Origin: Cinclus cinclus
Taxonomy: Eukaryota; Chordata; Aves; Passeriformes; Cinclidae
Direction of reading: 5' to 3'
Assembly (NCBI RefSeq): GCF_963662255.1
Contig: NC_085080.1
Coordinates: 310,001 to 374,000, forward strand
Length of the DNA: 64,000 nt
The notes under the pieces are model-generated. The model saw nothing but the letters and a program-made list of their open reading frames with translations. It had not been told where the DNA came from and ran no database searches. Below, in pieces: positions 1 to 64,000 of this stretch (positions are counted from its first letter, which is position 1; every line of letters begins with the position of its first letter). Made by a program: the position numbers and the translations under genes.

Positions 1-3000
1 CCGAGTGCCCTGAGCCTGCTCGGGATAATTCCTCTGGGCTGTGCTGGTCTTGTACGAGCTGTGCCTGCACTGCCAAGCAGCAGAGATGGCAGCTCAAGGC
101 TGAGCAGGGCTCAGGCCCAGAGGCACAGCAATTACCTCCTGTGACTGTGCCTGGCATCGCCTCCCTTCCTGCAATGGAGATATTTCTTCTTCCAGGAAAT
201 GCTTCCTTCAGCACAGCCTCCCCATCCACTTCTGGTGGGAGAAAAAGGGACAGCTGGATGAGATGGAACCGTTCCCCATTGGGAAGGTGGTACCTTCAGG
301 AGGCAATGCTTATGAAAGGCATTGATAAGGATCAGGAAAAGGCCCAGGCTCTTCAGGCTACCCACAGCACTCCACTCTCCAAACAGCTGCCCCTTCTAAT
401 CTAGCCCAAGTCCAGGAAATTTTAGGGGATCCCAGGGTGTGTATGAGCCATGGAACAGTTTGGGCTCCCTGTCAGCTGATGGCAAATGCCTTCCTGCAGA
501 GGCTGGGGAGAAGCTGCAGCCAGCCCAGGCTGGGAAACAGCCCTGCAGGTTGTGACAGCAGCAGCAGTGGGGCTGAGAGGCTGCCATGGATCCCTTCCCA
601 CTGTGCTGGGCAATGCGTGTCCAGATGTGCAGAAAAAGCCCCCAGCTGCTGAGTCTCAGGAGAAAGCTGAGGGAAATGCACCCACCACGCCCTTTCTGCA
701 ATTCCTTCAAAATTGGTTCCAGGATGTCATTTGAATCAAGCGCTTCCTTCTCTCCTCTAAGTTTGTTCATCCCTCTTGGAGGACCTTAACAGAATGTCGT
801 TCCATTTCAGATGAATGGATCCCACAAAAGCAGTGCTCAGCCTGTGGTGTCAGCAGGGACACACGACTCACCCCTGCCACGGGAGATGGGCTTGGGTGCA
901 GCAACCAGACCAGGAGCTGGAGAAATCCTCCCTGCAGACACACCTGTAACTCAACAGCCACAGAAGCTTCTGTCACCTGCTGCCTGCCAGGTTGTCAATG
1001 ATTATTCCTTGGTGGCACAGTGAGAACATACCTGCAGGAGGCTCCAAGGGCTTCAAAACTTTATGCAGCCAAGGTAATGGAGAAGCATTCCCAGGAAGCT
1101 CACCTGGAAGAGAGCACTGATGAGAACCATTTCCATGGTGTGCTGGGATCCCCTTCTGCCTTAGGAAACTGGGCTCTGCAGGGGGCTCGGGTAAGGATTT
1201 GGGAGCCAGATGTGAATGGACATGGCCGAAGCTGCAAAGGGGCCTGGGGAGCTCTGGGCTGGCTCTGGTCATTCTGCCCACTCTTTCCATGCACTCTGCA
1301 ACATCTCTGCAGGGGCAGCTGGTCAAGCCCAGGGCTTGTTGGGACACTCTCCCTCCCTTCCTGTGACATAGCCCAGCACAGAACTGGTCTTCCGAGTGCC
1401 AGCCCCTCCCAGGTTTTGAGCAGTGTCTCCCCCAGAGGAACCCTAGCGGGACTGCTCAGTACCCGAGTGCCCTGAGCCTGCTCGAATAATTCCTCTGGGC
1501 TGTGCAGGTCTTGTGCGGGCTGTGCCTGCACTGCCAAGCAGCAGAGATGGCAGCTCAAGGCTGAGCAGGGCTCAGGCCCAGAGGCACAGCAATTACCTCC
1601 TGTGACTGTGCCTGGCATCGCCTCCCTTCCTGCAGCCGAGGTTGGCACAGAACCACTGCTTCCTCCGGGAAATGCTTCCTTCTGCACAGTCTTTCCTTTC
1701 ATTTCTGCAGAAAGGAAAAGGGACAGCTGGATGAGATGGAAACGTTCCCCATTGGGGAGGTGGCACCTTCAGGACACAATAATTTTGATAGACATGGATA
1801 AGGGACAGAAAGCACCGAGGATTTTGGGACCCTCTGAGGCTGGTCACTTCTCCAAACAGCCCCTACACCTGAACTACCATGAGGCCAGGAAATTACAGGG
1901 GATCTCAGGGTGTGCATGGCCCATGGTGCAGTTTGGGCTCCCTATCAGCTGATGCCAAATGCCTTCCTGCAGAGGCTGGGGAGAAGCTGCAGCCAGCCCA
2001 GGCTGGGAAACAGCCCTGCAGGGTGTGACAGCAGTAGTAGCATGGCACAGAGACTGCCATGGATCCCTTCCCACTGTGCTCGGCACGGCATGTCCAGATG
2101 TGCAGAGAAAGTCCCCGGCTGCAGAGTTTCAGGAGAAGGCTGAGGGAAATGCACCCACCTTGTCCTCCCTGCAGCATTTCCTTCAGCATTTGCTGCATGC
2201 CTTCGGATGGATCCAGGGACATCTTGAGCGCTTTGTCTCGGATATTTCCTGTTGGAGGTCCTTAAAACAAAGTAGTTCAATTTCCCAGGAATGGATCCCT
2301 CAAAAGCAGTGCTCAGCCTGTGGGGTCAGCAGGGACACACTACTCACCCCTGCCATGGGAGCTGGGCTTGGGTGCAGCATCCTGGCCAGAATTTGGAGAA
2401 CTCCTCCCTGCAGACACACCTGTAACTCAACAGCCACAGAAGCCTCTGTCATTTCTGCTGCTCTGCATGGGCAGGACTGAGCCACAGGAGCTGTGAGGGG
2501 ATTGCACAGGGCGAGGGCACACACGTGCACGGCTCTGTCCTGGCACATGCAGCGATGCCCCCCTGGCCCAGCTTTGGGCTCTGAGCTGGCAGCTCCCCCA
2601 GGGGGAAAGGCCTTGACCTACCCTCACCATCTCCCAGAGGCTCAGTCCTGGATGTAGGTTGGGAAGCCAGAGCACCTTCCCCAACAGGTTCATCTGCAAA
2701 GAAAGGCAGGACAGAACAGTTCCCAGCACTGCAGGAGATGCTCAGGCTGCCTGGGGCTGGCAAAGGAGCCCCACAAGGCACATCCCTGGGCAAAGCCCTG
2801 GGCCCTTCCCTTCCCTCTCTGCTCTTCTCCATGGCTGCACACAGCACATGGAAGGACACACTGGCATTGTGCATGGGAAGAGGACTGACAGCTAAATGCT
2901 CCTTCCTCCCACTGACAGCAATCCTGTGGGATTACTTGGGGCTCCAGAAGAGAGAGGGCAAGGATTCCAGAAACCATCAACCCTGAGATGATCTTAAGGG

Positions 3001-3492
3001 AAATGGGACACAAGTGAGCTCTTGCCACATTGACACTGCTTATTCTGTCAGGAAGAGGGAATTGAGAACTTGCCTCCAACATCCTCCAAGAACTTGAAAC
3101 CATCCTTCACTACAACATCCAGAAAACCCATGTCCTGATCCCCATCTAGAAGGGAACACAGATCAGAACCATTTCCATGGTGTGCAGGGATCCCCTTCTG
3201 CCTTAGGGATCTGGGCGGTGCAAGGGGCTTGGGTAAGTCTGTGGGACCAGATGTGAATGGACATGGCCAACACTGGTTGTTCTCTCCCTCCCACAGAGGA
3301 AAGCCTCCCTTGAGAGGTATGGAAAACCATCCCCAGAGCTTCCTGGGGAGAATGCAGCGCTGTCCCCAGAAAGGGGAGCCAGGCCATGGGCTCACCTGCT
3401 CCCTTCACTTGCCACGGAGCTGCCTGGGCAGCCCTGGCAGGCAGGGTCACTGCCAGGAGGAGCAGGAGGAAGAGTTGCAGAGGAAGGCCCAT
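1..3492 (-). CDS. 5' part of a cassette-exon type I membrane/secreted protein gene (unrecognised family), runs off the left edge
   Basis: I do not recognise this gene. Reading the minus strand, I see a chain of short exons with GT-AG borders (one GC donor), all stop-free and all joined in phase 1: signal-peptide exon 3396-3492; C 3074-3145; D 2628-2693; E 2348-2419; A 2159-2248; B 1597-1704; C 1032-1103; E 872-943; A 686-772; B 136-231. The first exon encodes a typical secretion leader (MGLPLQLFLLLLLAV...). The remaining exons form two cassettes, C-D-E-A-B and C-E-A-B, of about 115-135 residues each. They are rich in Ser, Gly, Pro, Lys and Glu, with almost no Cys and no domain I can name. Possible N-glycosylation sites are N-A-S in the second C exon and N-I-S in the second B exon. 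The 3' end lies beyond position 1. By comparison with the gene at 56206-64000 it should end in a transmembrane and a cytoplasmic exon. The exon model is inferred; phase consistency across ten exons is strong support. Confidence 0.72.
3396..3492 (-). CDS. signal-peptide exon of the left cassette gene
   Basis: The ATG reads from 3492 on the minus strand. The coding part is 97 nt and ends in phase 1 at a GTGAGC donor. It encodes a short N-region, a leucine-rich hydrophobic core and small residues before a likely cleavage site (LPARAAQA), as expected for a secreted or type I membrane protein. No other start in this exon gives a leader of this type. Confidence 0.75.
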
Positions 3493-3780
3493 GGTGCCTT
3501 GCCCGCTGCCAGTCCCAAAGCTCTTGCTGCCACCGCTGTCCTGACACTGCTGTCCCAGTGTCAGCACCACTGCCGCCGCCGCTGCTGCTGCTGCAACAGT
3601 TGTGGTCTGGGACTGACTGGTCGGTGGCTGTGGTGCTGTGCAACCACAGGGCTCTGGCACATCTGTGACCTCAGATGCTGCTGTGACCTCAGCCTGACGT
3701 CATCCCAGAGCCTGCTGTGAGCTCATGGCCTTTGCTATCCCCCCAGAGTGTACCCTCATCAGTATAAATGGGCTGCCCTG
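3493..3780 (-). promoter_or_regulatory. probable promoter of the left cassette gene with a palindromic CRE
   Basis: This is the region just upstream of the signal-peptide ATG on the minus strand. It contains a perfect cAMP-response element TGACGTCA at 3695-3702. Two TGACCTCA-like half sites lie next to it at about 3665-3692. There is also a run of GCC/GCT triplets at about 3570-3595. No TATA box is evident on the sense strand. Assignment as a promoter rests on position and on the CRE. Confidence 0.45.
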
Positions 3781-3781
3781 A

Positions 3782-3900
3782 TTGTCAATGTTTTTCTTGA
3801 TCAATGGGCCATTGCTTAGGAAGACTTTTGTTTTGCCTGCTGAAACTGTTGGTCAGGCTGTGTCCCTGGACATGCTCTTGATATCTTCCTGCATTAGTGG
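3782..3900. repeat. block homologous to 55590-55670
   Basis: The stretch around 'gcctgctgaaactgttggtc' (from 3836) is clearly similar to the stretch at 55608-55670, including the shared 'caggctgtgtccct'. On the left it lies upstream of a cassette gene's 5' end. On the right it lies downstream of another's 3' end, as expected for the junction between tandem gene copies. Confidence 0.5.
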
Positions 3901-4075
3901 GGATCAAAGAGACACATATCCCCCTATGCATCTAAAGAGATTGCTTTCTTATAGAAATCTCCCCCGTTTTATACCTTTAATCTCAACCAGACACAACCAA
4001 ACCTGTAGAGAAGATGGGCACCCATTGTCTGGCTCAGCTCTGCCCATGCATCTTTTGCCCCAGTCTGCTTCCCAT

Positions 4076-4691
4076 TCATACGCTGTCCTCACGTTCCTCC
4101 TCATAACTGCCTCTCATTCTGAATGGCAAGGGAGGAGTCAGTGCTAACTTGGGAATCACCTTTGGGAATATCAGCCTGAACTGGAGGATTAACAACGGCC
4201 AAGTAGGGATTTGGGGAAAGGTCCTTGAGAGCCTGAGCATCACTCTCAAGGCCAGGGTACTGACAAGTCTGTGGGGGGCCAGGGAGTCGGGGGCTCTCCT
4301 GCGCTGCATTGCAGTTTGCCTGGCACAGACTTTCCAGTGCAGGGGACAAGGGGTTTGGATCAGGGGATGGGGGGTTGGGGGGGTTCGTTTGAGCTTTTCC
4401 TCCACTTTCCATTCCTCATCTAACACCCACCGAGTTAGCACAAATAATGGTAAGAATTTAGCAATCCAGGCATCCCCTTTATTTGTTAACTCTGTCAATC
4501 TGCTTCCAACAGTATTCCAAAAAGGAATGGTTGGTTTTGCCTCGGGGGATACCCTTGGAAAGCAGAGGAAAAGCCATTGAACAAACTGTGCTAACAACCA
4601 CTTGGAAAACTTTCCTTTCCCTCCCTCCCTCCAAGTTACCCACAATTAGGAAATAAGTCCCCCTCTGCTGTGCTGACAGTCTAGCACCCAT
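4076..4691 (-). pseudogene. endogenous retrovirus gag fragment (matrix and proline-rich region)
   Basis: On the minus strand a Gag-like start (MGARLSAQQRG..., a myristoylation-type Met-Gly) begins at 4691. It continues for about 70 residues into a stop; the reading then passes to another frame (about 4645-4076) that includes a proline-rich stretch (TPPTPHP...). This order is typical of the matrix region and linker of retroviral Gag. No capsid, pol or env follows; the homology ends near 4.07 kb, so it is a truncated remnant. The LTR and leader at 5.1-5.8 kb belong to it. The virus class is not certain. Confidence 0.55.
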
Positions 4692-5129
4692 ATTCCCTGA
4701 TCTTAAGCTGCATTGGCACAACAAAATTCTACTCTCCACTGCAGCAAAAAGAGACAACAAACTGAAGATACGAGTCCAGGGCCAGCTTTAGTTCCAGGGA
4801 CAGGGAGCCATCTCTGCAGCTAACTACTGCAGCCTGTAGGTTCATGGGCTCCCCCTCCAGCCCCGGGGGCCAATGCACCCTTCCCTCTACCTGGAGCACC
4901 CTCAGTCTAACTTGGGGGATAGGATACTCACCCTCCTTTTGGTCCACTGGACAGGAGCTGCAGCAAAAATCCTCCTTCAGGGAAGTGTTCCCCAGCTGCT
5001 AGAGGTTAGCACTTCATCCCCCAAATCAGCTGCTGGAGAAACCTTTCCAGTCGGCTGCGCTCGGAGGCAGCTGAGAGCCAGACCTGCTTTGGGTTAAAAT
5101 CCACAGTTCATCCCTGGGCTCCGCTCACC

Positions 5130-5830
5130 GGGGCCTGACGGTGGACACCAAGTGAGGCAACAGCCAGAGCTGAACTCACTTTGCCACTGCGGCCCCATGC
5201 CTAGAGTGAGTTCCACCCCAGGAACAGGAGGCCTTAGATGGAGCTAGAGCTATTGCTCCATGGCCTTTTTAGCTGCCAGCCTGCATTCCAAGGAGGCAAG
5301 GAGGAGGGGGAGGTCTTTTGCACGGGACAAAAAGGATTTATTACTCTGGGCAATTTGTGGGGCAAAAGGCAAAAATGGAGAAGGTGCAACAACTTAAACA
5401 TAGGGGAGGTTTGAGGGGAAGGTACAAATTCTTAGCAAATTGGAGAAGTTCTGGGGAAGGGTAAAGGGTAGGGTTCACAAAGGCATTGTCCAATGAGGGA
5501 GGCAGGGGGGGAAAACTGGGTCACATGAACTAAAGAGACCTGGAGTTCTAGGGGATTTCCAAAGGGGAATTCCAAGCAGGGGGTTGGCACAAAGCAGGAC
5601 TGACAGGTAGTTCAGGACAGATTAACCAAGTGGGTGGGAGGCTGTAATTTTGGACTAAACCATTAACTTGGGCAAGAACAGAACATACTATTGACAAGAA
5701 GCACACTGCAACACGCCTCTGTGTGAGCTGAGGATCCACACGCTTAGGAGGGAGGGAAGAACCTTTTTGGGAGGGCTTTCTACCTCACTGTCTCCAAAAT
5801 CTCGGTCTTTGCCCCAGTTCATCACCATTT
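5130..5830 (-). repeat. 5' LTR and leader of the truncated provirus
   Basis: Read on the minus strand, the block contains a polyadenylation signal AATAAA (plus-strand complement at about 5336-5341) followed by a U5-like stretch. This leads through a short leader to the Gag start at 4691. The outer boundary near 5830 is approximate, because no target-site duplication could be identified. LTR identity is inferred from the polyA signal and its position before gag. Confidence 0.45.
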
Positions 5831-5834
5831 GGCT

Positions 5835-7335
5835 GTGGAAGGTGCCCTTGGGCCATAGGAAATCAAAGTCCTGGAGTCACTGAAGTTGGATGGAGTTGTA
5901 CTGGTTTATTAACTTACATTTTTTTTGTTGTGAGATAGGATTAGGAGCAAGGCAAAAAACAGGTTTAACTTTAAATGGTTTAAAGAAAAGTTGATTACTA
6001 GAAACTATAAGAAAAAAACTTAGAATAAAACTTTACACTACTTGCTCTCTTCCACATGCCTTTTTTTTAATACTGAAAATGTACAAGAAACAACTCAGTT
6101 CACCATCTTTAAAAGAGTTTTTTACTAATTTATTTGAAAGAGGAGACTTTGTTTTTCAGTCTATGGAGGTTTCTTCACATGAAACAGTTTTCTTGTGGTT
6201 TTGATGTTACAGTGATTAGCTGCTCAGGAGAATGGAAATTTCATTACTATGTAAAAACCCTTTATTCAGACTAACAGTTTTTCTCTTAACTATTATTGAG
6301 GACTATACTGACTTAGTAGGCACACTTTAAGGATTATAGATCTAAAAAAAAAGCTTACTTTATTTTAGATAACAGAGGGGTTTTCTTCTCTTTTGTTTTT
6401 TGGGGAGGGGCAGAACAGTAGGGGGTTTTTTATTATTTAAACTTAGAGGACTACAGCAATTTTAACATTTGTTCACTTAAATACTAATGCTTTTGTTTAT
6501 ACAGTTGGAAAGGTCATATTCACTCCATAACATTTTTATGTCTTATAGAGGAAACAAGAGTCTTTTCTCCATAGTTTAAAAAGAGAAATTTTAGTTCCTG
6601 ACTTTTCTCCTAGCTTTATTTAGGATTTGACTTTTCTTTTTGTTTGACTTCACAGTTTTGATATTGTTTGTGTATTACTATTTCTGGGGGGATTTTTTTC
6701 TTTTTTTTTTTCTATTTTGTTTGCTTGTTTTTGGTAAAGTTTTATTCAGGGCATTGAAGGAGTTAATGCCTTACCCAGGCAGCAGAGGGTTCTGTGATTT
6801 TCTCCAGGTGGGGCAGTTGCAGTTATTTATGATCAAGAGCCTTTCAAGGTGCCACGCTGGGGGCTGGGTGAGGACTGTAGGGTTTAGTCAGGGAAGTGGT
6901 GATGAGTTTCTGCTTTCATGGCTGTTCTCTGGCGCCAGCTGCACTCAATTCCAGCCGCGGGCCGGGGGCTCTTCCTCCATCCTGCCCTGCTAGCAGGGCT
7001 GTGGGGCCCTGCCAGAACGGGGCTCAGCTGTTTTTCCCCAGGCTCCCTGGGCAGCGGGGCGGTCCCGGCCGTTCGGAGCCGCTCTGGGCCAGCGGCAGGG
7101 CAGGCTTTTGCCAAGCCGCGGCCACGCCGCTGGAGGGGGAGGCGCTAGGATGTCAGCAACGGGCCTTTCCTTTCCCTGGCTCTCGGGGCTCCTGACTGAA
7201 GACAGGGCCCAGCAGCTTCCTGAGCCCTGCCTCAGAGCCCACCTAAACCTGCCCGGCCCGGGCCGCTGTGACTTTGTGAGAGGCTCCAAGGGAAAGAGAA
7301 CTTACCCGGGGATTTCTCTCTTCACACCTGCGTCT
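5835..7335. other. non-coding stretch: AT-rich, then GC-rich
   Basis: From about 5.9 to 6.75 kb the sequence is AT-rich with many poly-T and poly-A runs and no convincing exon. From about 6.9 to 7.3 kb it becomes GC-rich with several CpG sites (around 6950-7150). I see no gene that I can support; the short open frames here lack homology or splice structure that I can recognise. Confidence 0.5.
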
Positions 7336-7676
7336 CACAGAGAGGCATAAGCTTGCTTATTGGTCTTGTAACAACGTGTCAATATTAAAAATACGACTGA
7401 TTGGTTCTTGTCAGATACAAGGGAGACTGCCCAGGCCCCGGCAGGTAGAAAACTGCAGGAAAACTTTACAAACCACCACACTGGAAAAGACTTCCAAGAA
7501 CATTCAATATTCCTGGATGCCACCAGAAGATAGGATTGAACACAGAAGATCTTCTGCAGTTGAAAGTCAACAAATCCGCTCTCCCCAAGGAATTCCCGAG
7601 GTCGGTTTCAGTCCCGATGGATGTTCCTGCCCCTGCATTCATCCAGGTGCCCACAGGGACACAGGATGATGCACAG

Positions 7677-7692
7677 CCCCCCCCCCCCCCCA
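7677..7692. repeat. poly-C run
   Basis: A near-uninterrupted run of about 15 cytosines lies just outside the outer end of the left inverted-repeat arm. Confidence 0.8.
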
Positions 7693-7768
7693 GCCAGGTG
7701 TCTTCCCAACATGGATGGCCAGGACCAGGCATCCCAGGGCTCTGCCCAGCGGGGCTCACTGGGGATCA

Positions 7769-8224
<456 letters not shown>

Positions 8225-8329
8225 CTAGGAGAGATTCAGGACAAACTCCCTGGCCTGAGGGACAAAATGTGTTTATGGATGGCTCTTCGAGGGCAGGAGA
8301 AGGGACAAGAGCTCCAAGACACGCTCTGA

Positions 8330-9210
8330 TTAAGGAAAGGGAATTAGACCAAGCCCAGGTTACCGCCCACATGGTCAGCTCAACCGGCAGAGCTGTGTGT
8401 GCCTGCAAGAGCCTGGGACTGAAATGCCCCCTGCAGGAAGGCTCAAATATCTCCTGGTGACAGCATGTCAGCCAACGGGCCGGCAAAAGCAATTCGGAAT
8501 TCTTCAGCAATCACTGCATCTCTCCTTAAGGCATTTCTAAAACAAATACTTCCAAGATAAGGGATTGGGGAAGCAACAGACTCACATGGGGAACTCATTT
8601 TACAGCAAAGACCCTTCAGTGGCTATGGCTGCTTTAGGAATACCACAGGGACCTCCACAAGCCCTGGCACCCCCAGAGCTCTGATCAGGTAGAAAGAATG
8701 AAGGGAGAAATAAAGAAACTCCTTTACAAGCTGCTGATAGAAACCAAGATGCCATGGGTAAGGCTTTTACCATTGGCTTGGGCAAGAATAAGAGCCACAG
8801 CAGACACTCAATTCTCTCCCTTGTAACTGGTGTTGGGAATTCCTTACCCTGCTAATTCCCCACCCACTAGCCGTGCAGATAAGGGATACATATTTCAAAC
8901 AGTCTGTGACCACAATCCTGTCTCTTGCAAATCTCTCCCACAGGAAGCTGGGCTGGCACAGAGCCTGCCTTGGCACTTTGCTGCTCACGGCATCCAAGCG
9001 GGACATCGGCTCCTGCCTAAGGACTGCAAAGAAGCACCACTGGTGGCCAAGTGGCCCGGCCCATTCCAGGTGTCCCTGAGCACAGAAACAGCCGCCAGCA
9101 CAGCTCAACACGGGGGGACCCCTCACCCTCGGCTCAGGGTCTCTGAAGCCCCGGACATTTGGACTTCCCGGCTGCAGCACCAGCATGGGAGGCTGCCACT
9201 GACCCTGCCC
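8330..9210 (+). pseudogene. retroviral integrase remnant (left arm)
   Basis: Across several plus-strand frames I can follow a decayed integrase: a GTHFTAK core stretch, then a PWHPQSS..VERM stretch at about 8650-8700 that carries the catalytic-Glu region, and a C-terminal WPGPFQV..STE stretch near 9055-9085. The last is typical of the gammaretrovirus-like integrase C-terminus. Stops and frame changes break it. The same remnant is present on the minus strand of the right arm. Confidence 0.6.
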
Positions 9211-10400
9211 TGAAGGCAACGCAGCAGCAGCAGCAGCAGCCAGGGCTCCACAGCGGGGCAAGCCCCTGGGCCTGCCCACAGATCCTCTGCTGAAATCCTC
9301 TGCCTGGGCACCCTCCTTCGGCATCTCCAGCCACTGGGGACAATCCTTGCTGCCACTGCTGGAGCTTCGCTGCTTTCTGTGCCTGCACTCCCACAGCTGC
9401 TGGGGAAGACAGCGGCAGAATTCCACTCTGCCTCTCAATTCCACTCACACACTGGGCTGCCTGCGAGTCGATGCTTGGAAAATATACACACTTGACATTT
9501 TTAAACATCCTATTTCCCTACTCAGACTTGGTTTGCCTGTCCCTTCGGGAAAGGAATATTAAAGGCTTTTTTATGGAATGCTACCCCACTGAACAGGGAT
9601 GAGATTAACATCTCAACAGACTGGAATAACCCAAAAGATATCCACAAACATAACGACCATTAACAGAACACCAAGGACCAACAGCAACCACCAAGGAACA
9701 CCCACCCCAGACCCTGCCCCCTGCACAGCTGGAGACACCTGGTCTGGAAAAGGCCGACAAGGAAATCCAGGAGTCTGGACCTAATTAACATCAGAGGGGG
9801 AGAAATCCGGGTCCAGTAGGAAACCAAATAGTGAGAACTACACAACTTGCAAGCAATGAACATTAAAGCAACACATTGCAATGGGTTCAGACTGTATACA
9901 GTTTAGGAATAATCTAGTAAAATGCATGTGTCATGGCATGATTTTCTCTGCACACCTGGGCTATGTGTGGATGAAATTATTTCTGTCACCCATCCTGACC
10001 AGAATGAAGTAACGCCTTGACTATCTAACACTAAAGATAGTCTTGGAGAGTTTTTGTTTTTCCCGCAGTTTCAGTGACAAAAATTACACCATTAGAATAA
10101 TTTTTCGTTAATAATCCAACTTTTCTACTGTCACTTGGGCCAGGGAAGTGACAATCAATTTTTACAGCTAGGAGAAGTAGAAAAAACTTGATTGCAATGG
10201 AAATTTTTGGGTATCTTCCTCAATGGCTATTAGTGATGGCAAAATTTCCATCTGGGTTTTATGGTGCTCACCTTTAGGCTGCATTTTGCAAAACGAGAAG
10301 AGCTTTAAGGATGAAGCTTTAAAGCATATACAGTTGATAGAATACTGCTTAAAAGGAAAAAAAAGGATAAAAAAATAAAGCAAATTCTGTAGGTCCACCT

Positions 10401-10841
10401 GTGAGTTATCCAATGGCTGCTCTGGAAGAGAAGCAATGGCTCCAGGCAGCCAGGAGAGGAGCTTTAGAAATGCAAATTAACACTGCTGGGGCAAAGTGTG
10501 GAAAATGTACCCAGGTGTTCTTGCCTGGGGGAGGAATTGGGCTGACTCCCTCTGTCCCCCACCCCAAGCTCTGCCTGCTTGCACAGGTGGAATTTGCACA
10601 GCTCAAGGCAGAGTCCATAGTGTGGACATCTGACTGCAACAGAAACTGGTTAAGCTGCAAAGGGAAACAGCAAACAGAGAAGGTTGTGAAAACTTTACTA
10701 TCAAATGTCAGAGGGAACCATCCCTCTCCCCACTCCAACACGTGCTGTCACTGCCCAGGTTATAGAGAGTGTACCAGAGCACTGGGGTGTTTTTGCGAGC
10801 CTAGAAAAATCAGTTGGGAATCCAAGTATGTGATGATTTAA
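10401..10841 (+). CDS. unrecognised 146-codon open frame in the left arm
   Basis: This frame starts at 10401 with an MSYPMAALEEKQW-type N-terminus and is open for 146 codons. The other arm carries the same frame (minus strand, 30530-30090), with as far as I can see a single replacement (Glu to Gly). I recognise no domain; it has a Cys cluster (SNTCCHCPGY) near its C-terminus. The frame is conserved between arms simply because the arms are nearly identical, so openness alone is weak evidence for a protein. It may derive from the retroviral element in the arm. Confidence 0.25.
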   Translation: MSYPMAALEEKQWLQAARRGALEMQINTAGAKCGKCTQVFLPGGGIGLTPSVPHPKLCLLAQVEFAQLKAESIVWTSDCNRNWLSCKGKQQTEKVVKTLLSNVRGNHPSPHSNTCCHCPGYRECTRALGCFCEPRKISWESKYVMI

Positions 10842-11299
10842 TTAGAGAAAAGTGATCAATTGATGCATCCCTGGCTGCAAGGCATTGCCAAAAATGGGGA
10901 ACAGATTAGCAGAGACCAGAACAAATCCTACAAATCCATGGACCAGCCCCTGAGGGATTCCCAAAGGAATTCATATCAGGTGAAAGAAACTCCATACATA
11001 ATTTCAGTAGCATAATTAGGTTTACATTTGATTATTATTATTATTTAAAGACTATATTATCATTCCTCAAAATAGCAATAACCCAGACAGCTCCAGCTCC
11101 TGACCTTCCTACCAATCAATCCACTGAAATGAAGAATAAGACATTGCACCATGCCTTGGGATCAGATTAGCTGTTTAACAGAAGGAGGAAGAGTTTCAGG
11201 AAATTAAATGACTCAAACCACTGTTTGTAAATAGATGAAAACTAAAAATCATTACATTAATAACTGGAATGGTTCCAACTCCCCCTTAAAGTGTTAAAA

Positions 11300-11706
11300 C
11301 AATCTTCGAGCCATCTGCTGGAAGCTTGACCCTACTTTTTGAATGTCTTCCTGCTTCTGTGATTATCTCTCCGTCTGTGCGTGAGGCTCAATTCTATCTC
11401 ACCCAGTCTGGATGTTATAGTTTATTCTTTGGGTTCTTTTACTGGACCTTTAATTCTCTCGACATGAGTCCACTCCCACTCTGCGGTTCGCACAGCCGAT
11501 TCAGTGGTGAGCAGTACCTGAAAGGGACCTCCCCACTGAGGGGTTAAAAGCTGGCCTTTCTCTAAAAGACAGACGCTGAAGGCAATGTACATCAGGAGGC
11601 ATTTTTCTACATAGCAGCTTCCTGTTGAGTGTCGGAACAAGGAACTGAAGTGCTTGATGTGTCTGAAACTCAGGCAGAGGCCAGAGAGCACAGACTTAGG
11701 AAGCAC
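11300..11706 (-). pseudogene. gammaretrovirus-like integrase C-terminal fragment
   Basis: The minus strand carries a GGPFQVLLTTESAV stretch. It resembles the corresponding stretch of the provirus integrase at 50.2-50.9 kb and of the arm copies. Upstream residues are degraded and nothing downstream is intact. It is a short remnant just inside the inverted repeat. Confidence 0.55.
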
Positions 11707-11879
11707 TGTTGAACGAATACATAGTAGCAGGCAATCTATTCTTCATGGCTATTTCCACCCTAGTACTGCCCCACATGCTTCACCTATGGAAGTTGCTCAG
11801 CACTGCTGCCACAAGGAAACTGGCTTAAGGAGCATTACACTTATAGAGGGCTTATGCACCTGGCAGAGCCTCTTGTCTT

Positions 11880-12229
11880 GATGGCAGCAGTTTCTAGGGG
11901 CCCTGGGTGAGAGCAGCAGTGGATGCACATAATAATGCCACTTGTTCCTTGGTGTAATTCAAAAACTCTTGTTTGACATGTCAGATTTAAAAGCTCGGCA
12001 TAAATCAAAGCTGTGGACATGACTGTGAAATCTATTTAGAGAACAAACTCCCCTCCAAAGACACCCGTGCAAAGCATGCACATCTTACAGGGATTCAGTG
12101 GAACCTTAAACACTACTAAATTTGATGGAAATCACTGTACACAACCTTATATAAATTTTTGGCACACTTATACATAGGGCCGAATTCCTCTCCCTACAAG
12201 AAGAGAGTGAAACAGAGAGCCAGGAGCCA
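11880..12229. other. non-coding, no feature seen
   Basis: I see no coding, RNA or repeat feature that I can support between the integrase fragment and the CA repeat. Confidence 0.5.
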
Positions 12230-12253
12230 CTCCAGCCAGCAGAGCCCACCAGT

Positions 12254-12342
12254 GGCACACAGACAGACAGACACAAACACACACAGACATGTGGACACAG
12301 ATACAGGCACACACAGACACACACACACACACACACACACAG

Positions 12343-12374
<32 letters not shown>

Positions 12375-12425
12375 ACAGACACAAACAGACACACACACAC
12401 AGACACACACACACACACACACAGA
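12254..12425. repeat. (CA)n / (ACACAG)n microsatellite
   Basis: A nearly pure CA dinucleotide tract is interrupted by CAGACA variants. Looser CACA-rich sequence continues to about 12810. Long open frames of alternating Thr-His or Val-Cys on either strand are artefacts of this repeat. Confidence 0.95.
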
Positions 12426-12829
12426 CCCCAGGAGCACACACCCATGCACACCAAACCCATGCACACCAGCACATACGTGGTACTCAGACACCCACCTACA
12501 CACAGCCTCCACTAACGCACACATGCCTACAAGCACAAGACCTGTTGTACTTGAGAGCTCGTGCACACTCATACGTGCAGTGTCATTAACATACAGATGT
12601 CCCACACAGAGCCATGCTCACCCCTGCAGAGCTGTGCACACCTACAAGCACAGAGCTGTGCACAGACTCAACACACGTGTACACAGAAGAGCACAGATGT
12701 GCACAGTGCTGTGCACACTGCACACACGTACACTGTACAAAGTAGGACGGGTGCACTTACATCTGGACACACTAGAAAATATAAGTGTGTGCAGTTCTGC
12801 ACACTGACACACGTGTGCCCAACACTGTT

Positions 12830-14915
12830 CTAGAGCCCTCCTGGCTCCAACCCCCATGTGGGTCTCTCTGTGGGATCATGACACAGTGGGGATGGGGACA
12901 GGAGAGGGGAGTATGGGTGGGATATTGTGGCAGGCTTCATGCCTACAATTAGTTAAAATATGTCACTACAAGTTCTTCGATCCCCCAAACCTCCCCCCCA
13001 CACATACAGGCAGATAGGTCCTGCATTCCTGAACCCTGTCTTTGGGGACAATTTCTTGGTTATTTCCCTCTGGCAAGGGTCACTTGGGCGGGGGGGGTCG
13101 GGAGGGGGGGTGGGGACAATGGGATGGTTCCTCTCCCCTGATTGTCTTAGGGACAGCCAACCCTCTTCCTTTCTTCATTTCACTCTTTGCAGTGCTCTGC
13201 CCACCATCATTTGCATTTAATGAAGAAACAAAGGCAACCTAGAAATCTCCCTTCCAGGGCAAAACAACACACAGAGAATCTGTGCTGGAAAGAGAAAGCC
13301 AGTGGTGGACAGTGAGCTCACTGTGCACAAACAGGAAAGGCCAGGCCAGTGCCAACATCAGATGAGTCACATCCAGTGCTTGCCACCCTCCCAGGCAATA
13401 TTCAACCACTCAGCCTCACAGACCTGTGTTCTAGTACTCCCAGTGGTGTCCTGGAAAGAGAATGGTGGCACATCTACTGCCTGCTACCCCCCTCTAGGCA
13501 ATATTCAACTGTTTGGCTCACAAACTAATCTTCGAGCTCTCTTAGTGGGCTTAGCAGAGCCACTTCCTACTGGTGGGGGCTTGACTAGCTGGAAGGGGAG
13601 GATTAGAAAGATTTCTTGAGGATCACTGCCAGTGCACAGCACACATGGCATCCCTCAGCCTGTACATCATCATGGCATGTAGGGGTAGGAAACAACAGCA
13701 GCCCTACCCCACTGCTCCAGAAGCCAAAATCCCCATGCAAGCATTTAGTTATGGCCTTCTTAGAGAACCACATTTCACCCAAATCTTCCCCTCTGCAGCA
13801 GCTCATTCCCACAGGAACGGGCAGAGCAGATGGGGTTTGTACATGGGCTGGCTTCCATTCCAGTCTTTGCCCTGGAGCTAGCACGGCAGTAGCGGGGCTC
13901 TGGTGAACCTTCTCCTCCTCCCATGTGGGCTCTAACCCAGCTGCCAGAACTCAAAGTTCACAGAGCACTTCTTCTGGGCTTTGAGCACTGGCCACGGGAG
14001 GAGAAGGTGCAACTCCAAAGGCAGCAGTTCCCCGGCCCAGCTCCTGCCATGCCAGTGGGGCTGTTCCATGGCTCAGGTGAGGAAGGGAAGGGCAAGTTCA
14101 GGTGGCAGTAGCTCATTTCCGAGGGAAAGAGAGAAAGGTAATGTATTCATTTTGAAATCACTGCACTCAAGTGATGCTGTTAACCTGAATCTTATCTTGA
14201 AAGAGAAGTAGCACCTGCTCCTGTTAAATCTGGGTGGAGAACAACAGTAACACTTGATATGGTAAGCAGTTAAATTATCTGAGGGAAAGTGTACAGCAAA
14301 ACTTAGTGTTCACAGAGAGAGAGAAAAAGGCAGGAGGTGGCAAAAGGGAGCAGGAAGACAAAGCACACCCCAAGCCAGTGTTTATTCTCTCAAATCCAGG
14401 ATTTTCTGTTTGTATGGAATGGGGCACAAAGTAGCTTTCCCTTGAGATTCAGGACTGAGAGGCCAGAGCTAGAAAGTTTGTTCAGTGTGAAATCCCCTCT
14501 CCCAGATCTGCACCGGGGTTCTTCCTTTAGCTTTTACACGGGTGTTTAAAACCTGACGCATCTATTCCTCATGTGACCCATCCCACGGCCAGTATACATA
14601 GTCGGACTTAATTTCTCTCTTAATCTATCCTATTATACAATACTGTACCATCTTAAATTCTTTGGTGTTGGAGTCATGTTTCCACCGGGCTAGTTTTCTT
14701 CCCAGGAGGCTATTTAGACGTATATCTGTTGATATCTCTTCTTTTCTTTGTCCCCTTCGGGATTCCTTCCTTGCTCTTGGGATAATTGATAAAAGATTTG
14801 TGTTAATCATAAAAGCATCGGGGTTTCTAGAAATCAGAATACTTAGGTCTGAAATGAAGCATGGACATTAGATAGAGAAAAATATATATGATGAAATCAT
14901 TGTGTTTAAATCCTC
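12830..14915. other. non-coding, unassigned
   Basis: No convincing exon, LTR or RNA gene is visible. A G-rich stretch lies at 13085-13120. Two similar segments, each with CAATATTCAAC after CCTCC(C)AGG or CCTCTAGG, lie at about 13390-13410 and 13493-13511 and suggest a small internal duplication. Confidence 0.4.
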
Positions 14916-15339
14916 TGTTATGAATATTGGGTTTTTTTCAGTAAATTGTATTTGATACCAGTTTGTAAACTGGGGGTTTCCCACGGCCTGAAAGATATTG
15001 CAAAATCAGATTTCCTGCCTTTGTATAATCAGTTGCAACCTGAAAGATTTTGCGATACCAGATTTCCTGCCTTGGTGTAATCAATCCCAACCTATCTGTT
15101 AAGACCAGATCCCCCCATGTCTACTGTCCCTTATCTACCAAGACCACATGGCTGCTTGACAAACTGTCTGGAGACTACAAGGAAAACCATCCTATAAAAA
15201 GGAGCTGCAAACCAAGGTTCGACGGAGCGTGGAGTGGGCGGTGACTCCTCACGTTCCCCAGCGCTGCGTGCTCCGTCTATATCAAATAAAGCAACTTAAA
15301 TTTTGCTAAATATCGAGACTTTGTTTCTCATTTATAACA
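14916..15339 (+). repeat. solo LTR
   Basis: The block begins TGTTATGAATATTGGG and ends ...TTATAACA (TG...CA). It contains a TATA-like CTATAAAAAGG at about 15191 and an AATAAA signal at about 15284, in the order expected for U3-R-U5. Its R-U5 region is repeated in inverted orientation at about 29010-29170. No retroviral genes adjoin it. I found no clear target-site duplication. Confidence 0.7.
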
Positions 15340-15808
15340 CTCTTAGTCCCATTCTTCGTGCCAATCACTGGTTCTCACAACAAAAGCCTGCCTTCCTGAC
15401 AGCCCATTACAGGTCCTCGCAAGAAAAGCTTGCCTTCCCAATCAGCTAGAAGGAAAAAGAAGGGGAAAGCAAGGAAGGGAAACGAATGAAAGGAGAAGAA
15501 AAAAATAAAAAGGCTTTATGTTCCTCTTGAGAAGTAAAAGCAATTTGCCGACGATCCAGGGACCCCCGTTCCACCGGGGGGGTTCCGCCGTTCCTCTCCT
15601 CCTCGGCTGGGCGCCCCGGTCCCACGGCTTTACGCCGGCGGGTATTACAGGGGAACCGGTACAGCCCGGCACCCTCCCCCTTCCCGGTGCCTTTTGGCTT
15701 CTTAGCCTGGGGCAGCTGCCGAAAAGCCCCTCCCTGACGTGGGCTCTTGCGGCCTCGCGTTGTTTTTTTATGGCGGCGGATACTGCAGGGAACCCGGCAC
15801 AGTCCGGA
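15340..15808. other. GC-rich stretch interrupted by the next LTR
   Basis: A CpG-rich stretch (about 15540-15800) continues in character on the far side of the LTR at 15809-16330. This suggests one CpG-rich promoter-like region split by the insertion. I cannot name a gene for it. Confidence 0.4.
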
Positions 15809-16330
15809 TGGTAGCGTAGGGTTAAAATGTTTCTAAAATCGTGGGAATTTTATACAATGATTCGGGGGTAGAAAGAAAGGTTGGGTCTGGTAGGCCTGAG
15901 AAAGGGAACTAGGCCCTGGGAACGAATTAGACCACGTGAAACTGCATCTGCGTAATCATCATATGATAAATGATATGATTGCTAAATGTAATGATTGTTT
16001 GGTAATTGAATATAATTATTGTTTAATTGTAGAAAGAATCGTGTGAAACGATGTAATCGTACAAGAATCATGAGAAAGGATGTTTGGGGGACCTGATGAA
16101 AATGACAAGAATTCATGCTTGGATAAGATCAATGTATACAATAGACATAATAAGAATTTATTTATCATTTCATAATTAATATGTCGTTTAATAACGAAAA
16201 GGGTATGAAAACATGTCCATCTCGAATCCGTGCCGGAGTGAGACTTGGGTTTGTACCCCTGATTGCCAGAGCTCTTCAATAAAAGCACCTGCATATATTC
16301 ACCCTGTGACTGTGTGTTTCAAGGCTAACA
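15809..16330 (+). repeat. solo LTR with 4-bp target-site duplication
   Basis: The block runs from TGGTAGCGTAGGG to ...AGGCTAACA (TG...CA). It is flanked by CGGA on both sides (15805-15808 and 16331-16334). It has an AATAAA signal at about 16279 near its 3' end and a long AT-rich U3. There is no internal retroviral sequence. The 4-bp duplication fits gammaretrovirus-like integration. Confidence 0.65.
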
Positions 16331-17795
16331 CGGATGTCCCCAGGTCAGCCCCGCTCTTCAGCGGCGCCACGCTCGGACCACGCCCGGCGCCGCCGGCCCC
16401 CAGCCCGGTGCTCCGCGGCTCCGCCCGCTCCGATCCCCGCTCGGCGCGGCGGCGGCTTTATGCCGGGGGTCCCAGAGAAGGCCCTGACTCGAGACCTTGG
16501 ACAGTGCCGTCAGCAACTTTAACGGGGTTGGCAAGCTCCGCGGTTCCTGAGACCCCTCCCGCACACCCAGGCTGGTTCTCCACCCTCGGCGACGCTGTCC
16601 ACGCCGCCTCCGGCTTGGCGAATGCCGGGAGTTACTGCGCTGGGTTTGATGGCCGCCACTCAGCGCTTTCGGCCGCTCTGGCAGCCAGAAACACAGCAGC
16701 AATATCCAGGAGCTGTCCCTTCCTAGTCCACGGCTTTGAGGATGCTGTGGCGGTGCCACAGGAGAAGACCCTTGGTGTTGTGCTGGAAGAAGTTCCTCCA
16801 GAAGAAAAGGTGGTGTTCCTAGGTGCAGGGAACTCTGTGGCATCAGCAGTGGAGGAGCAGGATGAGGACAATGTCCAGTCTTGGGATATTTCTGCAAGAG
16901 CCTTCACCCCTGCCAGAGCCTCGGTGAGAGCTGGCAGAGTGCAGAGGGAGGCAGCCCTTTGGACAGGCGGCCCTGCTCCCTCAGAGCCATGGCTGTGAGA
17001 CAAACAGCCTCATCCCTGAGGATGCAGATGGGCAGGAAATGCCTGGAAGTAAAATGGGCAGCCCAGCCGTGTCCAAGAAGCTGTTCCCAGAGGCAAGTGT
17101 CCCAGTAGGAAGTGTTCTGGAGCCACTCGTGTTCAGCCTACAGTCAGTTCCCAGAACGCTGTCCCTGTTCCAGTGGGGAAACCCCCATGCTTTGCAGCAG
17201 GAAAGATTCACAGGAAACCAAGGAAGCTTTCCCATCTGCAGGAAGCTCCCCCCACTCTACCAGTCAGATAGCCTCTGACTACCAGGAATGTGTTTATAGA
17301 TCAAGATCTGATCATTTTAGGAGCCTTAACGTTAAATAAATTAGGATTTTCTCAGAGAACTGTCTGAATGTTCCCACTGTTTTGGATTTGACTGGGCTTC
17401 CTTTCTTCCCAGAAAGTGGCACAGTGGTGGGATTGGATGCAGGATGGGAATGCTGTGTATGACAGGTAGAGAATTTGGTTGTTGCTAAGCAAGGCTTGTC
17501 CTTCTCAAGGACTCTGCAGGGTCCTAGAAGCCACTCAATATCCCCATGCTCTGCCATGAAGGAGGTGACAAAGAGCCTGGAGGGAGCATGTCCAGGAGAG
17601 CAGAACGGACTGGAAAGAAGGATATTCTAGGTGCTGGGAGCACCTGTATGTCGGCCCAGCCAGCTCCTGCCGGCTTTTGGTGGTGCCTGAGCAGGGCTGC
17701 AACGATGACAGGGACATCCTGCAGCAACATCCCCCTCTCCATCTGGGCGTGCGCTCAGTCCCAAAGCTCACCCTGATCCTGATCTCAAGCTCACT
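16331..17795. other. CpG-rich then unassigned; contains the end of a 261-codon open frame
   Basis: A plus-strand frame (16213-16998) starts inside the LTR and stays open through the CpG-rich region. It contains a protein-like acidic stretch near its end (EEQDEDNVQSWDIS). The ATG lying in an LTR and the high GC content make the frame suspect. A first exon of an unrecognised or dead gene is possible. Confidence 0.3.
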
Positions 17796-18245
17796 CCATG
17801 TTGAGACACACTCACACTCCTGGATTTAATCTCATCCCAGTGCCAGACTGGTGCAGCCCCAGAGCCAATCTCAAGGCCAGGCCTAAGGCAAATGGCACAT
17901 TTAGCCTTAGTCCCAGTTCCAACTCTAATCTAAAACCCAGCCCTAACAGCCAAGTCCAGCCCCAATTCCAGCTCCTTGCCTAATGCTCCGCCCTAAAACA
18001 AATTCCGCGTTTAGCCCTAAGCACAAAGCCAGCCCCAATTGCAACTCTAAGCCCAAGACCAATGGCAATTTCAAGCCCTAAATGCAGTTTGGAGTGCCAG
18101 CCCACACTCCAATGGCAGCTTTAACTCCAACTCCCAAAGTCAGCCCCAGTTCCTGCCCTAAGGCCAGCACCGTTCTTGGACCTAAGCCCAAAGGCAGCTC
18201 CAGTTGCGCTCCTTAGCCCAAGCCCAGCTCTAAGCTCAAAGCCAC
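17795..18245. repeat. degenerate tandem repeat rich in CCTAA/CCCAAG
   Basis: A chain of irregular units of roughly 20-30 bp such as 'cctaagcccaaaggcagctc' covers about 450 bp. It is low-complexity and non-coding. Confidence 0.6.
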
Positions 18246-18246
18246 T

Positions 18247-18590
18247 GTGATAAATATATTACAGTGTTGGCTTTGCAATTGTTAGAGTGAACACTATGGT
18301 TTTTAACACTGGCTTTTATAAAAGAAGTTTTGCTGAAGTTTGGAGATCTTTTAATGAGAATGTTGTGTTGTGATGTTTGTGAAGGTGTTGTTTTGTTAAC
18401 GTTACCCAATGAAGGAGTAGGAACTTGTTGAATGTATTGACAAGTAACAAATCATCAGGACTGGGTCAACTACACATGCCTGAAAAAGGTGGGAGGGGGA
18501 GAAACTGTGCAAAAATGTTTGAATATGTAGAACCTTTTGTAAATATTTTTGTTGGGCTTGTGCAATACCCGGGAGAGCAGGGGTAGTTTC
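18247..18590 (+). repeat. possible LTR fragment
   Basis: The block begins TGTGATAAATATATTACAG and is AT-rich, ending near a CpG-rich promoter. It has the look of an avian LTR, but I could not find a matching 3' end or a target duplication, so this is tentative. Confidence 0.3.
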
Positions 18591-18594
18591 TGCC

Positions 18595-19080
18595 CCGCCC
18601 CTCGCTACGATTGGCCGATTGTGCCGTCACTCCTCGTTCTGCCGCGCTGATTGGGCAGAGCGGGGAGAAGCCCGGCCCCGGTGCCGCCCCCAGAGCGCCC
18701 CTGGCGGAGCTAAGGCGCCATTGCCGGAGCGTGTGTGCGGGCCCGGGAGCGGCGGCGGCGGAGCTCGGAGGCGGCCCCAGCGCAGGTGGGAGCCGCGCTC
18801 GGTTCTGCGGGGGCTCGGGGCTCGCTGCGGGCGGAGGGGGCGGCGGGGGGCTCTGTCGGGTTCGTTGTCCCGTGCCCGGCCCGTGTTGCCCCTGGGCTGG
18901 GGGCGCTGCGGGAGCGGCTGCCCGCGGTCTCCTTCCCGCTGGGAGCTCGGCCGGAGCCGGTGCCGGAGCAGCGCCGGCTCGTCCCGGTTCCTGTGGGCAG
19001 GACACAGGTGGCTGCCCTGTCCCCGGGACCCTGCGCTGGGGCCGCCTCACCGAGCTCCGGCCGCCGCTGAACAACAGTCC
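18595..19080 (+). promoter_or_regulatory. CpG island, probable promoter and first exon
   Basis: This is a dense CpG region with inverted CCAAT boxes (GATTGG at about 18610 and 18649) and a candidate donor GCGCAG|GTGGGA at about 18786. The first 200 bp reappear inverted at 28140-28330, next to a zinc-finger remnant. It may therefore be a ZNF-type promoter. No coding exon could be linked to it. Confidence 0.5.
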
Positions 19081-19089
19081 ACGTCAATT

Positions 19090-19880
19090 AGTGCCATTTT
19101 CTGGAAGTGATCATCTCTTATCTACAAGTCCCTGACCCTGTTTCCTCGCATTGCTCGGGGCAGCTGAGTCACAGGGGGAGAAGGAAGGAACACAAGGGTG
19201 TTGAGGTTTTAAGAGACTTTTTATTCAAAAACCTGCCATAACAAACAGGCTCTCCTAATGACCCTAACTAACTAGCAGTCCTAACTACCCTACCTAACTA
19301 GACCTAACTACTGTCACAAAAAGCTGTTCTCAGATGTTTCATCTCCTCTGCTGCACCCGCCGTTGCTTTGCTGCAGTGATCAGAGGGGTCAGGCTGGAGA
19401 GAGGCTTGGCTGATGATAAAAATGGGTGCTGTCCAAAGGATAAAAAAGAAAGAAATGAACCATTACTTTCTAGAGTCAAGTTCCTGGACAAAGGGGAATG
19501 GTTTGAAACTCAAGAGAGGGAAGCAGGCTCAGATTGGGTCGAAGGAAGAATTCTTTTATCAGGAGACTGGGGAAACACTGACAGAGGGTGCCCGGAGATG
19601 TGGGAGGTGCCTCCTCCCTGGAAGCATCCAAACTCAGGTCAGACAGGGCTCTGAGCCACCTGAGCCACTTGAAGATGTCCCTGCTCTGTGGGTTTAGCAG
19701 GTGCAGATGACCTCGAAAGGACCCTGCCAGCCCAAAGCAGGCGAGGGTTCTGCTTGCTTTGCTCGTGAAAAGCAGCGAGACTGGAGATTGGCGGAGGGGG
19801 GGCCCCCCAAGAAAACCCCTCCCTCCCTCCCTCCCTCCCTCCCTCGTGCTGCTGTTTCCCCTGCAGCCGCTTCGCATTCA
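19090..19880. other. region 3' of the PAK3-like gene, with small simple repeats
   Basis: It holds a CCTAACTA-rich stretch at about 19255-19312 and a (CCCT)n tract at about 19817-19845. The terminal PAK exon would be expected here on the minus strand, but no match to the usual C-terminal motif is visible. Confidence 0.5.
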
Positions 19881-19881
19881 C

Positions 19882-22800
19882 CTGCAGCAGCTCCTGGGCA
19901 GAGAAGCGCCGCTCCTCGTCCGGCTCCAGGCTGCACTCGAGGAAGTCCCGCAGCAGAGCCGACAGGCGCCTGGGCTCCTGCAGCTGCGGGGTCCCGTTCT
20001 GCTGGATCAGAGCGCGAGCCTGCAGGAAAAGCAAACCCAGGGCTCTGCCGGCTTCCTTCACACCCACGAGTGCTCACATCGACCCTGGCTCCTCAGCCCC
20101 AGCTCCGGGGACAGTTTCCTCCCTGGCAGAGGCACTGCTCACGGCTCATTTTTCTATGCCAGCCAAAACCCCAAACCCTGATGCAGCCGCAGCCGTTGCA
20201 ACATCCAAATGATCTTGCCTTGAGAGCCAGTTTCGTTGGCTGACGTTATTAGTAGGAACTTGTATCAGAAATAGCACATTTTTGCTTCTCCAAATACCAG
20301 CTTTACGGGCCATTTCCAAGAGCCAGCGTGGCCCGCATGTGTTATATCAAAGGATTCTTACATCAAACACATGTCTGCAGTGCCACTGACCCTGAAGTAA
20401 ATGCATTCCTGATGCCCCATCCCGGAAACTGCCAGGCAAGGAACAGGAGGTTTGGGTTGCTGAAAGCTCCGGCTTGATGACAGAGAAAGCAGCTCGAACC
20501 AGGAAGGAAATATGTTGGACTAGGGGTGTGGTAAGCAATGGTCTTCATGTTTTAGACAAGTTTCCCAGTGAGAAAAATCAGGGGGGAGTTGATCTGGCTC
20601 TTTTAGAAAGTCCTTCAGAAAACTTGTAGGGTTTGGGGGTGGATTTTGGGGTTGGTTTGGGGTTTTTCTGCAAGATAACATTAGAGCTGATACACTGGCT
20701 TTGCGTTTTCAGGTCATCCTCACAGACGGAAGAGCTGCAACAACTTAAAACCCAAAGCAAATTGTTGCTGGAGACTGCCGAATGTTCATCTGTGCTCAGG
20801 CTCGAGTCCTCTGGGAGTTCCCTTCCCAATGTGCAGAAACCTCCAGCTGCTCCTCCCAGTGCAGGGCCACCCTGTGCTCACAGGCCTCTGCAAACACTGG
20901 AGAATTTGCCTCTTACCATAGCCCCTGTTTGCTTGAAGTAAGGAGGTTCTCCTTCCACCATCTCGATGGTCACAATACCAAAAGACCAGATGTCCACCTT
21001 GGGGCCATAAGGAGAACTGGTCACAACTTCTGGGGCCATCCAGTGAGCAGTGCCCACCATGGAGCTGCACTGGTCCTGCTCAGGGCCGAGCTGAGCGCAG
21101 AGGCCAAAATCAGCTGAGGACAGAAACAAACACTGTCAAAGACAGCTGGAATGAGGAAACCAAGCACAAAGATTCCCCACTCTCAGTCTGAGAATGCAGT
21201 ACTGAAGCCAGCTGGAAAAGTCCTCAGGGCTGTGGCCAAGGAATGATGGAACTGGACCCTTAAAGAAACCCTCAGCTTTCATGCAGTGGCTTTTACTGAT
21301 TCCCTTGAAGTTTAGATTCCAACTCCTGTCCCTCTGGAAGGGCCACACCTAGAGCAAAGCCACTCCTGACACCCTGCTCCTCTCCTGAGCTCTCTGTGCG
21401 GGGCAGCTGCTCTCAGCTGGCAGCAGCAGCCGGGCAGTGCCACCAAGCAGCACTTGTGGGGCTCTGGTTGTCACTGGGAAACAGCCTCAGACTCACACCC
21501 TGGGAGCACCGTGCCTGGCCAGGAGCACCCACCCAGTTTGACAGAGCCGTCCATTCCCAGGAGGATGTTGGAGGTCTTCAGATCTCTGTGGATCACCCGG
21601 TTGGAATGGAGGAAATCCAGGCCCTGCAGACACTGAGAGAGAACAAGAAACACAAGGGTAAAAATCAATGGCCAGAATACATCACACAAGAAAGGGCAGT
21701 TTGGAATTCTCCCGGCAGCAACTTTGCTGCGACAGGCCAGGAGACAGTGCAGACAAGCTCCAGGCAAATGGTTCAAGGCAAAGCTGAGAACAGCAAATCA
21801 ACTAAAAAAAAAGACAGACAGAGTATCACAACAGCAGGAAAGGGGCACAAGAACAGAGTAGAAGTGTAGTGAGACTGCAGGTCGTTCACTTCAGAGGCTC
21901 TTTCTTCTCCAGTTCATAAAAGCAACACGGAAACAAAGCCCTGAGCATGGAGCCACTCCTGTTCTCACACCCTGTTTGGAAGGACCATGGTGTCCAAGCC
22001 ACGGGAAGCAAAAGCAGGATCCCTCACCTCCCGACTGACAGCTGCCATCTCTCCTTCAGCCATGCGTGTCTGTGTGACAATGTCCTGCAAAGTTCCTCCA
22101 TCCATGTATTCCATCACTAGCCAGAGATCTTCATCAACAAGGAAGCTGGGAGAGGAAAACAGCGGCATGGAGGTGAATGTGCACTGCTCAACTCCCCCAT
22201 GGAAAAGCCTCAAGTGGAGTTGTGTTTCCAGGTCACTTGTCAATGAGAGTAGAATCAGACAGAGAGACATTCCTGCCAGCCTGCACAGGCCTTGGAATCT
22301 ACACAGTCTGAAGGAGAAGGAGACACCTGTGAGAAAGGAGATGCCTTAGATGGCAAGCAAGTGAAAAATGCAGTTTAGCAACAGCCCAGATCAATGTGGA
22401 ACCACAAGACTTGCCCCCAGCTGGTTCAGCGTCTGAACTCATCAGTTCCACCATTCCCTCCAGAACAAGGCAACACAACTTCCGGAGTTATCCAGGCAAG
22501 GAGGCTGTCCAGCACTTGGGACAAAAGTTATCAACTGTTTGGAAAACCTTGCACAAAGTGCCTTCACAAACTGGCAAGGCCATTGAAAAATGGGCAAATG
22601 AGGCACTTCTGGAAACCTGGGCTTCCTGGCATCTGCAGCAATGGAAACGAGTTGGAAAGAAGAAACCAAGGGAAATAATTTCTGCCATGGTTTATCAGCA
22701 CTTGTCATAAGACACAGCAAAGGGGGTCACCTTGAAGAAAAAAACAAACAAAAGCATGGAGGGAGTGAACTGCCAGGCTATTGTTTTGGGAAGATATGGC

Positions 22801-25800
22801 TGGGTCAGGCTTTTTCAGAACAGGCTACAGACCACAGATGAAAGATGAACGCAGGGTCCTTGCATGGCTTAAGAGCTGAAGCACTCACCTGTCCAAAGAG
22901 TTGACAATGTTGGGGTTCTTCTTGCCTTGCAGGACCAGGATCTCATTCACAGCTCGTTCCCTGTTCTGCTCTCCGAGACTCATTTTCTTTATGGCCACCT
23001 GAAGCGACATTGCAGACCTTTAACTGGAGGGGTCTGTGGCAGGAGACCACAGCAAACACGGAGCAAATATTTCTGGAGCAGCGGAGCCAGGCTGTGCCAA
23101 ACTGCCTTGGGATGGGACACCAGAGCTCAGCAAGTGCCGTTCCCACAGCCCATTTCTCTGCTCACTGTGGGCTGCTTACAGGACACGTGGCCAGAGACAT
23201 TTGGCCTTGTAAGCTCTGCAGAAATGGTCCCTCAGCTGTCAGCCTCAAAGCTCTAACAACATTTTCTGCACCTACAGTCTTCTCAAATGGCCTTAGTTTA
23301 CCACCACTCTGAAGATGATGATGACGATCATCAACATCATTATTATTATTAAACACATTTTGCAAGCAGGAGGTCATTCTGGTCCTGTGAAACAGAGCAA
23401 AACAGCCCAGAACCCTTTAGCAATTCTATGGGATTTGGTCATGATTTCAAATGCCACTGCTGTGTTTGGGGTTGCACCAGAAAGCAAACACACACATCCA
23501 TTGCTCACATGAATCCTGTCACAGGCTGTCACTGACACCAGACCCAAACACAACTGCAGGGTTTAGGAGAGAGCTTTGCTCTGGGCATTCATCTTCTCAT
23601 TTCCTCTCCCTCTCCCTCTCTCTCTGTGAGCAGCTGCAGTAGGACTAGAACCCCAAACTGAGCCCAAGCAGGATCTCTCCCTAATTAGGCCATGAGGTAT
23701 CCTTTGAAGATGAAAAGCAGGATGGAAAAACTGCTAAATAGCGTTCCTGTCCAAGGCTGGGATGCAGAGAAATTGGGCCTCAGTCTCCACCAGTTGACGC
23801 ATTCACGGTTTTAGACTTGAAGACCAAGCCAGCGTGTCCTGCTCTGACAGACACCACTGCCCTCCTTGCATTCCTTTGGGCACTTCAGAAGGACCAAGTC
23901 TGTCCCAGCTGTGTTCTGAAGGCTGACACTGCTCTGCCTTCAGAGGAGCAGCCTGAGCAGGAAAGCTCTGCTGGGCCCCCAAAGCTCCAGCCATAGCTCC
24001 GAGCAGAGGGGAGAGCCCTTGAGAGCTGCCAGACGTGCTGGACATGTTGGCACTGACCTCTCCTCCAGTGGCCCTGTCGAGTCCTTTATAAACAGTTCCG
24101 AAAGCCCTGGAGACAAAACAGCAGAGAAGAAAGAAGCAGTGCTTTAGGCCCTGGGAGTGAAAGCCAGCCCACACAGGAGATCTCTGCTGCCTGCAGCATT
24201 CACAAAACACCTGGGTGCATCGACCCTTCAAACACCAGAGCAGCAGCTGCCATGCAAGCTGTGCAAGAGAAAACTGAGGCCAACATGAAGGAAAAGGGAT
24301 GGAGCAAATCCCAAATGTCTACACTGAATTCTTTTAGTTCAAAACCTGAGGTGGGGGATGGGTGTCTAAAAACCTGGAAAATAATGCATTACATTCTTTT
24401 GCATTTCCTGCCTAAGACTTGCAGGATCCACAGGGGCCCTGCCATCAGGCAGGTGATGCATTTTCCTCTCGAGTGCAGCAGCTCTGTGTCTGTTACTGAA
24501 TGTATGGGGTTTACTACCTGTGCTGGGAAAAGCACTTCCTAGTTTTTCTTGAGAACTGCTTTCTAAGAGTCTGACTGGTGACCAGGTCACCACGTGAGTT
24601 GCTCTTTAAGGCAATCAAATTCCAGGCACTGAAGATCTTCCAGGTCCTGCTCCTTGCTGCAGGCGGGACACTGCCAGCCTCAGAGGCCTTTGACAGTGCC
24701 TTCTGACCACAGTTACCAATTTGGATTAGGACTGAGAGACAGCAGGATCATACCCCAGTGTCTGAAGGTCTCTCCTGACTTCTCACTTGATCCTGCACCA
24801 GCCAAATACCTGGCCCTGCTTGTGCATAAGTAACTGCCATGCACTTACCCTTGGCCAATCTGCCCCAGTTCCAGGTATTTCTCAGCAGGCTCCCCCACGC
24901 TCACCATGCTCCCTGAAAGAAACCACACGGAAGATGCTCCCTCCCAGATGGAGACCCTGCCCTGCAGCAGAGCCAGAATGCAGCCCCACTCCCTGGGGCC
25001 ATGAGCCCCTTGGTCTCAGCTGGGGAAGGACAGTAAATGACTCCGTGACATTCAGCTGCAGAGCAGCACGAGGTGCAGCTCATGCAGAGACACACGCACA
25101 GCACCCTGCTCTGGCACACAGGAACAGAACAGACGTACTCAGCTGCATCAGGCACCACTCCCCTCTCCCCTCTGGCTGCGAGGCTGTGCTGCTGTCAGAA
25201 TGTTCATCCCAGGATCCCACAGCAGAGGGAGGTTCAGTGTCCTCTTCCCAAGCAGAGGCAGGTTCTCCGTCCTCTTCCCAAAGAGCTGCAGGTTCTCCAT
25301 CCTCTTCCCAAAATGCTGCAGGTTGGCCATCATCCCACGCTGTGGGAGCTTTTCTATCCTCATCCCATTCCAGGGGACATCCACCATCCTCGTCGCACGC
25401 CGGGAGATGTCCGCTGTCCTTGTCCCACACTGCGGGAGCCTCACCGTTGTATTCCCAAACCACGGGGTGTTTGCCCTCATCCCCCAGAACAGCAGGAAGC
25501 TCACTGCTGTCTTCTTCCTCTCTGGAAGCAGAGGGAGCCAGAGGAGGCGCTGATGCAGCTTTTCCGCCCTGTGGACAGGCAGTAGTGTGAGGGACAGGAA
25601 GTTCTATCTCAGTTATCACCTTATTTATCCTCAGCTACTCATCCAGCTGCGCTATGCAGAAACAAAGTTCAGAGTTGTCCAAACTAACAATGGGCTAAAG
25701 TTGACATTGCCACTTATTGTTGGGAATTTGATATTTCACCGTGGCTAAGGCCAGTCTTCTACCTGCAAAACCAGGCTTGCAGCTCTTCTAAAACTCTTCA

Positions 25801-26532
25801 GCAGAAAAGGAGAAAACTGCCAGGGATCCCTTTGCTGTTGCTGCTGCAAAGACCCTGACAGGAGCTTTCCTTCAGCCTCCCAGGATGGCACTCAGCTGCC
25901 ACACACAGAGCTCACAACTTGCTGCACAATTCTGAACACCAAAGGTTTCTTCCCACTCACCGAAGGAGGAGCTGCTTGGGATCCACGCATGAGGTGCCCT
26001 GCAGTGGGAGAGGGAACATGAACCAGATGCTGGTAGGAAAAAAAACTGCCTGTGGTGGGAAGTGCCACAGAGCAAGGCAACCCCAAGAGAGCATTTTGCT
26101 TTCACAGCATCCCTCCAGGAGCCACAGTCCCTTCACAGAGCAAGCAAAAGAGCAGCACAAAATACTGGGCTGTGTCGGTTCTTGGCTGGACCAGCAAATG
26201 GAGGGAGTTCTAGGCTCCACTGCCACAGACGCCCTGCTTGAGGGAACAGAACCCGTGCGGGCCTCATTGCAAACGCCTCGCTGGCTGTAGACACCCCCTT
26301 CTTCAGCTGCAGCTGCTGGCAGGAGCTCTGCCAATCTAATGGTGTCTTCATGGCAATTTGGTTACAAAGGCAACTGGGGTCCAGAGGAAGAACAGAAAGC
26401 ACACAGCAAGCCCAACGCCACAGATGCTGCAGCCAGGGAAAAGGTCAACTTACTTGCCAAGTGGGTTAAAAAATACCCTGAATAAGCCACAGAGTACAGA
26501 GTGCAAACTGCAGCAACCACTGGCTGGATCAT
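19882..26532 (-). CDS. PAK3L: PAK3-like serine/threonine kinase without visible p21-binding domain
   Basis: A p21-activated-kinase-type catalytic domain is spread over short exons on the minus strand. Coding exons are 26454-26532, 25961-25998, 25139-25568, 24849-24912, 24058-24106, 22889-22998, 22028-22145, 21533-21632, 20917-21113 and 19882-20019, with standard splice sites. Phases close exactly to 441 stop-free codons. Visible motifs are the lead-in [10 protein letters not shown], glycine loop GQGAFGTV, VAIKK lysine, catalytic loop [12 protein letters not shown], activation segment [12 protein letters not shown] and [11 protein letters not shown]. All residues needed for catalysis are present. 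The N-terminus is unusual: a hydrophobic segment ([20 protein letters not shown]) followed by tandem Trp/acidic repeats ([12 protein letters not shown], 30-bp unit). I see no CRIB/p21-binding or autoinhibitory region. The usual PAK C-terminal exon after ELLQ was not found; reading through the donor would give a stop at 19639. Family assignment is firm; activity is inference. Confidence 0.85.
23586..23622. repeat. CT-rich simple repeat in a PAK3-like intron
   Basis: A short run of (CCTCTC)n/(TC)n lies within the intron between exons 24058-24106 and 22889-22998. Confidence 0.7.
25139..25568 (-). repeat. 30-bp coding repeat encoding Trp/Glu/Asp-rich units in the PAK3-like exon
   Basis: Within this 430-nt exon, 30-bp units (such as ctcttcccaaagagctgcag on the plus strand) recur at least three times near-perfectly at 25245-25335. 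More diverged 36-42 bp copies follow to about 25500. Each unit encodes a Trp followed by a run of acidic residues, then Pro/Ala. Confidence 0.75.
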
Positions 26533-26599
26533 TGTGGCTGTGCTGCACACGTCTGCAGACTGTAGCCCTGCAAGCACAGAAGGACACACGTCAGGGGCT

Positions 26600-27895
26600 G
26601 GGCTGAGAATGCCTCGGGCAGGAGGATCCTCCGGCAATCAGCAGGCACCCAGCGCTGCTCCGGGCACTGAGGCCTCTGTCCCACAGCAATGGGAACACCA
26701 CTGGGATGTGGCAACGTTCCTGTGACATCACAGCAGCAGCTCACGCAAAAACCACTTGGAAGGTTCTCCTATGTCACAAAGGAGCACAAAGAATCCTCCC
26801 AGGGCACAGCCTACTGCCCAAAGGATCCAAGAGGAACTCTGCAAATGCAGCAAATAAGGACACCCCATAATCCAGTCTGAACGCTGAGGAGGAGCAAGGA
26901 CGGGACAAAACCAAAGGAAACATGACCTTTAGTCACTGATGCTTCTGACTAAAACCAGCAAGGCTTGTTCCATCTGGGATCTTTGTTCTAGTTCTAAAAA
27001 CAAGCAAGGTTCTCCACTCTAAATATACAGAATGCAGAAACTGGGGAGGAGGTGGGATTAGGAAGGAGGAGGAGCAGGAGAAGGGAGATAGGAAAAGGAG
27101 GAGCAGTAAGGGGAGGAGCAGGAGGAGACAGAGAAGGAGAAACAGGAGGTTCCAGTGCTCCCTGTGGCCGCAGCCCCCGGGACCATCAGCCCCACCGCAT
27201 CCTGCAGGTCAGCAGGGAGGGAAAGCTCATCCCAATCCTATCGGGGGGTCCCTGGGACGTTTTTTTTTTTTAATTGGGGTGTGTTTGGAGCTCGCATATT
27301 GCGGAATTGAACCCCAAATATCATCTGGTATCCCTGGGAGGTTTTTTCCTGTGTGTGTGTGTTTGGATCTTGCAGGACGCCAAAGATGAGCCTCTTGGGG
27401 GGATATTTGGGGGTCCACGTGGCCATTGTCCAGTATTGGCAGGGGGTCCAGTATTGGTCCTGGGAACCCCTGCGACCTCTAGAGTAGGGAGAACAGAGAG
27501 GGGTGATCCCGGAGCTGGGGGGTCCCTGGCAGCCTGGAATGGGGGGGAGGGACCGCTGGGATCCCAGGGATCTCAAAGTGAGGCATCAGTGAAGAAGGGA
27601 CCCCATGGACCCCCCAAAAGCCCTTGGATCATCCCTAAGCAGGACCCTGGAGAAGGGGGAACCCCTGGAGCCATTGGACTCCCATCATCCAAAGGAAGGG
27701 AAACCTCTGGGACCCCAAAGTGGAGAAATCAGAGATAGGGAACACCTTGGAGGGGTTTTTTGGGTTGAATCTTGATATTTTGGAGAATTTCATGGATGCA
27801 AGACACCTCCTACATTCTAGAGATGGATTTGGGCAGGAGGGGCCCCCAGCCCGAGGAGCCCCCAACTTGTTTTTCCCTTGAAACCAGGATTTGTC
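26600..27895. other. unassigned intergenic, purine-rich
   Basis: A GGA-rich tract lies at about 27040-27140 and poly-T at 27261-27271. The rest (27.3-27.8 kb) is G-rich sequence of the kind often seen in introns of avian zinc-finger genes. No exon can be supported. Confidence 0.4.
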
Positions 27896-27904
27896 ATTCC
27901 CAAG

Positions 27905-28115
27905 CCACGGCTGGATGGAGGAAGAAGAAAAGCCCCACAAGTGCTTGGAATGTGAGAAGAGCTTCTGCTACAGCTCCCACCTGAGGGAACACCAGAACAT
28001 CCACACTGGGGAATGGCTCTGTGGGTATGGGAAATGTGGGAAGAGTTTCAGTTGAAGCTCCAACCTCACCAAGGACCACAAGATCCACACTGGGGAATGG
28101 CCTGGAATGTGGGAA
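27905..28115 (+). pseudogene. C2H2 zinc-finger remnant
   Basis: The plus strand encodes a finger with intact Cys and His ([19 protein letters not shown]) and an HTGE linker. A second, degenerate finger follows, interrupted by an in-frame TGA (GKSFS then stop), and then trails off at about 28115. It is immediately followed by an inverted copy of the CpG promoter seen at 18.6 kb. It is a dead terminal-exon fragment. Confidence 0.7.
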
Positions 28116-28137
28116 GACCTTGAGGTCTTCCTCACTG

Positions 28138-28335
28138 GGCTCTGGCCGCCGTCTCACCGAGCTCCGGCGCCGCCGCTCCCGGGCCCGCACACACGCTCCG
28201 GCAATGGCGCCTTAGCTCCGCCAGGGGCGCTCTGGGGGCGGCACCGGGGCCGGCCTTCTCCCCGCTCTGCCCAATCAGCGCGGCAGAACGAGGAGTGACG
28301 GCAGAATCGGCCAATCGCAGCGAGGGGCTGGCTCT
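28138..28335 (-). promoter_or_regulatory. inverted copy of the 18.6 kb CpG promoter
   Basis: The reverse complement of about 18605-18790 is recognisable here, including CCAATCAG and CCAATCG boxes on the plus strand. It is oriented toward the zinc-finger remnant but on the opposite strand, so it cannot drive it. Confidence 0.55.
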
Positions 28336-29010
28336 GCGCACGGCCCAGCCCCGGCCCGAGCTCTCAGGGCCCCCCGGGCTGTGTGAGGGGAAAAGCCGGA
28401 GATGAGGAACAGCCCTGGAACGGGCCCGGGCCTGGGCCCGAGTCGGGATTTGTCTGAAAACACCAACAAAGTTCTCCGGAGCTCCCGGCACGCCTTTCCC
28501 AGCCCTGCGTGTTGGGAGGCTCCAGCTCAGCGGGAAGCCCTGGAGCCTCACATCTGCTACCGCAATTCAGAAGCGTTGGTGCATGGCTTTGATTTTTCCC
28601 CCAGAAATGAGAAAACTGCCCCAAGTCCCTTCAGCTGAGTGGACGAGGGGACAGATTTCAAGCAGAAAACTCACCAAATCGTTTTTCCGCATTGGTTGGA
28701 AAGAACCACCCAAGGCGACGCGAACCGGGCTCTCCTCCAGCTGCTGTCCCAGCTGAAGCCCTCGCTGGCTGCTCCGGGCTGGATGCGCACACTGGGAGCA
28801 CCGGGAAGGCTGATGGAGCGGCTCCAGGGCTCCCCCAGCCGGGACGGAACATGGCAGGGGGAACCACCGGGCAGCCGGTGCCGAGGGAACACGAGCGACA
28901 CCGGGGGCGCCTTCGCAAGCACTTAACGCGAAAGGTAAAATACCATGGAACACAAAAGCAACAGGGCAACACGAGGATGTGTCCCGTTGTTGTGGGGTGA
29001 CGCTGGTGCG
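28336..29010. other. unassigned, moderately GC-rich
   Basis: Several overlapping open frames on both strands are explained by GC content. I see no homology or splice structure worth reporting. Confidence 0.4.
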
Positions 29011-29290
29011 ATGCCAGCGTTATAAAGGAGAAACAAAAAGTCCCAAGATATTCAGCAAAATTTAAGTTGCTTTATTTGATGCAGACGGAGCAAGCAGTGC
29101 TGGGGAACGTGAGGGGTCACCGCCCACTCCACGCTCCACCGAACCTTGGTTTGCAGCCTCTTCTTACAGTATGGCCTCTCGTTGTAATCAGTAATTTTTG
29201 GGTTTTTCCTGTCATAACTTTGCCAGGTAAGCAGTGGTGGTTGAATAAATCTCTGTAAATTCTTTGGTCTCACAGATAACCATCTGGTCT
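29010..29290 (-). repeat. partial LTR, inverted relative to 14916-15339
   Basis: The reverse complement carries the same R-U5 stretch (AAATAAAGCAACTTAAATTTTGC, complement at about 29058-29080) and the same TGGGCGGTGAC neighbourhood. The U3 is only partly conserved. The 5' end of the LTR is not identifiable. Confidence 0.65.
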
Positions 29291-29399
29291 TGGTAAATAA
29301 AAACAGGCAAAAATCAGAAAGTCTGGTCTTTTGTAGATGGGCAGCATTGATAAAACAATTGGAAATTGAGAAAGAGGGGCAGGGTCTGGGAGGGACTAT

Positions 29400-29790
29400 G
29401 GGGACAGTGGGATGCACGGAGGAGACACTGGGATGCACGGAGGAGACACTGGGAGGGACTGGGATGGACTGGGAGAGCCACAGGAGACACTGGGGGAGCG
29501 GCAGGAAGCCCTGGGGATGGACACAAGGAGTGCTGAGGGCTCTGGGGTGATTCCCAGGGAGGTTTTGAGGGGCTCCAGGGTCATTCCCAGGGAAGGGCCT
29601 GTCAGGACATGCTCTGCTGCACGCTCACCTCTCTGCTCCATGAGGAACGGGCCGGACAATTCGTAGTGCTGGCACCGAGTGCTCCCCAGAGCCCACATGT
29701 ACTCCAGCCATTCCAGGTTGCTGATCAAGCACTTCACATTCATCTCCCCATAGGGGGTGTCCACCCTTCTCCCTCTTCCTTCTTTCTCAT
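29400..29790 (-). pseudogene. MHC class II beta exon 2 fragment
   Basis: On the minus strand (about 29765-29630) the C-terminal part of a class II beta-1 domain can be read: DTPYGEMNV, then EWLEYMWA and YELSGPFLMEQR. It ends at a GTGAGC donor. The rest of the domain and other exons are absent. The adjoining 29400-29500 has the tandem 'actgggatgcacggaggaga' repeat that is typical of MHC class II beta introns and also occurs at 34.8-35.2 kb. Confidence 0.75.
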
Positions 29791-30089
29791 CGTCCCCCTC
29801 CATTATCGTCAGCTGCTCCCCAGTTCGCTCTTGGTGTCCCATTCCCTCTTTATGCCTATTTTGAGGAATGATAATATAGTCTTTAAATAATAATAATAAT
29901 CAAATGTAAACCTAATTATGCTACTGAAATTATGTATGGAGTTTCTTTCACCTGATATGAATTCCTTTGGGAATCCCTCAGGGGCTGGTCCATGGATTTG
30001 TAGGATTTGTTCTGGTGTCTGCTAATCTGGTCCCTATTTTTGGCAATGCCTTGCAGCCAGGGATGCATCAATTGATCACTTTTCTCTAA

Positions 30090-30530
30090 TTAAATCATCA
30101 CATACTTGGATTCCCAACTGATTTTTCTAGGCTCGCAAAAACACCCCAGTGCTCTGGTACACCCTCTATAACCTGGGCAGTGACAGCACGTGTTGGAGTG
30201 GGGAGAGGGATGGTTCCCTCTGACATTTGATAGTAAAGTTTTCACAACCTTCTCTGTTTGCTGTTTCCCTTTGCAGCTTAACCAGTTTCTGTTGCAGTCA
30301 GATGTCCACACTATGGACTCTGCCTTGAGCTGTGCAAATTCCACCTGTGCAAGCAGGCAGAGCTTGGGGTGGGGGACAGAGGGAGTCAGCCCAATTCCTC
30401 CCCCAGGCAAGAACACCTGGGTACATTTTCCACACTTTGCCCCAGCAGTGTTAATTTGCATTTCTAAAGCTCCTCTCCTGGCTGCCTGGAGCCATTGCTT
30501 CTCTTCCAGAGCAGCCATTGGATAACTCAC
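30090..30530 (-). CDS. unrecognised 146-codon open frame in the right arm
   Basis: This is the counterpart of the plus-strand frame at 10401-10841, same length and start. No domain is recognised. See the left-arm entry for why openness alone is not convincing. Confidence 0.25.
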   Translation of the reverse strand: MSYPMAALEEKQWLQAARRGALEMQINTAGAKCGKCTQVFLPGGGIGLTPSVPHPKLCLLAQVEFAQLKAESIVWTSDCNRNWLSCKGKQQTEKVVKTLLSNVRGNHPSPHSNTCCHCPGYRGCTRALGCFCEPRKISWESKYVMI

Positions 30531-31699
30531 AGGTGGACCTACAGAATTTGCTTTATTTTTTTATCCTTTTTTTTTCCTTTTAAACAGTATTCTATCAACT
30601 GTTTATGCTTTAAAGCTTCATCCTTAAAGCTCTTCTCGTTTTGCAAAATGCAGCCTAAAGGTGAGCACCATAAAACCCAGATGGAAATTTTGCCATCACT
30701 AATAGCCATTGAGGAAGATACCCAAAAATTTCCATTGCAATCAAGTTTTTTTCTACTTCTCCTAGCTGTAAAAATTGATTGTCACTTCCCTGGCCCAAGT
30801 GACAGTAGAAAAGTTGGATTATTAACGAAAAATTATTCTAATGGTGTAATTTTGTCACTGAAACTGCGGGAAAAACAAAAACTCTCCAAGACTGTCTTGG
30901 AGACATAGCCCAGGTGTGCAGAGAAAATCATGCCATGACACATGCATTTTACTAGATTATTCCTAAACTGTATACAGTCTGAACCCATTGCAATGCGTTG
31001 CTTTAATGTTCATTGCTTCCAAGTTGTGTAGTTCTCACTATTTGGTTTCCTACTGGACCCGGATTTCTCCCCCTCTGAGGTTAATTAGGTCCAGACTCCT
31101 GGATTTCCTTGTCGGCCTTTTCCAGACCAGGTGTCTCCAGCTGTGCAGGGGGCAGGGTCTGGGGTGGGTGTTCCTTGATGGTTGCTGATGGTCCTTGATG
31201 TTCTGTTAATGGTCGTTATGTTTGTGGATATCTTTTGGGTTATTCCAGTCTGTTGAGATGTTAATCTCATCCCTGTTCAGTGGGGTAGCATTCCATAAAA
31301 AAGCCTTTAATATTCCTTTCCCGAAGGGGCAGGCAAACCAAGTCTGAGTAGGGAAATAGGATGCTTAAAAATGTCAAGTGTGTATATTTTCCAAGCATCG
31401 ACTCGCAGGCAGCCCAGTGTGTGAGTGGAATTGAGAGGCAGAGTGGAATTCTGCCGCTGTCTTCCCCAGCAGCTGTGGGAGTGCAGGCACAGAAAGCAGC
31501 GAAGCTCCAGCAGTGGCAGCAAGGATTGTCCCCAGTGGCTGGAGATGCCGAAGGAGGGTGCCCAGGCAGAGGATTTCAGCAGAGGATCTGTGGGCAGGCC
31601 CAGGGGCTTGCCCCGCTGTGGAGCCCTGGCTGCTGCTGCTGCTGCTGCGTTGCCTTCAGGGCAGGGTCAGTGGCAGCCTCCCATGCTGGTGCTGCAGCC

Positions 31700-32590
31700 G
31701 GGAAGTCCAAATGTCCGGGGCTTCAGAGACCCTGAGCCGAGGGTGAGGGGTCCCCCCGTGTTGAGCTGTGCTGGCGGCTGTTTCTGTGCTCAGGGACACC
31801 TGGAATGGGCCGGGCCACTTGGCCACCAGTGGTGCTTCTTTGCAGTCCTTAGGCAGGAGCCGATGTCCCGCTTGGATGCCGTGAGCAGCAAAGTGCCAAG
31901 GCAGGCTCTGTGCCAGCCCAGCTTCCTGTGGGAGAGATTTGCAAGAGACAGGATTGTGGTCACAGACTGTTTGAAATATGTATCCCTTATCTGCACGGCT
32001 AGTGGGTGGGGAATTAGCAGGGTAAGGAATTCCCAACATCAGTTACAAGGGAGAGAATTGAGTGTCTGCTGTGGCTCTTATTCTTGCCCAAGCCAATGGT
32101 AAAAGCCTATACCCATGGCATCTTGGTTTCTATCAGCAGCTTGTAAAGGAGTTTCTTTATTTCCTTCTTCATTCTTTCTACCTGATCAGAGCTCTGGGGG
32201 TGCCAGGGCTTGTGGAGGTCCCTGTGGTATTCCTAAAGCAGCCATAGCCACTGAAGGGTCTTTGCTGTAAAATGAGTTCCCCATGTGAGTCTGTTGCTTC
32301 CCCAATCCCTTATCTTGGAAGTATTTGTTGTGGAAATGCCTTAAGGAGAGATGCAGTGATTGCTGAAGAATTCCGAATTGCTTTTGCCGGCCCGTTGGCT
32401 GACATGCTGTCACCAGGAGATATTTGAGCCTTCCTGCAGGGGGCATTTCAGTCCCAGGCTCTTGCAGGCACACACAGCTCTGCCGGTTGAGCTGACCATG
32501 TGGGCGGTAACCTGGGCTTGGTCTAATTCCCTTTCCTTAATCAGAGCGTGTTTTGGAGCTCTTGTCCCTTCTCCAGCCCTTGAAGAGCCA
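31700..32590 (-). pseudogene. retroviral integrase remnant (right arm)
   Basis: This is the counterpart of the left-arm remnant, with the same order of decayed core and C-terminal motifs on the minus strand. It is broken by several stops. Confidence 0.6.
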
Positions 32591-32904
32591 TCCATAAACA
32601 CATTTTGTCCCTCAGGCCAGGGAGTTTGTCCTGAATCTCTCCTAGCCTGGCTCTGGAGCTCTGTCCCTGGAATGCAGTCATGGGTGGGGAGCGCCAAGGC
32701 CGGGCCCTCCCGCGCTGTCCTGGCAGGAGCGGCTGCAGTGGGGACCGAGTGCGGGCGGGAGCGGCCGAGAGCCCAGCGCTGCCCCAGCCCGACCTGGCCC
32801 AGCTCCATCCCTGCCCCTCCAGTGGGATGCTGTGGGTTTGTGGGGAAGAAGGAGCCGGCCGTGGGTGCCTGGGGCAAGAGGAGAAGGGAAGAAGAAACAC
32901 GGTG

Positions 32905-33272
32905 TCACTGTCCACCAGGGCATCCACACTAGGGAGAAGCCCTATGAGTGTCCTGAGTGTGGGAAAATGTTTCAGTCCACCTCTTGTCTCCTCAGACATG
33001 AGAGGATTCACACAGATGAGAGGCCCTTCTGCTGCCCTGACTGTGGGAAGGGCTTCAAGCAAAACAGCCACCTCACTGTCCACCAGCGCATCCACACTGG
33101 GGAGAAGCCCTACGAGTGTCCTGAGTGTGGGAAGTGCTTCTCCAGGAGCTCTCACTTGACCCAATACAAATGGAGGCAGCACCAAGGGAAGCCCTGGGAG
33201 TGGCCTGAGTGCGGGAAGAGCTTCGTGCTCTGCTGCAGCTCCATCCCCCATGGGAGGATCGGTGTTGGATGA
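32905..33272 (+). pseudogene. C2H2 zinc-finger terminal-exon fragment (right arm)
   Basis: An open plus-strand frame encodes a partial finger end ([10 protein letters not shown]), two good fingers ([10 protein letters not shown]...LLRHERIH and [10 protein letters not shown]...LTVHQRIH) with HTDERP/HTGEKP linkers, then two degenerate ones. The third has Tyr in place of the first His and the fourth lacks the first Cys. It ends with a stop at 33272. An upstream Ala-rich GC region could be earlier exon or promoter sequence. No effector domain is visible. It may be a fragment rather than a working factor. Confidence 0.65.
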
Positions 33273-33429
33273 TCCCCAGTGAGCCCCGTTGGGCAGAGCC
33301 CTGGTAATTCCTGTTGGGTCAGGGGAAGGTGTTGGAGACTTTGCTTTCCCTTCTCCTTGTGCTGCTGTGATTTGGTTGGTAATAAATTCCCTCCCTGTGC
33401 CCAAGCTGGGTCTGTCGTTCTGTGCAGGT

Positions 33430-33610
33430 GCTCGGGGCGCGATCTCTCCTGTTCATTCTCTCAACTCCCGGGACTCTTCTCAGCCAATCAGAGAATGCGA
33501 TGGAGAAGATGCAGCCAATCAGGGAGAGCAGGTCTGATGACTCAGCGGCTGCCGGGCAGACCCGCAGCACCCAGTGTTCCCCACCTGGACCCCGCCCTCC
33601 CCGCCCAATC
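33430..33610 (+). promoter_or_regulatory. orphan MHC class II beta-type promoter
   Basis: The stretch with two CAGCCAATCAG boxes and a TGATGACTCA element matches, in the opposite orientation, the sequence just upstream of the MHC class II beta leader exon at 35.9-36.16 kb. It continues to the shared CACCTGGAC. No leader exon follows on this strand. Confidence 0.6.
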
Positions 33611-33945
33611 ACCATCCCCCCGCGGGGTCCCCCCAGGTCCCTCCTCAATGCCCCCCACTAAACAGAGCTGGGTCCAACTGGGAAACTCTGTTTGGAACAC
33701 TGGGAGCAGCTGGGCTGGGGCAGAGTTACAGCAAGACTGGGTAGGACACACCACACTCCCGAAATCAGAGTGGGGACAGAGCGGGGGGGTCCTGGCTGGG
33801 CCCAAGGCCATGGGGAGGAGCTGCAGCCGCTGCTGGGTCAGGAGCTCTGAGGGCAGAGAAAAGGGGGTGACACCTGGCTGGGAGCCTCAGGGGAGCACAC
33901 ACGCTCTGGGGGAAGCTGCGTATGATCCCTGGGACCTCCCCTCAC

Positions 33946-35939
33946 CTTCTTGTGCAGGTAGAAGTGAGCTCCGGTTCCAGGAAGACTAATCCTAACACCG
34001 AGCTCCCCATCCCCCTCAGGACCTTGCTGCAGGGGGGTTTCTGGCAGCATTTCTGGGAGTCCACAGGGGTCAGGACCCTCCAAAACCTCTCACAGACATT
34101 GCAAGCCACTCCAAGCACCCTCCCATTCACCCCCAGCCCACCCAGTACTCCCTTAAATCTCCTCCCAATCTCTTCCCTTCCTCCTCAGGACCCACCAAAG
34201 CCCCTCCTGTCCCTCTCTGGATCCTGTCCCTCCCTACCATTTGCCCCCCACTGCCCCAGGACCCTCAAGCCCTCTCCCAGTCCCTTCCCAGCCTCTCCTG
34301 GGCTCACCAAGAGCCCTTCCAGTCTCTTCCCAACACAACCAACCTCATTTCAAGCACATCTTTTCCATCCCCAGACTTCTTTCATCCCCTCCTGACTGAC
34401 TCAGACACTCTCCGAGTCACTCCCGACAGACCCCAATCCCCCTCCCAGCCCCCGCAGTGTCTCCCCCGTCCCCCTGCACTGTGGGGTGTGGGCTGTACCC
34501 CAGTGCCAGCTCGGGGTGTTCCAGGCTGATGTACTCTGCCTGGCAGCTGAAGGTGACCCTGCAATGGGGAAGGGATTCCAGCAGCACCAGGAGCTGGTGG
34601 GTCTAGTCCCGCTTGGGGACCAGGTCAGTGGCCACCACATGCCCTGAGAGCTCCTTCTGGCCCTGGAACCACCTCAGCTGGATCTCAACAGGGTAGGAAT
34701 CCATCACGGAGCAGAGTGGGGAGCTGGGGCCACGCTAGAAGCTTGAGTGTTACAGTGAGATGGATACAGTGAGGAGCTCTGGGAGAGAGTGAGGACACAC
34801 TGGGACCAGCTGGGGTGAACTGGGAGAGATGGGGAGGGCTGGGGTGGTACTGAGAGAGACTAGGAATGAAACTGGAGAGAATGGGGGAACACCGTGAGTG
34901 AACGGAGTGCATTGGGACAATAGGAGAGAGGGAATAGGTTAGGGATTGGACTGAAAAGGACTTGGAATGGACTGGGAGGGACTGGTGGGTCACCGGGATA
35001 GATGGGAGAGATTTGGATGAGCACTGGAAGGACACTTGGAGAGAGGGTGGAGGTCGGGGAGTGGGTTGGGAATGGAATGGCTGTGGACTGAGAGGAATTG
35101 GGAGGGAGTCTTGTGACACTGGGAGGGACGGTGAAGACAGTGGGATGGACTGGGATGCACTGGGAGAGCCACAGGAGTTCCTTGGGGTGAGGGTACAAGA
35201 GGCCCCGGGGATGGGCACAAGAAGGGCTGACGTGTCTCAGGTGATTCCCAGGGAGGTTTTGAGGGGCTCCAGGGTCATTCCCAGAGCAGGGCCTGAGGGG
35301 ACACGCTCTGCCCCACGCTCACCTCTGCGCTCCACGAGGAACGGTCTGGGCAGCTCCTAGTTGTGCCAGCAGTGCCTGTGCACTGCGGCCCGTGTGTACT
35401 CCATCCATTCCGGGTCCCTGTTGCAGTACCTGACAAGCCTGTCCCAAAGGAGATGTCCCCACGTACACCCCCACATGGCTGCTGAAGTGCAGGAACTGCT
35501 CCTGCTTGGAGATGTTCCTCTCCACGAACCTCACTCGGTTGGTGTCGCTAATGGAGTAGCACTCGGACTTAACCATCCCCTGAAACAGCCCTGTGTGTGC
35601 AGGACACAGGCCCCGGGATGCCCCCCCAGCAGCCCACAGGAGCCAAGAGCTCCAGGGCAAACCCAACTCCTCACCCCCGGTGCCCCATGGCCACCATGGG
35701 ACCCTTCTTTCCGGGGTCCCAGTTCCTCTTTTCCACCTTTCTCTGCATTTTTCTCCCCCTTTCCCAACACTTCCCAGTTCCCTTCCCCTAGCACCATCCC
35801 TCCCGCCCCATTTCCCTTTGTCTCCCCAGCATCCCCTCCACTTCCCTTCCTGCCCCTCCCGCTCACCAGAGCTCTGCGCCTCCAGCCCTGGGGCTCCCAG
35901 TGCCACCAGTATGGCCCCAGCTGTGGCCACATGCCCCAT
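33946..35939 (-). pseudogene. MHC class II beta chain pseudogene
   Basis: The five-exon layout of an avian class II beta gene is seen on the minus strand. The leader exon is 35867-35939 (start MGHVATAGAILVALGAPG). Exon 2 (beta-1, 35323-35590) shows RVRFVERNISKQEQFLHF, then a frameshift (268 nt instead of the usual 270) and an in-frame TAG before the ELPRPFLVERR end. Exon 3 (beta-2, about 34453-34734) shows VEIQLRWFQGQKELSGHVV and a TAG where a Trp is usual. Exon 4 (about 33946-34080) carries the membrane region with a frame change. A class II beta chain would pair with an alpha chain to present peptides on antigen-presenting cells; this copy cannot make one. Introns carry 'actgggag' repeats. 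Confidence 0.85.
34780..35200. repeat. tandem 'actgggag/ggatgg' repeats in MHC intron 2
   Basis: Short imperfect units (ACTGGGAGAG, ACTGGGATG and relatives) recur throughout this intron, and likewise at 29400-29500. Confidence 0.7.
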
Positions 35940-36165
35940 GGCCAGCACCGGGCAGGTTCTGACACCTCCTCCCTCCCCAAATTCCCCTGGCAGGGGGTGC
36001 TGGGGGCAGGGCACGGGTGGAGTCCAGGTGAGGAGCTCTGGGCGCTGTGGGACTGCCTGGACCATGAGGAGTCATCAGTGCTGCGCGCTCTAATTGGCTC
36101 AATTATTTTAGTGCCTTCTCTGATTGGCTGAGGAGAGGCCCGGGAGTTGAGAGGAGGACCGGGAG
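35940..36165 (-). promoter_or_regulatory. promoter of the MHC class II beta pseudogene
   Basis: On the minus strand the region has CAGCCAATCAGAG and GAGCCAATTAGAG boxes, followed by CTGATGACTCC, upstream of the leader ATG. CCAAT (Y-like) and TGATGACTC (X2-like) elements are known class II promoter parts; equating them here is inference from position and from similarity to the copy at 33.43 kb. Confidence 0.5.
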
Positions 36166-36619
36166 AGATCCTGCCTCAAGCTAGAGGTTGAAGAACATCC
36201 AATTCACAAGGCATGCAGGTCATCTCCAAGTGGTCCCCACACTCCTGTGGGAGCTCAGTGCACTGAGGATCTCAGGAGGGTTACCAAGTGTCTGGTGGCC
36301 AAATCCAGCCCTGCGCTCCCTGCGGTTGCGGGCACTCTGGGAAGGGTTCAGCTGTGGGTCAGATGGCCGGAGACTGGGTTGGTGGTCACCTCGTGTGTGA
36401 GGCAGGGATTGGCTGGGGAGATGCGTGGACACCACATGACCAGAGAGCTGGCTGGGTAAAGGGACACCTCAACAGCGACACCACAGTGACAGGCAGCCAA
36501 TGAGTGCTTGTTTCAGTAAAGTCTGGGTTAAGTTTGGAGTATATAAAGGCTTGGTTGGTTATAATAAATGATCTTCTTCAGAGCAAGCAGGCACGTCTGT
36601 CTGTCTGTCTTCCTCATTG

Positions 36620-37375
36620 CTATGCATGACCATAAGATGGGCATGACCATGACCATGGGATGGCCATGAGGATGACTCAGCTATGACCCTGACATGACCA
36701 TCATGTGACTGTGGCCATGAGTTGACCACGAGGCGATCATGAGATGAGCCTGACCATTTGATGACCATTGCTGTGACCATGCTCATGAGATGATCATGAC
36801 CATGAGAGGACTGTGACCACCAGATGACCATGACACAACCATGAGCATGAGATCGTGACCATGAGAGGAAGTTGCCCACGAGCATGAGATGACTGTGATC
36901 AGGAGATGACCATGAGCATGAGATGGCGATGCTCAGGAAATGACCATGACATGACTGTGGCCCTGACCTGACCACGAGATGACCATGACTATTTCATGAC
37001 TCTGAGCATTTCATGACCATGACAGAGCCGTGTGGTGATCAAGGTCATATGGTGACCATGAGGTGACCATGAGTTAATGATGGCCATGGGCTCATAAAGA
37101 CTATGACAAGAACAAGGGATCAGCATGGCCATGATACAATAATGACCATGAGACGACCATAACAATGGGAACACCAGGAGTTTGAGGTGACTGTGACCAA
37201 GAGATGACGGTGACCATAACAGAACCATGGCCGTGAGACTATTGTGACCAGGAGGTGATTCTGAGATGACCATGTGATGGCCACGACCCTGAGGTAACCA
37301 CAACATGACCATTAGAGGATCAAGACTGTGACATGATAGTGACCATGAGATGACCATGACCATGCAATGACCGTG
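36620..37375. repeat. degenerate (ATGACCATGAG)n satellite-like tract
   Basis: For about 750 bp the sequence is made of variants of 'gatgaccatgaccatgag', with irregular spacing of TGACCA and GAGATGA words. It abuts the LTR that starts at 37376. Confidence 0.85.
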
Positions 37376-38076
37376 TGTTGAGGGTTAGTTCTCTCCCTTT
37401 TTTTTTCCCTCTGTGGAATTTTCCCCATTGTCATGCTAAGATACCTGTTGACTGGGCCCTGGTGACAAGGGGGAGGGGACGGGAGGGAAGAGAGAAAGCC
37501 CCGCGAGATTCAAACAGCCAGAAGAGGAAGCGGAAGGCTGGGCCTCGGCCCATTTCCCCCGCGGAGTTTGGACGAGAAGAACGATCGCCGCCTCTCCTCC
37601 ATCTCCGCCATCCCAGCGTTGGGAAACCACTATCGGACCCTGCCCGGCTGTCTTCTCGCTGTGAGCTACCACCATCCAGCACTCTGCTGATCATCGGGAC
37701 CGACACCGTGAGCCAAGGGCTCTCTCCATCTCTCTCTCCCCCTGGGACAGCTCTGCCATCACGCCCAGCCCTCCTGCGGCTCTGCGGGAGCCGCCCGCCC
37801 CCAGCACCGGGAACTGCAGCTCAGGGAAAAGGTGCCTGCAGCCAGAAAAACACTGGGACTGAGTTACTGCTCTGTTTGTGGGTAATTTCATAGCTGCTGT
37901 TGTTCTTGTTTGTCATCTTAGATACACTAGTAATGAACTGTTATTCCTACCCCCATATCTTTGCCTGAGAGCTCTCTTAATTCCAAAATTATAATAATCG
38001 GAAGAATCACGTTTTTTTCAGTCCAAAGGGAAGCTTCTGCTTTCCTTAGCAAACACCTGTCTTTCAAACCAAGACA
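37376..38076 (+). repeat. 5' LTR of an ERV with primer-binding-like site
   Basis: The LTR starts TGTTGAGGGTTAG and ends ...AACCAAGACA (701 bp). A related LTR lies inverted at 51437-52133. It is followed at 38079-38105 by 'ttggccgcccaacgtggggc', which resembles a lysine-tRNA primer-binding site of the CGCCCAACGTGGGGC type. The far-side partner LTR is missing. Confidence 0.7.
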
Positions 38077-38176
38077 GATTTTGGCCGCCCAACGTGGGGC
38101 CCGAGGGCATTGAGAGAAAAGGGTGAAAAAGGAATAACAATTCTTGAGTTACCTCAGTTTTGTGTTAGGTGGCATC

Positions 38177-38746
38177 ATGTTGTCCAGCTTACCGTGGTTT
38201 GGGCTCCGTGTGGCCACAGCTTTATCTCTCCCATTTGCAATCCCTTACTTGAACATGGGTCCTATAACTCAGGCTGCTGTAACTATTATCCAGTTCCTTT
38301 TGTGGGCTGATAACGTGAGAAATTCATGGATTTTTAACTTCCTCTGGAAGGTGGGCACATGGATTCAGAGCTATCACACTCTAACTGTATGTTTTTGGGG
38401 TTACTTTAATAATGGTACATACTGTGAGGATATGACACCAGGGAAAATTTTGTCCCAACCCCTTACACAGTTTTTTGGGTCTGCTCCACCAGCTTTTGAG
38501 GGGTTCAAATCTCTTCTAAGCAGTAATGATGTCATACAGTGGCTGACATTACTAATAGGCCTTGTAAACCTGTTCTATTTAACATTCCGAGATGAGGGGA
38601 GATTGACTTGGATGACAACCCTGATACGTCCCCCAAGGAATAGGGATCCTGCCCCAGAACCAGGCCCCCTCTCCCTCTGGGAGCGGCTTTTAATGAGTGT
38701 ATGTACTGGTTTGGAAAGCAAAACCAGTGAGACTTCAAGTCAGTAA
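38177..38746 (+). CDS. unrecognised multi-pass membrane ORF between LTR and gag
   Basis: The frame is open from 38144 to 38746 and follows the LTR and primer-binding-like site directly. The starts available are Met at 38144 and at 38177. It predicts about three hydrophobic helices: one near the N-terminus (ALSLPFAIPYLN through TIIQFLLWADN, possibly two), one around GTWIQSYHTLTVCFWGYF, and VIQWLTLLIGLVNLFYLTF. It ends with a basic, Pro-rich tail (RPPRNRDPAPEPGP). It has no resemblance that I can see to Gag, Env or protease. The frame ends just before an LTR-like insertion. It may be an accessory or pre-gag ORF of this ERV family, or captured host sequence. Function is unknown. Confidence 0.45.
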   Translation: MLSSLPWFGLRVATALSLPFAIPYLNMGPITQAAVTIIQFLLWADNVRNSWIFNFLWKVGTWIQSYHTLTVCFWGYFNNGTYCEDMTPGKILSQPLTQFFGSAPPAFEGFKSLLSSNDVIQWLTLLIGLVNLFYLTFRDEGRLTWMTTLIRPPRNRDPAPEPGPLSLWERLLMSVCTGLESKTSETSSQ

Positions 38747-38749
38747 TAC

Positions 38750-39180
38750 AATTTTTAATAGGGAAGAGAAAAAAAAAAAAAAAAGAGGAAAAAAAACAAA
38801 ATACATGCAATAATAAAAATAAAACCACTGACAGAGTCAGAATACAACCTGATACCCTGTCAGTCAGGGTGCTGGTGCAGTTTTCCTCCAAAGAGTCCAG
38901 CGATGATGTGGATAAGGACCTGGTTCTTCCTCTGGAATCCAGTGGAGAAAGGCTGCCTTTGGCGTTCTAAACCTCAGTTTTTATCTAGGTAGGAAAGGCT
39001 TGGCTCATCCTCCTGGCTGGAGCATCTCCCAATGGGATGAAGTAATCTTATCAGTTCTATAGTAGGACTCAATGGCCCATTAACAGAAGATACTTCCCAC
39101 AGAGATAAGGATGATCACCCTTATCAGTGATGGCCCATCAACAGAAGACATTTCCCACAGAGATAAGGATGATCACACTT
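38750..39180 (-). repeat. LTR-like fragment inserted in opposite orientation, with a short tandem duplication
   Basis: An A-rich run (38769-38815) is followed by a block that reads like an LTR on the minus strand. At 39067-39180 a segment containing 'cacagagataaggatgatca' occurs twice in tandem. It separates the membrane ORF from gag. Confidence 0.45.
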
Positions 39181-39956
39181 CTCAGATGGTAATAGAATAT
39201 GTATGTTGTATTGTAAACCAGGACAGTGTAAGAGAGAGGTTTGTCCATAGAGAGAGAATGCAGGAGCACCACCATAGAATGCGCTGGAAGACCGCTGAGG
39301 AGGGGATCCAACAGCTGAGAGAATTGGCAGTACTGGAGATATTCTTTGGGAGGGGTGGACAACATGACAATGACCCCGACAAGGTCAGCTACACAGGGCA
39401 GATGTTGTGGAATCTGGCACACCTGGGGCCACCTCAATACACCACATTCATTGCAGCCATTAATGCTGACACCAACCACGAGACAGTGGGTTCTGTTGCC
39501 AATAGGCTCAGGAATTTTGAGAGTATAATGAACGGCCCAATGCAGGCTCAGGTCTCTGCTGTGATTAGGGAACTCAAAGAGGAGATGAGAGAGATGAGGG
39601 AGGAGATGAAGAAGGTCAGTACAGCACCAGTGCGAGTCACAGATGCCAGAGTTAGAGCCCCACGCCCCCCAGCTAGGGATAGAGGGTACACCCCACGAGC
39701 TGACCTGTGGTTCTTTCTGCGTGACCATGGGGAAGACATGAGAAGGTGGGATGGGAAACCCACTTCTGCCCTGGCAGCGCGGGTGCGTCAACTCAGGGAG
39801 GGAAACACTAACCAAAGGAGCTCCACTGAAGTGAAGGTAGCCTCAACTTCCCATAACCAAGATGCAGGGTATTACAAAAGGGAGGATGATTTGTCAGATC
39901 CCCTTGAGGGAACCTCCAGTATGTATGCCCAGGAAGGAAATAATAACCAGTGCTAG
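39180..39956 (+). pseudogene. ERV-L-type gag (5' truncated)
   Basis: An open frame from the insertion junction to a TAG at 39954-39956 reads like an ERV-L capsid region (AEEGIQQLRELAVLEIFF, then SYTGQMLWNLAHLGPPQYTT). A charged coiled-coil-like stretch (REMREEMKKV) follows. The N-terminal part is missing because the frame starts in the LTR-like insert. The same frame continues beyond the TAG into protease and RT. Confidence 0.65.
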
Positions 39957-40460
39957 AGGGGCCCTGCCTCTAGCCAGGGAGAGGCACGGGAAAACCGGGT
40001 CTTTTGGACGGTGTGGATCCAATGGCCTGGCACATCAGAGCCACAAAAACATAGGGCATTGGTTGATACTTTTTCACAGTGCACCCTAATGCCATCAGAA
40101 CATGTGGGGGAAGAGCCTGTTTCTATTGCTGGGGTGACGGGGGGATCACAGGAATTGACTTTGCTAGAGGCTGAAGTGAGCCTGACTGGGAAGGAGTGGC
40201 AGAAACATCCAATTGTGACTGGCCCAGAGGCACAGTGTATTCTAGGCATAGACTTCCTCAGGAATGGCTATTACAAAGACCCAAAGGGACTCAGGTGGGC
40301 TTTTGGAATAGCTGCTGTAGAGGCAGAAAACATTAAGCAATTGAACACCTTGCTTGGACTGTCAGAGAACCCATCTGTAGTGGGACTCCTGAAGGTGAAG
40401 GAGCAGCAAGTGCCAATTGCCACCTCCATAGTGCACCACCGGCAGTACAGGACAAATTGA
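39957..40460 (+). pseudogene. ERV-L-type protease region
   Basis: In the same frame as gag, the aspartic-protease start is recognisable, but the catalytic triplet reads Asp-Thr-Phe (LVDTFSQCTLMPS) where Asp-Thr/Ser-Gly is expected. The later GIDFLRNGYY motif is kept. An in-frame TGA at 40458-40460 separates it from the RT. The protease would not be active as it stands. Confidence 0.6.
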
Positions 40461-41918
40461 GATGCCGTGATCCCCATCCACAAGATGATCCGTGAGCTGG
40501 AGGGCCAAGGAGTGGTCAACAAAACCCACTCACCCTTCAACAGCCTCATCTGTCCTGTGCGTAAGTCTGACGGAGAATGGAGATTGACTGTGGACTATCG
40601 TGCATTGAATGAAGTGACTCCACTGCTGAGCACTGCCGTGCCGGACATGCTGGAACTCCAGTACGAGCTGGAGTCCAAGGCAGCAAAGTGGTATGCCACC
40701 ATTGACATTGCCAATGCATTTTTCTCCATTCCTCTGGCAGAAGAGTGCAGGCCTCAGTTTGCTTTCACCTGGAGGGGCGTGCAGTACACCTGGAACCGAC
40801 TGCCCCAGGGGTGGAAACACAGCCCCACCATCTGCCATGGACTGATCCAGGCTGCACTGGAAAAGGGTGAAGCTCCAGAACATCTGCAATACATCGATGA
40901 CATCATTGTGTGGGGGAACACGGCAATGGAAGTATTTGAGAAAGGAGAGAAGATCATCCAGATTCTGCTGGGAGCCGGTTTTGCCATCAAGAGGAGCAAA
41001 GTCAAAGGTCCTGCCCGAGAGATCCAGTTCCTGGGAGTAAAGTGGCAAGACAGGCGGCGCCAAATCCCCACTGAGGTCATCAATAAGATCACCGCGATGT
41101 CTCCACCAGCCAACAAGAAGGAAACACAAGCTTTCCTAGGTGCCATAGGCTTTTGGAGAATGCACATTGCTGAGTACAGCCAGATCGTGAGCCCTCTCTA
41201 CCTGGTCACCCGGAAGAAGAATGAATTCCACTGGGGCCCTGAGCAGCAGCAAGCCTTTGCCCAGATCAAGCAGGAGATCGCTCATGCTGTAGTCCTCGGC
41301 CCAGTCAGGACGGGACCAGAGGTGAAGAATGTGCTCTACTCTGCAGCCGGGAACAAGGGCTTATCCTGGAGCCTTTGGCAGAAGGTACCTGGTGAGACCC
41401 GAGGCCGACCCCTGGGATTCTGGAGTCGAAGTTACAGAGGGTCTGAAGCCAACTACACCCCAACAGAGAAGGAGATCTTGGCTGCTTATGAAGGAGTTCA
41501 AGCTGCCTCAGAGGTGATTGGCACAGAAGCACAGCTCCTCCTGGCACCCCGACTACCAGTGCTGGGGTGGATGTTTAAAGGGAAGGTCCCCTCTACCCAC
41601 CACGCCACCGATGCCACATGGAGCAAGTGGATCACCCTCATCACACAGCGCGCCTGTATCGGAAACCCTAATCACCCTGGGATTTTGGAAACAATTACAA
41701 AGTGGCCAGAAGGTGAAAATTTTGGTCTTGCCAATGAAGAGGAGCAAGAACAAGTGACCCGGGCTGATGAAGCCCCGCCATACAACCAACTGCCAGCAGA
41801 CGAAACTCGCTATGCTCTTTTCACTGATGGTTTCTGTCGCATCGTGGGGATGAACCGGAAGTGGAAAGCAGCCGTATGGAGTCCCCGTATGGAGGCAAGT
41901 TCTCAGAGCACTTCCTGA
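40461..41918 (+). pseudogene. ERV-L-type reverse transcriptase, truncated in RNase H
   Basis: A long open frame (usable Met at 40467) carries the RT core: SPFNSLICPVRK, a YRALNEVTP stretch, LPQGWKHSPTICHGL and the catalytic YIDDIIVWG. The thumb and connection follow, then the first motif of RNase H (YALFTDGFC) just before the frame ends at 41918. The rest of RNase H, integrase and the 3' LTR are missing. Sequence of the cassette-gene family begins within about 100 bp, so the element was cut at this junction. The RT frame looks well kept compared with the minus-strand provirus. Confidence 0.8.
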
Positions 41919-42494
41919 CTCAAAAATCATTCTCGGCATGGCAAGAGCTCACTCCTGTGATGGTTCCCTTTACATAATCTCACGGTTGAGGGATTTGGGA
42001 AACCTTGCCCTGCTCCTTCTGCAGCCCTGACTGATCCCACGGCATTGCTGTCAGTGGGAGGCAGGAGCATTCAGCTTGTCAAACTTATTCTCGTTAGTAA
42101 TGCCAGTTTCTCATTCCATGTGCTCTATGCAGCCATGGAGAAGAGCAGAGAGGGAAGGGAAGGGCCCAGGGCTGTGTCCCGGGGTTGTGCCTTGTGCAGC
42201 TCCTTTTGCTGGCCCCAGGCAGCCTGAGCTGCTCCCACTGCTGCTGCCAAGCCCTGGCCCTGGCTGGGGCCGGGATCAGAGATGCTGGCAGTTCCAGGCA
42301 GTCCTTTCTCCCATGACAGCCTCACATGGGGCTCCATCCATCCCAGTGTGGGGCACTGCAGGCACGTGCTCCCTCTGCCCCTGCTCCTGAGTGGAAGGCA
42401 GAGCTGGGGGAGTGCCTTGGAGCACTCACTGCACTCATTGCCACTGCAGCCTGAAGGAGAAATGGAACTTCTTTCCATTAAGGTCCTCCTAGCA

Positions 42495-44663
42495 AGAAGA
42501 ACCAAGCCAAAGGAGACAAGAAATCTCTGGAGGCATCTGAACTTTTGGACAAGATGCTGAGTGATCTGGAGAGACGCCGTGGTGGGTGCATTTCCCTCAG
42601 CCTTCTCCTGAGACTCATAGCAGCCTTACTGCCCTGCTGCTGCTGTCACACCCTGCAGGGCTGTTTCCCAGCCTGGGCTGGCTGCGGCTTGTCCCCAGGC
42701 TCTGCAGGAAGGCATTTGGCATCAGCTGACAGGGGGCCGAAACTGCAGCATGGGCCATGCACACCCTGAGATCCACTGCAATTTCCTGATCTCTGGGTAG
42801 ATCACGAGGGGTGGTGATTTGGATAAGAGAGAGCCCTGTCACAACCCCTTTAACATGGGACTTTACCCCATCCTTATCCATGACTTAAACAAGCATTGCC
42901 TCCTGAACATGTCACCTCCTCGAATGGTGAATAGCTCCATCTGATCCATTTATGCCTTTTCCTTTTTCACGTAATAGAGCAAAACACTGTGCAGATGCTG
43001 TCATATCCTAGAGGAAGCAATGGCTCTGGGCCATGGTCTGAAGAAGGAATGGAGGAAATGCCAGGCACGGGCACAGGCACAGGAGGTAATTGCTGTGCCA
43101 GGCTCAGCCCTCGGCAGGGCTGTGTGGCAGCAGCTCTTCCCCCAGGGCCTGTCCTTGCACAGCCTGGGAGCAGCCAAAGCTGGAGGCGCCTCGGCTTCGA
43201 GGCCTCTGGAGCTCGTTCCCAGCCCCTGGGAAACGGGACTCGTGCACCAAGGTCCCTCCCTCTGCAGCTGCTCCTGGAGCTGCCCTGAGTGCCCAGAGGC
43301 CCAAGGCACAGGAGCAGCCCCGAGTGGGAGCCCTGCCACGGGCCCAGGGCCACAGCCAGCCCTGGCTCCTGACTGGGCAGGGGCTGCCCTGGGTCCTGAC
43401 AGGGCCTGACTCTGTCCCCTTGGGCTGGGGGAGCTGTCACGGGGCAGGGAGGGTCGGGGCTGGCAGTGGCTGCTCAGGGATGGCTTTGGCCCGGGTCCCT
43501 GGAAGGAGTGAGTGCCCAAGCAGCTGCACTGGCCCCGGGCTCTCCTCCTCCCGGCCTTCTGGGCTGTGTTGGGTGGCACAGCCTGTGCCAAGGGATGGCA
43601 AGGTGCCTGCAGGCCCCATCTCTGGGGGAAACAGAGAATGTCCTGGCCGTATCCAGCGAGCTGCCAGCTCAGCAGTGGAGCACAGCACGGGCTCACGCTC
43701 CCCATTGCTCCCACAGAAGCACTTGGCAAGTCAGATGCAGATGCTGAGAATCCACCGAGCACCCCAAGAGTTTTCTGCCCCCAGGATGTGCGCAGGACCT
43801 GCATGATAGGCACAGTAGTGACACTGTTCACTGTGCCACTTGCCATGGTCCTGTGCTATGTCGGGTTCCGGTGGTGGAAGGGAAGAAAACAGTAAGTTTT
43901 TGCTGTTGGTCTCTATGCTCCAGCTACTTCAAAGGCTTTTGGTGGTCAGGAAACACTCGCAGTGAGGCTGCTGTGGAGTTGTGGATGGTCAGTGGTTGTG
44001 CACATAACTGTGCTGAGGGTTGTGCTGCTGCCCAGTGCTTTAATTGGCCTCTTAATTGCTGGGCCTTGTCCTTTGGAGCCCGCTGGGGCTGCAGGCAGTG
44101 CTGGCTGCCACTGAGGCTGCGTGGGCAAGAGCAGCCCCAGGAGCAGCGGGCAGAGGCAGAGCAAGGTGGGGAGGAGAAAGAGCAGGGAGCAGATTGCCCT
44201 TGAAAGGCAGACGCGCTCTGGGGCCCGCTCCTGGCCAGGGACCCTGCCCAGAGCCATCCCCTGCTCGGCAGGGCCTTGAGGGGCAGCTGTCCAGCTGGGC
44301 CAAGGTGTGCCAGCAGCTCCAGCCGTGCTGGGGAGCCTTGCCAGCTCTGGGCCCTGCTGTGCACGAGGGTCCCTGTGTGCCACCGGCAGCTGGGGCCTCA
44401 GACACTCCTCTCTCCTCAGTCGCCCTGCTGCAGCTCCAGCACCCTGGCCAAGAAGGCGCCACTCTCCGTCGCCCCCAGGGAGCCCAAGGACCGTCCGGTT
44501 TGACAGCTCTCAGACATGGCCTCAGCGGCAGCAGTCACCCAGGAAGGCAGAACACCAGCCCTCCGTGCCTCCCCCACGGCCCCCCAGCCCAGCTATGAAG
44601 CGGAAGCCCCCCGAGATCCCCCCACCTCCACCCCTGCCGAGCCAGCCGCCCTGGTCCAGCTAG
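42495..44663 (+). CDS. 3' half of a third cassette-gene family member (membrane protein with proline-rich tail)
   Basis: Four exon homologues are visible on the plus strand: A 42495-42581, B 42978-43085, transmembrane 43717-43891 and terminal 44420-44663. Phases match those of the minus-strand genes and the frame is open to the TAG at 44661-44663. The transmembrane exon has one hydrophobic helix (MIGTVVTLFTVPLAMVLCYV) followed by basic residues. The tail is proline-rich (SVPPPRPPSPAMKRKPPEIP and PPPPPLP) and could bind SH3 or WW domains (inference). The A exon's acceptor AG is replaced by CA, so it may be skipped; being symmetric, skipping would not shift the frame. Upstream exons are absent and the ERV-L fragment takes their place, so there is no signal peptide. 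It may be a pseudogene or rely on another promoter. Confidence 0.6.
43090..43710. repeat. intron segment shared with 57068-57690 (inverted) and partly 60925-61200
   Basis: The intron between the B and transmembrane exons is almost identical, in reverse orientation, to the corresponding intron of the right-hand gene. Its first 280 bp also recur downstream of another B exon at 60925-61203. Such intron identity points to recent duplication or gene conversion. Confidence 0.75.
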
Positions 44664-44899
44664 GAATGAAACTGGGCCAGCCACTCAGGACTTGGGCTAC
44701 CAACAGCTCTTCTCCACCAATAACACGTGTTACCTCTGGGTAACATCCAGAGGCAGTTTTCATACTGTTGTACCTTCAACAGGAAGGGCTGAAGATTCTT
44801 CCCATGCCCTGTCTCATCCTTTGCTGTTTTGATTTTCATACAGCTGGGTGCCGGCTGAATCTCTTCAAAGAATATTTTTAGCACTGCATGTTTTACCCC

Positions 44900-46100
44900 A
44901 CCTATTGGGGAAAAAAAATAAAAAAATTCTTCCGTTTAGACTTCGTTTTTAGTGTGGTTGACCACTCACATTTTGAGCAATTAATATTCCATGGTACCTC
45001 TTCCCATTTCCTTACTATCTATAAAAAGTTCATCTGAACATGAAAATCACCACTATTACTGAGATTCACCTCAAAGCCCAGAGAAGAATCTAGCACAAAA
45101 TATTGTCCCATGCACTGCTCAACAAGAAATATTCAGAGGAAAATACAGTGGCAGCTGAGGCTTGTGGAACTCCCAGAATACTGAGCCTGCAGAGGAGGCA
45201 AACAGCCCTGGCCGTGGCTGAGGGGACATCCCCTCACCGACTCCTCTGAAAGTGTGTCACTTCAGGAGGGGAAGGCTTTTAAACCTTGGCCTTTCCTTCC
45301 TCCTCTGCTAAAATGTAAGGCTCCTCCTGAGAAAATTCTGAGCTACAAACAATTCTCCATTCCTCAACAAAGCTACTCAGGTGCTCAACTTATCTTAAAG
45401 GGCAAAAGCAAAGGGGGTCAGAAATTTCCCATCAAGGCCTATTTGCAGAGAAACCCCACATTGTGTGACCAAATATTTATTAGCATCAGTTCACTCAAAA
45501 GAAACCCAAGTCTGTATTAAGCAGCATTTTAAATAAACATGAAGTATTCTTCCTCACATATCAGCTGGACTGGTTTGCTCCTTTTTTGTCCTAGAGAGAA
45601 CAGTAGAACGATTTGCTCTTGTAAGGATTCCTTGGCTGGTCCCCAGACCTGGCTCCTCCCCACACCTTGCCTGGGCTGTTAATGCAGCCAGTTAGCACCA
45701 CCTGACTTTGCCACCCTGTTCAGACCTTGGGCACAGCTGGTGCCACGGTCCCCTCTGGTCCCTCTGACCCCTCTGGTGCCACAGACCCCTCTGGTGCCAT
45801 GGTCCCCTCTGGTGCCACAGACCCCTCTGGTGCCACAGACCCCTCTGGTGCCACGGTCCCCTCTGGCTCCTGGCGTGTCCCTGCTGCGGGAGGAGCCCAG
45901 CTCGTGCTGCTGCCTTTGTTCAACAAGGCTGGTCCTACTCCCCAGCCAAAGAGAGGCCAAATCACTGCTTTGGACAGCGCGTTTGAATGAGTTTAGAACC
46001 TCCTCATCTCTAACACAGACCTCTTAATGCCCACATACCAGCAGCAGAAAGGTACCTCATCTACAGAGGTGAGGAAGCCTGAGCAAACAGAAGGTCGGCA
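44900..46100. other. non-coding, with one minisatellite
   Basis: Apart from the 18-bp tandem repeat at 45.75-45.87 kb, I see no supportable gene. An AATAAA-containing A-rich stretch at about 44905-44930 is a candidate polyadenylation site for the plus-strand cassette gene, about 250 bp past its stop. Confidence 0.45.
45757..45868. repeat. 18-bp minisatellite
   Basis: About six copies of 'cccctctggtgccacaga' occur with small changes (CATGGT or CACGGT endings). Both strands are open through it because 18 is a multiple of three; this is not evidence of coding. Confidence 0.9.
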
Positions 46101-46199
46101 TTCAAGCACGTTGGGTTTTTAATTTACTGGAAGCAATCACTCGTTCACTCACTCAAGACTTAATTGCCAAACTGGATTGTGCTATGCTATTGTCTTTGT

Positions 46200-46793
46200 C
46201 ATAAATGTTGTTCTATCTGTCCAATTTACCAGACAAGAGTAAATTTAGCAGCAGTTTTTAAATACTAGCAATTGTATATAAATGAATACAATCAAATTTA
46301 TTAAATGCAGGTATTTAAGAATATAAAAAATTTGGCAGTGAATAATTCGGTATAATTAAGGTTAGTATAAAGCATAAGCAAAACCGACCGGGGATATGGG
46401 GAGAGTCCTGCCCTTCTTCACATATCAAACAATAAGGACAAAAATCCCACTTATATACTCTATGCTAATACATATTAATACAGAACTTTCTGGCAAACTC
46501 CTCCTAGCTTCTATTCCTAAAATCTACGTCACTATATTGTGTAGCACATGCTCTGCTAATAGTTAGAGATCTCTCATCCTTTTGGAGCTCTTATTCCCGA
46601 TGAAGGCTCTTTGTCTTCATCAGTGTCTGCTCTGTAACCTTGCAGGTAGAGCAGGCACACTAAGCTTACAGGTGTTATGTTATTTCAAGTTCCATGCCTG
46701 GACTCATCCCAATTTGGCCCAGTCCAAGGTCAACCTTTTTATTTCTAGATGTGGCTTATCAAACCTACATCCTTCTTCTGCTGCCACCTAACA
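46200..46793 (-). repeat. probable 3' LTR of the gammaretrovirus-like provirus
   Basis: Just beyond the env cytoplasmic tail on the minus strand comes a purine-rich stretch (GAAAAAGGAGATGGACTCCC, complement at about 46802-46821). A TGTTAGGTGGC start follows at about 46793. The following AT-rich 600 bp would be the LTR. The 3' end is not defined and no matching 5' LTR was identified. Confidence 0.4.
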
Positions 46794-47020
46794 TCTGAGG
46801 GAGTCCATCTCCTTTTTCCTCACTATTTCCTTTCTTTGCTTTGTAACAATTGTTTTCTGTTACTATGAGTACAATTTTGCCAATATGGTTACAATTCAGT
46901 TAGCATGAATCACATTTATTACCATTTCCCTCATTTCTCTTTTTGATCATATTGATTTGTGCTTTCCGATTTTAAAAAAACAGATCTCCGTATTCTCTAT
47001 GTTCCCAATAATTCCAGTTT

Positions 47021-49195
47021 TCAGAGTTCCCTCGTGTCAGTCTCTAATTTTTCTAACATTTCCCATGCTGCATCCAGCTTTTTGCACTCTTTCTCAAATT
47101 TTCTTAGCTTTCCTTGTGCTAGGATGTTTTCTTTGCATTCAGTCAATGTTTTTTCGGTTCCTTTCCCTTGAATGTGAGCGGATTGTGCTTTTAGTAGCAT
47201 CAAGGAATTCAGTTTCCCTTTTGCTGCCAATTCTGGGTCCATGGGCATTGCTGTAAGTTGCATTCCCTGAATTACTGAGCGCATCAGTCTAATAATACAG
47301 GCTATTGTACAGGGCAAAAACAACAATCCTAAGACAGAACACAGTAACATGAATCCCATTTTTTTCCACCAAACACCCCCAGAAAGATTATCCCACCCAT
47401 CAGCTTTTACAAGAGAATTCCATTTTGGAACAGGTACATGTGCCACTCTTTTATTTCATCAGCAACTTTTGTGATGGCTTCCCCATGATCGTCTATTTCC
47501 ACACAGCACTCAGATTCGTTAAACCTCCTACAAACTCCTCCTTCTTCTGCCACCAAGTAATCTAGGGTAATTCTGGTTTGATATACAAACGCTCGCATTT
47601 GTGAATGCTGCTTAGCCAGCAACTTTAAAGCATCAGACGTATGGTTTGAAACAACTTCAACTACTGCCTGGAGCCTTATCAACAGATTTAATAGATAAAT
47701 TGGAGTTCTATATCCCCAAGACCCATCCTCAGCCCAAGTAGCTGGGTCATAATATGCTATAATTCTTTCTGCAGGCCATTCTTCTCCTCCCGGTTTTTGG
47801 GTTCCTCCCGCATTTGGAAAGTCAAGGTTTAAGGCTCTTTTATTTCTTTCTAGGGTTTCATGAAGAGGTGTTCCTAGTAGATTGCCCCTAGAGCTTGGTA
47901 GGACAAAGAAGGAGAGTTGTATAACTCCCAAGGTATAAGTTCCTTCCCACTTTTGGCGTAGTTCACTGTATGCCCCTTGCCCACAAATCCAATCTATTCC
48001 ACCAGGGGCTTTCCATATGTTTTCCATTTTATCTGGTTGTACCCAATAAGATTTTAGGTCTTTTATGGATTGGTAGGGGTTAGCTCCAGGACTTTTATGC
48101 CAGCACAAATCAGTTTGATTATCCCATTCACAGTCCATTTCTTTTGTTACTCCCCAGTATCCAGTAGGAATTTGGGGTCACCAGGTCTTGGTGTTATTAT
48201 CTGAGTTTACTACTGAAGTAGATACGCAAGGAGTACATCCTACCACTTCACTGTTTTTCCTCCCTTCCCGAGTTATGCAAACTGTTCCAATTACTTGGTG
48301 ACTCAAAACCCTTCCCTCAGGCCGCTTTAGTGTCTTAGAAATTTGAGTATGATTCCATTTTAAAAATTCTTCTGGAGCTAAACTCTCACCTCTCCATGGC
48401 CCTCTTTCAGCCATTCTAAGTCCTCCACAAATCCAGCATTTGGACACTCCCAATTGTGGGGCAATTTCTTGCATCAAATCTACAAAACGGTTCTTATTTG
48501 AGGTTGGCAAGTCCCAATTGCTACAGTGCTCTTTTAATTATTTATACAGCTCATTTAGTTCCTCTAACTCTTTCCCTCTGATCTTTTTCTTATCCCTTTT
48601 TATTTCTTCTTCTTTTCCATTTATTTTCTTAATGGGCACCTTTCCATTCTCATCTTTTTCAAATCAAAGGAAATTCTCATACCTAGGACAAAGTTGATTG
48701 CTGTTAGGATAAAGAGCTTGCCCATTGAATCCTAAATTTCTCCTTACACAATACATTTTGTGATTCTTCACACAAATTTCTAAGAAACTGTTTTGATCGT
48801 AACAGGCAGCACTAGCATGTGGATGCTCCACAAAAATAGATTCCATCTTATCCCTGACCCACATGGAGTGATTGCATCTGTCACAGGGATTGGGAATAGT
48901 TTGTTTCTTTATTGCTGGCTCTTGTGCTGCTTGTCTTATTATAGTTAGTTCCTGCATTGTTCACTTGGCTTGTTCACTTCTTATTTCTTGGACTCTGTTC
49001 CGTGCAGCCAGTTGCCAGGGGTATCATAATAAGCACAGTGAAAACAATCCTCAGGAATTTTAACTTTCTACCTTTCTCAAGGCCCCTTGGGTTGCAACCA
49101 AGGGCCGAGATGTCAATCTTCTCAGTAGCAAAGCTTTTCTCCTGGGATTTGTTTCCTTTTGGTACCCTTGGCCTCATAAAGTTTGGATGAGCCAT
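47021..49195 (-). pseudogene. gammaretrovirus-like env, broken
   Basis: Env parts lie in order on the minus strand. A hydrophobic leader ends near 48974 (LKFLRIVFTVLIMIPLATG). Surface-subunit pieces follow, including a CWICGG motif (CWLC-type) at about 48440. A long open transmembrane-subunit piece spans 48138-47407, with an immunosuppressive-like stretch (TRITLDYLVAEEGG) followed by C-X7-CC as I count it. The membrane anchor (MGFMLLCSVLGLLFLP) and tail run to 47021. Stops and frame changes separate the pieces, so no full Env can be made. The layout matches gammaretrovirus-type envelopes known in vertebrate ERVs. Confidence 0.75.
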
Positions 49196-49199
49196 TTTA

Positions 49200-50190
49200 A
49201 CTTTTTCTGTTCCAAAGATGGCACAAATTATTTTTAGTTCTGCAGCAGTGCCCTATCTCTCCCTAGATTAATCAGCTGGTTTTCTTAATCCATTAAAGCT
49301 CCAGAGATATGCTACTACAACAAGATTTGCTTGCACACAATTTCAGTTACCAGTCCTTTTTACTGCTTCTTTTTCTGCTATGAAGTCAGGGTTAATTATT
49401 AAATCTTGGTCACCACCAATAGACACACTCGCAATGCCAGTCTGTGTCACAAACGAGTCTATGGCGTGGCACATAGATATTTTTCCCACAACAATTGTTA
49501 ATTATGATACACTGGTCTATAATATTATGGATTGTTTGTTCTTTAGCCTGTACAAAAGCTAATATGGCGAGGATTTGTTGATCTTGGTTCTGGATTAGTT
49601 GGATGGCTGCATAAAAGGTCCCATTTTTACGTCTCAATGACGTTCCAAAAAAATCACTAAAATTTTGTTCTAAAGTTAGCTCTTCACGTACTCGACCTAA
49701 ACAAACCAAACAAATTGTCTCTCTTTTTCTTCTGCCCTTCACAACGAATTAAAACAACAGGTGCAAACAACATAAATCCATGGGCAACACTTTTAGCCTT
49801 GCTTAATACATTCCCAGTGTGATAATAGTTTTTGGACCCTCTCAATAACAGGCATTAGCAGTCTCTTTTTCTCAAGCTGCAGCTCCTCCTGTAAGTCAGT
49901 TACTGTTGATTGCTGGAGTCTCCTGAGAAAATTTTCAATTTGCCTGGGCTGTCCCATTGATCAAGGAGGCGTCTAATTCTTTCCCATCAGTGCTGTTCTG
50001 CCTCTAGGCTCAATGGGTTTGCAGTCAGCAGCTAATCCAGGATGCCTAAATTTCAATAATGCATCTCTCAAAACAATTTTAAAGTGGGATTTCAAACAGT
50101 AAATACTAGAAAATAACATTTTTAGTCTTATCAGGGATTCATTGTAATTCCTATGTGGTTTTGAACCTAAATGGAGAGATTGAATCCATT
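49200..50190 (-). pseudogene. pol-env intervening region with decayed viral sequence
   Basis: An open minus-strand stretch (49742-49410) of 110 codons and a charged stretch at 49.95-49.80 kb suggest further viral coding sequence. I cannot assign it with confidence; it may be an early env or accessory part. Confidence 0.35.
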
Positions 50191-50191
50191 T

Positions 50192-51142
50192 TTATGTCCT
50201 TTTTAATCTTACTTGTAGGTCTCCTGCTACTGAAATAATTTCCCAGTCTTTATTTTGTGTTGGTCCTTTTACTTGTGAAGCATGACTCCAGACTTTTTTT
50301 GCCGTTCCGACTGCAGCTTCTGTAGTTAAAAGAACCAGAAAAGGTCCCTCCCATCGGGGTTCTAAACTTTCTCCTCTCCAGCATTTTACAAACTCATACG
50401 GTCCTGGTCGGATAGAATGTATTGGAAAATCAAGAGGAGATGTTTGAGCTAAAATGCCTTTTTCTCTCAATTCCCTCAAATTGTTTGCAATGGTTGTAAT
50501 ATACCCCTGAATGGTTTTGTCCCCAACTAGCAAGGGATCCATTGTCATGACTTGAGGGTAAGGCAGTCCATATAACATCTCATATGGTGGGATCCCAGTT
50601 TCAGAGTGGGGCTTGGTTCTTATATTTAACAGGGCTAAGGAAAGACATCTGGTCAAAGGTAATTTGGTTTCTATCATTAATTTTGTCAGTTGTTGCTTAA
50701 TAGTTTGATTCATCCGTTCAACTCGTCCCGAGCTTTTGGGATGCCATGGGGTGTGATATTCCCAGGTAATTCTTAGTGCTTGTCTAAAATTGTTAATTAT
50801 TCTCGAGGTAAAATGAGTGCCTGGATCTGAATCAATAACCTGTATTAATCCAAATCTTGGAATAATACGTTCCAAGAAAATTTTGGCTGCTGCTTGAGCT
50901 GTTGCCTGAGCCGCAGGAAACACTTCTACTCACGGAGTCAATTGATCTACTATGACCAGTAGATATTTCCACCTGCCTATTCTGGGTACTTCAGTGAAAT
51001 CCACTTGGATCTTTTCAAACAGCCTATAGGCTGTTTGACGGCCTCCAGAGGGAGGACTCCTCAACACCTTTTTGTTCACTTTCTGACATGTGAGACATCC
51101 TTGAATAATCTCCTTCCCAATTTCAAATATTCCTTTGCACAC
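50192..51142 (-). pseudogene. gammaretrovirus-like integrase
   Basis: The minus strand carries the end of the zinc-binding region (GCLTCQKVNK), the catalytic core with all three acidic positions readable (VDFTEV, DSDPGTHFTS, SSGRVERMNQ), and the C-terminal WEGPFLVLLTTEAAV stretch ending at a stop near 50192. One in-frame TGA at about 50930 interrupts it, where a Trp would fit. The front of pol (protease, RT) is missing; an unrelated LTR sits in the gap. The enzyme would insert viral DNA into the host genome; here it is inactive. Confidence 0.8.
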
Positions 51143-51436
51143 ATAAAATTTGAAAAAGTGGTCACAAAGTGCCCTTGTTCCCCAGTGAGTCCTTCAATGT
51201 AAGTTGCTTAGGGTCTGTCAGGCTAAAGGTTTTGGTACCACTTTCCTGCTGTTGGGCAAAATCCATTCTCCTTCTTTCAGGGTTGCCCCTAGCTTCTTCT
51301 GCACTTCCCATAACAACTCCTGAAGGCCCCTCTCCTGCTAATCTTCCAAACTTTTCCAGCTTCCTCCTGATATTTCCCCAAGATTAAGCTACAAATTGTG
51401 TTTTCAAAAGGACCTGTCCTGCTGCTGCATCAGGGT

Positions 51437-52133
51437 TGTTCTAGTTTCAAAGACAGGTGTTAGCTAAGGAAAGCAGAAGCCTCCCTTTGGACTGAAAAAT
51501 GTGATCCTTCCTTCCTACAAATTATTATGATTCTGGAATTAAGGGAGCTCTTAGACAAAGATAGGGGGATAGGAATAACAGTTCTTTACTAGCCTATTTA
51601 ACAAGACAAACAAGAACAACAACAGCTATGAAATTAGCCACAAACAGAACAGTAACTCAGTCCCAGTCCTTTCTGGCTGCAGGCACCTCTTCCCTGAGCT
51701 GCAGTTCCCGGTGCTGGGGGCGGGCAGGTCCCGCAGAGCTGCAGGAGGGCTGGGGGTGATGGCAGCGCTGTCCCAGGGGGAGAGAGAGATGGAGAGAGCC
51801 CTTGGCTTACTGTGTTGGTCCTGAGGCTCAGCAGAGTGCTGGATGGTGGCAGGTTACAGCAAGAAGGCTGCAGTGCAGGGTCCGACAGCAGTGAGGATGG
51901 CTCCCGGCACTGCGATGGCAGGAATGGAACTGAGGCGGTGATCGTCCTTCTCATCTGATCTCCGTGGGTGAAATGGGCTGAGCCAGAGCCTTCTCTTTCC
52001 TTTTCTGGCTGTTTGAATCTCTGTTTCCCTCCTCTCTCCCCTCCCCCTTGCCACCAGGGCCCAGTCAACAGGTAACTTAGCATGACAATGGGGAAAATTC
52101 CAGAGGGAAAAGGGAAAGAACCAACCTCTAACA
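51437..52133 (-). repeat. LTR related to 37376-38076, inverted, inside the minus-strand provirus
   Basis: The reverse complement runs TGTTAGAGGTTGG...ACTAGAACA (697 bp) and aligns along its length with the plus-strand LTR at 37.4 kb, including the common TTGTCATGCTAAG and CAGTCCAAAGGGA words. It lies between the Gag capsid remnant and the integrase remnant. I saw no target-site duplication. Confidence 0.8.
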
Positions 52134-53310
52134 AGAGTCTATGCCTGAGTATAACTGCAAATCCTTTCCTAATCTCTCTAGCCATTCTGCCGGGGACTCA
52201 TCCTTCCCTTGGTGCTCACTCAGGGTTTTCCCTGCATTTTGTCCCCTAGGCACTGCCTCCCGAATTCCTTGGACAGTCATCCACCTGAAATGCCTCATAT
52301 TCTGCCTGTGTTCCACCTCCTGATTATTCCAATTTGGATCTGTAATAGGCCATTTGTGATCTCCCTGGTCTGGCCCTTGATGATCTCTTTCCCAGCCCCT
52401 ATTCCTGAATGTCCAATCATTTCTCGCTCTTCCTGTGTAAACAAAATTCCTAAAATAAATTGCAACTCCACCCAGGTGTATATATCCAGCCCCAAAAGCT
52501 GATCAGGTCATTTTTCTACTCCACTAGGATCTTCTAGCATCCTGCCCATCTCTTTTTTAACTTCTCTAACATCCCCCATATTCAGGGGAGCACTCACATA
52601 ACCAAGAGGACACTGTTCTGGGGCCAAATTTGCCACTGGAACTTCTCTAAAATAGTATAATCTATCTTCCCTTTCCACTTCCTCATCCTCTCCGTCACTT
52701 TCTTCCCCCTGTCCCCATCTGCTTCTGGTTCTGTGTGCTACTGGCTCCTCCTGAATAAGGGCTGCACTGGGGACTAGGGGCTGAACAGGCTGGTTGGGTT
52801 GTCTGTAAGGGGTGGGAGGTGATCTAAGGGATCCCATGGCTCTGGTCTGTCCTTTTTTTCTGCCTGTCCTTTAGTCTGTAAAGGATATAATGGATAACCC
52901 TCATTTTCTTGCCTTTGAACAAAGAATTCAACCTTCCCCCAGGGAAGCCACAGGGCAGCATATTCACTTTCCTCCTGGTTAAGAGGTTCTTTTGAATTCA
53001 CATGCAGATTTAAAGCCTGACAAATCCAATCCTCAAATGATTCAAACTCTGGCCAGTATAAGTTGTCTGCTCAGATCTTTTCCTTTGTCCACTCATACAA
53101 TAAGTAGTCATTTTCTGTTTACTTTTTCTCTTTGGGATTCCCTTCTATCCCAGGATCCTAACATGATCCCCAGTGGCCTGTCCTGAGGAATGCTGCTCCC
53201 CTTCTGGGAATCTCCCTCTTGGTTCCCTGGTTCTCGCAAATTTTTCTCATAATTCGCAACCCCTGGGTCAGAGGTTTTACTTTTCCTCTGAGCCATCCCT
53301 GGCAGCAACA
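52134..53310 (-). pseudogene. gammaretrovirus-like gag remnant
   Basis: Minus-strand pieces in several frames form a Gag series. A basic N-terminal part lies at about 53.3-53.1 kb, and a matrix/linker part with PPTPYRQPNQPVQPLVP at about 52.8 kb. Capsid parts follow: TQEEREMIG, then a major-homology-like GIREAVPRGQNAGKTL and QGKDESPAEWLERL near 52.2 kb. Frame changes and stops break it up. The last part runs into the LTR at 52133. Confidence 0.75.
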
Positions 53311-54430
53311 GACTAAGAAATTCTCTTTTTCTTAGTCTCCTTTAGTCTCCCTCACTCATTTCGTGGTTCAACTCGCTCTCTCAATGTTACTCTATTACAC
53401 TATCTCATCTCTTGCCAGCTACTTATCTCCCTCCTAATTCCCTAATCTCCCTCTTGCTTTATCCTCCCTGACTTTTCTTTCTGCCAGCTTCTCTCAATCC
53501 CTTGTAATCATATACTAAGATTTCCATCTACTGTCCTTTCAAAAAATAGTTGAACCTAACTCAGTTACTCCCCTCCTAAGGGAGTAGCTCCTTTCTCCTC
53601 AAAGACTTTTCCCGTGAGTTCTTGGGCTGGGACCTTCCCTCCCGGGGTCTTCACTCGTTCTTCCCTTTCTCTTCCCTCCTTTCCCGGCCGGTCTCCTCAT
53701 GGAGAACCGGAACCGCGATACGGGGAGGTCCGCACTCGTTTCGGCTACCGAGCCATCTCAAACATTCCTCACTCACACACACAAGCATGCAGCCACCCAC
53801 CTTACCTAACCCCGTGGTACGTACACGGCCCGCATTCCCACGCGGTTCTTGTGCACAAGACGGTTTACGGGTACTTTACCTTTGCCAGCACGCCTAAGGG
53901 AGCCTTCATTTTCCGCACGTCCTACTGCTACCTTCCTTTACTTATGCTTTATTTTAATTTGGAACTCCTTCTCCAAGAGAGCCTGGTCTAACCCTGGGAC
54001 CACCTTAATGCCAGTGTGGGGTTTTCCTGCTGTGTCCAAGTACCCGGTCACTGGCTGGCACCACAGGTCCCCAGGCCCTCTGCTGAGCCATCCCTCCCCT
54101 ACAGTCAAGTTTATTCTGCCAAACTTGTCTTTTCTCTCCAGTCGACCACTAGGACCACAAGAACACATTGTCCTGAGGATGTCAAGATGCCTGCTCTTGC
54201 TGGAACATTCCTGTTGTGTGACAGCCCTGGAGGCAGAGCGGGCACGTGTAGGGATGTGGGCTCGTAACCCTGGTGCCAGCCGTTCTGCACACATCAGAGC
54301 TCCTGGGACACTGCCCGGCCCGGGAGATACAAAGCGTCCTCAAGGAATCCCCATGCGTTAAAACACATGAATTAGCATGGGATTTTCAGTTGTTTCACAG
54401 GTAATCTTTCAAAAGGCCTAAACAAGTCTC
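53310..54430. other. possible 5' leader or LTR zone of the provirus, otherwise unassigned
   Basis: A pyrimidine-rich stretch (53.33-53.6 kb) and a GC-richer block (53.6-53.8 kb) lie where the provirus 5' leader and LTR should be. I could not match them to the presumed 3' LTR. Nothing else is supported to 54.43 kb. Confidence 0.35.
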
Positions 54431-54439
54431 GCATGAATT

Positions 54440-55300
54440 GTTTCTCTCCCAGGCACGTTCAGTTCCGCCCCCCACATGCCTCTCCATCATCCCAGGGCAG
54501 TGGCAGGAGGCGGGTGCTCACGCGGAGCCCCGTACTGTGGGGAGAGCGCGGCACAGACCAAGCCCTGCCGCCCGGGATGGCCGCAGTCCCGGGACAGCGG
54601 GGCGGGCAGCCAGGGGCCGGCCCGGGGCTGCCCACGGCTCCTCTGGCACCGCTGCCACCCCCCGGCCCTGGGGCTGTCTGTGCTCCCGGCTCCACGGAGG
54701 CAGGGCCGGGGCCGTGGCCCCGGGGAACACAGGACGGCACGGCCCGGCACGGCAAGGATCGGCACAGCTCGGCATGGCACAGCAAGGCACGGCATGGCTG
54801 CTGCCCCTGTGCCAAGGCGGCCCCAAGCCGGACGGGCCCAGGAGGGACTGCGGGAGGGACTGAGGAACACACCCCGTCCCCTGCGTGCCTCAGAAGAGAC
54901 TCCAGGCCCACCGCGTGCAGCAGGAGGGACACAAAGCACCGGCACGCTTCTGGGAGCCCACAGCCCTGTCCACATCTGAAATCAGACCCCAAAACCCCCT
55001 CATGTGCCTCAGGAGAGACCCCAGCACCCTGCACACCTTGGGAGGGAGCCCATACCCTCTGCATGCCTCACATGGGTTTCTAGATCCCTTGTACGACTTA
55101 CCGGGGACTCCAGTGCCCTCCATAACTCAGAGGGAACCTAAAGCACCCCTGTGTCTCACAAGGGACCCCAGCCCCCCCGTGAACCTTATGAGGGACTCCA
55201 AAGACCCCACGAGCCTTACAGGGAACCCCAGCCCAGCGACACCAAGTGTTCTGACCTGGAAATCAAATGTGGTTGCAGCTGGGTTGTGCCTCAGGATCTA
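54440..55300. other. GC-rich stretch with short GGCACGGC-type repeats
   Basis: GC-rich sequence contains a 'ggcacggc' repeat cluster at about 54734-54796 and loose repeats of 'ggagagaccccagcaccct' type at 54.88-55.25 kb. Several overlapping open frames on both strands result from base composition. No gene is supported. Confidence 0.4.
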
Positions 55301-55305
55301 TGGCC

Positions 55306-55515
55306 TTCCCTTCCCTTCCCTTCCCTTCCCTTCCCTTCCCTTCCCTTCCCTTCCCTTCCCTTCCCTTCCCTTCCCTTCCCTTCCCTTCCCTTCCCTTCCC
55401 TTCCCTTCCCTTCCCTTCCCTTCCCTTCCCTTCCCTTCCCTTCCCTTCCCTTCCCTTCCCTTCCCTTCCCTTCCCTTCCCTTCCCTTCCCTTCCCTTCCC
55501 TTCCCTTCCCTTCCC
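55306..55515. repeat. (TTCCC)42 pentanucleotide microsatellite
   Basis: About 42 uninterrupted copies of TTCCC span 210 bp. All frames are open through it, giving Pro-Ser-Leu-Pro-Phe repeats that are not real protein. The count could be affected by assembly. Confidence 0.98.
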
Positions 55516-55899
55516 TCAGGAGCAGCCCCTGTGCATTTCCCTGGATTGGTGATACCCCATCACTTTGGTCCTGTCAAGTATGTGCTGCTCAGGGAAGACC
55601 TTTGTTCTGCCTGCTGACATTGCTGGTCAGGCTGTGTCCCTACACATGCTCTCAATGGCTTCCCTCAGTTCCTAAGCATGCCAATGGATGAGGCCCAGGC
55701 CCAGATGATGCCATTGAAGGAGATGTGCCCTCAGCCCAGGGACACTCAGCATGGGCTCCCCCAGCCCCTCGGGGCCCCGCTGCTGCTCACAGCAGCCCCT
55801 GCCTGGCTCCTGCCTGCCCACACCGAGGGCATCCATGGCTGCTCCTGGACATGGAGCTCAGCCAGTGCTGGAGCTGTGTGGGCTTAGCTGGTGGTAGCA

Positions 55900-56205
55900 C
55901 CCGGACACTGGGGTGACAACTCCATCACTTTATTGGGATAAAACAATGGGCCATCACCTACCCAGGCAGGGAGTGGAGGGAGGGGGCAGGGATCACCTTC
56001 AGGGCTGTTTAGAGGGCAGGGCCAGGGAGCTTAGGGGCAGAGGAAGGACTGTGTTGGTCTCAGCTGGGGAGGGAGGGTGCTGGGCTGCTACTGCTGAGGT
56101 CTCTAGAACAACATGGGAATGGGTTGGGACATGGCAGAGGGAGATCCTAAAAGGGAGTGAGGGCAGCTTGGAAATACCCATGGGGAGAGGAGATGGCAGT
56201 GGGAT
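55900..56205 (-). other. 3' UTR of the right cassette gene with polyA signal
   Basis: On the minus strand an AATAAA signal (complement at 55929-55934) lies about 270 bp after the TAG at 56208-56206, a plausible 3' UTR length. Confidence 0.55.
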
Positions 56206-56368
56206 CTAGAGGGTAATAGGAGGTTTCCTTGTAGATGGCCATTTTGGGGTCCACTTCTCAGAGCCGTTGTGAGGGCAGCCCAGGCCCTTCTTCCTGCTGG
56301 GGGAGCCGCTGTAGCTGTGTGAGTGTGAGCTGTAGCCGCCGTCCATCATCTGATGTCCAGAGGTGCTC
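56206..56368 (-). CDS. terminal cytoplasmic-tail exon of the right cassette gene
   Basis: 163 nt, entered in phase 2, give a 54-residue tail (first codon split with the previous exon) ending in a TAG. It contains DGGYSSHSHSYSGSPSRKK and a basic C-terminus. It has no similarity to the proline-rich tail of the plus-strand member, although the flanking intron is nearly identical. Confidence 0.7.
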
Positions 56369-59300
56369 CTGAGGAGAGAGGAGTGTCTGAGGCCCCAGCT
56401 GCCGGTGGCACACAGGGACCCTCGTGCACAGCAGGGCCCAGAGCTGGCAAGGCTCCCCAGCACGGCTGGAGCTGCTGGCACACCTTGGCCCAGCTGGACA
56501 GCTGCCCCTCAAGGCCCTGCCGAGCAGGGGATGGCTCTGGGCAGGGTCCCTGGCCAGGAGCGGGCCCCAGAGCGCGTCTGCCTTTCAAGGGCAATCTGCT
56601 CCCTGCTCTTTCTCCTCCCCACCTTGCTCTGCCTCTGCCCGCTGCTCCTGGGGCTGCTCTTGCCCACGCAGCCTCAGTGGCAGCCAGCACTGCCTGCAGC
56701 CCCAGCGGGCTCCAAAGGACAAGGCCCAGCAATTAAGAGGCCAATTAAAGCACTGGGCAGCAGCACAACCCTCAGCACAGTTATGTGCACAACCACTGAC
56801 CATCCACAACTCCACAGCAGCCTCCCTGCGAGTGTTTCCTGTCTACAAGCAGCCATCAAATGAAGATGTGTGTAGGGCAGGGAAACAGAACACTCACCGT
56901 TTTCTCTTGCAGCAACACCAGATTCCAACACAGCACAACATGAAGACAAGTTCCCCGCCAGCCACAATGGCAATTAACTCAAGCAAACAGCGTGTTCCCT
57001 GGCAGACAGCGCTTCCAGTGCCCTTCTGGGAGCTGGGAACACGTCTTGAGGTGTCGGCTGCATCTGTGGGAGCGATGGGGAGCGTGAGCCCGTGCTGTGC
57101 TCCACTGCTGAGCTGGCAGCCCGCTGGATACGGCCAGGACATTCTCTGTTTCCCCCAGAGATGGGGCCTGCAGGCACCTTGCCATCCCTTGGCACAGGCT
57201 GTGCCACCCAACACAGCCCAGAAGGCCGGGAGGAGGAGAGCCCGGGGCCAGTGCAGCTGCTTGGGCACTCACTCCTTCCAGGGACCCGGGCCAAAGCCAT
57301 CCCTGAGCAGCCACTGCCAGCCCTGACCCTCCCTGCCCCGTGACAGCTCCCCCAGCCCAAGGGGACAGAGTCAGGCCCTGTCAGGACCCAGGGCAGCCCC
57401 TGCCCAGTCAGGAGCCAGGGCTGGCTGTGGCCCTGGGCTCGTGGCAGGGCTCCCACTCGGGGCTGCTCCTGTGCCTTGGGCCTCTGGGCACTCAGGGCAG
57501 CTCCAGGAGCAGCTGCAGAGGGAGGGACCTTGGTGCACGAGTCCCGTTTCCCGGGGGCTGGGAACGAGCTCCAGAGGCCTCGAAGCCGAGGCGCCTCCAG
57601 CTTTGGCTGCTCCCAGGCTGTGCAAGGACAGGCCCTGGGGGAAGAGCTGCTGCCACACAGCCCTGCCGAGGGCTGAGCCTGGCACAGCAATTACCTCCTG
57701 TGCCTGTGCCCGTGCCTGGCATCACTTTCCCTCCTGCAGCAGAAGCTGCCACTGAGCCACTGCTTCCTGTGAGAAGTGGCTCCTTCCTCACAGAGTTTTG
57801 GTCCATCACTTGACAAAGGAAAAGGGGCATCTGGATCAGATGGGACTGTTCCCCATTTGGGTGGTAGCATCTTCAGGAGGCAATGATTGGCAAAGTCCCA
57901 GGAAAAGATCAGGAGCAGGCCCAGGCTCTCCAGGCTGGCCAGAGCACTCCCTCCTCTAAACTGCCATCTCTCCTGATCTACCCCAAGAACAGGAAATTTC
58001 AGGGGATCTCAGGATGTGAATGGCCCGTGGGACACTTTGTTCTCCCTATCAGCTGATGCCAAATGCTTCCCTGCAGAGGCTGGGGAGAAGCTGCAGCCAG
58101 CCCAGGCTGAGAAACAGCCCTGCAGGGTGTGAGAGCAGGAACCGTGCAAGATTGCCATGGATCCCTTCCCACTGTGCTGGGCACGGCATGTCCAGAAGTG
58201 CAGAGAAAGCCCCTGGTTTCTGAATCTCAGGAGAAGGCTGAGGGAAAGGCACCCACCTTGTCCTTCCTGCACATTCTTCTGTGTTTGCCTCAGGAATTCA
58301 TTTGCGTCAAGAGACTTTTTGGATCCACTGTCTTGGGACTTGCCTTTCAGAGAACCTTAACAGGAAGTAGTTCCATTTCCCAGGAATGGATCCCCCAAAA
58401 GCAGTGCTCAGCCTGTGGGGTCAGCAGGGACACACTACTCACCCCTGCGATGGGAGCTGGGCATGGGTGCAGCATCCAGGCCAGAATTTGGAGAACTTCT
58501 CCCTGCAGACACACCTGTAACTCAACAGCCACAGAAGCCTCTGTCATTATGCTGCTCTGCATGGGCAGGACTGAGCCACAGGAGCTGTGAGGGGATTGCA
58601 CAGGGCGAGGGCACACACGTGCACGGCTCTGTCCTGGCACATGCAGCGATGCCCCCCTGGCCCAGCTTTGGGCTCTGAGCTGGCAGCTCTCCCAGGGGGA
58701 AAGGCCTTGACCTACCCTCACCATCTCCCAGAGGCTCAGTCTTGGATGCAGGTTGGGAAGCCAGAGCACCTTCCCCAACAGGTTCATCTGCAAAGAAAGG
58801 CAGGACAGAACAGCTCCCAGCACTGCAGGAGATGCTCAGGCTGCCTGGGGCTGGCAAAGGAGCCCCACAAGGCACATCCCTGGGCACAGCCCTGGGCCCT
58901 TCCCTTCCCTCTCTGCTCTTCTCCATGGCTGCACACAGCACATGGAAGGACACACTGGCATTGTGCATGGGAAGAGGACTGACAGCTAAATGCTCCTTCC
59001 TCCCACTGACAGCAATCCTGTGGGATTACTTGGGGCTCCAGAATTGAGTAGGGCAAGGATTCCAGAAACCACCAACCCTGAGATGATCTTAAGGGAAATG
59101 GCACATATGTGAGCTCTTGGAACATTGACTACTTATTCTGTCAGGAATGGCGAATTAAGAGCTTGCCTCCAGCATCTTCCAGCAATTTCAAGCCATATTC
59201 CAGCAGGGCTTCCAAATAATCCATGTCGCGATCCCAATCTAGAATGGAGCCCAGATCAGAAGCAGTTCCTTGGTGTGCTGGGATCCCCTTCTGCCTTAGG

Positions 59301-62300
59301 GAACTGGGCACTGCAAGGGGGTTGGGTAAGGCTGTGGGAGCCAGATGTGACTGGACAGGGCCAAAGTTGTAGAGGGGCTTGGGGAGCTCTGGGCTGGCTC
59401 TGGTCACTCTCTACCCTCTATGCAGACCCTGTGCAACATCACTGGAGAGAAAAATGAGGCAGCCCAGGGCCCACTGGGTGTTGTCCCTCTTCAACAGAGG
59501 AAACACTCCCTAAAGCCCGGGGAAAAAACTGTGCCAGGCAGTGTCAAAACTACACCCCTGTCCTTCCTGCCCTCCCTCCCTCCCTACTTTACTTCCCCTC
59601 TCCTTTCTTCTTTTGCCAGGGACAGATCCCCCAGACCAAGGGGACAGAGGCAGGCCCTCTCAGGACACACTGGAGCCCTGCTCTCCCCCTTTGCCCTTTC
59701 CCCACCATGGGCACCCCTTGCATCCCCACCAGGTTTCAGGCAGTGACTCCAACCGAGGGACCCCAGCAGGACTGCTCAGTACCCGAGTGCCCTGAGCCTG
59801 CTCGGGATAATTCCTCTGGGCTGTGCTGGTCTTGTACGGGCTGTGCCTGCACTGCCAAGCAGCAGAGATGGCAGCTCAAGGCTGAGCAGGGCTCAGGCCC
59901 AGAGGCACAGCAATTACCTCCTGTGACTGTGCCTGGCATCGCCTCCCTTCCTGCAATGGAGATATTTCTTCTTCCATGAAATGCTTCCTTCAGCACAGCC
60001 TCCCCATCCGCTTCTGGTGGGAGAAAAAGGGACAGCTGGATGAGATGGAACCGTTCCCCATTGGGAAGGTGGTACCTTCAGGAGGCAATGCTTATGAAAG
60101 GCATTGATAAGGATCAGGAAAAGGCCCAGGCTCTTCAGGCTACCCACAGCACTCCACTCTCCCAACAGCTGCCCCTTCTAATCTAGCCCAAGTCCAGGAA
60201 ATTTTAGGGGATCCCAGGGTGTGCATGGGCCATGGAACAGTTTGGGCTCCCTGTCAGCTGATGCCAAATGCCTTCCTGCAGAGGCTGGGGAGAAGCTGCA
60301 GCCAGCCCAGGCTGGGAAACAGCCCTGCAGGGTGTGACAGCAGCAGCAGCGGGGCTGAGAGGCTGCCATGGATCCCTTCCCACTGTGCTGGGCATTGCGT
60401 GTCCAGATGTGGAGGGAAAGCCTCTGGCTGCTGAGTCTCAGGAGAAGGCTGAGGGAAATGCACCCACCTTGTCCTCCCTGCATCATTTCCTTCAGCATTT
60501 GCCTCATGACTTCAAGTGGCTCCAGGGATTTCTTGTCTGCCCTGTGTTTGCTCTTATCTCTTGGAGGACCTTAGAGCAAAGTAGTTCCATTTCAGATGAA
60601 TGGATCCCCCAAAAGCAGTGCTCAGCCTGTGGGGTCACCAGGGACACACGACTCACCCCTGTAATAGGAGCTGGGCTTGGGTGCAGCAACCAGGTCAGAA
60701 TTTGGAGAACTCTCTGCAGACACACCGTAACTCAACAACCACTGAAGCTTCTGTCACCTGCTTCCTGCCAGGTTGTCAATGATTATTTGTTGGTGGGACA
60801 GTGAGAACATACCTGCAGGAGGTCCAGAGGGCTTCAAAACTTCATACTGCCAAGCTAATGGAAAAGCCTTCCCTGGAAGCACATCTAGAAGCCAACCAAA
60901 AAGAGAAAATATTCCATTGTGCATCAGGGCTGGCTGTGGCCCTGGGCTCGTGGCAGGGCTCCCACTCGGGGCTGCTCCTGTGCCCTGGGCCTCTGGGCAC
61001 TCAGGGCAGCTCCAGGAGCAGCTGCAGAGGGAGGGACCTTGGTGCACGAGTCCCGTTTCCCCGGGGCTGGGAACGAGCTCCAGAGGCCTCGAAGCCGAGG
61101 CGCCTCCAGCTTTGGCTGCTCCCAGGCTGTGCAAGGACAGGCCCTGGGGGAAGAGCTGCTGCCACACAGCCCTGCCGAGGGCTGAGCCTGGCACAGCAAT
61201 TACCTCCTGTGCCTGTGCCCGTGCCTGCAATCGCCTTTCGTCTTGAAGCAGGGGCTGCTGATGAGCGACTGCTTCCACTGGGAAAAGCTGCCTTCCACAG
61301 AATCTCTATGTCCATCTCTTATGGAGAAAGGAAGGGAGACAGCTGGATCAGATGGAACTGTTCCCCATTTGGGAGGTGGCATCTTCAGGAGGCGACAATA
61401 CTTGTCAAAGACATGCAGAAGGATCAGTAAAAGGCCCAGGTGCTTGGGGATATCACAGGGCTCTCTCTTGCCCAAACCTGCACCTGTCCAGATCTACCCC
61501 AAGACCAGGACATTGCAAGGATCTCAGGGTGGGCCATGGCGCAGTTTGGGCTCCCTGTCAGCTGATGCCAAATGCCTTCCTGCAGAGGCTGGGGAGAAGC
61601 TGCAGCCAGCCCAGGCTGGGAAACAGCCCTGCAGGGTGTGACAGCAGCAGCAGCGGGGCTGAGAGGCTGCCATGGATCCCTTCCCACTGTGCTGGGCACA
61701 CCATGTCCAGATGTGCAGAGAAAGCCCAAGGCTGCTGAGTCTCAGGAGAAAGCTGAGGGAAATGCACCCACCACGCCCTTTCTGCAGTTCCTTCACAATT
61801 GGTTCCAGGATGTCATTTGAATCAAGCGATTCCTTCAGTCCTCTAAGTTTGTTCATCCCTCTTGGAGGACCTTAACAGAATGTCGTTCCATTTCAGATTA
61901 ATGGATCCCACAAATGCAGTGCTCAGCCTGTGGTGTCAGCAGGGACACACGACTCACCCATGCCCTGGGAGATGGGCTTGGGTGCAGCAACCAGACCAGG
62001 AGCTGGAGAAATCCTCCCTGCAGACACACCTGTAACTCAACAGCCACAGAAGCTTCTGTCACCTGCTGCCTGCCAGGTTGTCAATGATTATTCCTTGGTG
62101 GCACAGTGAGAACATACCTGCAGGAGGCTCCAAGGGCTTCAAAACTTTATGCAGCCAAGGTAATGGAGAAGCATTCCCAGGAAGCTCACCTGGAAGAGAG
62201 CACTGATGAGAACCATTTCCATGGTGTGCTGGGATCCCCTTCTGCCTTAGGAAACTGGGCTCTGCAAGGGGCTCGGGTAAAGCTTTGGGAACCAGATGTG

Positions 62301-64000
62301 AATGGACATGGCCGAAGCTGCAGAGGGGCCTGGGGAGCTCTGGGCTGGCTCTGGTCATTCTGCCCACTCTTTCCATGCACTCTGCAACATCTCTGCAGGG
62401 GCAGCTGGTCAAGCCCAGGGCTTGTTGGGACACTCTCCCTCCCTTCCTGTGACATAGCCCAGCACAGAACTGGTCTTCCGAGTGCCAGCCCCTCCCAGGT
62501 TTTGAGCAGTGTCTCCCCCAGAGGAACCCTAGCGGGACTGCTCAGTACCCGAGTGCCCTGAGCCTGCTCGGGATAATTCCTCTGGGCTGTGCAGGTCTTG
62601 TGCGGGCTGTGCCCACACTGCCAAGCAGCAGAGATGGCAGCTCAAGGCTGAGCAGGGCTCAGGCCCAGAGGCACAGCAATTACCTCCTGTGACTGTGCCT
62701 GGCATCGCCTCCCTTCCTGCAGCCGAGGTTGGCACAGAACCACTGCTTCCTCCGGGAAATGCTTCCTTCTGCACAGTCTTTCCTTTCATTTCTGGAGAAA
62801 GGAAAAGGGACAGCTGCATGAGATGGAACCGTTCCCCATTGGGGGGTAGCATCTTCAGGACACAATAATTTTGATAGACATGGATAAGGGACAGAAAACA
62901 CCCAGGATTTTGGGACCCTCTGAGGCTGGTCACTTCTCCAAACAGCCCCTACACCTGAACTACCATGAGGCCAGGAAATTACAGGGGATCTCAGGGTGTG
63001 CATGGCCCATGGTGCAGTTTGGACTCCCTGTCAGCTGATGCCAAATGCCTTCCTGCAGAGGCTGGGGAGAAGCTGCAGACAGCCCAGGCTGGGAAACAGC
63101 CCTGCAGGGTGTGACAGCAGTAGTAGCAGGGCACAGAGAGTGCCATGGATCTCTTCCAACTGTGCTGGGCACAGCATGTCCAGATGTGCAGAGAAAGTCC
63201 CCGGCTGCAGAGTTTCAGGAGAAGGCTGAGGGAAATGTACCCACCTTGTCCTCCCTGCAGCATTTCCTTCAGCATTTGCTGCATGGCTGCAGATGGTTCC
63301 GGGGATTTCTTGACTGCTGTGTCTCGGATCTTTCCCATTGGAGGTCCTTAAAAGAAAGTAGTTCCATTTCAGATGAACAGAATCCACAAATGCAGTGCTC
63401 AGCCTGTGGGGTCAGCAGGGACACACTACTCACCCCTGCGATGGGAGCTGGGCATGGGTGCAGCAACCAGTCCAGAATTTGGAGAACTCCTCCCTGCAGA
63501 CACACCTGTAACTCAACAGCCACAGAAGCCTCTGTCATTTCTGCTGCTCTGCATGGGCAGGACTGAGCCACAGGAGCTGTGAGGGGATTGCACAGGGCGA
63601 GGGCACACACGTGCACGGCTCTGTCCTGGCCCATGCAGCGATGCCCCCCTGGCCCAGCTTTGGGCTCTGAGCTGGCAGCTCCCCCAGGGGGAAAGGCCTT
63701 GACCTACCCTCACCATCTCCCAGAGGCTCAGTCCTGGATGCAGGTTGGGAAGCCAGAGCACCTTCCCCAACAGGTTCATCTGCAAAGAAAGGCAGGACAG
63801 AACAGCTCCCAGCACTGCAGGAGATGCTCAGGCTGCCTGGGGCTGGCAAAGGTGCCCCATGAGGCACAGCCCTGGGCACAGCCCTGGGCCCTTCCCTTCC
63901 CTCTCTGCTCTTCTCCATGGCTGCACACAGCACATGGAAGGACACACTGGCATTGTGCATGGGAAGAGGACTGACAGCTAAATGCTCCTTCCTCCCACTG
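56206..64000 (-). CDS. cassette-exon type I membrane protein gene (unrecognised family), 3' end present, 5' end off the right edge
   Basis: Not a family I recognise. Nineteen exons can be placed on the minus strand: D 63714-63779; E 63434-63505; A 63245-63334; B 62684-62791; C 62118-62189; E 61958-62029; A 61772-61858; B 61204-61317; C 60813-60884; E 60657-60713; A 60468-60557; B 59918-60013; C 59167-59238; D 58722-58787; E 58443-58514; A 58257-58343; B 57695-57808; transmembrane 56898-57063; terminal 56206-56368. All cassette exons are phase 1-1 and stop-free; the last junction is phase 2. The ectodomain is Ser/Gly/Pro/Lys-rich with few Cys. One hydrophobic helix (LLELIAIVAGGELVFMLCCV) precedes CCCKRKR. 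The tail is His/Ser/Tyr/Lys-rich. The A exon at 63.3 kb lacks its acceptor AG, and the E exon at 60.66 kb uses a shifted acceptor that keeps phase. By homology with the left gene, the signal-peptide exon should lie about 0.6 kb past the window. A cell-surface role is inference. Confidence 0.72.
56898..57063 (-). CDS. transmembrane exon of the right cassette gene
   Basis: This 166-nt exon enters in phase 1 and leaves in phase 2. It encodes a short juxtamembrane segment, one hydrophobic helix of about 22 residues and a Cys-Cys-Cys-Lys-Arg-Lys-Arg stop-transfer/palmitoylation-like motif. Its acceptor (CTCCCACAG) and donor (GTGAGT) are standard. The plus-strand homologue is at 43717-43891. Confidence 0.75.
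57068..64000. repeat. tandem array of cassette units; positions 1-2900 repeat 61087-63990
   Basis: Units of roughly 1.1-1.5 kb, each with one C-(D)-E-A-B exon set, are repeated here. Positions 1-2900 match 61.1-64.0 kb at a constant offset of 61086 with few differences, apart from the segment before about 400. That segment instead matches 59783-60180, so the copies differ by exchange between units. Confidence 0.8.

What the first reader, a model, noticed from the sequence alone, without database searches (positions are those of the whole stretch)
56206..64000. Apparently undescribed membrane-protein family built from symmetric phase 1-1 micro-exon cassettes
Nineteen minus-strand exons of 57-166 nt all have usable splice sites or near-sites, stop-free frames and matching phase. 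They form repeating cassettes C-(D)-E-A-B and end in a transmembrane and a tail exon. The cassette exon lengths stay 2+3n+1 even where sequence length varies (A 87/90, B 96/108/114, E 57/72), which is unlikely without selection on frame. I know no family with this architecture. Symmetric exons allow cassettes to be added, lost or skipped without a frame change, so the ectodomain length may vary between copies, alleles and transcripts.
Basis: partly seen in the sequence, partly recalled or inferred. Interest (0 to 1): 0.92.

Follow-up and report, generated by a model that had tools for sequence, protein, structure and literature searches.

The report
Perching-bird surface genes built from cassettes
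This stretch of a perching-bird genome carries part of a large, apparently undescribed gene family predicted to make cell-surface proteins from repeated small exons that can likely be added, lost or skipped without breaking the reading frame, and in two of its copies the last introns are nearly identical while the exons beside them barely match.

Summary
In detail: 19 minus-strand exons (63779-56206) have phase-matched splice sites and open frames, ordered D-F-A-B, E-F-A-B, E-F-A-B, C-D-F-A-B, TM, tail. Exon A measures 99/102 nt, not 87/90. A second copy at the left edge (3492-136) shows the 5' end with a signal-peptide exon; a third, 5'-truncated copy lies on the plus strand (42483-44663). 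Three searches listed 219 related predicted proteins, every readable species a passerine. They share the module order, have no consistent Pfam domain, and isoforms often differ by whole modules. New here: in two copies the last two introns are nearly identical (5/631 and 1/468 differences) beside TM exons differing at 84/166 sites and tails that do not align. Both TM types occur in suboscines too, so these exons are old and these introns were probably homogenised by gene conversion that spared the exons; the A-B intron is not homogenised. Two copies differ by one cassette unit, switching inside an intron. No RNA data were available; tissue and function are unknown.

The parts
63714..63779 (-). 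copy 3 unit 1 exon D (66 nt)
63434..63505 (-). copy 3 unit 1 exon F (72 nt; second acceptor 6 nt upstream)
63245..63346 (-). copy 3 unit 1 exon A (102 nt)
62684..62791 (-). copy 3 unit 1 exon B (108 nt)
62118..62189 (-). copy 3 unit 2 exon E (72 nt)
61958..62029 (-). copy 3 unit 2 exon F (72 nt)
61772..61870 (-). copy 3 unit 2 exon A (99 nt)
61204..61317 (-). copy 3 unit 2 exon B (114 nt)
60813..60884 (-). copy 3 unit 3 exon E (72 nt)
60657..60713 (-). copy 3 unit 3 exon F (57 nt, internal acceptor)
60468..60569 (-). copy 3 unit 3 exon A (102 nt)
59918..60013 (-). copy 3 unit 3 exon B (96 nt)
59167..59238 (-). copy 3 unit 4 exon C (72 nt, GC donor)
58722..58787 (-). copy 3 unit 4 exon D (66 nt)
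58443..58514 (-). copy 3 unit 4 exon F (72 nt)
58257..58355 (-). copy 3 unit 4 exon A (99 nt)
57695..57808 (-). copy 3 unit 4 exon B (114 nt)
57064..57694 (-). copy 3 B-TM intron, 5/631 differences from copy 2
56898..57063 (-). copy 3 TM exon, alpha type (166 nt, phase 1-2)
56369..56837 (-). copy 3 TM-tail intron after its first 60 nt, 1/468 differences from copy 2
56206..56368 (-). copy 3 tail exon, alpha type, ends in TAG
55929..55934 (-). AATAAA downstream of copy 3
3396..3492 (-). copy 1 signal-peptide exon with ATG
3074..3145 (-). copy 1 exon C (GC donor)
2628..2693 (-). copy 1 exon D
2348..2419 (-). copy 1 exon F, unit 1
2159..2260 (-). copy 1 exon A, unit 1
1597..1704 (-). copy 1 exon B, unit 1
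1032..1103 (-). copy 1 exon E
872..943 (-). copy 1 exon F, unit 2
686..784 (-). copy 1 exon A, like copy 3 unit 2
450..650 (-). switch zone in copy 1 A-B intron: unit 2-like before, unit 3-like after
136..231 (-). copy 1 exon B, like copy 3 unit 3
42483..42581 (+). copy 2 exon A
42978..43085 (+). copy 2 exon B
43717..43891 (+). copy 2 TM exon, beta type
44420..44663 (+). copy 2 tail exon, beta type, proline-rich, ends in TAG

Best explanation
The 19 exons are the 3' part of one copy of a multigene family, seen only in passerine birds among the listed hits, that is predicted to make single-pass type I membrane proteins whose ectodomain is a chain of repeated phase 1-1 units (C or E, sometimes D, then F, A, B) followed by a membrane exon and a tail exon. 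Shown in the sequence: the exon order, the open frames, and two copies that differ by one unit with a switch inside an intron. Shown in relatives' predicted proteins: the same grammar with 0 to 6 A modules, and isoforms that differ by whole modules. Inferred: because every cassette exon is symmetric, unequal crossover or conversion in similar introns adds, removes or recombines units without a frameshift, and exon skipping does the same in transcripts. Inferred: gene conversion has recently homogenised some introns between copies, while selection, or the exon divergence itself, kept the alpha and beta membrane and tail exons apart. Predicted, weakly: the ectodomain is a mostly disordered, almost cysteine-free stalk with short helices, with cysteines near the membrane, and the two tail types would couple to different partners inside the cell. 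Tissue and ligand are unknown; a role on germ or immune cells is a guess.
For: Exon models and frames. Relatives: 149, 120 and 229 hits, of which 120, 120 and 120 were listed, 219 distinct proteins, every readable species name a passerine (order looked up for two species, the rest recalled). Grammar: 1719 of 1967 adjacent module pairs are one of ten canonical steps; of 219 proteins 113 have the signal peptide, 160 a TM, 88 both (the HMMs were iterated on the first 120 of these proteins). Isoforms: in 11 of 16 loci compared the differences include whole modules or units, e.g. exactly E-F-A-B (122 aa) or C (25 aa). Unit difference: at 240 informative sites copy 1 follows copy 3 unit 2 down to about 650 and unit 3 from about 450. 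Introns of copies 2 and 3: 5/631 and 1/468 differences against 84/166 in the TM exon, with tails and 3'UTR not alignable (Fisher p 6e-110 uses a forced tail alignment). Both TM types are old: window beta TM 35/52 identical to a suboscine beta, window alpha TM 25/54 and 27/54 to suboscine alphas, cross-type matches weak (9 relatives chosen). Silent sites in exon A: 33 of 93 fourfold sites at amino-acid-identical codons differ, flanks 0.120 (15 pairs of 6 exons). The intron is not frozen between species: a Ficedula model that reads through its end differs at 13 of 47 residues, some of them in the TM exon. A control inverted duplicate in the window is evenly 0-4% diverged.
Against: No RNA evidence; relatives and isoforms are gene predictions, and 5 of 16 loci show no clean module difference. 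Homogenisation is local: the A-B intron of copies 2 and 3 differs at 91 of 388 sites with 68 gap columns. In matching units of copies 1 and 3 exons are not more diverged than introns: 27 of 591 exon sites, leaving out the crossed-over B exon, against 116 of 2098 intron sites. Fourfold sites of F (2/76) and B (14/133) are no more diverged than flanks (0.102, 0.116, 6 of 15 and 9 of 21 pairs passed the flank filter). For 16 relatives plus copy 3, a module of another species beats all modules of the same protein in only 43 of 72 A and 38 of 77 B cases. The alpha tail was not recognised in the two suboscine alphas tested. Structure models are low-confidence (mean pLDDT 56.4 and 48.1). Comparisons inside the window are few and not independent.
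Confidence: 0.74

Rival explanations
1. The TM, tail and A exons differ because positive selection sped up their change, while the introns simply evolved at the neutral rate since duplication, as described for some venom genes (recalled).
For: Exon F has more non-synonymous than synonymous change (pooled pN 0.146, pS 0.057) and exon D likewise (0.030, 0). Exons exceed introns in several paralogous comparisons.
Against: In exon A silent fourfold sites are also far more diverged (33/93) than the flanks (0.120). The divergent TM block runs about 60 nt into the intron. Alpha and beta TM types occur in suboscines and oscines, too old for introns that differ at 6 of 1099 sites.
Confidence: 0.12
2. 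The near-identical introns are an assembly or haplotype artefact, with the end of one copy wrongly placed in inverted orientation.
For: The two blocks are inverted and over 99% identical in a repeat-rich window with other inverted duplicates.
Against: An artefact would copy exons as well as introns; here the identity stops at exon edges and both exon sets have close relatives in other species. The other inverted duplicate shows no such islands.
Confidence: 0.07
3. The last two introns are held identical by strong function, for example splicing control or an embedded regulatory RNA.
For: They are nearly identical between copies, and parts of the B-side intron recur after other B exons.
Against: A Ficedula read-through model differs at 13 of 47 residues at the end of this intron (which paralog it is, is unknown). 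No Rfam family is found.
Confidence: 0.05
4. The array is a set of decaying pseudogenes.
For: Copy 2 lacks a signal-peptide exon in the window and runs into retrovirus-like sequence. No expression data.
Against: 30 of 30 internal exons are open in frame, exon indels keep the frame, splice sites and AATAAA are present, and full-length relatives are predicted in many species.
Confidence: 0.06

Closest known systems
Micro-exon genes (MEGs) of schistosomes
   Different: MEG exons are mostly 36 bp or shorter; here they are 57-114 bp in a fixed repeated order with a membrane and a tail exon, in birds. No sequence link was seen or specifically tested.
Primate L/M opsin pair (gene conversion in introns, exons kept apart)
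   Same: Exon divergence above intron divergence, with duplication placed earlier by exons than by introns (abstract of PMC3213168).
   Different: There it is two genes with functional tuning sites (abstract); here end exons barely align beside introns over 99% identical, in a many-member family, and only some introns show it.
Paired immune receptors (Siglec-11/16, CEACAM)
   Same: Related surface proteins with different membrane and tail parts, shaped by gene conversion (search listing and abstract starts).
   Different: Those have Ig-like ectodomains (recalled); here no such domain is found, and it is introns, not ectodomain exons, that are shown to be homogenised.
Chicken BG genes and tropoelastin (recalled, no call)
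   Same: Many short symmetric exons that vary in number or are skipped.
   Different: BG repeats encode a cytoplasmic coiled coil in 21-nt exons; tropoelastin is secreted. Neither was compared by sequence here.

Membership tests
Passerine 'uncharacterized LOC' cassette family (e.g. LOC130258357, LOC127473534) | Module order SP-(C D or E)-F-A-B repeats-TM-tail | tested here: met
   Copies 1 and 3 follow it as far as the window shows; 1719 of 1967 adjacent pairs in 219 relatives do
Passerine 'uncharacterized LOC' cassette family (e.g. LOC130258357, LOC127473534) | Sequence homology along most of the protein | tested here: met
   Best hit E 2.3e-198, 62% identity over 88% of the query
Passerine 'uncharacterized LOC' cassette family (e.g. 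LOC130258357, LOC127473534) | Transcribed and spliced as modelled | not testable with these tools
   No RNA data held; isoforms are predictions
Micro-exon genes | Coding sequence mainly in symmetric exons of 36 bp or less | tested here: not met
   Symmetric, but 57-114 bp
Micro-exon genes | Exon skipping gives in-frame protein variants | tested here: inconclusive
   Predicted isoforms differ by whole modules in 11 of 16 loci; no reads
Paired immune receptors | Ig-like or lectin ectodomain | tested here: not met
   No Pfam family above its cut-off in 3 window models; in 30 relatives two families matched one member each, neither an Ig or lectin domain; no PDB relative of the profile at E 0.1
Paired immune receptors | Same ectodomain with different membrane and tail types | tested here: inconclusive
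   Alpha and beta types exist, but exons A and B of copies 2 and 3 also differ
Opsin-like exon-sparing gene conversion | Intron divergence below silent exon divergence, with exon types shared across species | tested here: met
   Exon A and the TM exon in this genome; not met for exons B and F
Opsin-like exon-sparing gene conversion | Intron trees group copies by species | not testable with these tools
   No intron DNA of related species held; one read-through protein only

The most novel reading that the evidence does not exclude
Passerines carry a germline exon-cassette engine: many surface-protein genes whose introns are repeatedly homogenised within the genome and so serve as interchangeable recombination zones, while symmetric exons of ancient, distinct types are shuffled, added and dropped between genes, giving each species, and perhaps each individual, its own repertoire of cell-surface stalks with two alternative signalling tails.
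Probability: 0.33. Interest if true: 0.9.

Novelty: new variant of a known kind. Interest (0 to 1): 0.74.

Why it matters
A large protein family that seems confined to perching birds, more than half of all bird species (recalled), sits in public annotation as 'uncharacterized', 'mucin-4-like' or 'PERK1'. It is a natural test of how symmetric exons let genes change length without breaking. It also offers an extreme case of introns over 99% identical beside exons that barely match, so that the question of what stops gene conversion at exons becomes testable by reading these introns across species. If the proteins sit on sperm, egg or immune cells, which is not known, they would be candidates for fast-evolving recognition.

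Tried and rejected
Rejected as too weak: TM_ErbB1 and LTXXQ (below their cut-offs), SKA2 and TM_ErbB1 (one of 30 relatives each), weak NCBIfam matches far below cut-off, and a fractalkine-fusion PDB match (E 0.0075). Names such as bassoon-like, mucin-4-like, PERK1 and prophenin look like low-complexity labels (my judgement). No structure-library search was run because both models are low-confidence. No tRNA and no Rfam family. My first exon list missed the F exons; relatives' proteins revealed them. A first reading of the exon excess as positive selection alone was given up for exon A and TM when silent sites proved diverged too; exon F may still show it. The high divergence of exon B between copy 1 and copy 3 unit 2 is explained by the crossover. 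Papers: six LOC numbers gave no paper; searches for a passerine family of this kind listed none that describes it by title or abstract start. Of papers I saw passages of PMC8293314, PMC13060935 and PMC4377847, the abstract and outline of PMC3213168, and search listings for the rest. The chromosome of the window could not be told; within Oenanthe hits lie on contigs of 20.6 and 148 Mb.
Full report
What is there. On the minus strand from 63779 to 56206 there are 19 exons with AG acceptors and GT donors (GC in exon C), all cassette exons 0 mod 3 with phase 1-1 boundaries and open frames. The order is D-F-A-B, E-F-A-B, E-F-A-B, C-D-F-A-B, TM, tail; TAG ends at 56206 and AATAAA begins at 55934. Anything further 5' lies beyond the window. 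The 5' end is seen in a second copy at the left edge: ATG and signal peptide at 3492-3396, then C-D-F-A-B-E-F-A-B to 136. A third copy on the plus strand (42483-44663) keeps A, B, a different TM exon and a different, proline-rich tail. Upstream of about 41890 it runs into a retrovirus-like reading frame (my reading; that frame was not scanned), and no signal-peptide exon was found upstream on that strand.

More than chance? In the phase-1 frame 30 of 30 internal exons are open; the other two frames are open in 10 and 15. Between copies, exon indels were multiples of 3 in 9 of 9 cases, intron indels in 5 of 19 (some events counted twice). The strongest check lies outside the window: three protein searches found 149, 120 and 229 hits, of which 120 were listed each time, 219 distinct proteins in all. 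Every readable species name, 29 genera by my count, is a passerine, oscines and suboscines alike; the weakest hit, whose list was complete at E 0.001, still is. Two species were looked up, the rest are recalled; 29 and 109 further hits were not shown, and one name was cut off. Each search scored only about 8000 candidates.

Grammar. Module HMMs seeded from the window's exons and iterated on 120 relatives parse all 219 proteins (none with fewer than two modules); 1719 of 1967 adjacent pairs are one of ten canonical steps (F-A, A-B, E-F, B-E, B-C, D-F, C-D, B-TM, SP-E, SP-C); 113 carry the signal peptide, 160 a TM, 88 both, these 88 with 0 to 6 A modules. Modules with cysteine: A 24 of 473, B 16 of 470, F 5 of 458, C, D and E none, TM 160 of 160. 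Of 160 TM modules 105 have the alpha C-x4-C pattern, 40 the beta pattern, 15 neither. Exon F has acceptors 6 nt apart; by a pattern count 40 of 451 F modules in relatives show the two extra residues.

Isoforms. In 16 loci with two or more listed isoforms, 11 include differences of whole modules or units: for example E-F-A-B (122 aa) in Cyanistes LOC111941835, C (25 aa) in Pipra LOC113993965, steps of 119-120 aa in Manacus LOC127473534, B against F in Passer LOC135307656; 5 do not. For the two largest loci each isoform was compared only with the first. These are predictions; that such isoforms largely reflect transcript evidence is recalled, not tested.

A unit gained or lost. At 240 informative sites copy 1 is like copy 3 unit 2 from 1103 to about 650 and like unit 3 from about 450 to 1, with the switch inside the A-B intron. 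The copies thus differ by one unit and the frame is intact; the direction of change is unknown.

Old exons, young introns. Copies 3 and 2 lie in inverted orientation, their TM exons about 13 kb apart. Their B-TM introns differ at 5 of 631 sites without gaps; the TM exons at 84 of 166; the next 60 nt at 27 of 59; the rest of that intron at 1 of 468 with one gap column; tails and 3'UTRs do not align beyond chance level. A control inverted duplicate (29850-33304 against 7734-11081) is evenly 0-4% diverged. The beta TM is 48/57 identical to Oenanthe and 35/52 to a suboscine; the alpha TM 43/54 to Oenanthe and 25/54 and 27/54 to suboscines; cross-type matches are weak. So the two TM types are older than the oscine-suboscine split; the beta tail is found in the suboscine too (40/74), the alpha tail is not. 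A Ficedula model that reads through the end of this intron differs at 13 of 47 residues. The likeliest account is recent gene conversion of the last introns that spared the exons.

Limits of that account. The A-B intron of copies 2 and 3 is not homogenised (91 of 388). In matching units of copies 1 and 3 exons are not more diverged than introns once the crossed-over B is left out (27 of 591 against 116 of 2098). Exon A shows old silent divergence (33/93 fourfold sites against 0.120 in flanks); B and F do not. For copy 3, 8 of 8 A and B modules are closer to a module of another species than to any other of the same gene; over 16 relatives plus copy 3 this holds for 43 of 72 A and 38 of 77 B, and the nearest one sits at the same place from the end in 37 and 32.

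Protein. No Pfam or NCBIfam family passes its cut-off in the members scanned, none recurs in 30 relatives, and the profile has no PDB relative at E 0.1. Models are low-confidence: in beta protein P0122 helices at the signal peptide, exon A (69-100) and TM (155-189); in alpha protein P0014 mainly the signal peptide, exon C (35-53), short stretches further on, and TM (458-500). A flexible stalk is my reading; function beyond that is a guess.

Known or new. The genes exist as predictions, but my paper searches listed no description (open-licence PMC only). The nearest known kinds are schistosome micro-exon genes for the architecture and the primate opsin pair for exon-sparing intron homogenisation. 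I call it a new variant of a known kind.

Noticed in passing
window 21965-22345 (-): A 40-residue kinase piece matches PAK3 and PAK1 (E about 5e-10; the top row there is a designed repeat protein without a passing stretch); the surrounding frame gave no Pfam hit. Songbird PAK3-like genes form large arrays on the zebra finch Z (passages of PMC13060935).
   Followed up: partly
window 7734-11081 and 29850-33304: Inverted duplicate, mostly 96-99% identical, with C2H2 zinc-finger coding sequence in both arms.
   Followed up: partly
window 38138-41918 (+) and 47021-50929 (-): Retrovirus-like reading frames; only an integrase piece at 50192-50929 was confirmed by Pfam. The plus-strand frame runs into the end of exon C of copy 2 with a short shared stretch at the junction.
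   Followed up: partly
window 3073 and 59166 (-): Exon C has a GC donor (GGAG|gcaag) in both copies.
   Followed up: yes
relatives' TM modules and window 56898-57063: By a crude pattern 46 of 86 oscine non-beta TM stretches hold an acidic residue inside the membrane, 4 of 35 suboscine and 0 of 39 beta; copy 3 has one (GGELVF). It could pair with a basic partner.
   Followed up: partly
window 3493-3597 (-): The stretch upstream of the signal-peptide ATG resembles N-terminal extensions of predicted relatives (P0201: 52 of 69 over 3597-3391; also P0108), so it is conserved leader sequence or is translated.
   Followed up: no
Manacus candei LOC127473544 (P0074, P0101, P0102, P0118): Listed isoforms differ in the TM exon, some also in the tail, suggesting alternative ends at one locus.
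   Followed up: no
window 55304-55516: Perfect (CCTTC)n array of about 43 copies some 400 nt past the AATAAA of copy 3.
   Followed up: no
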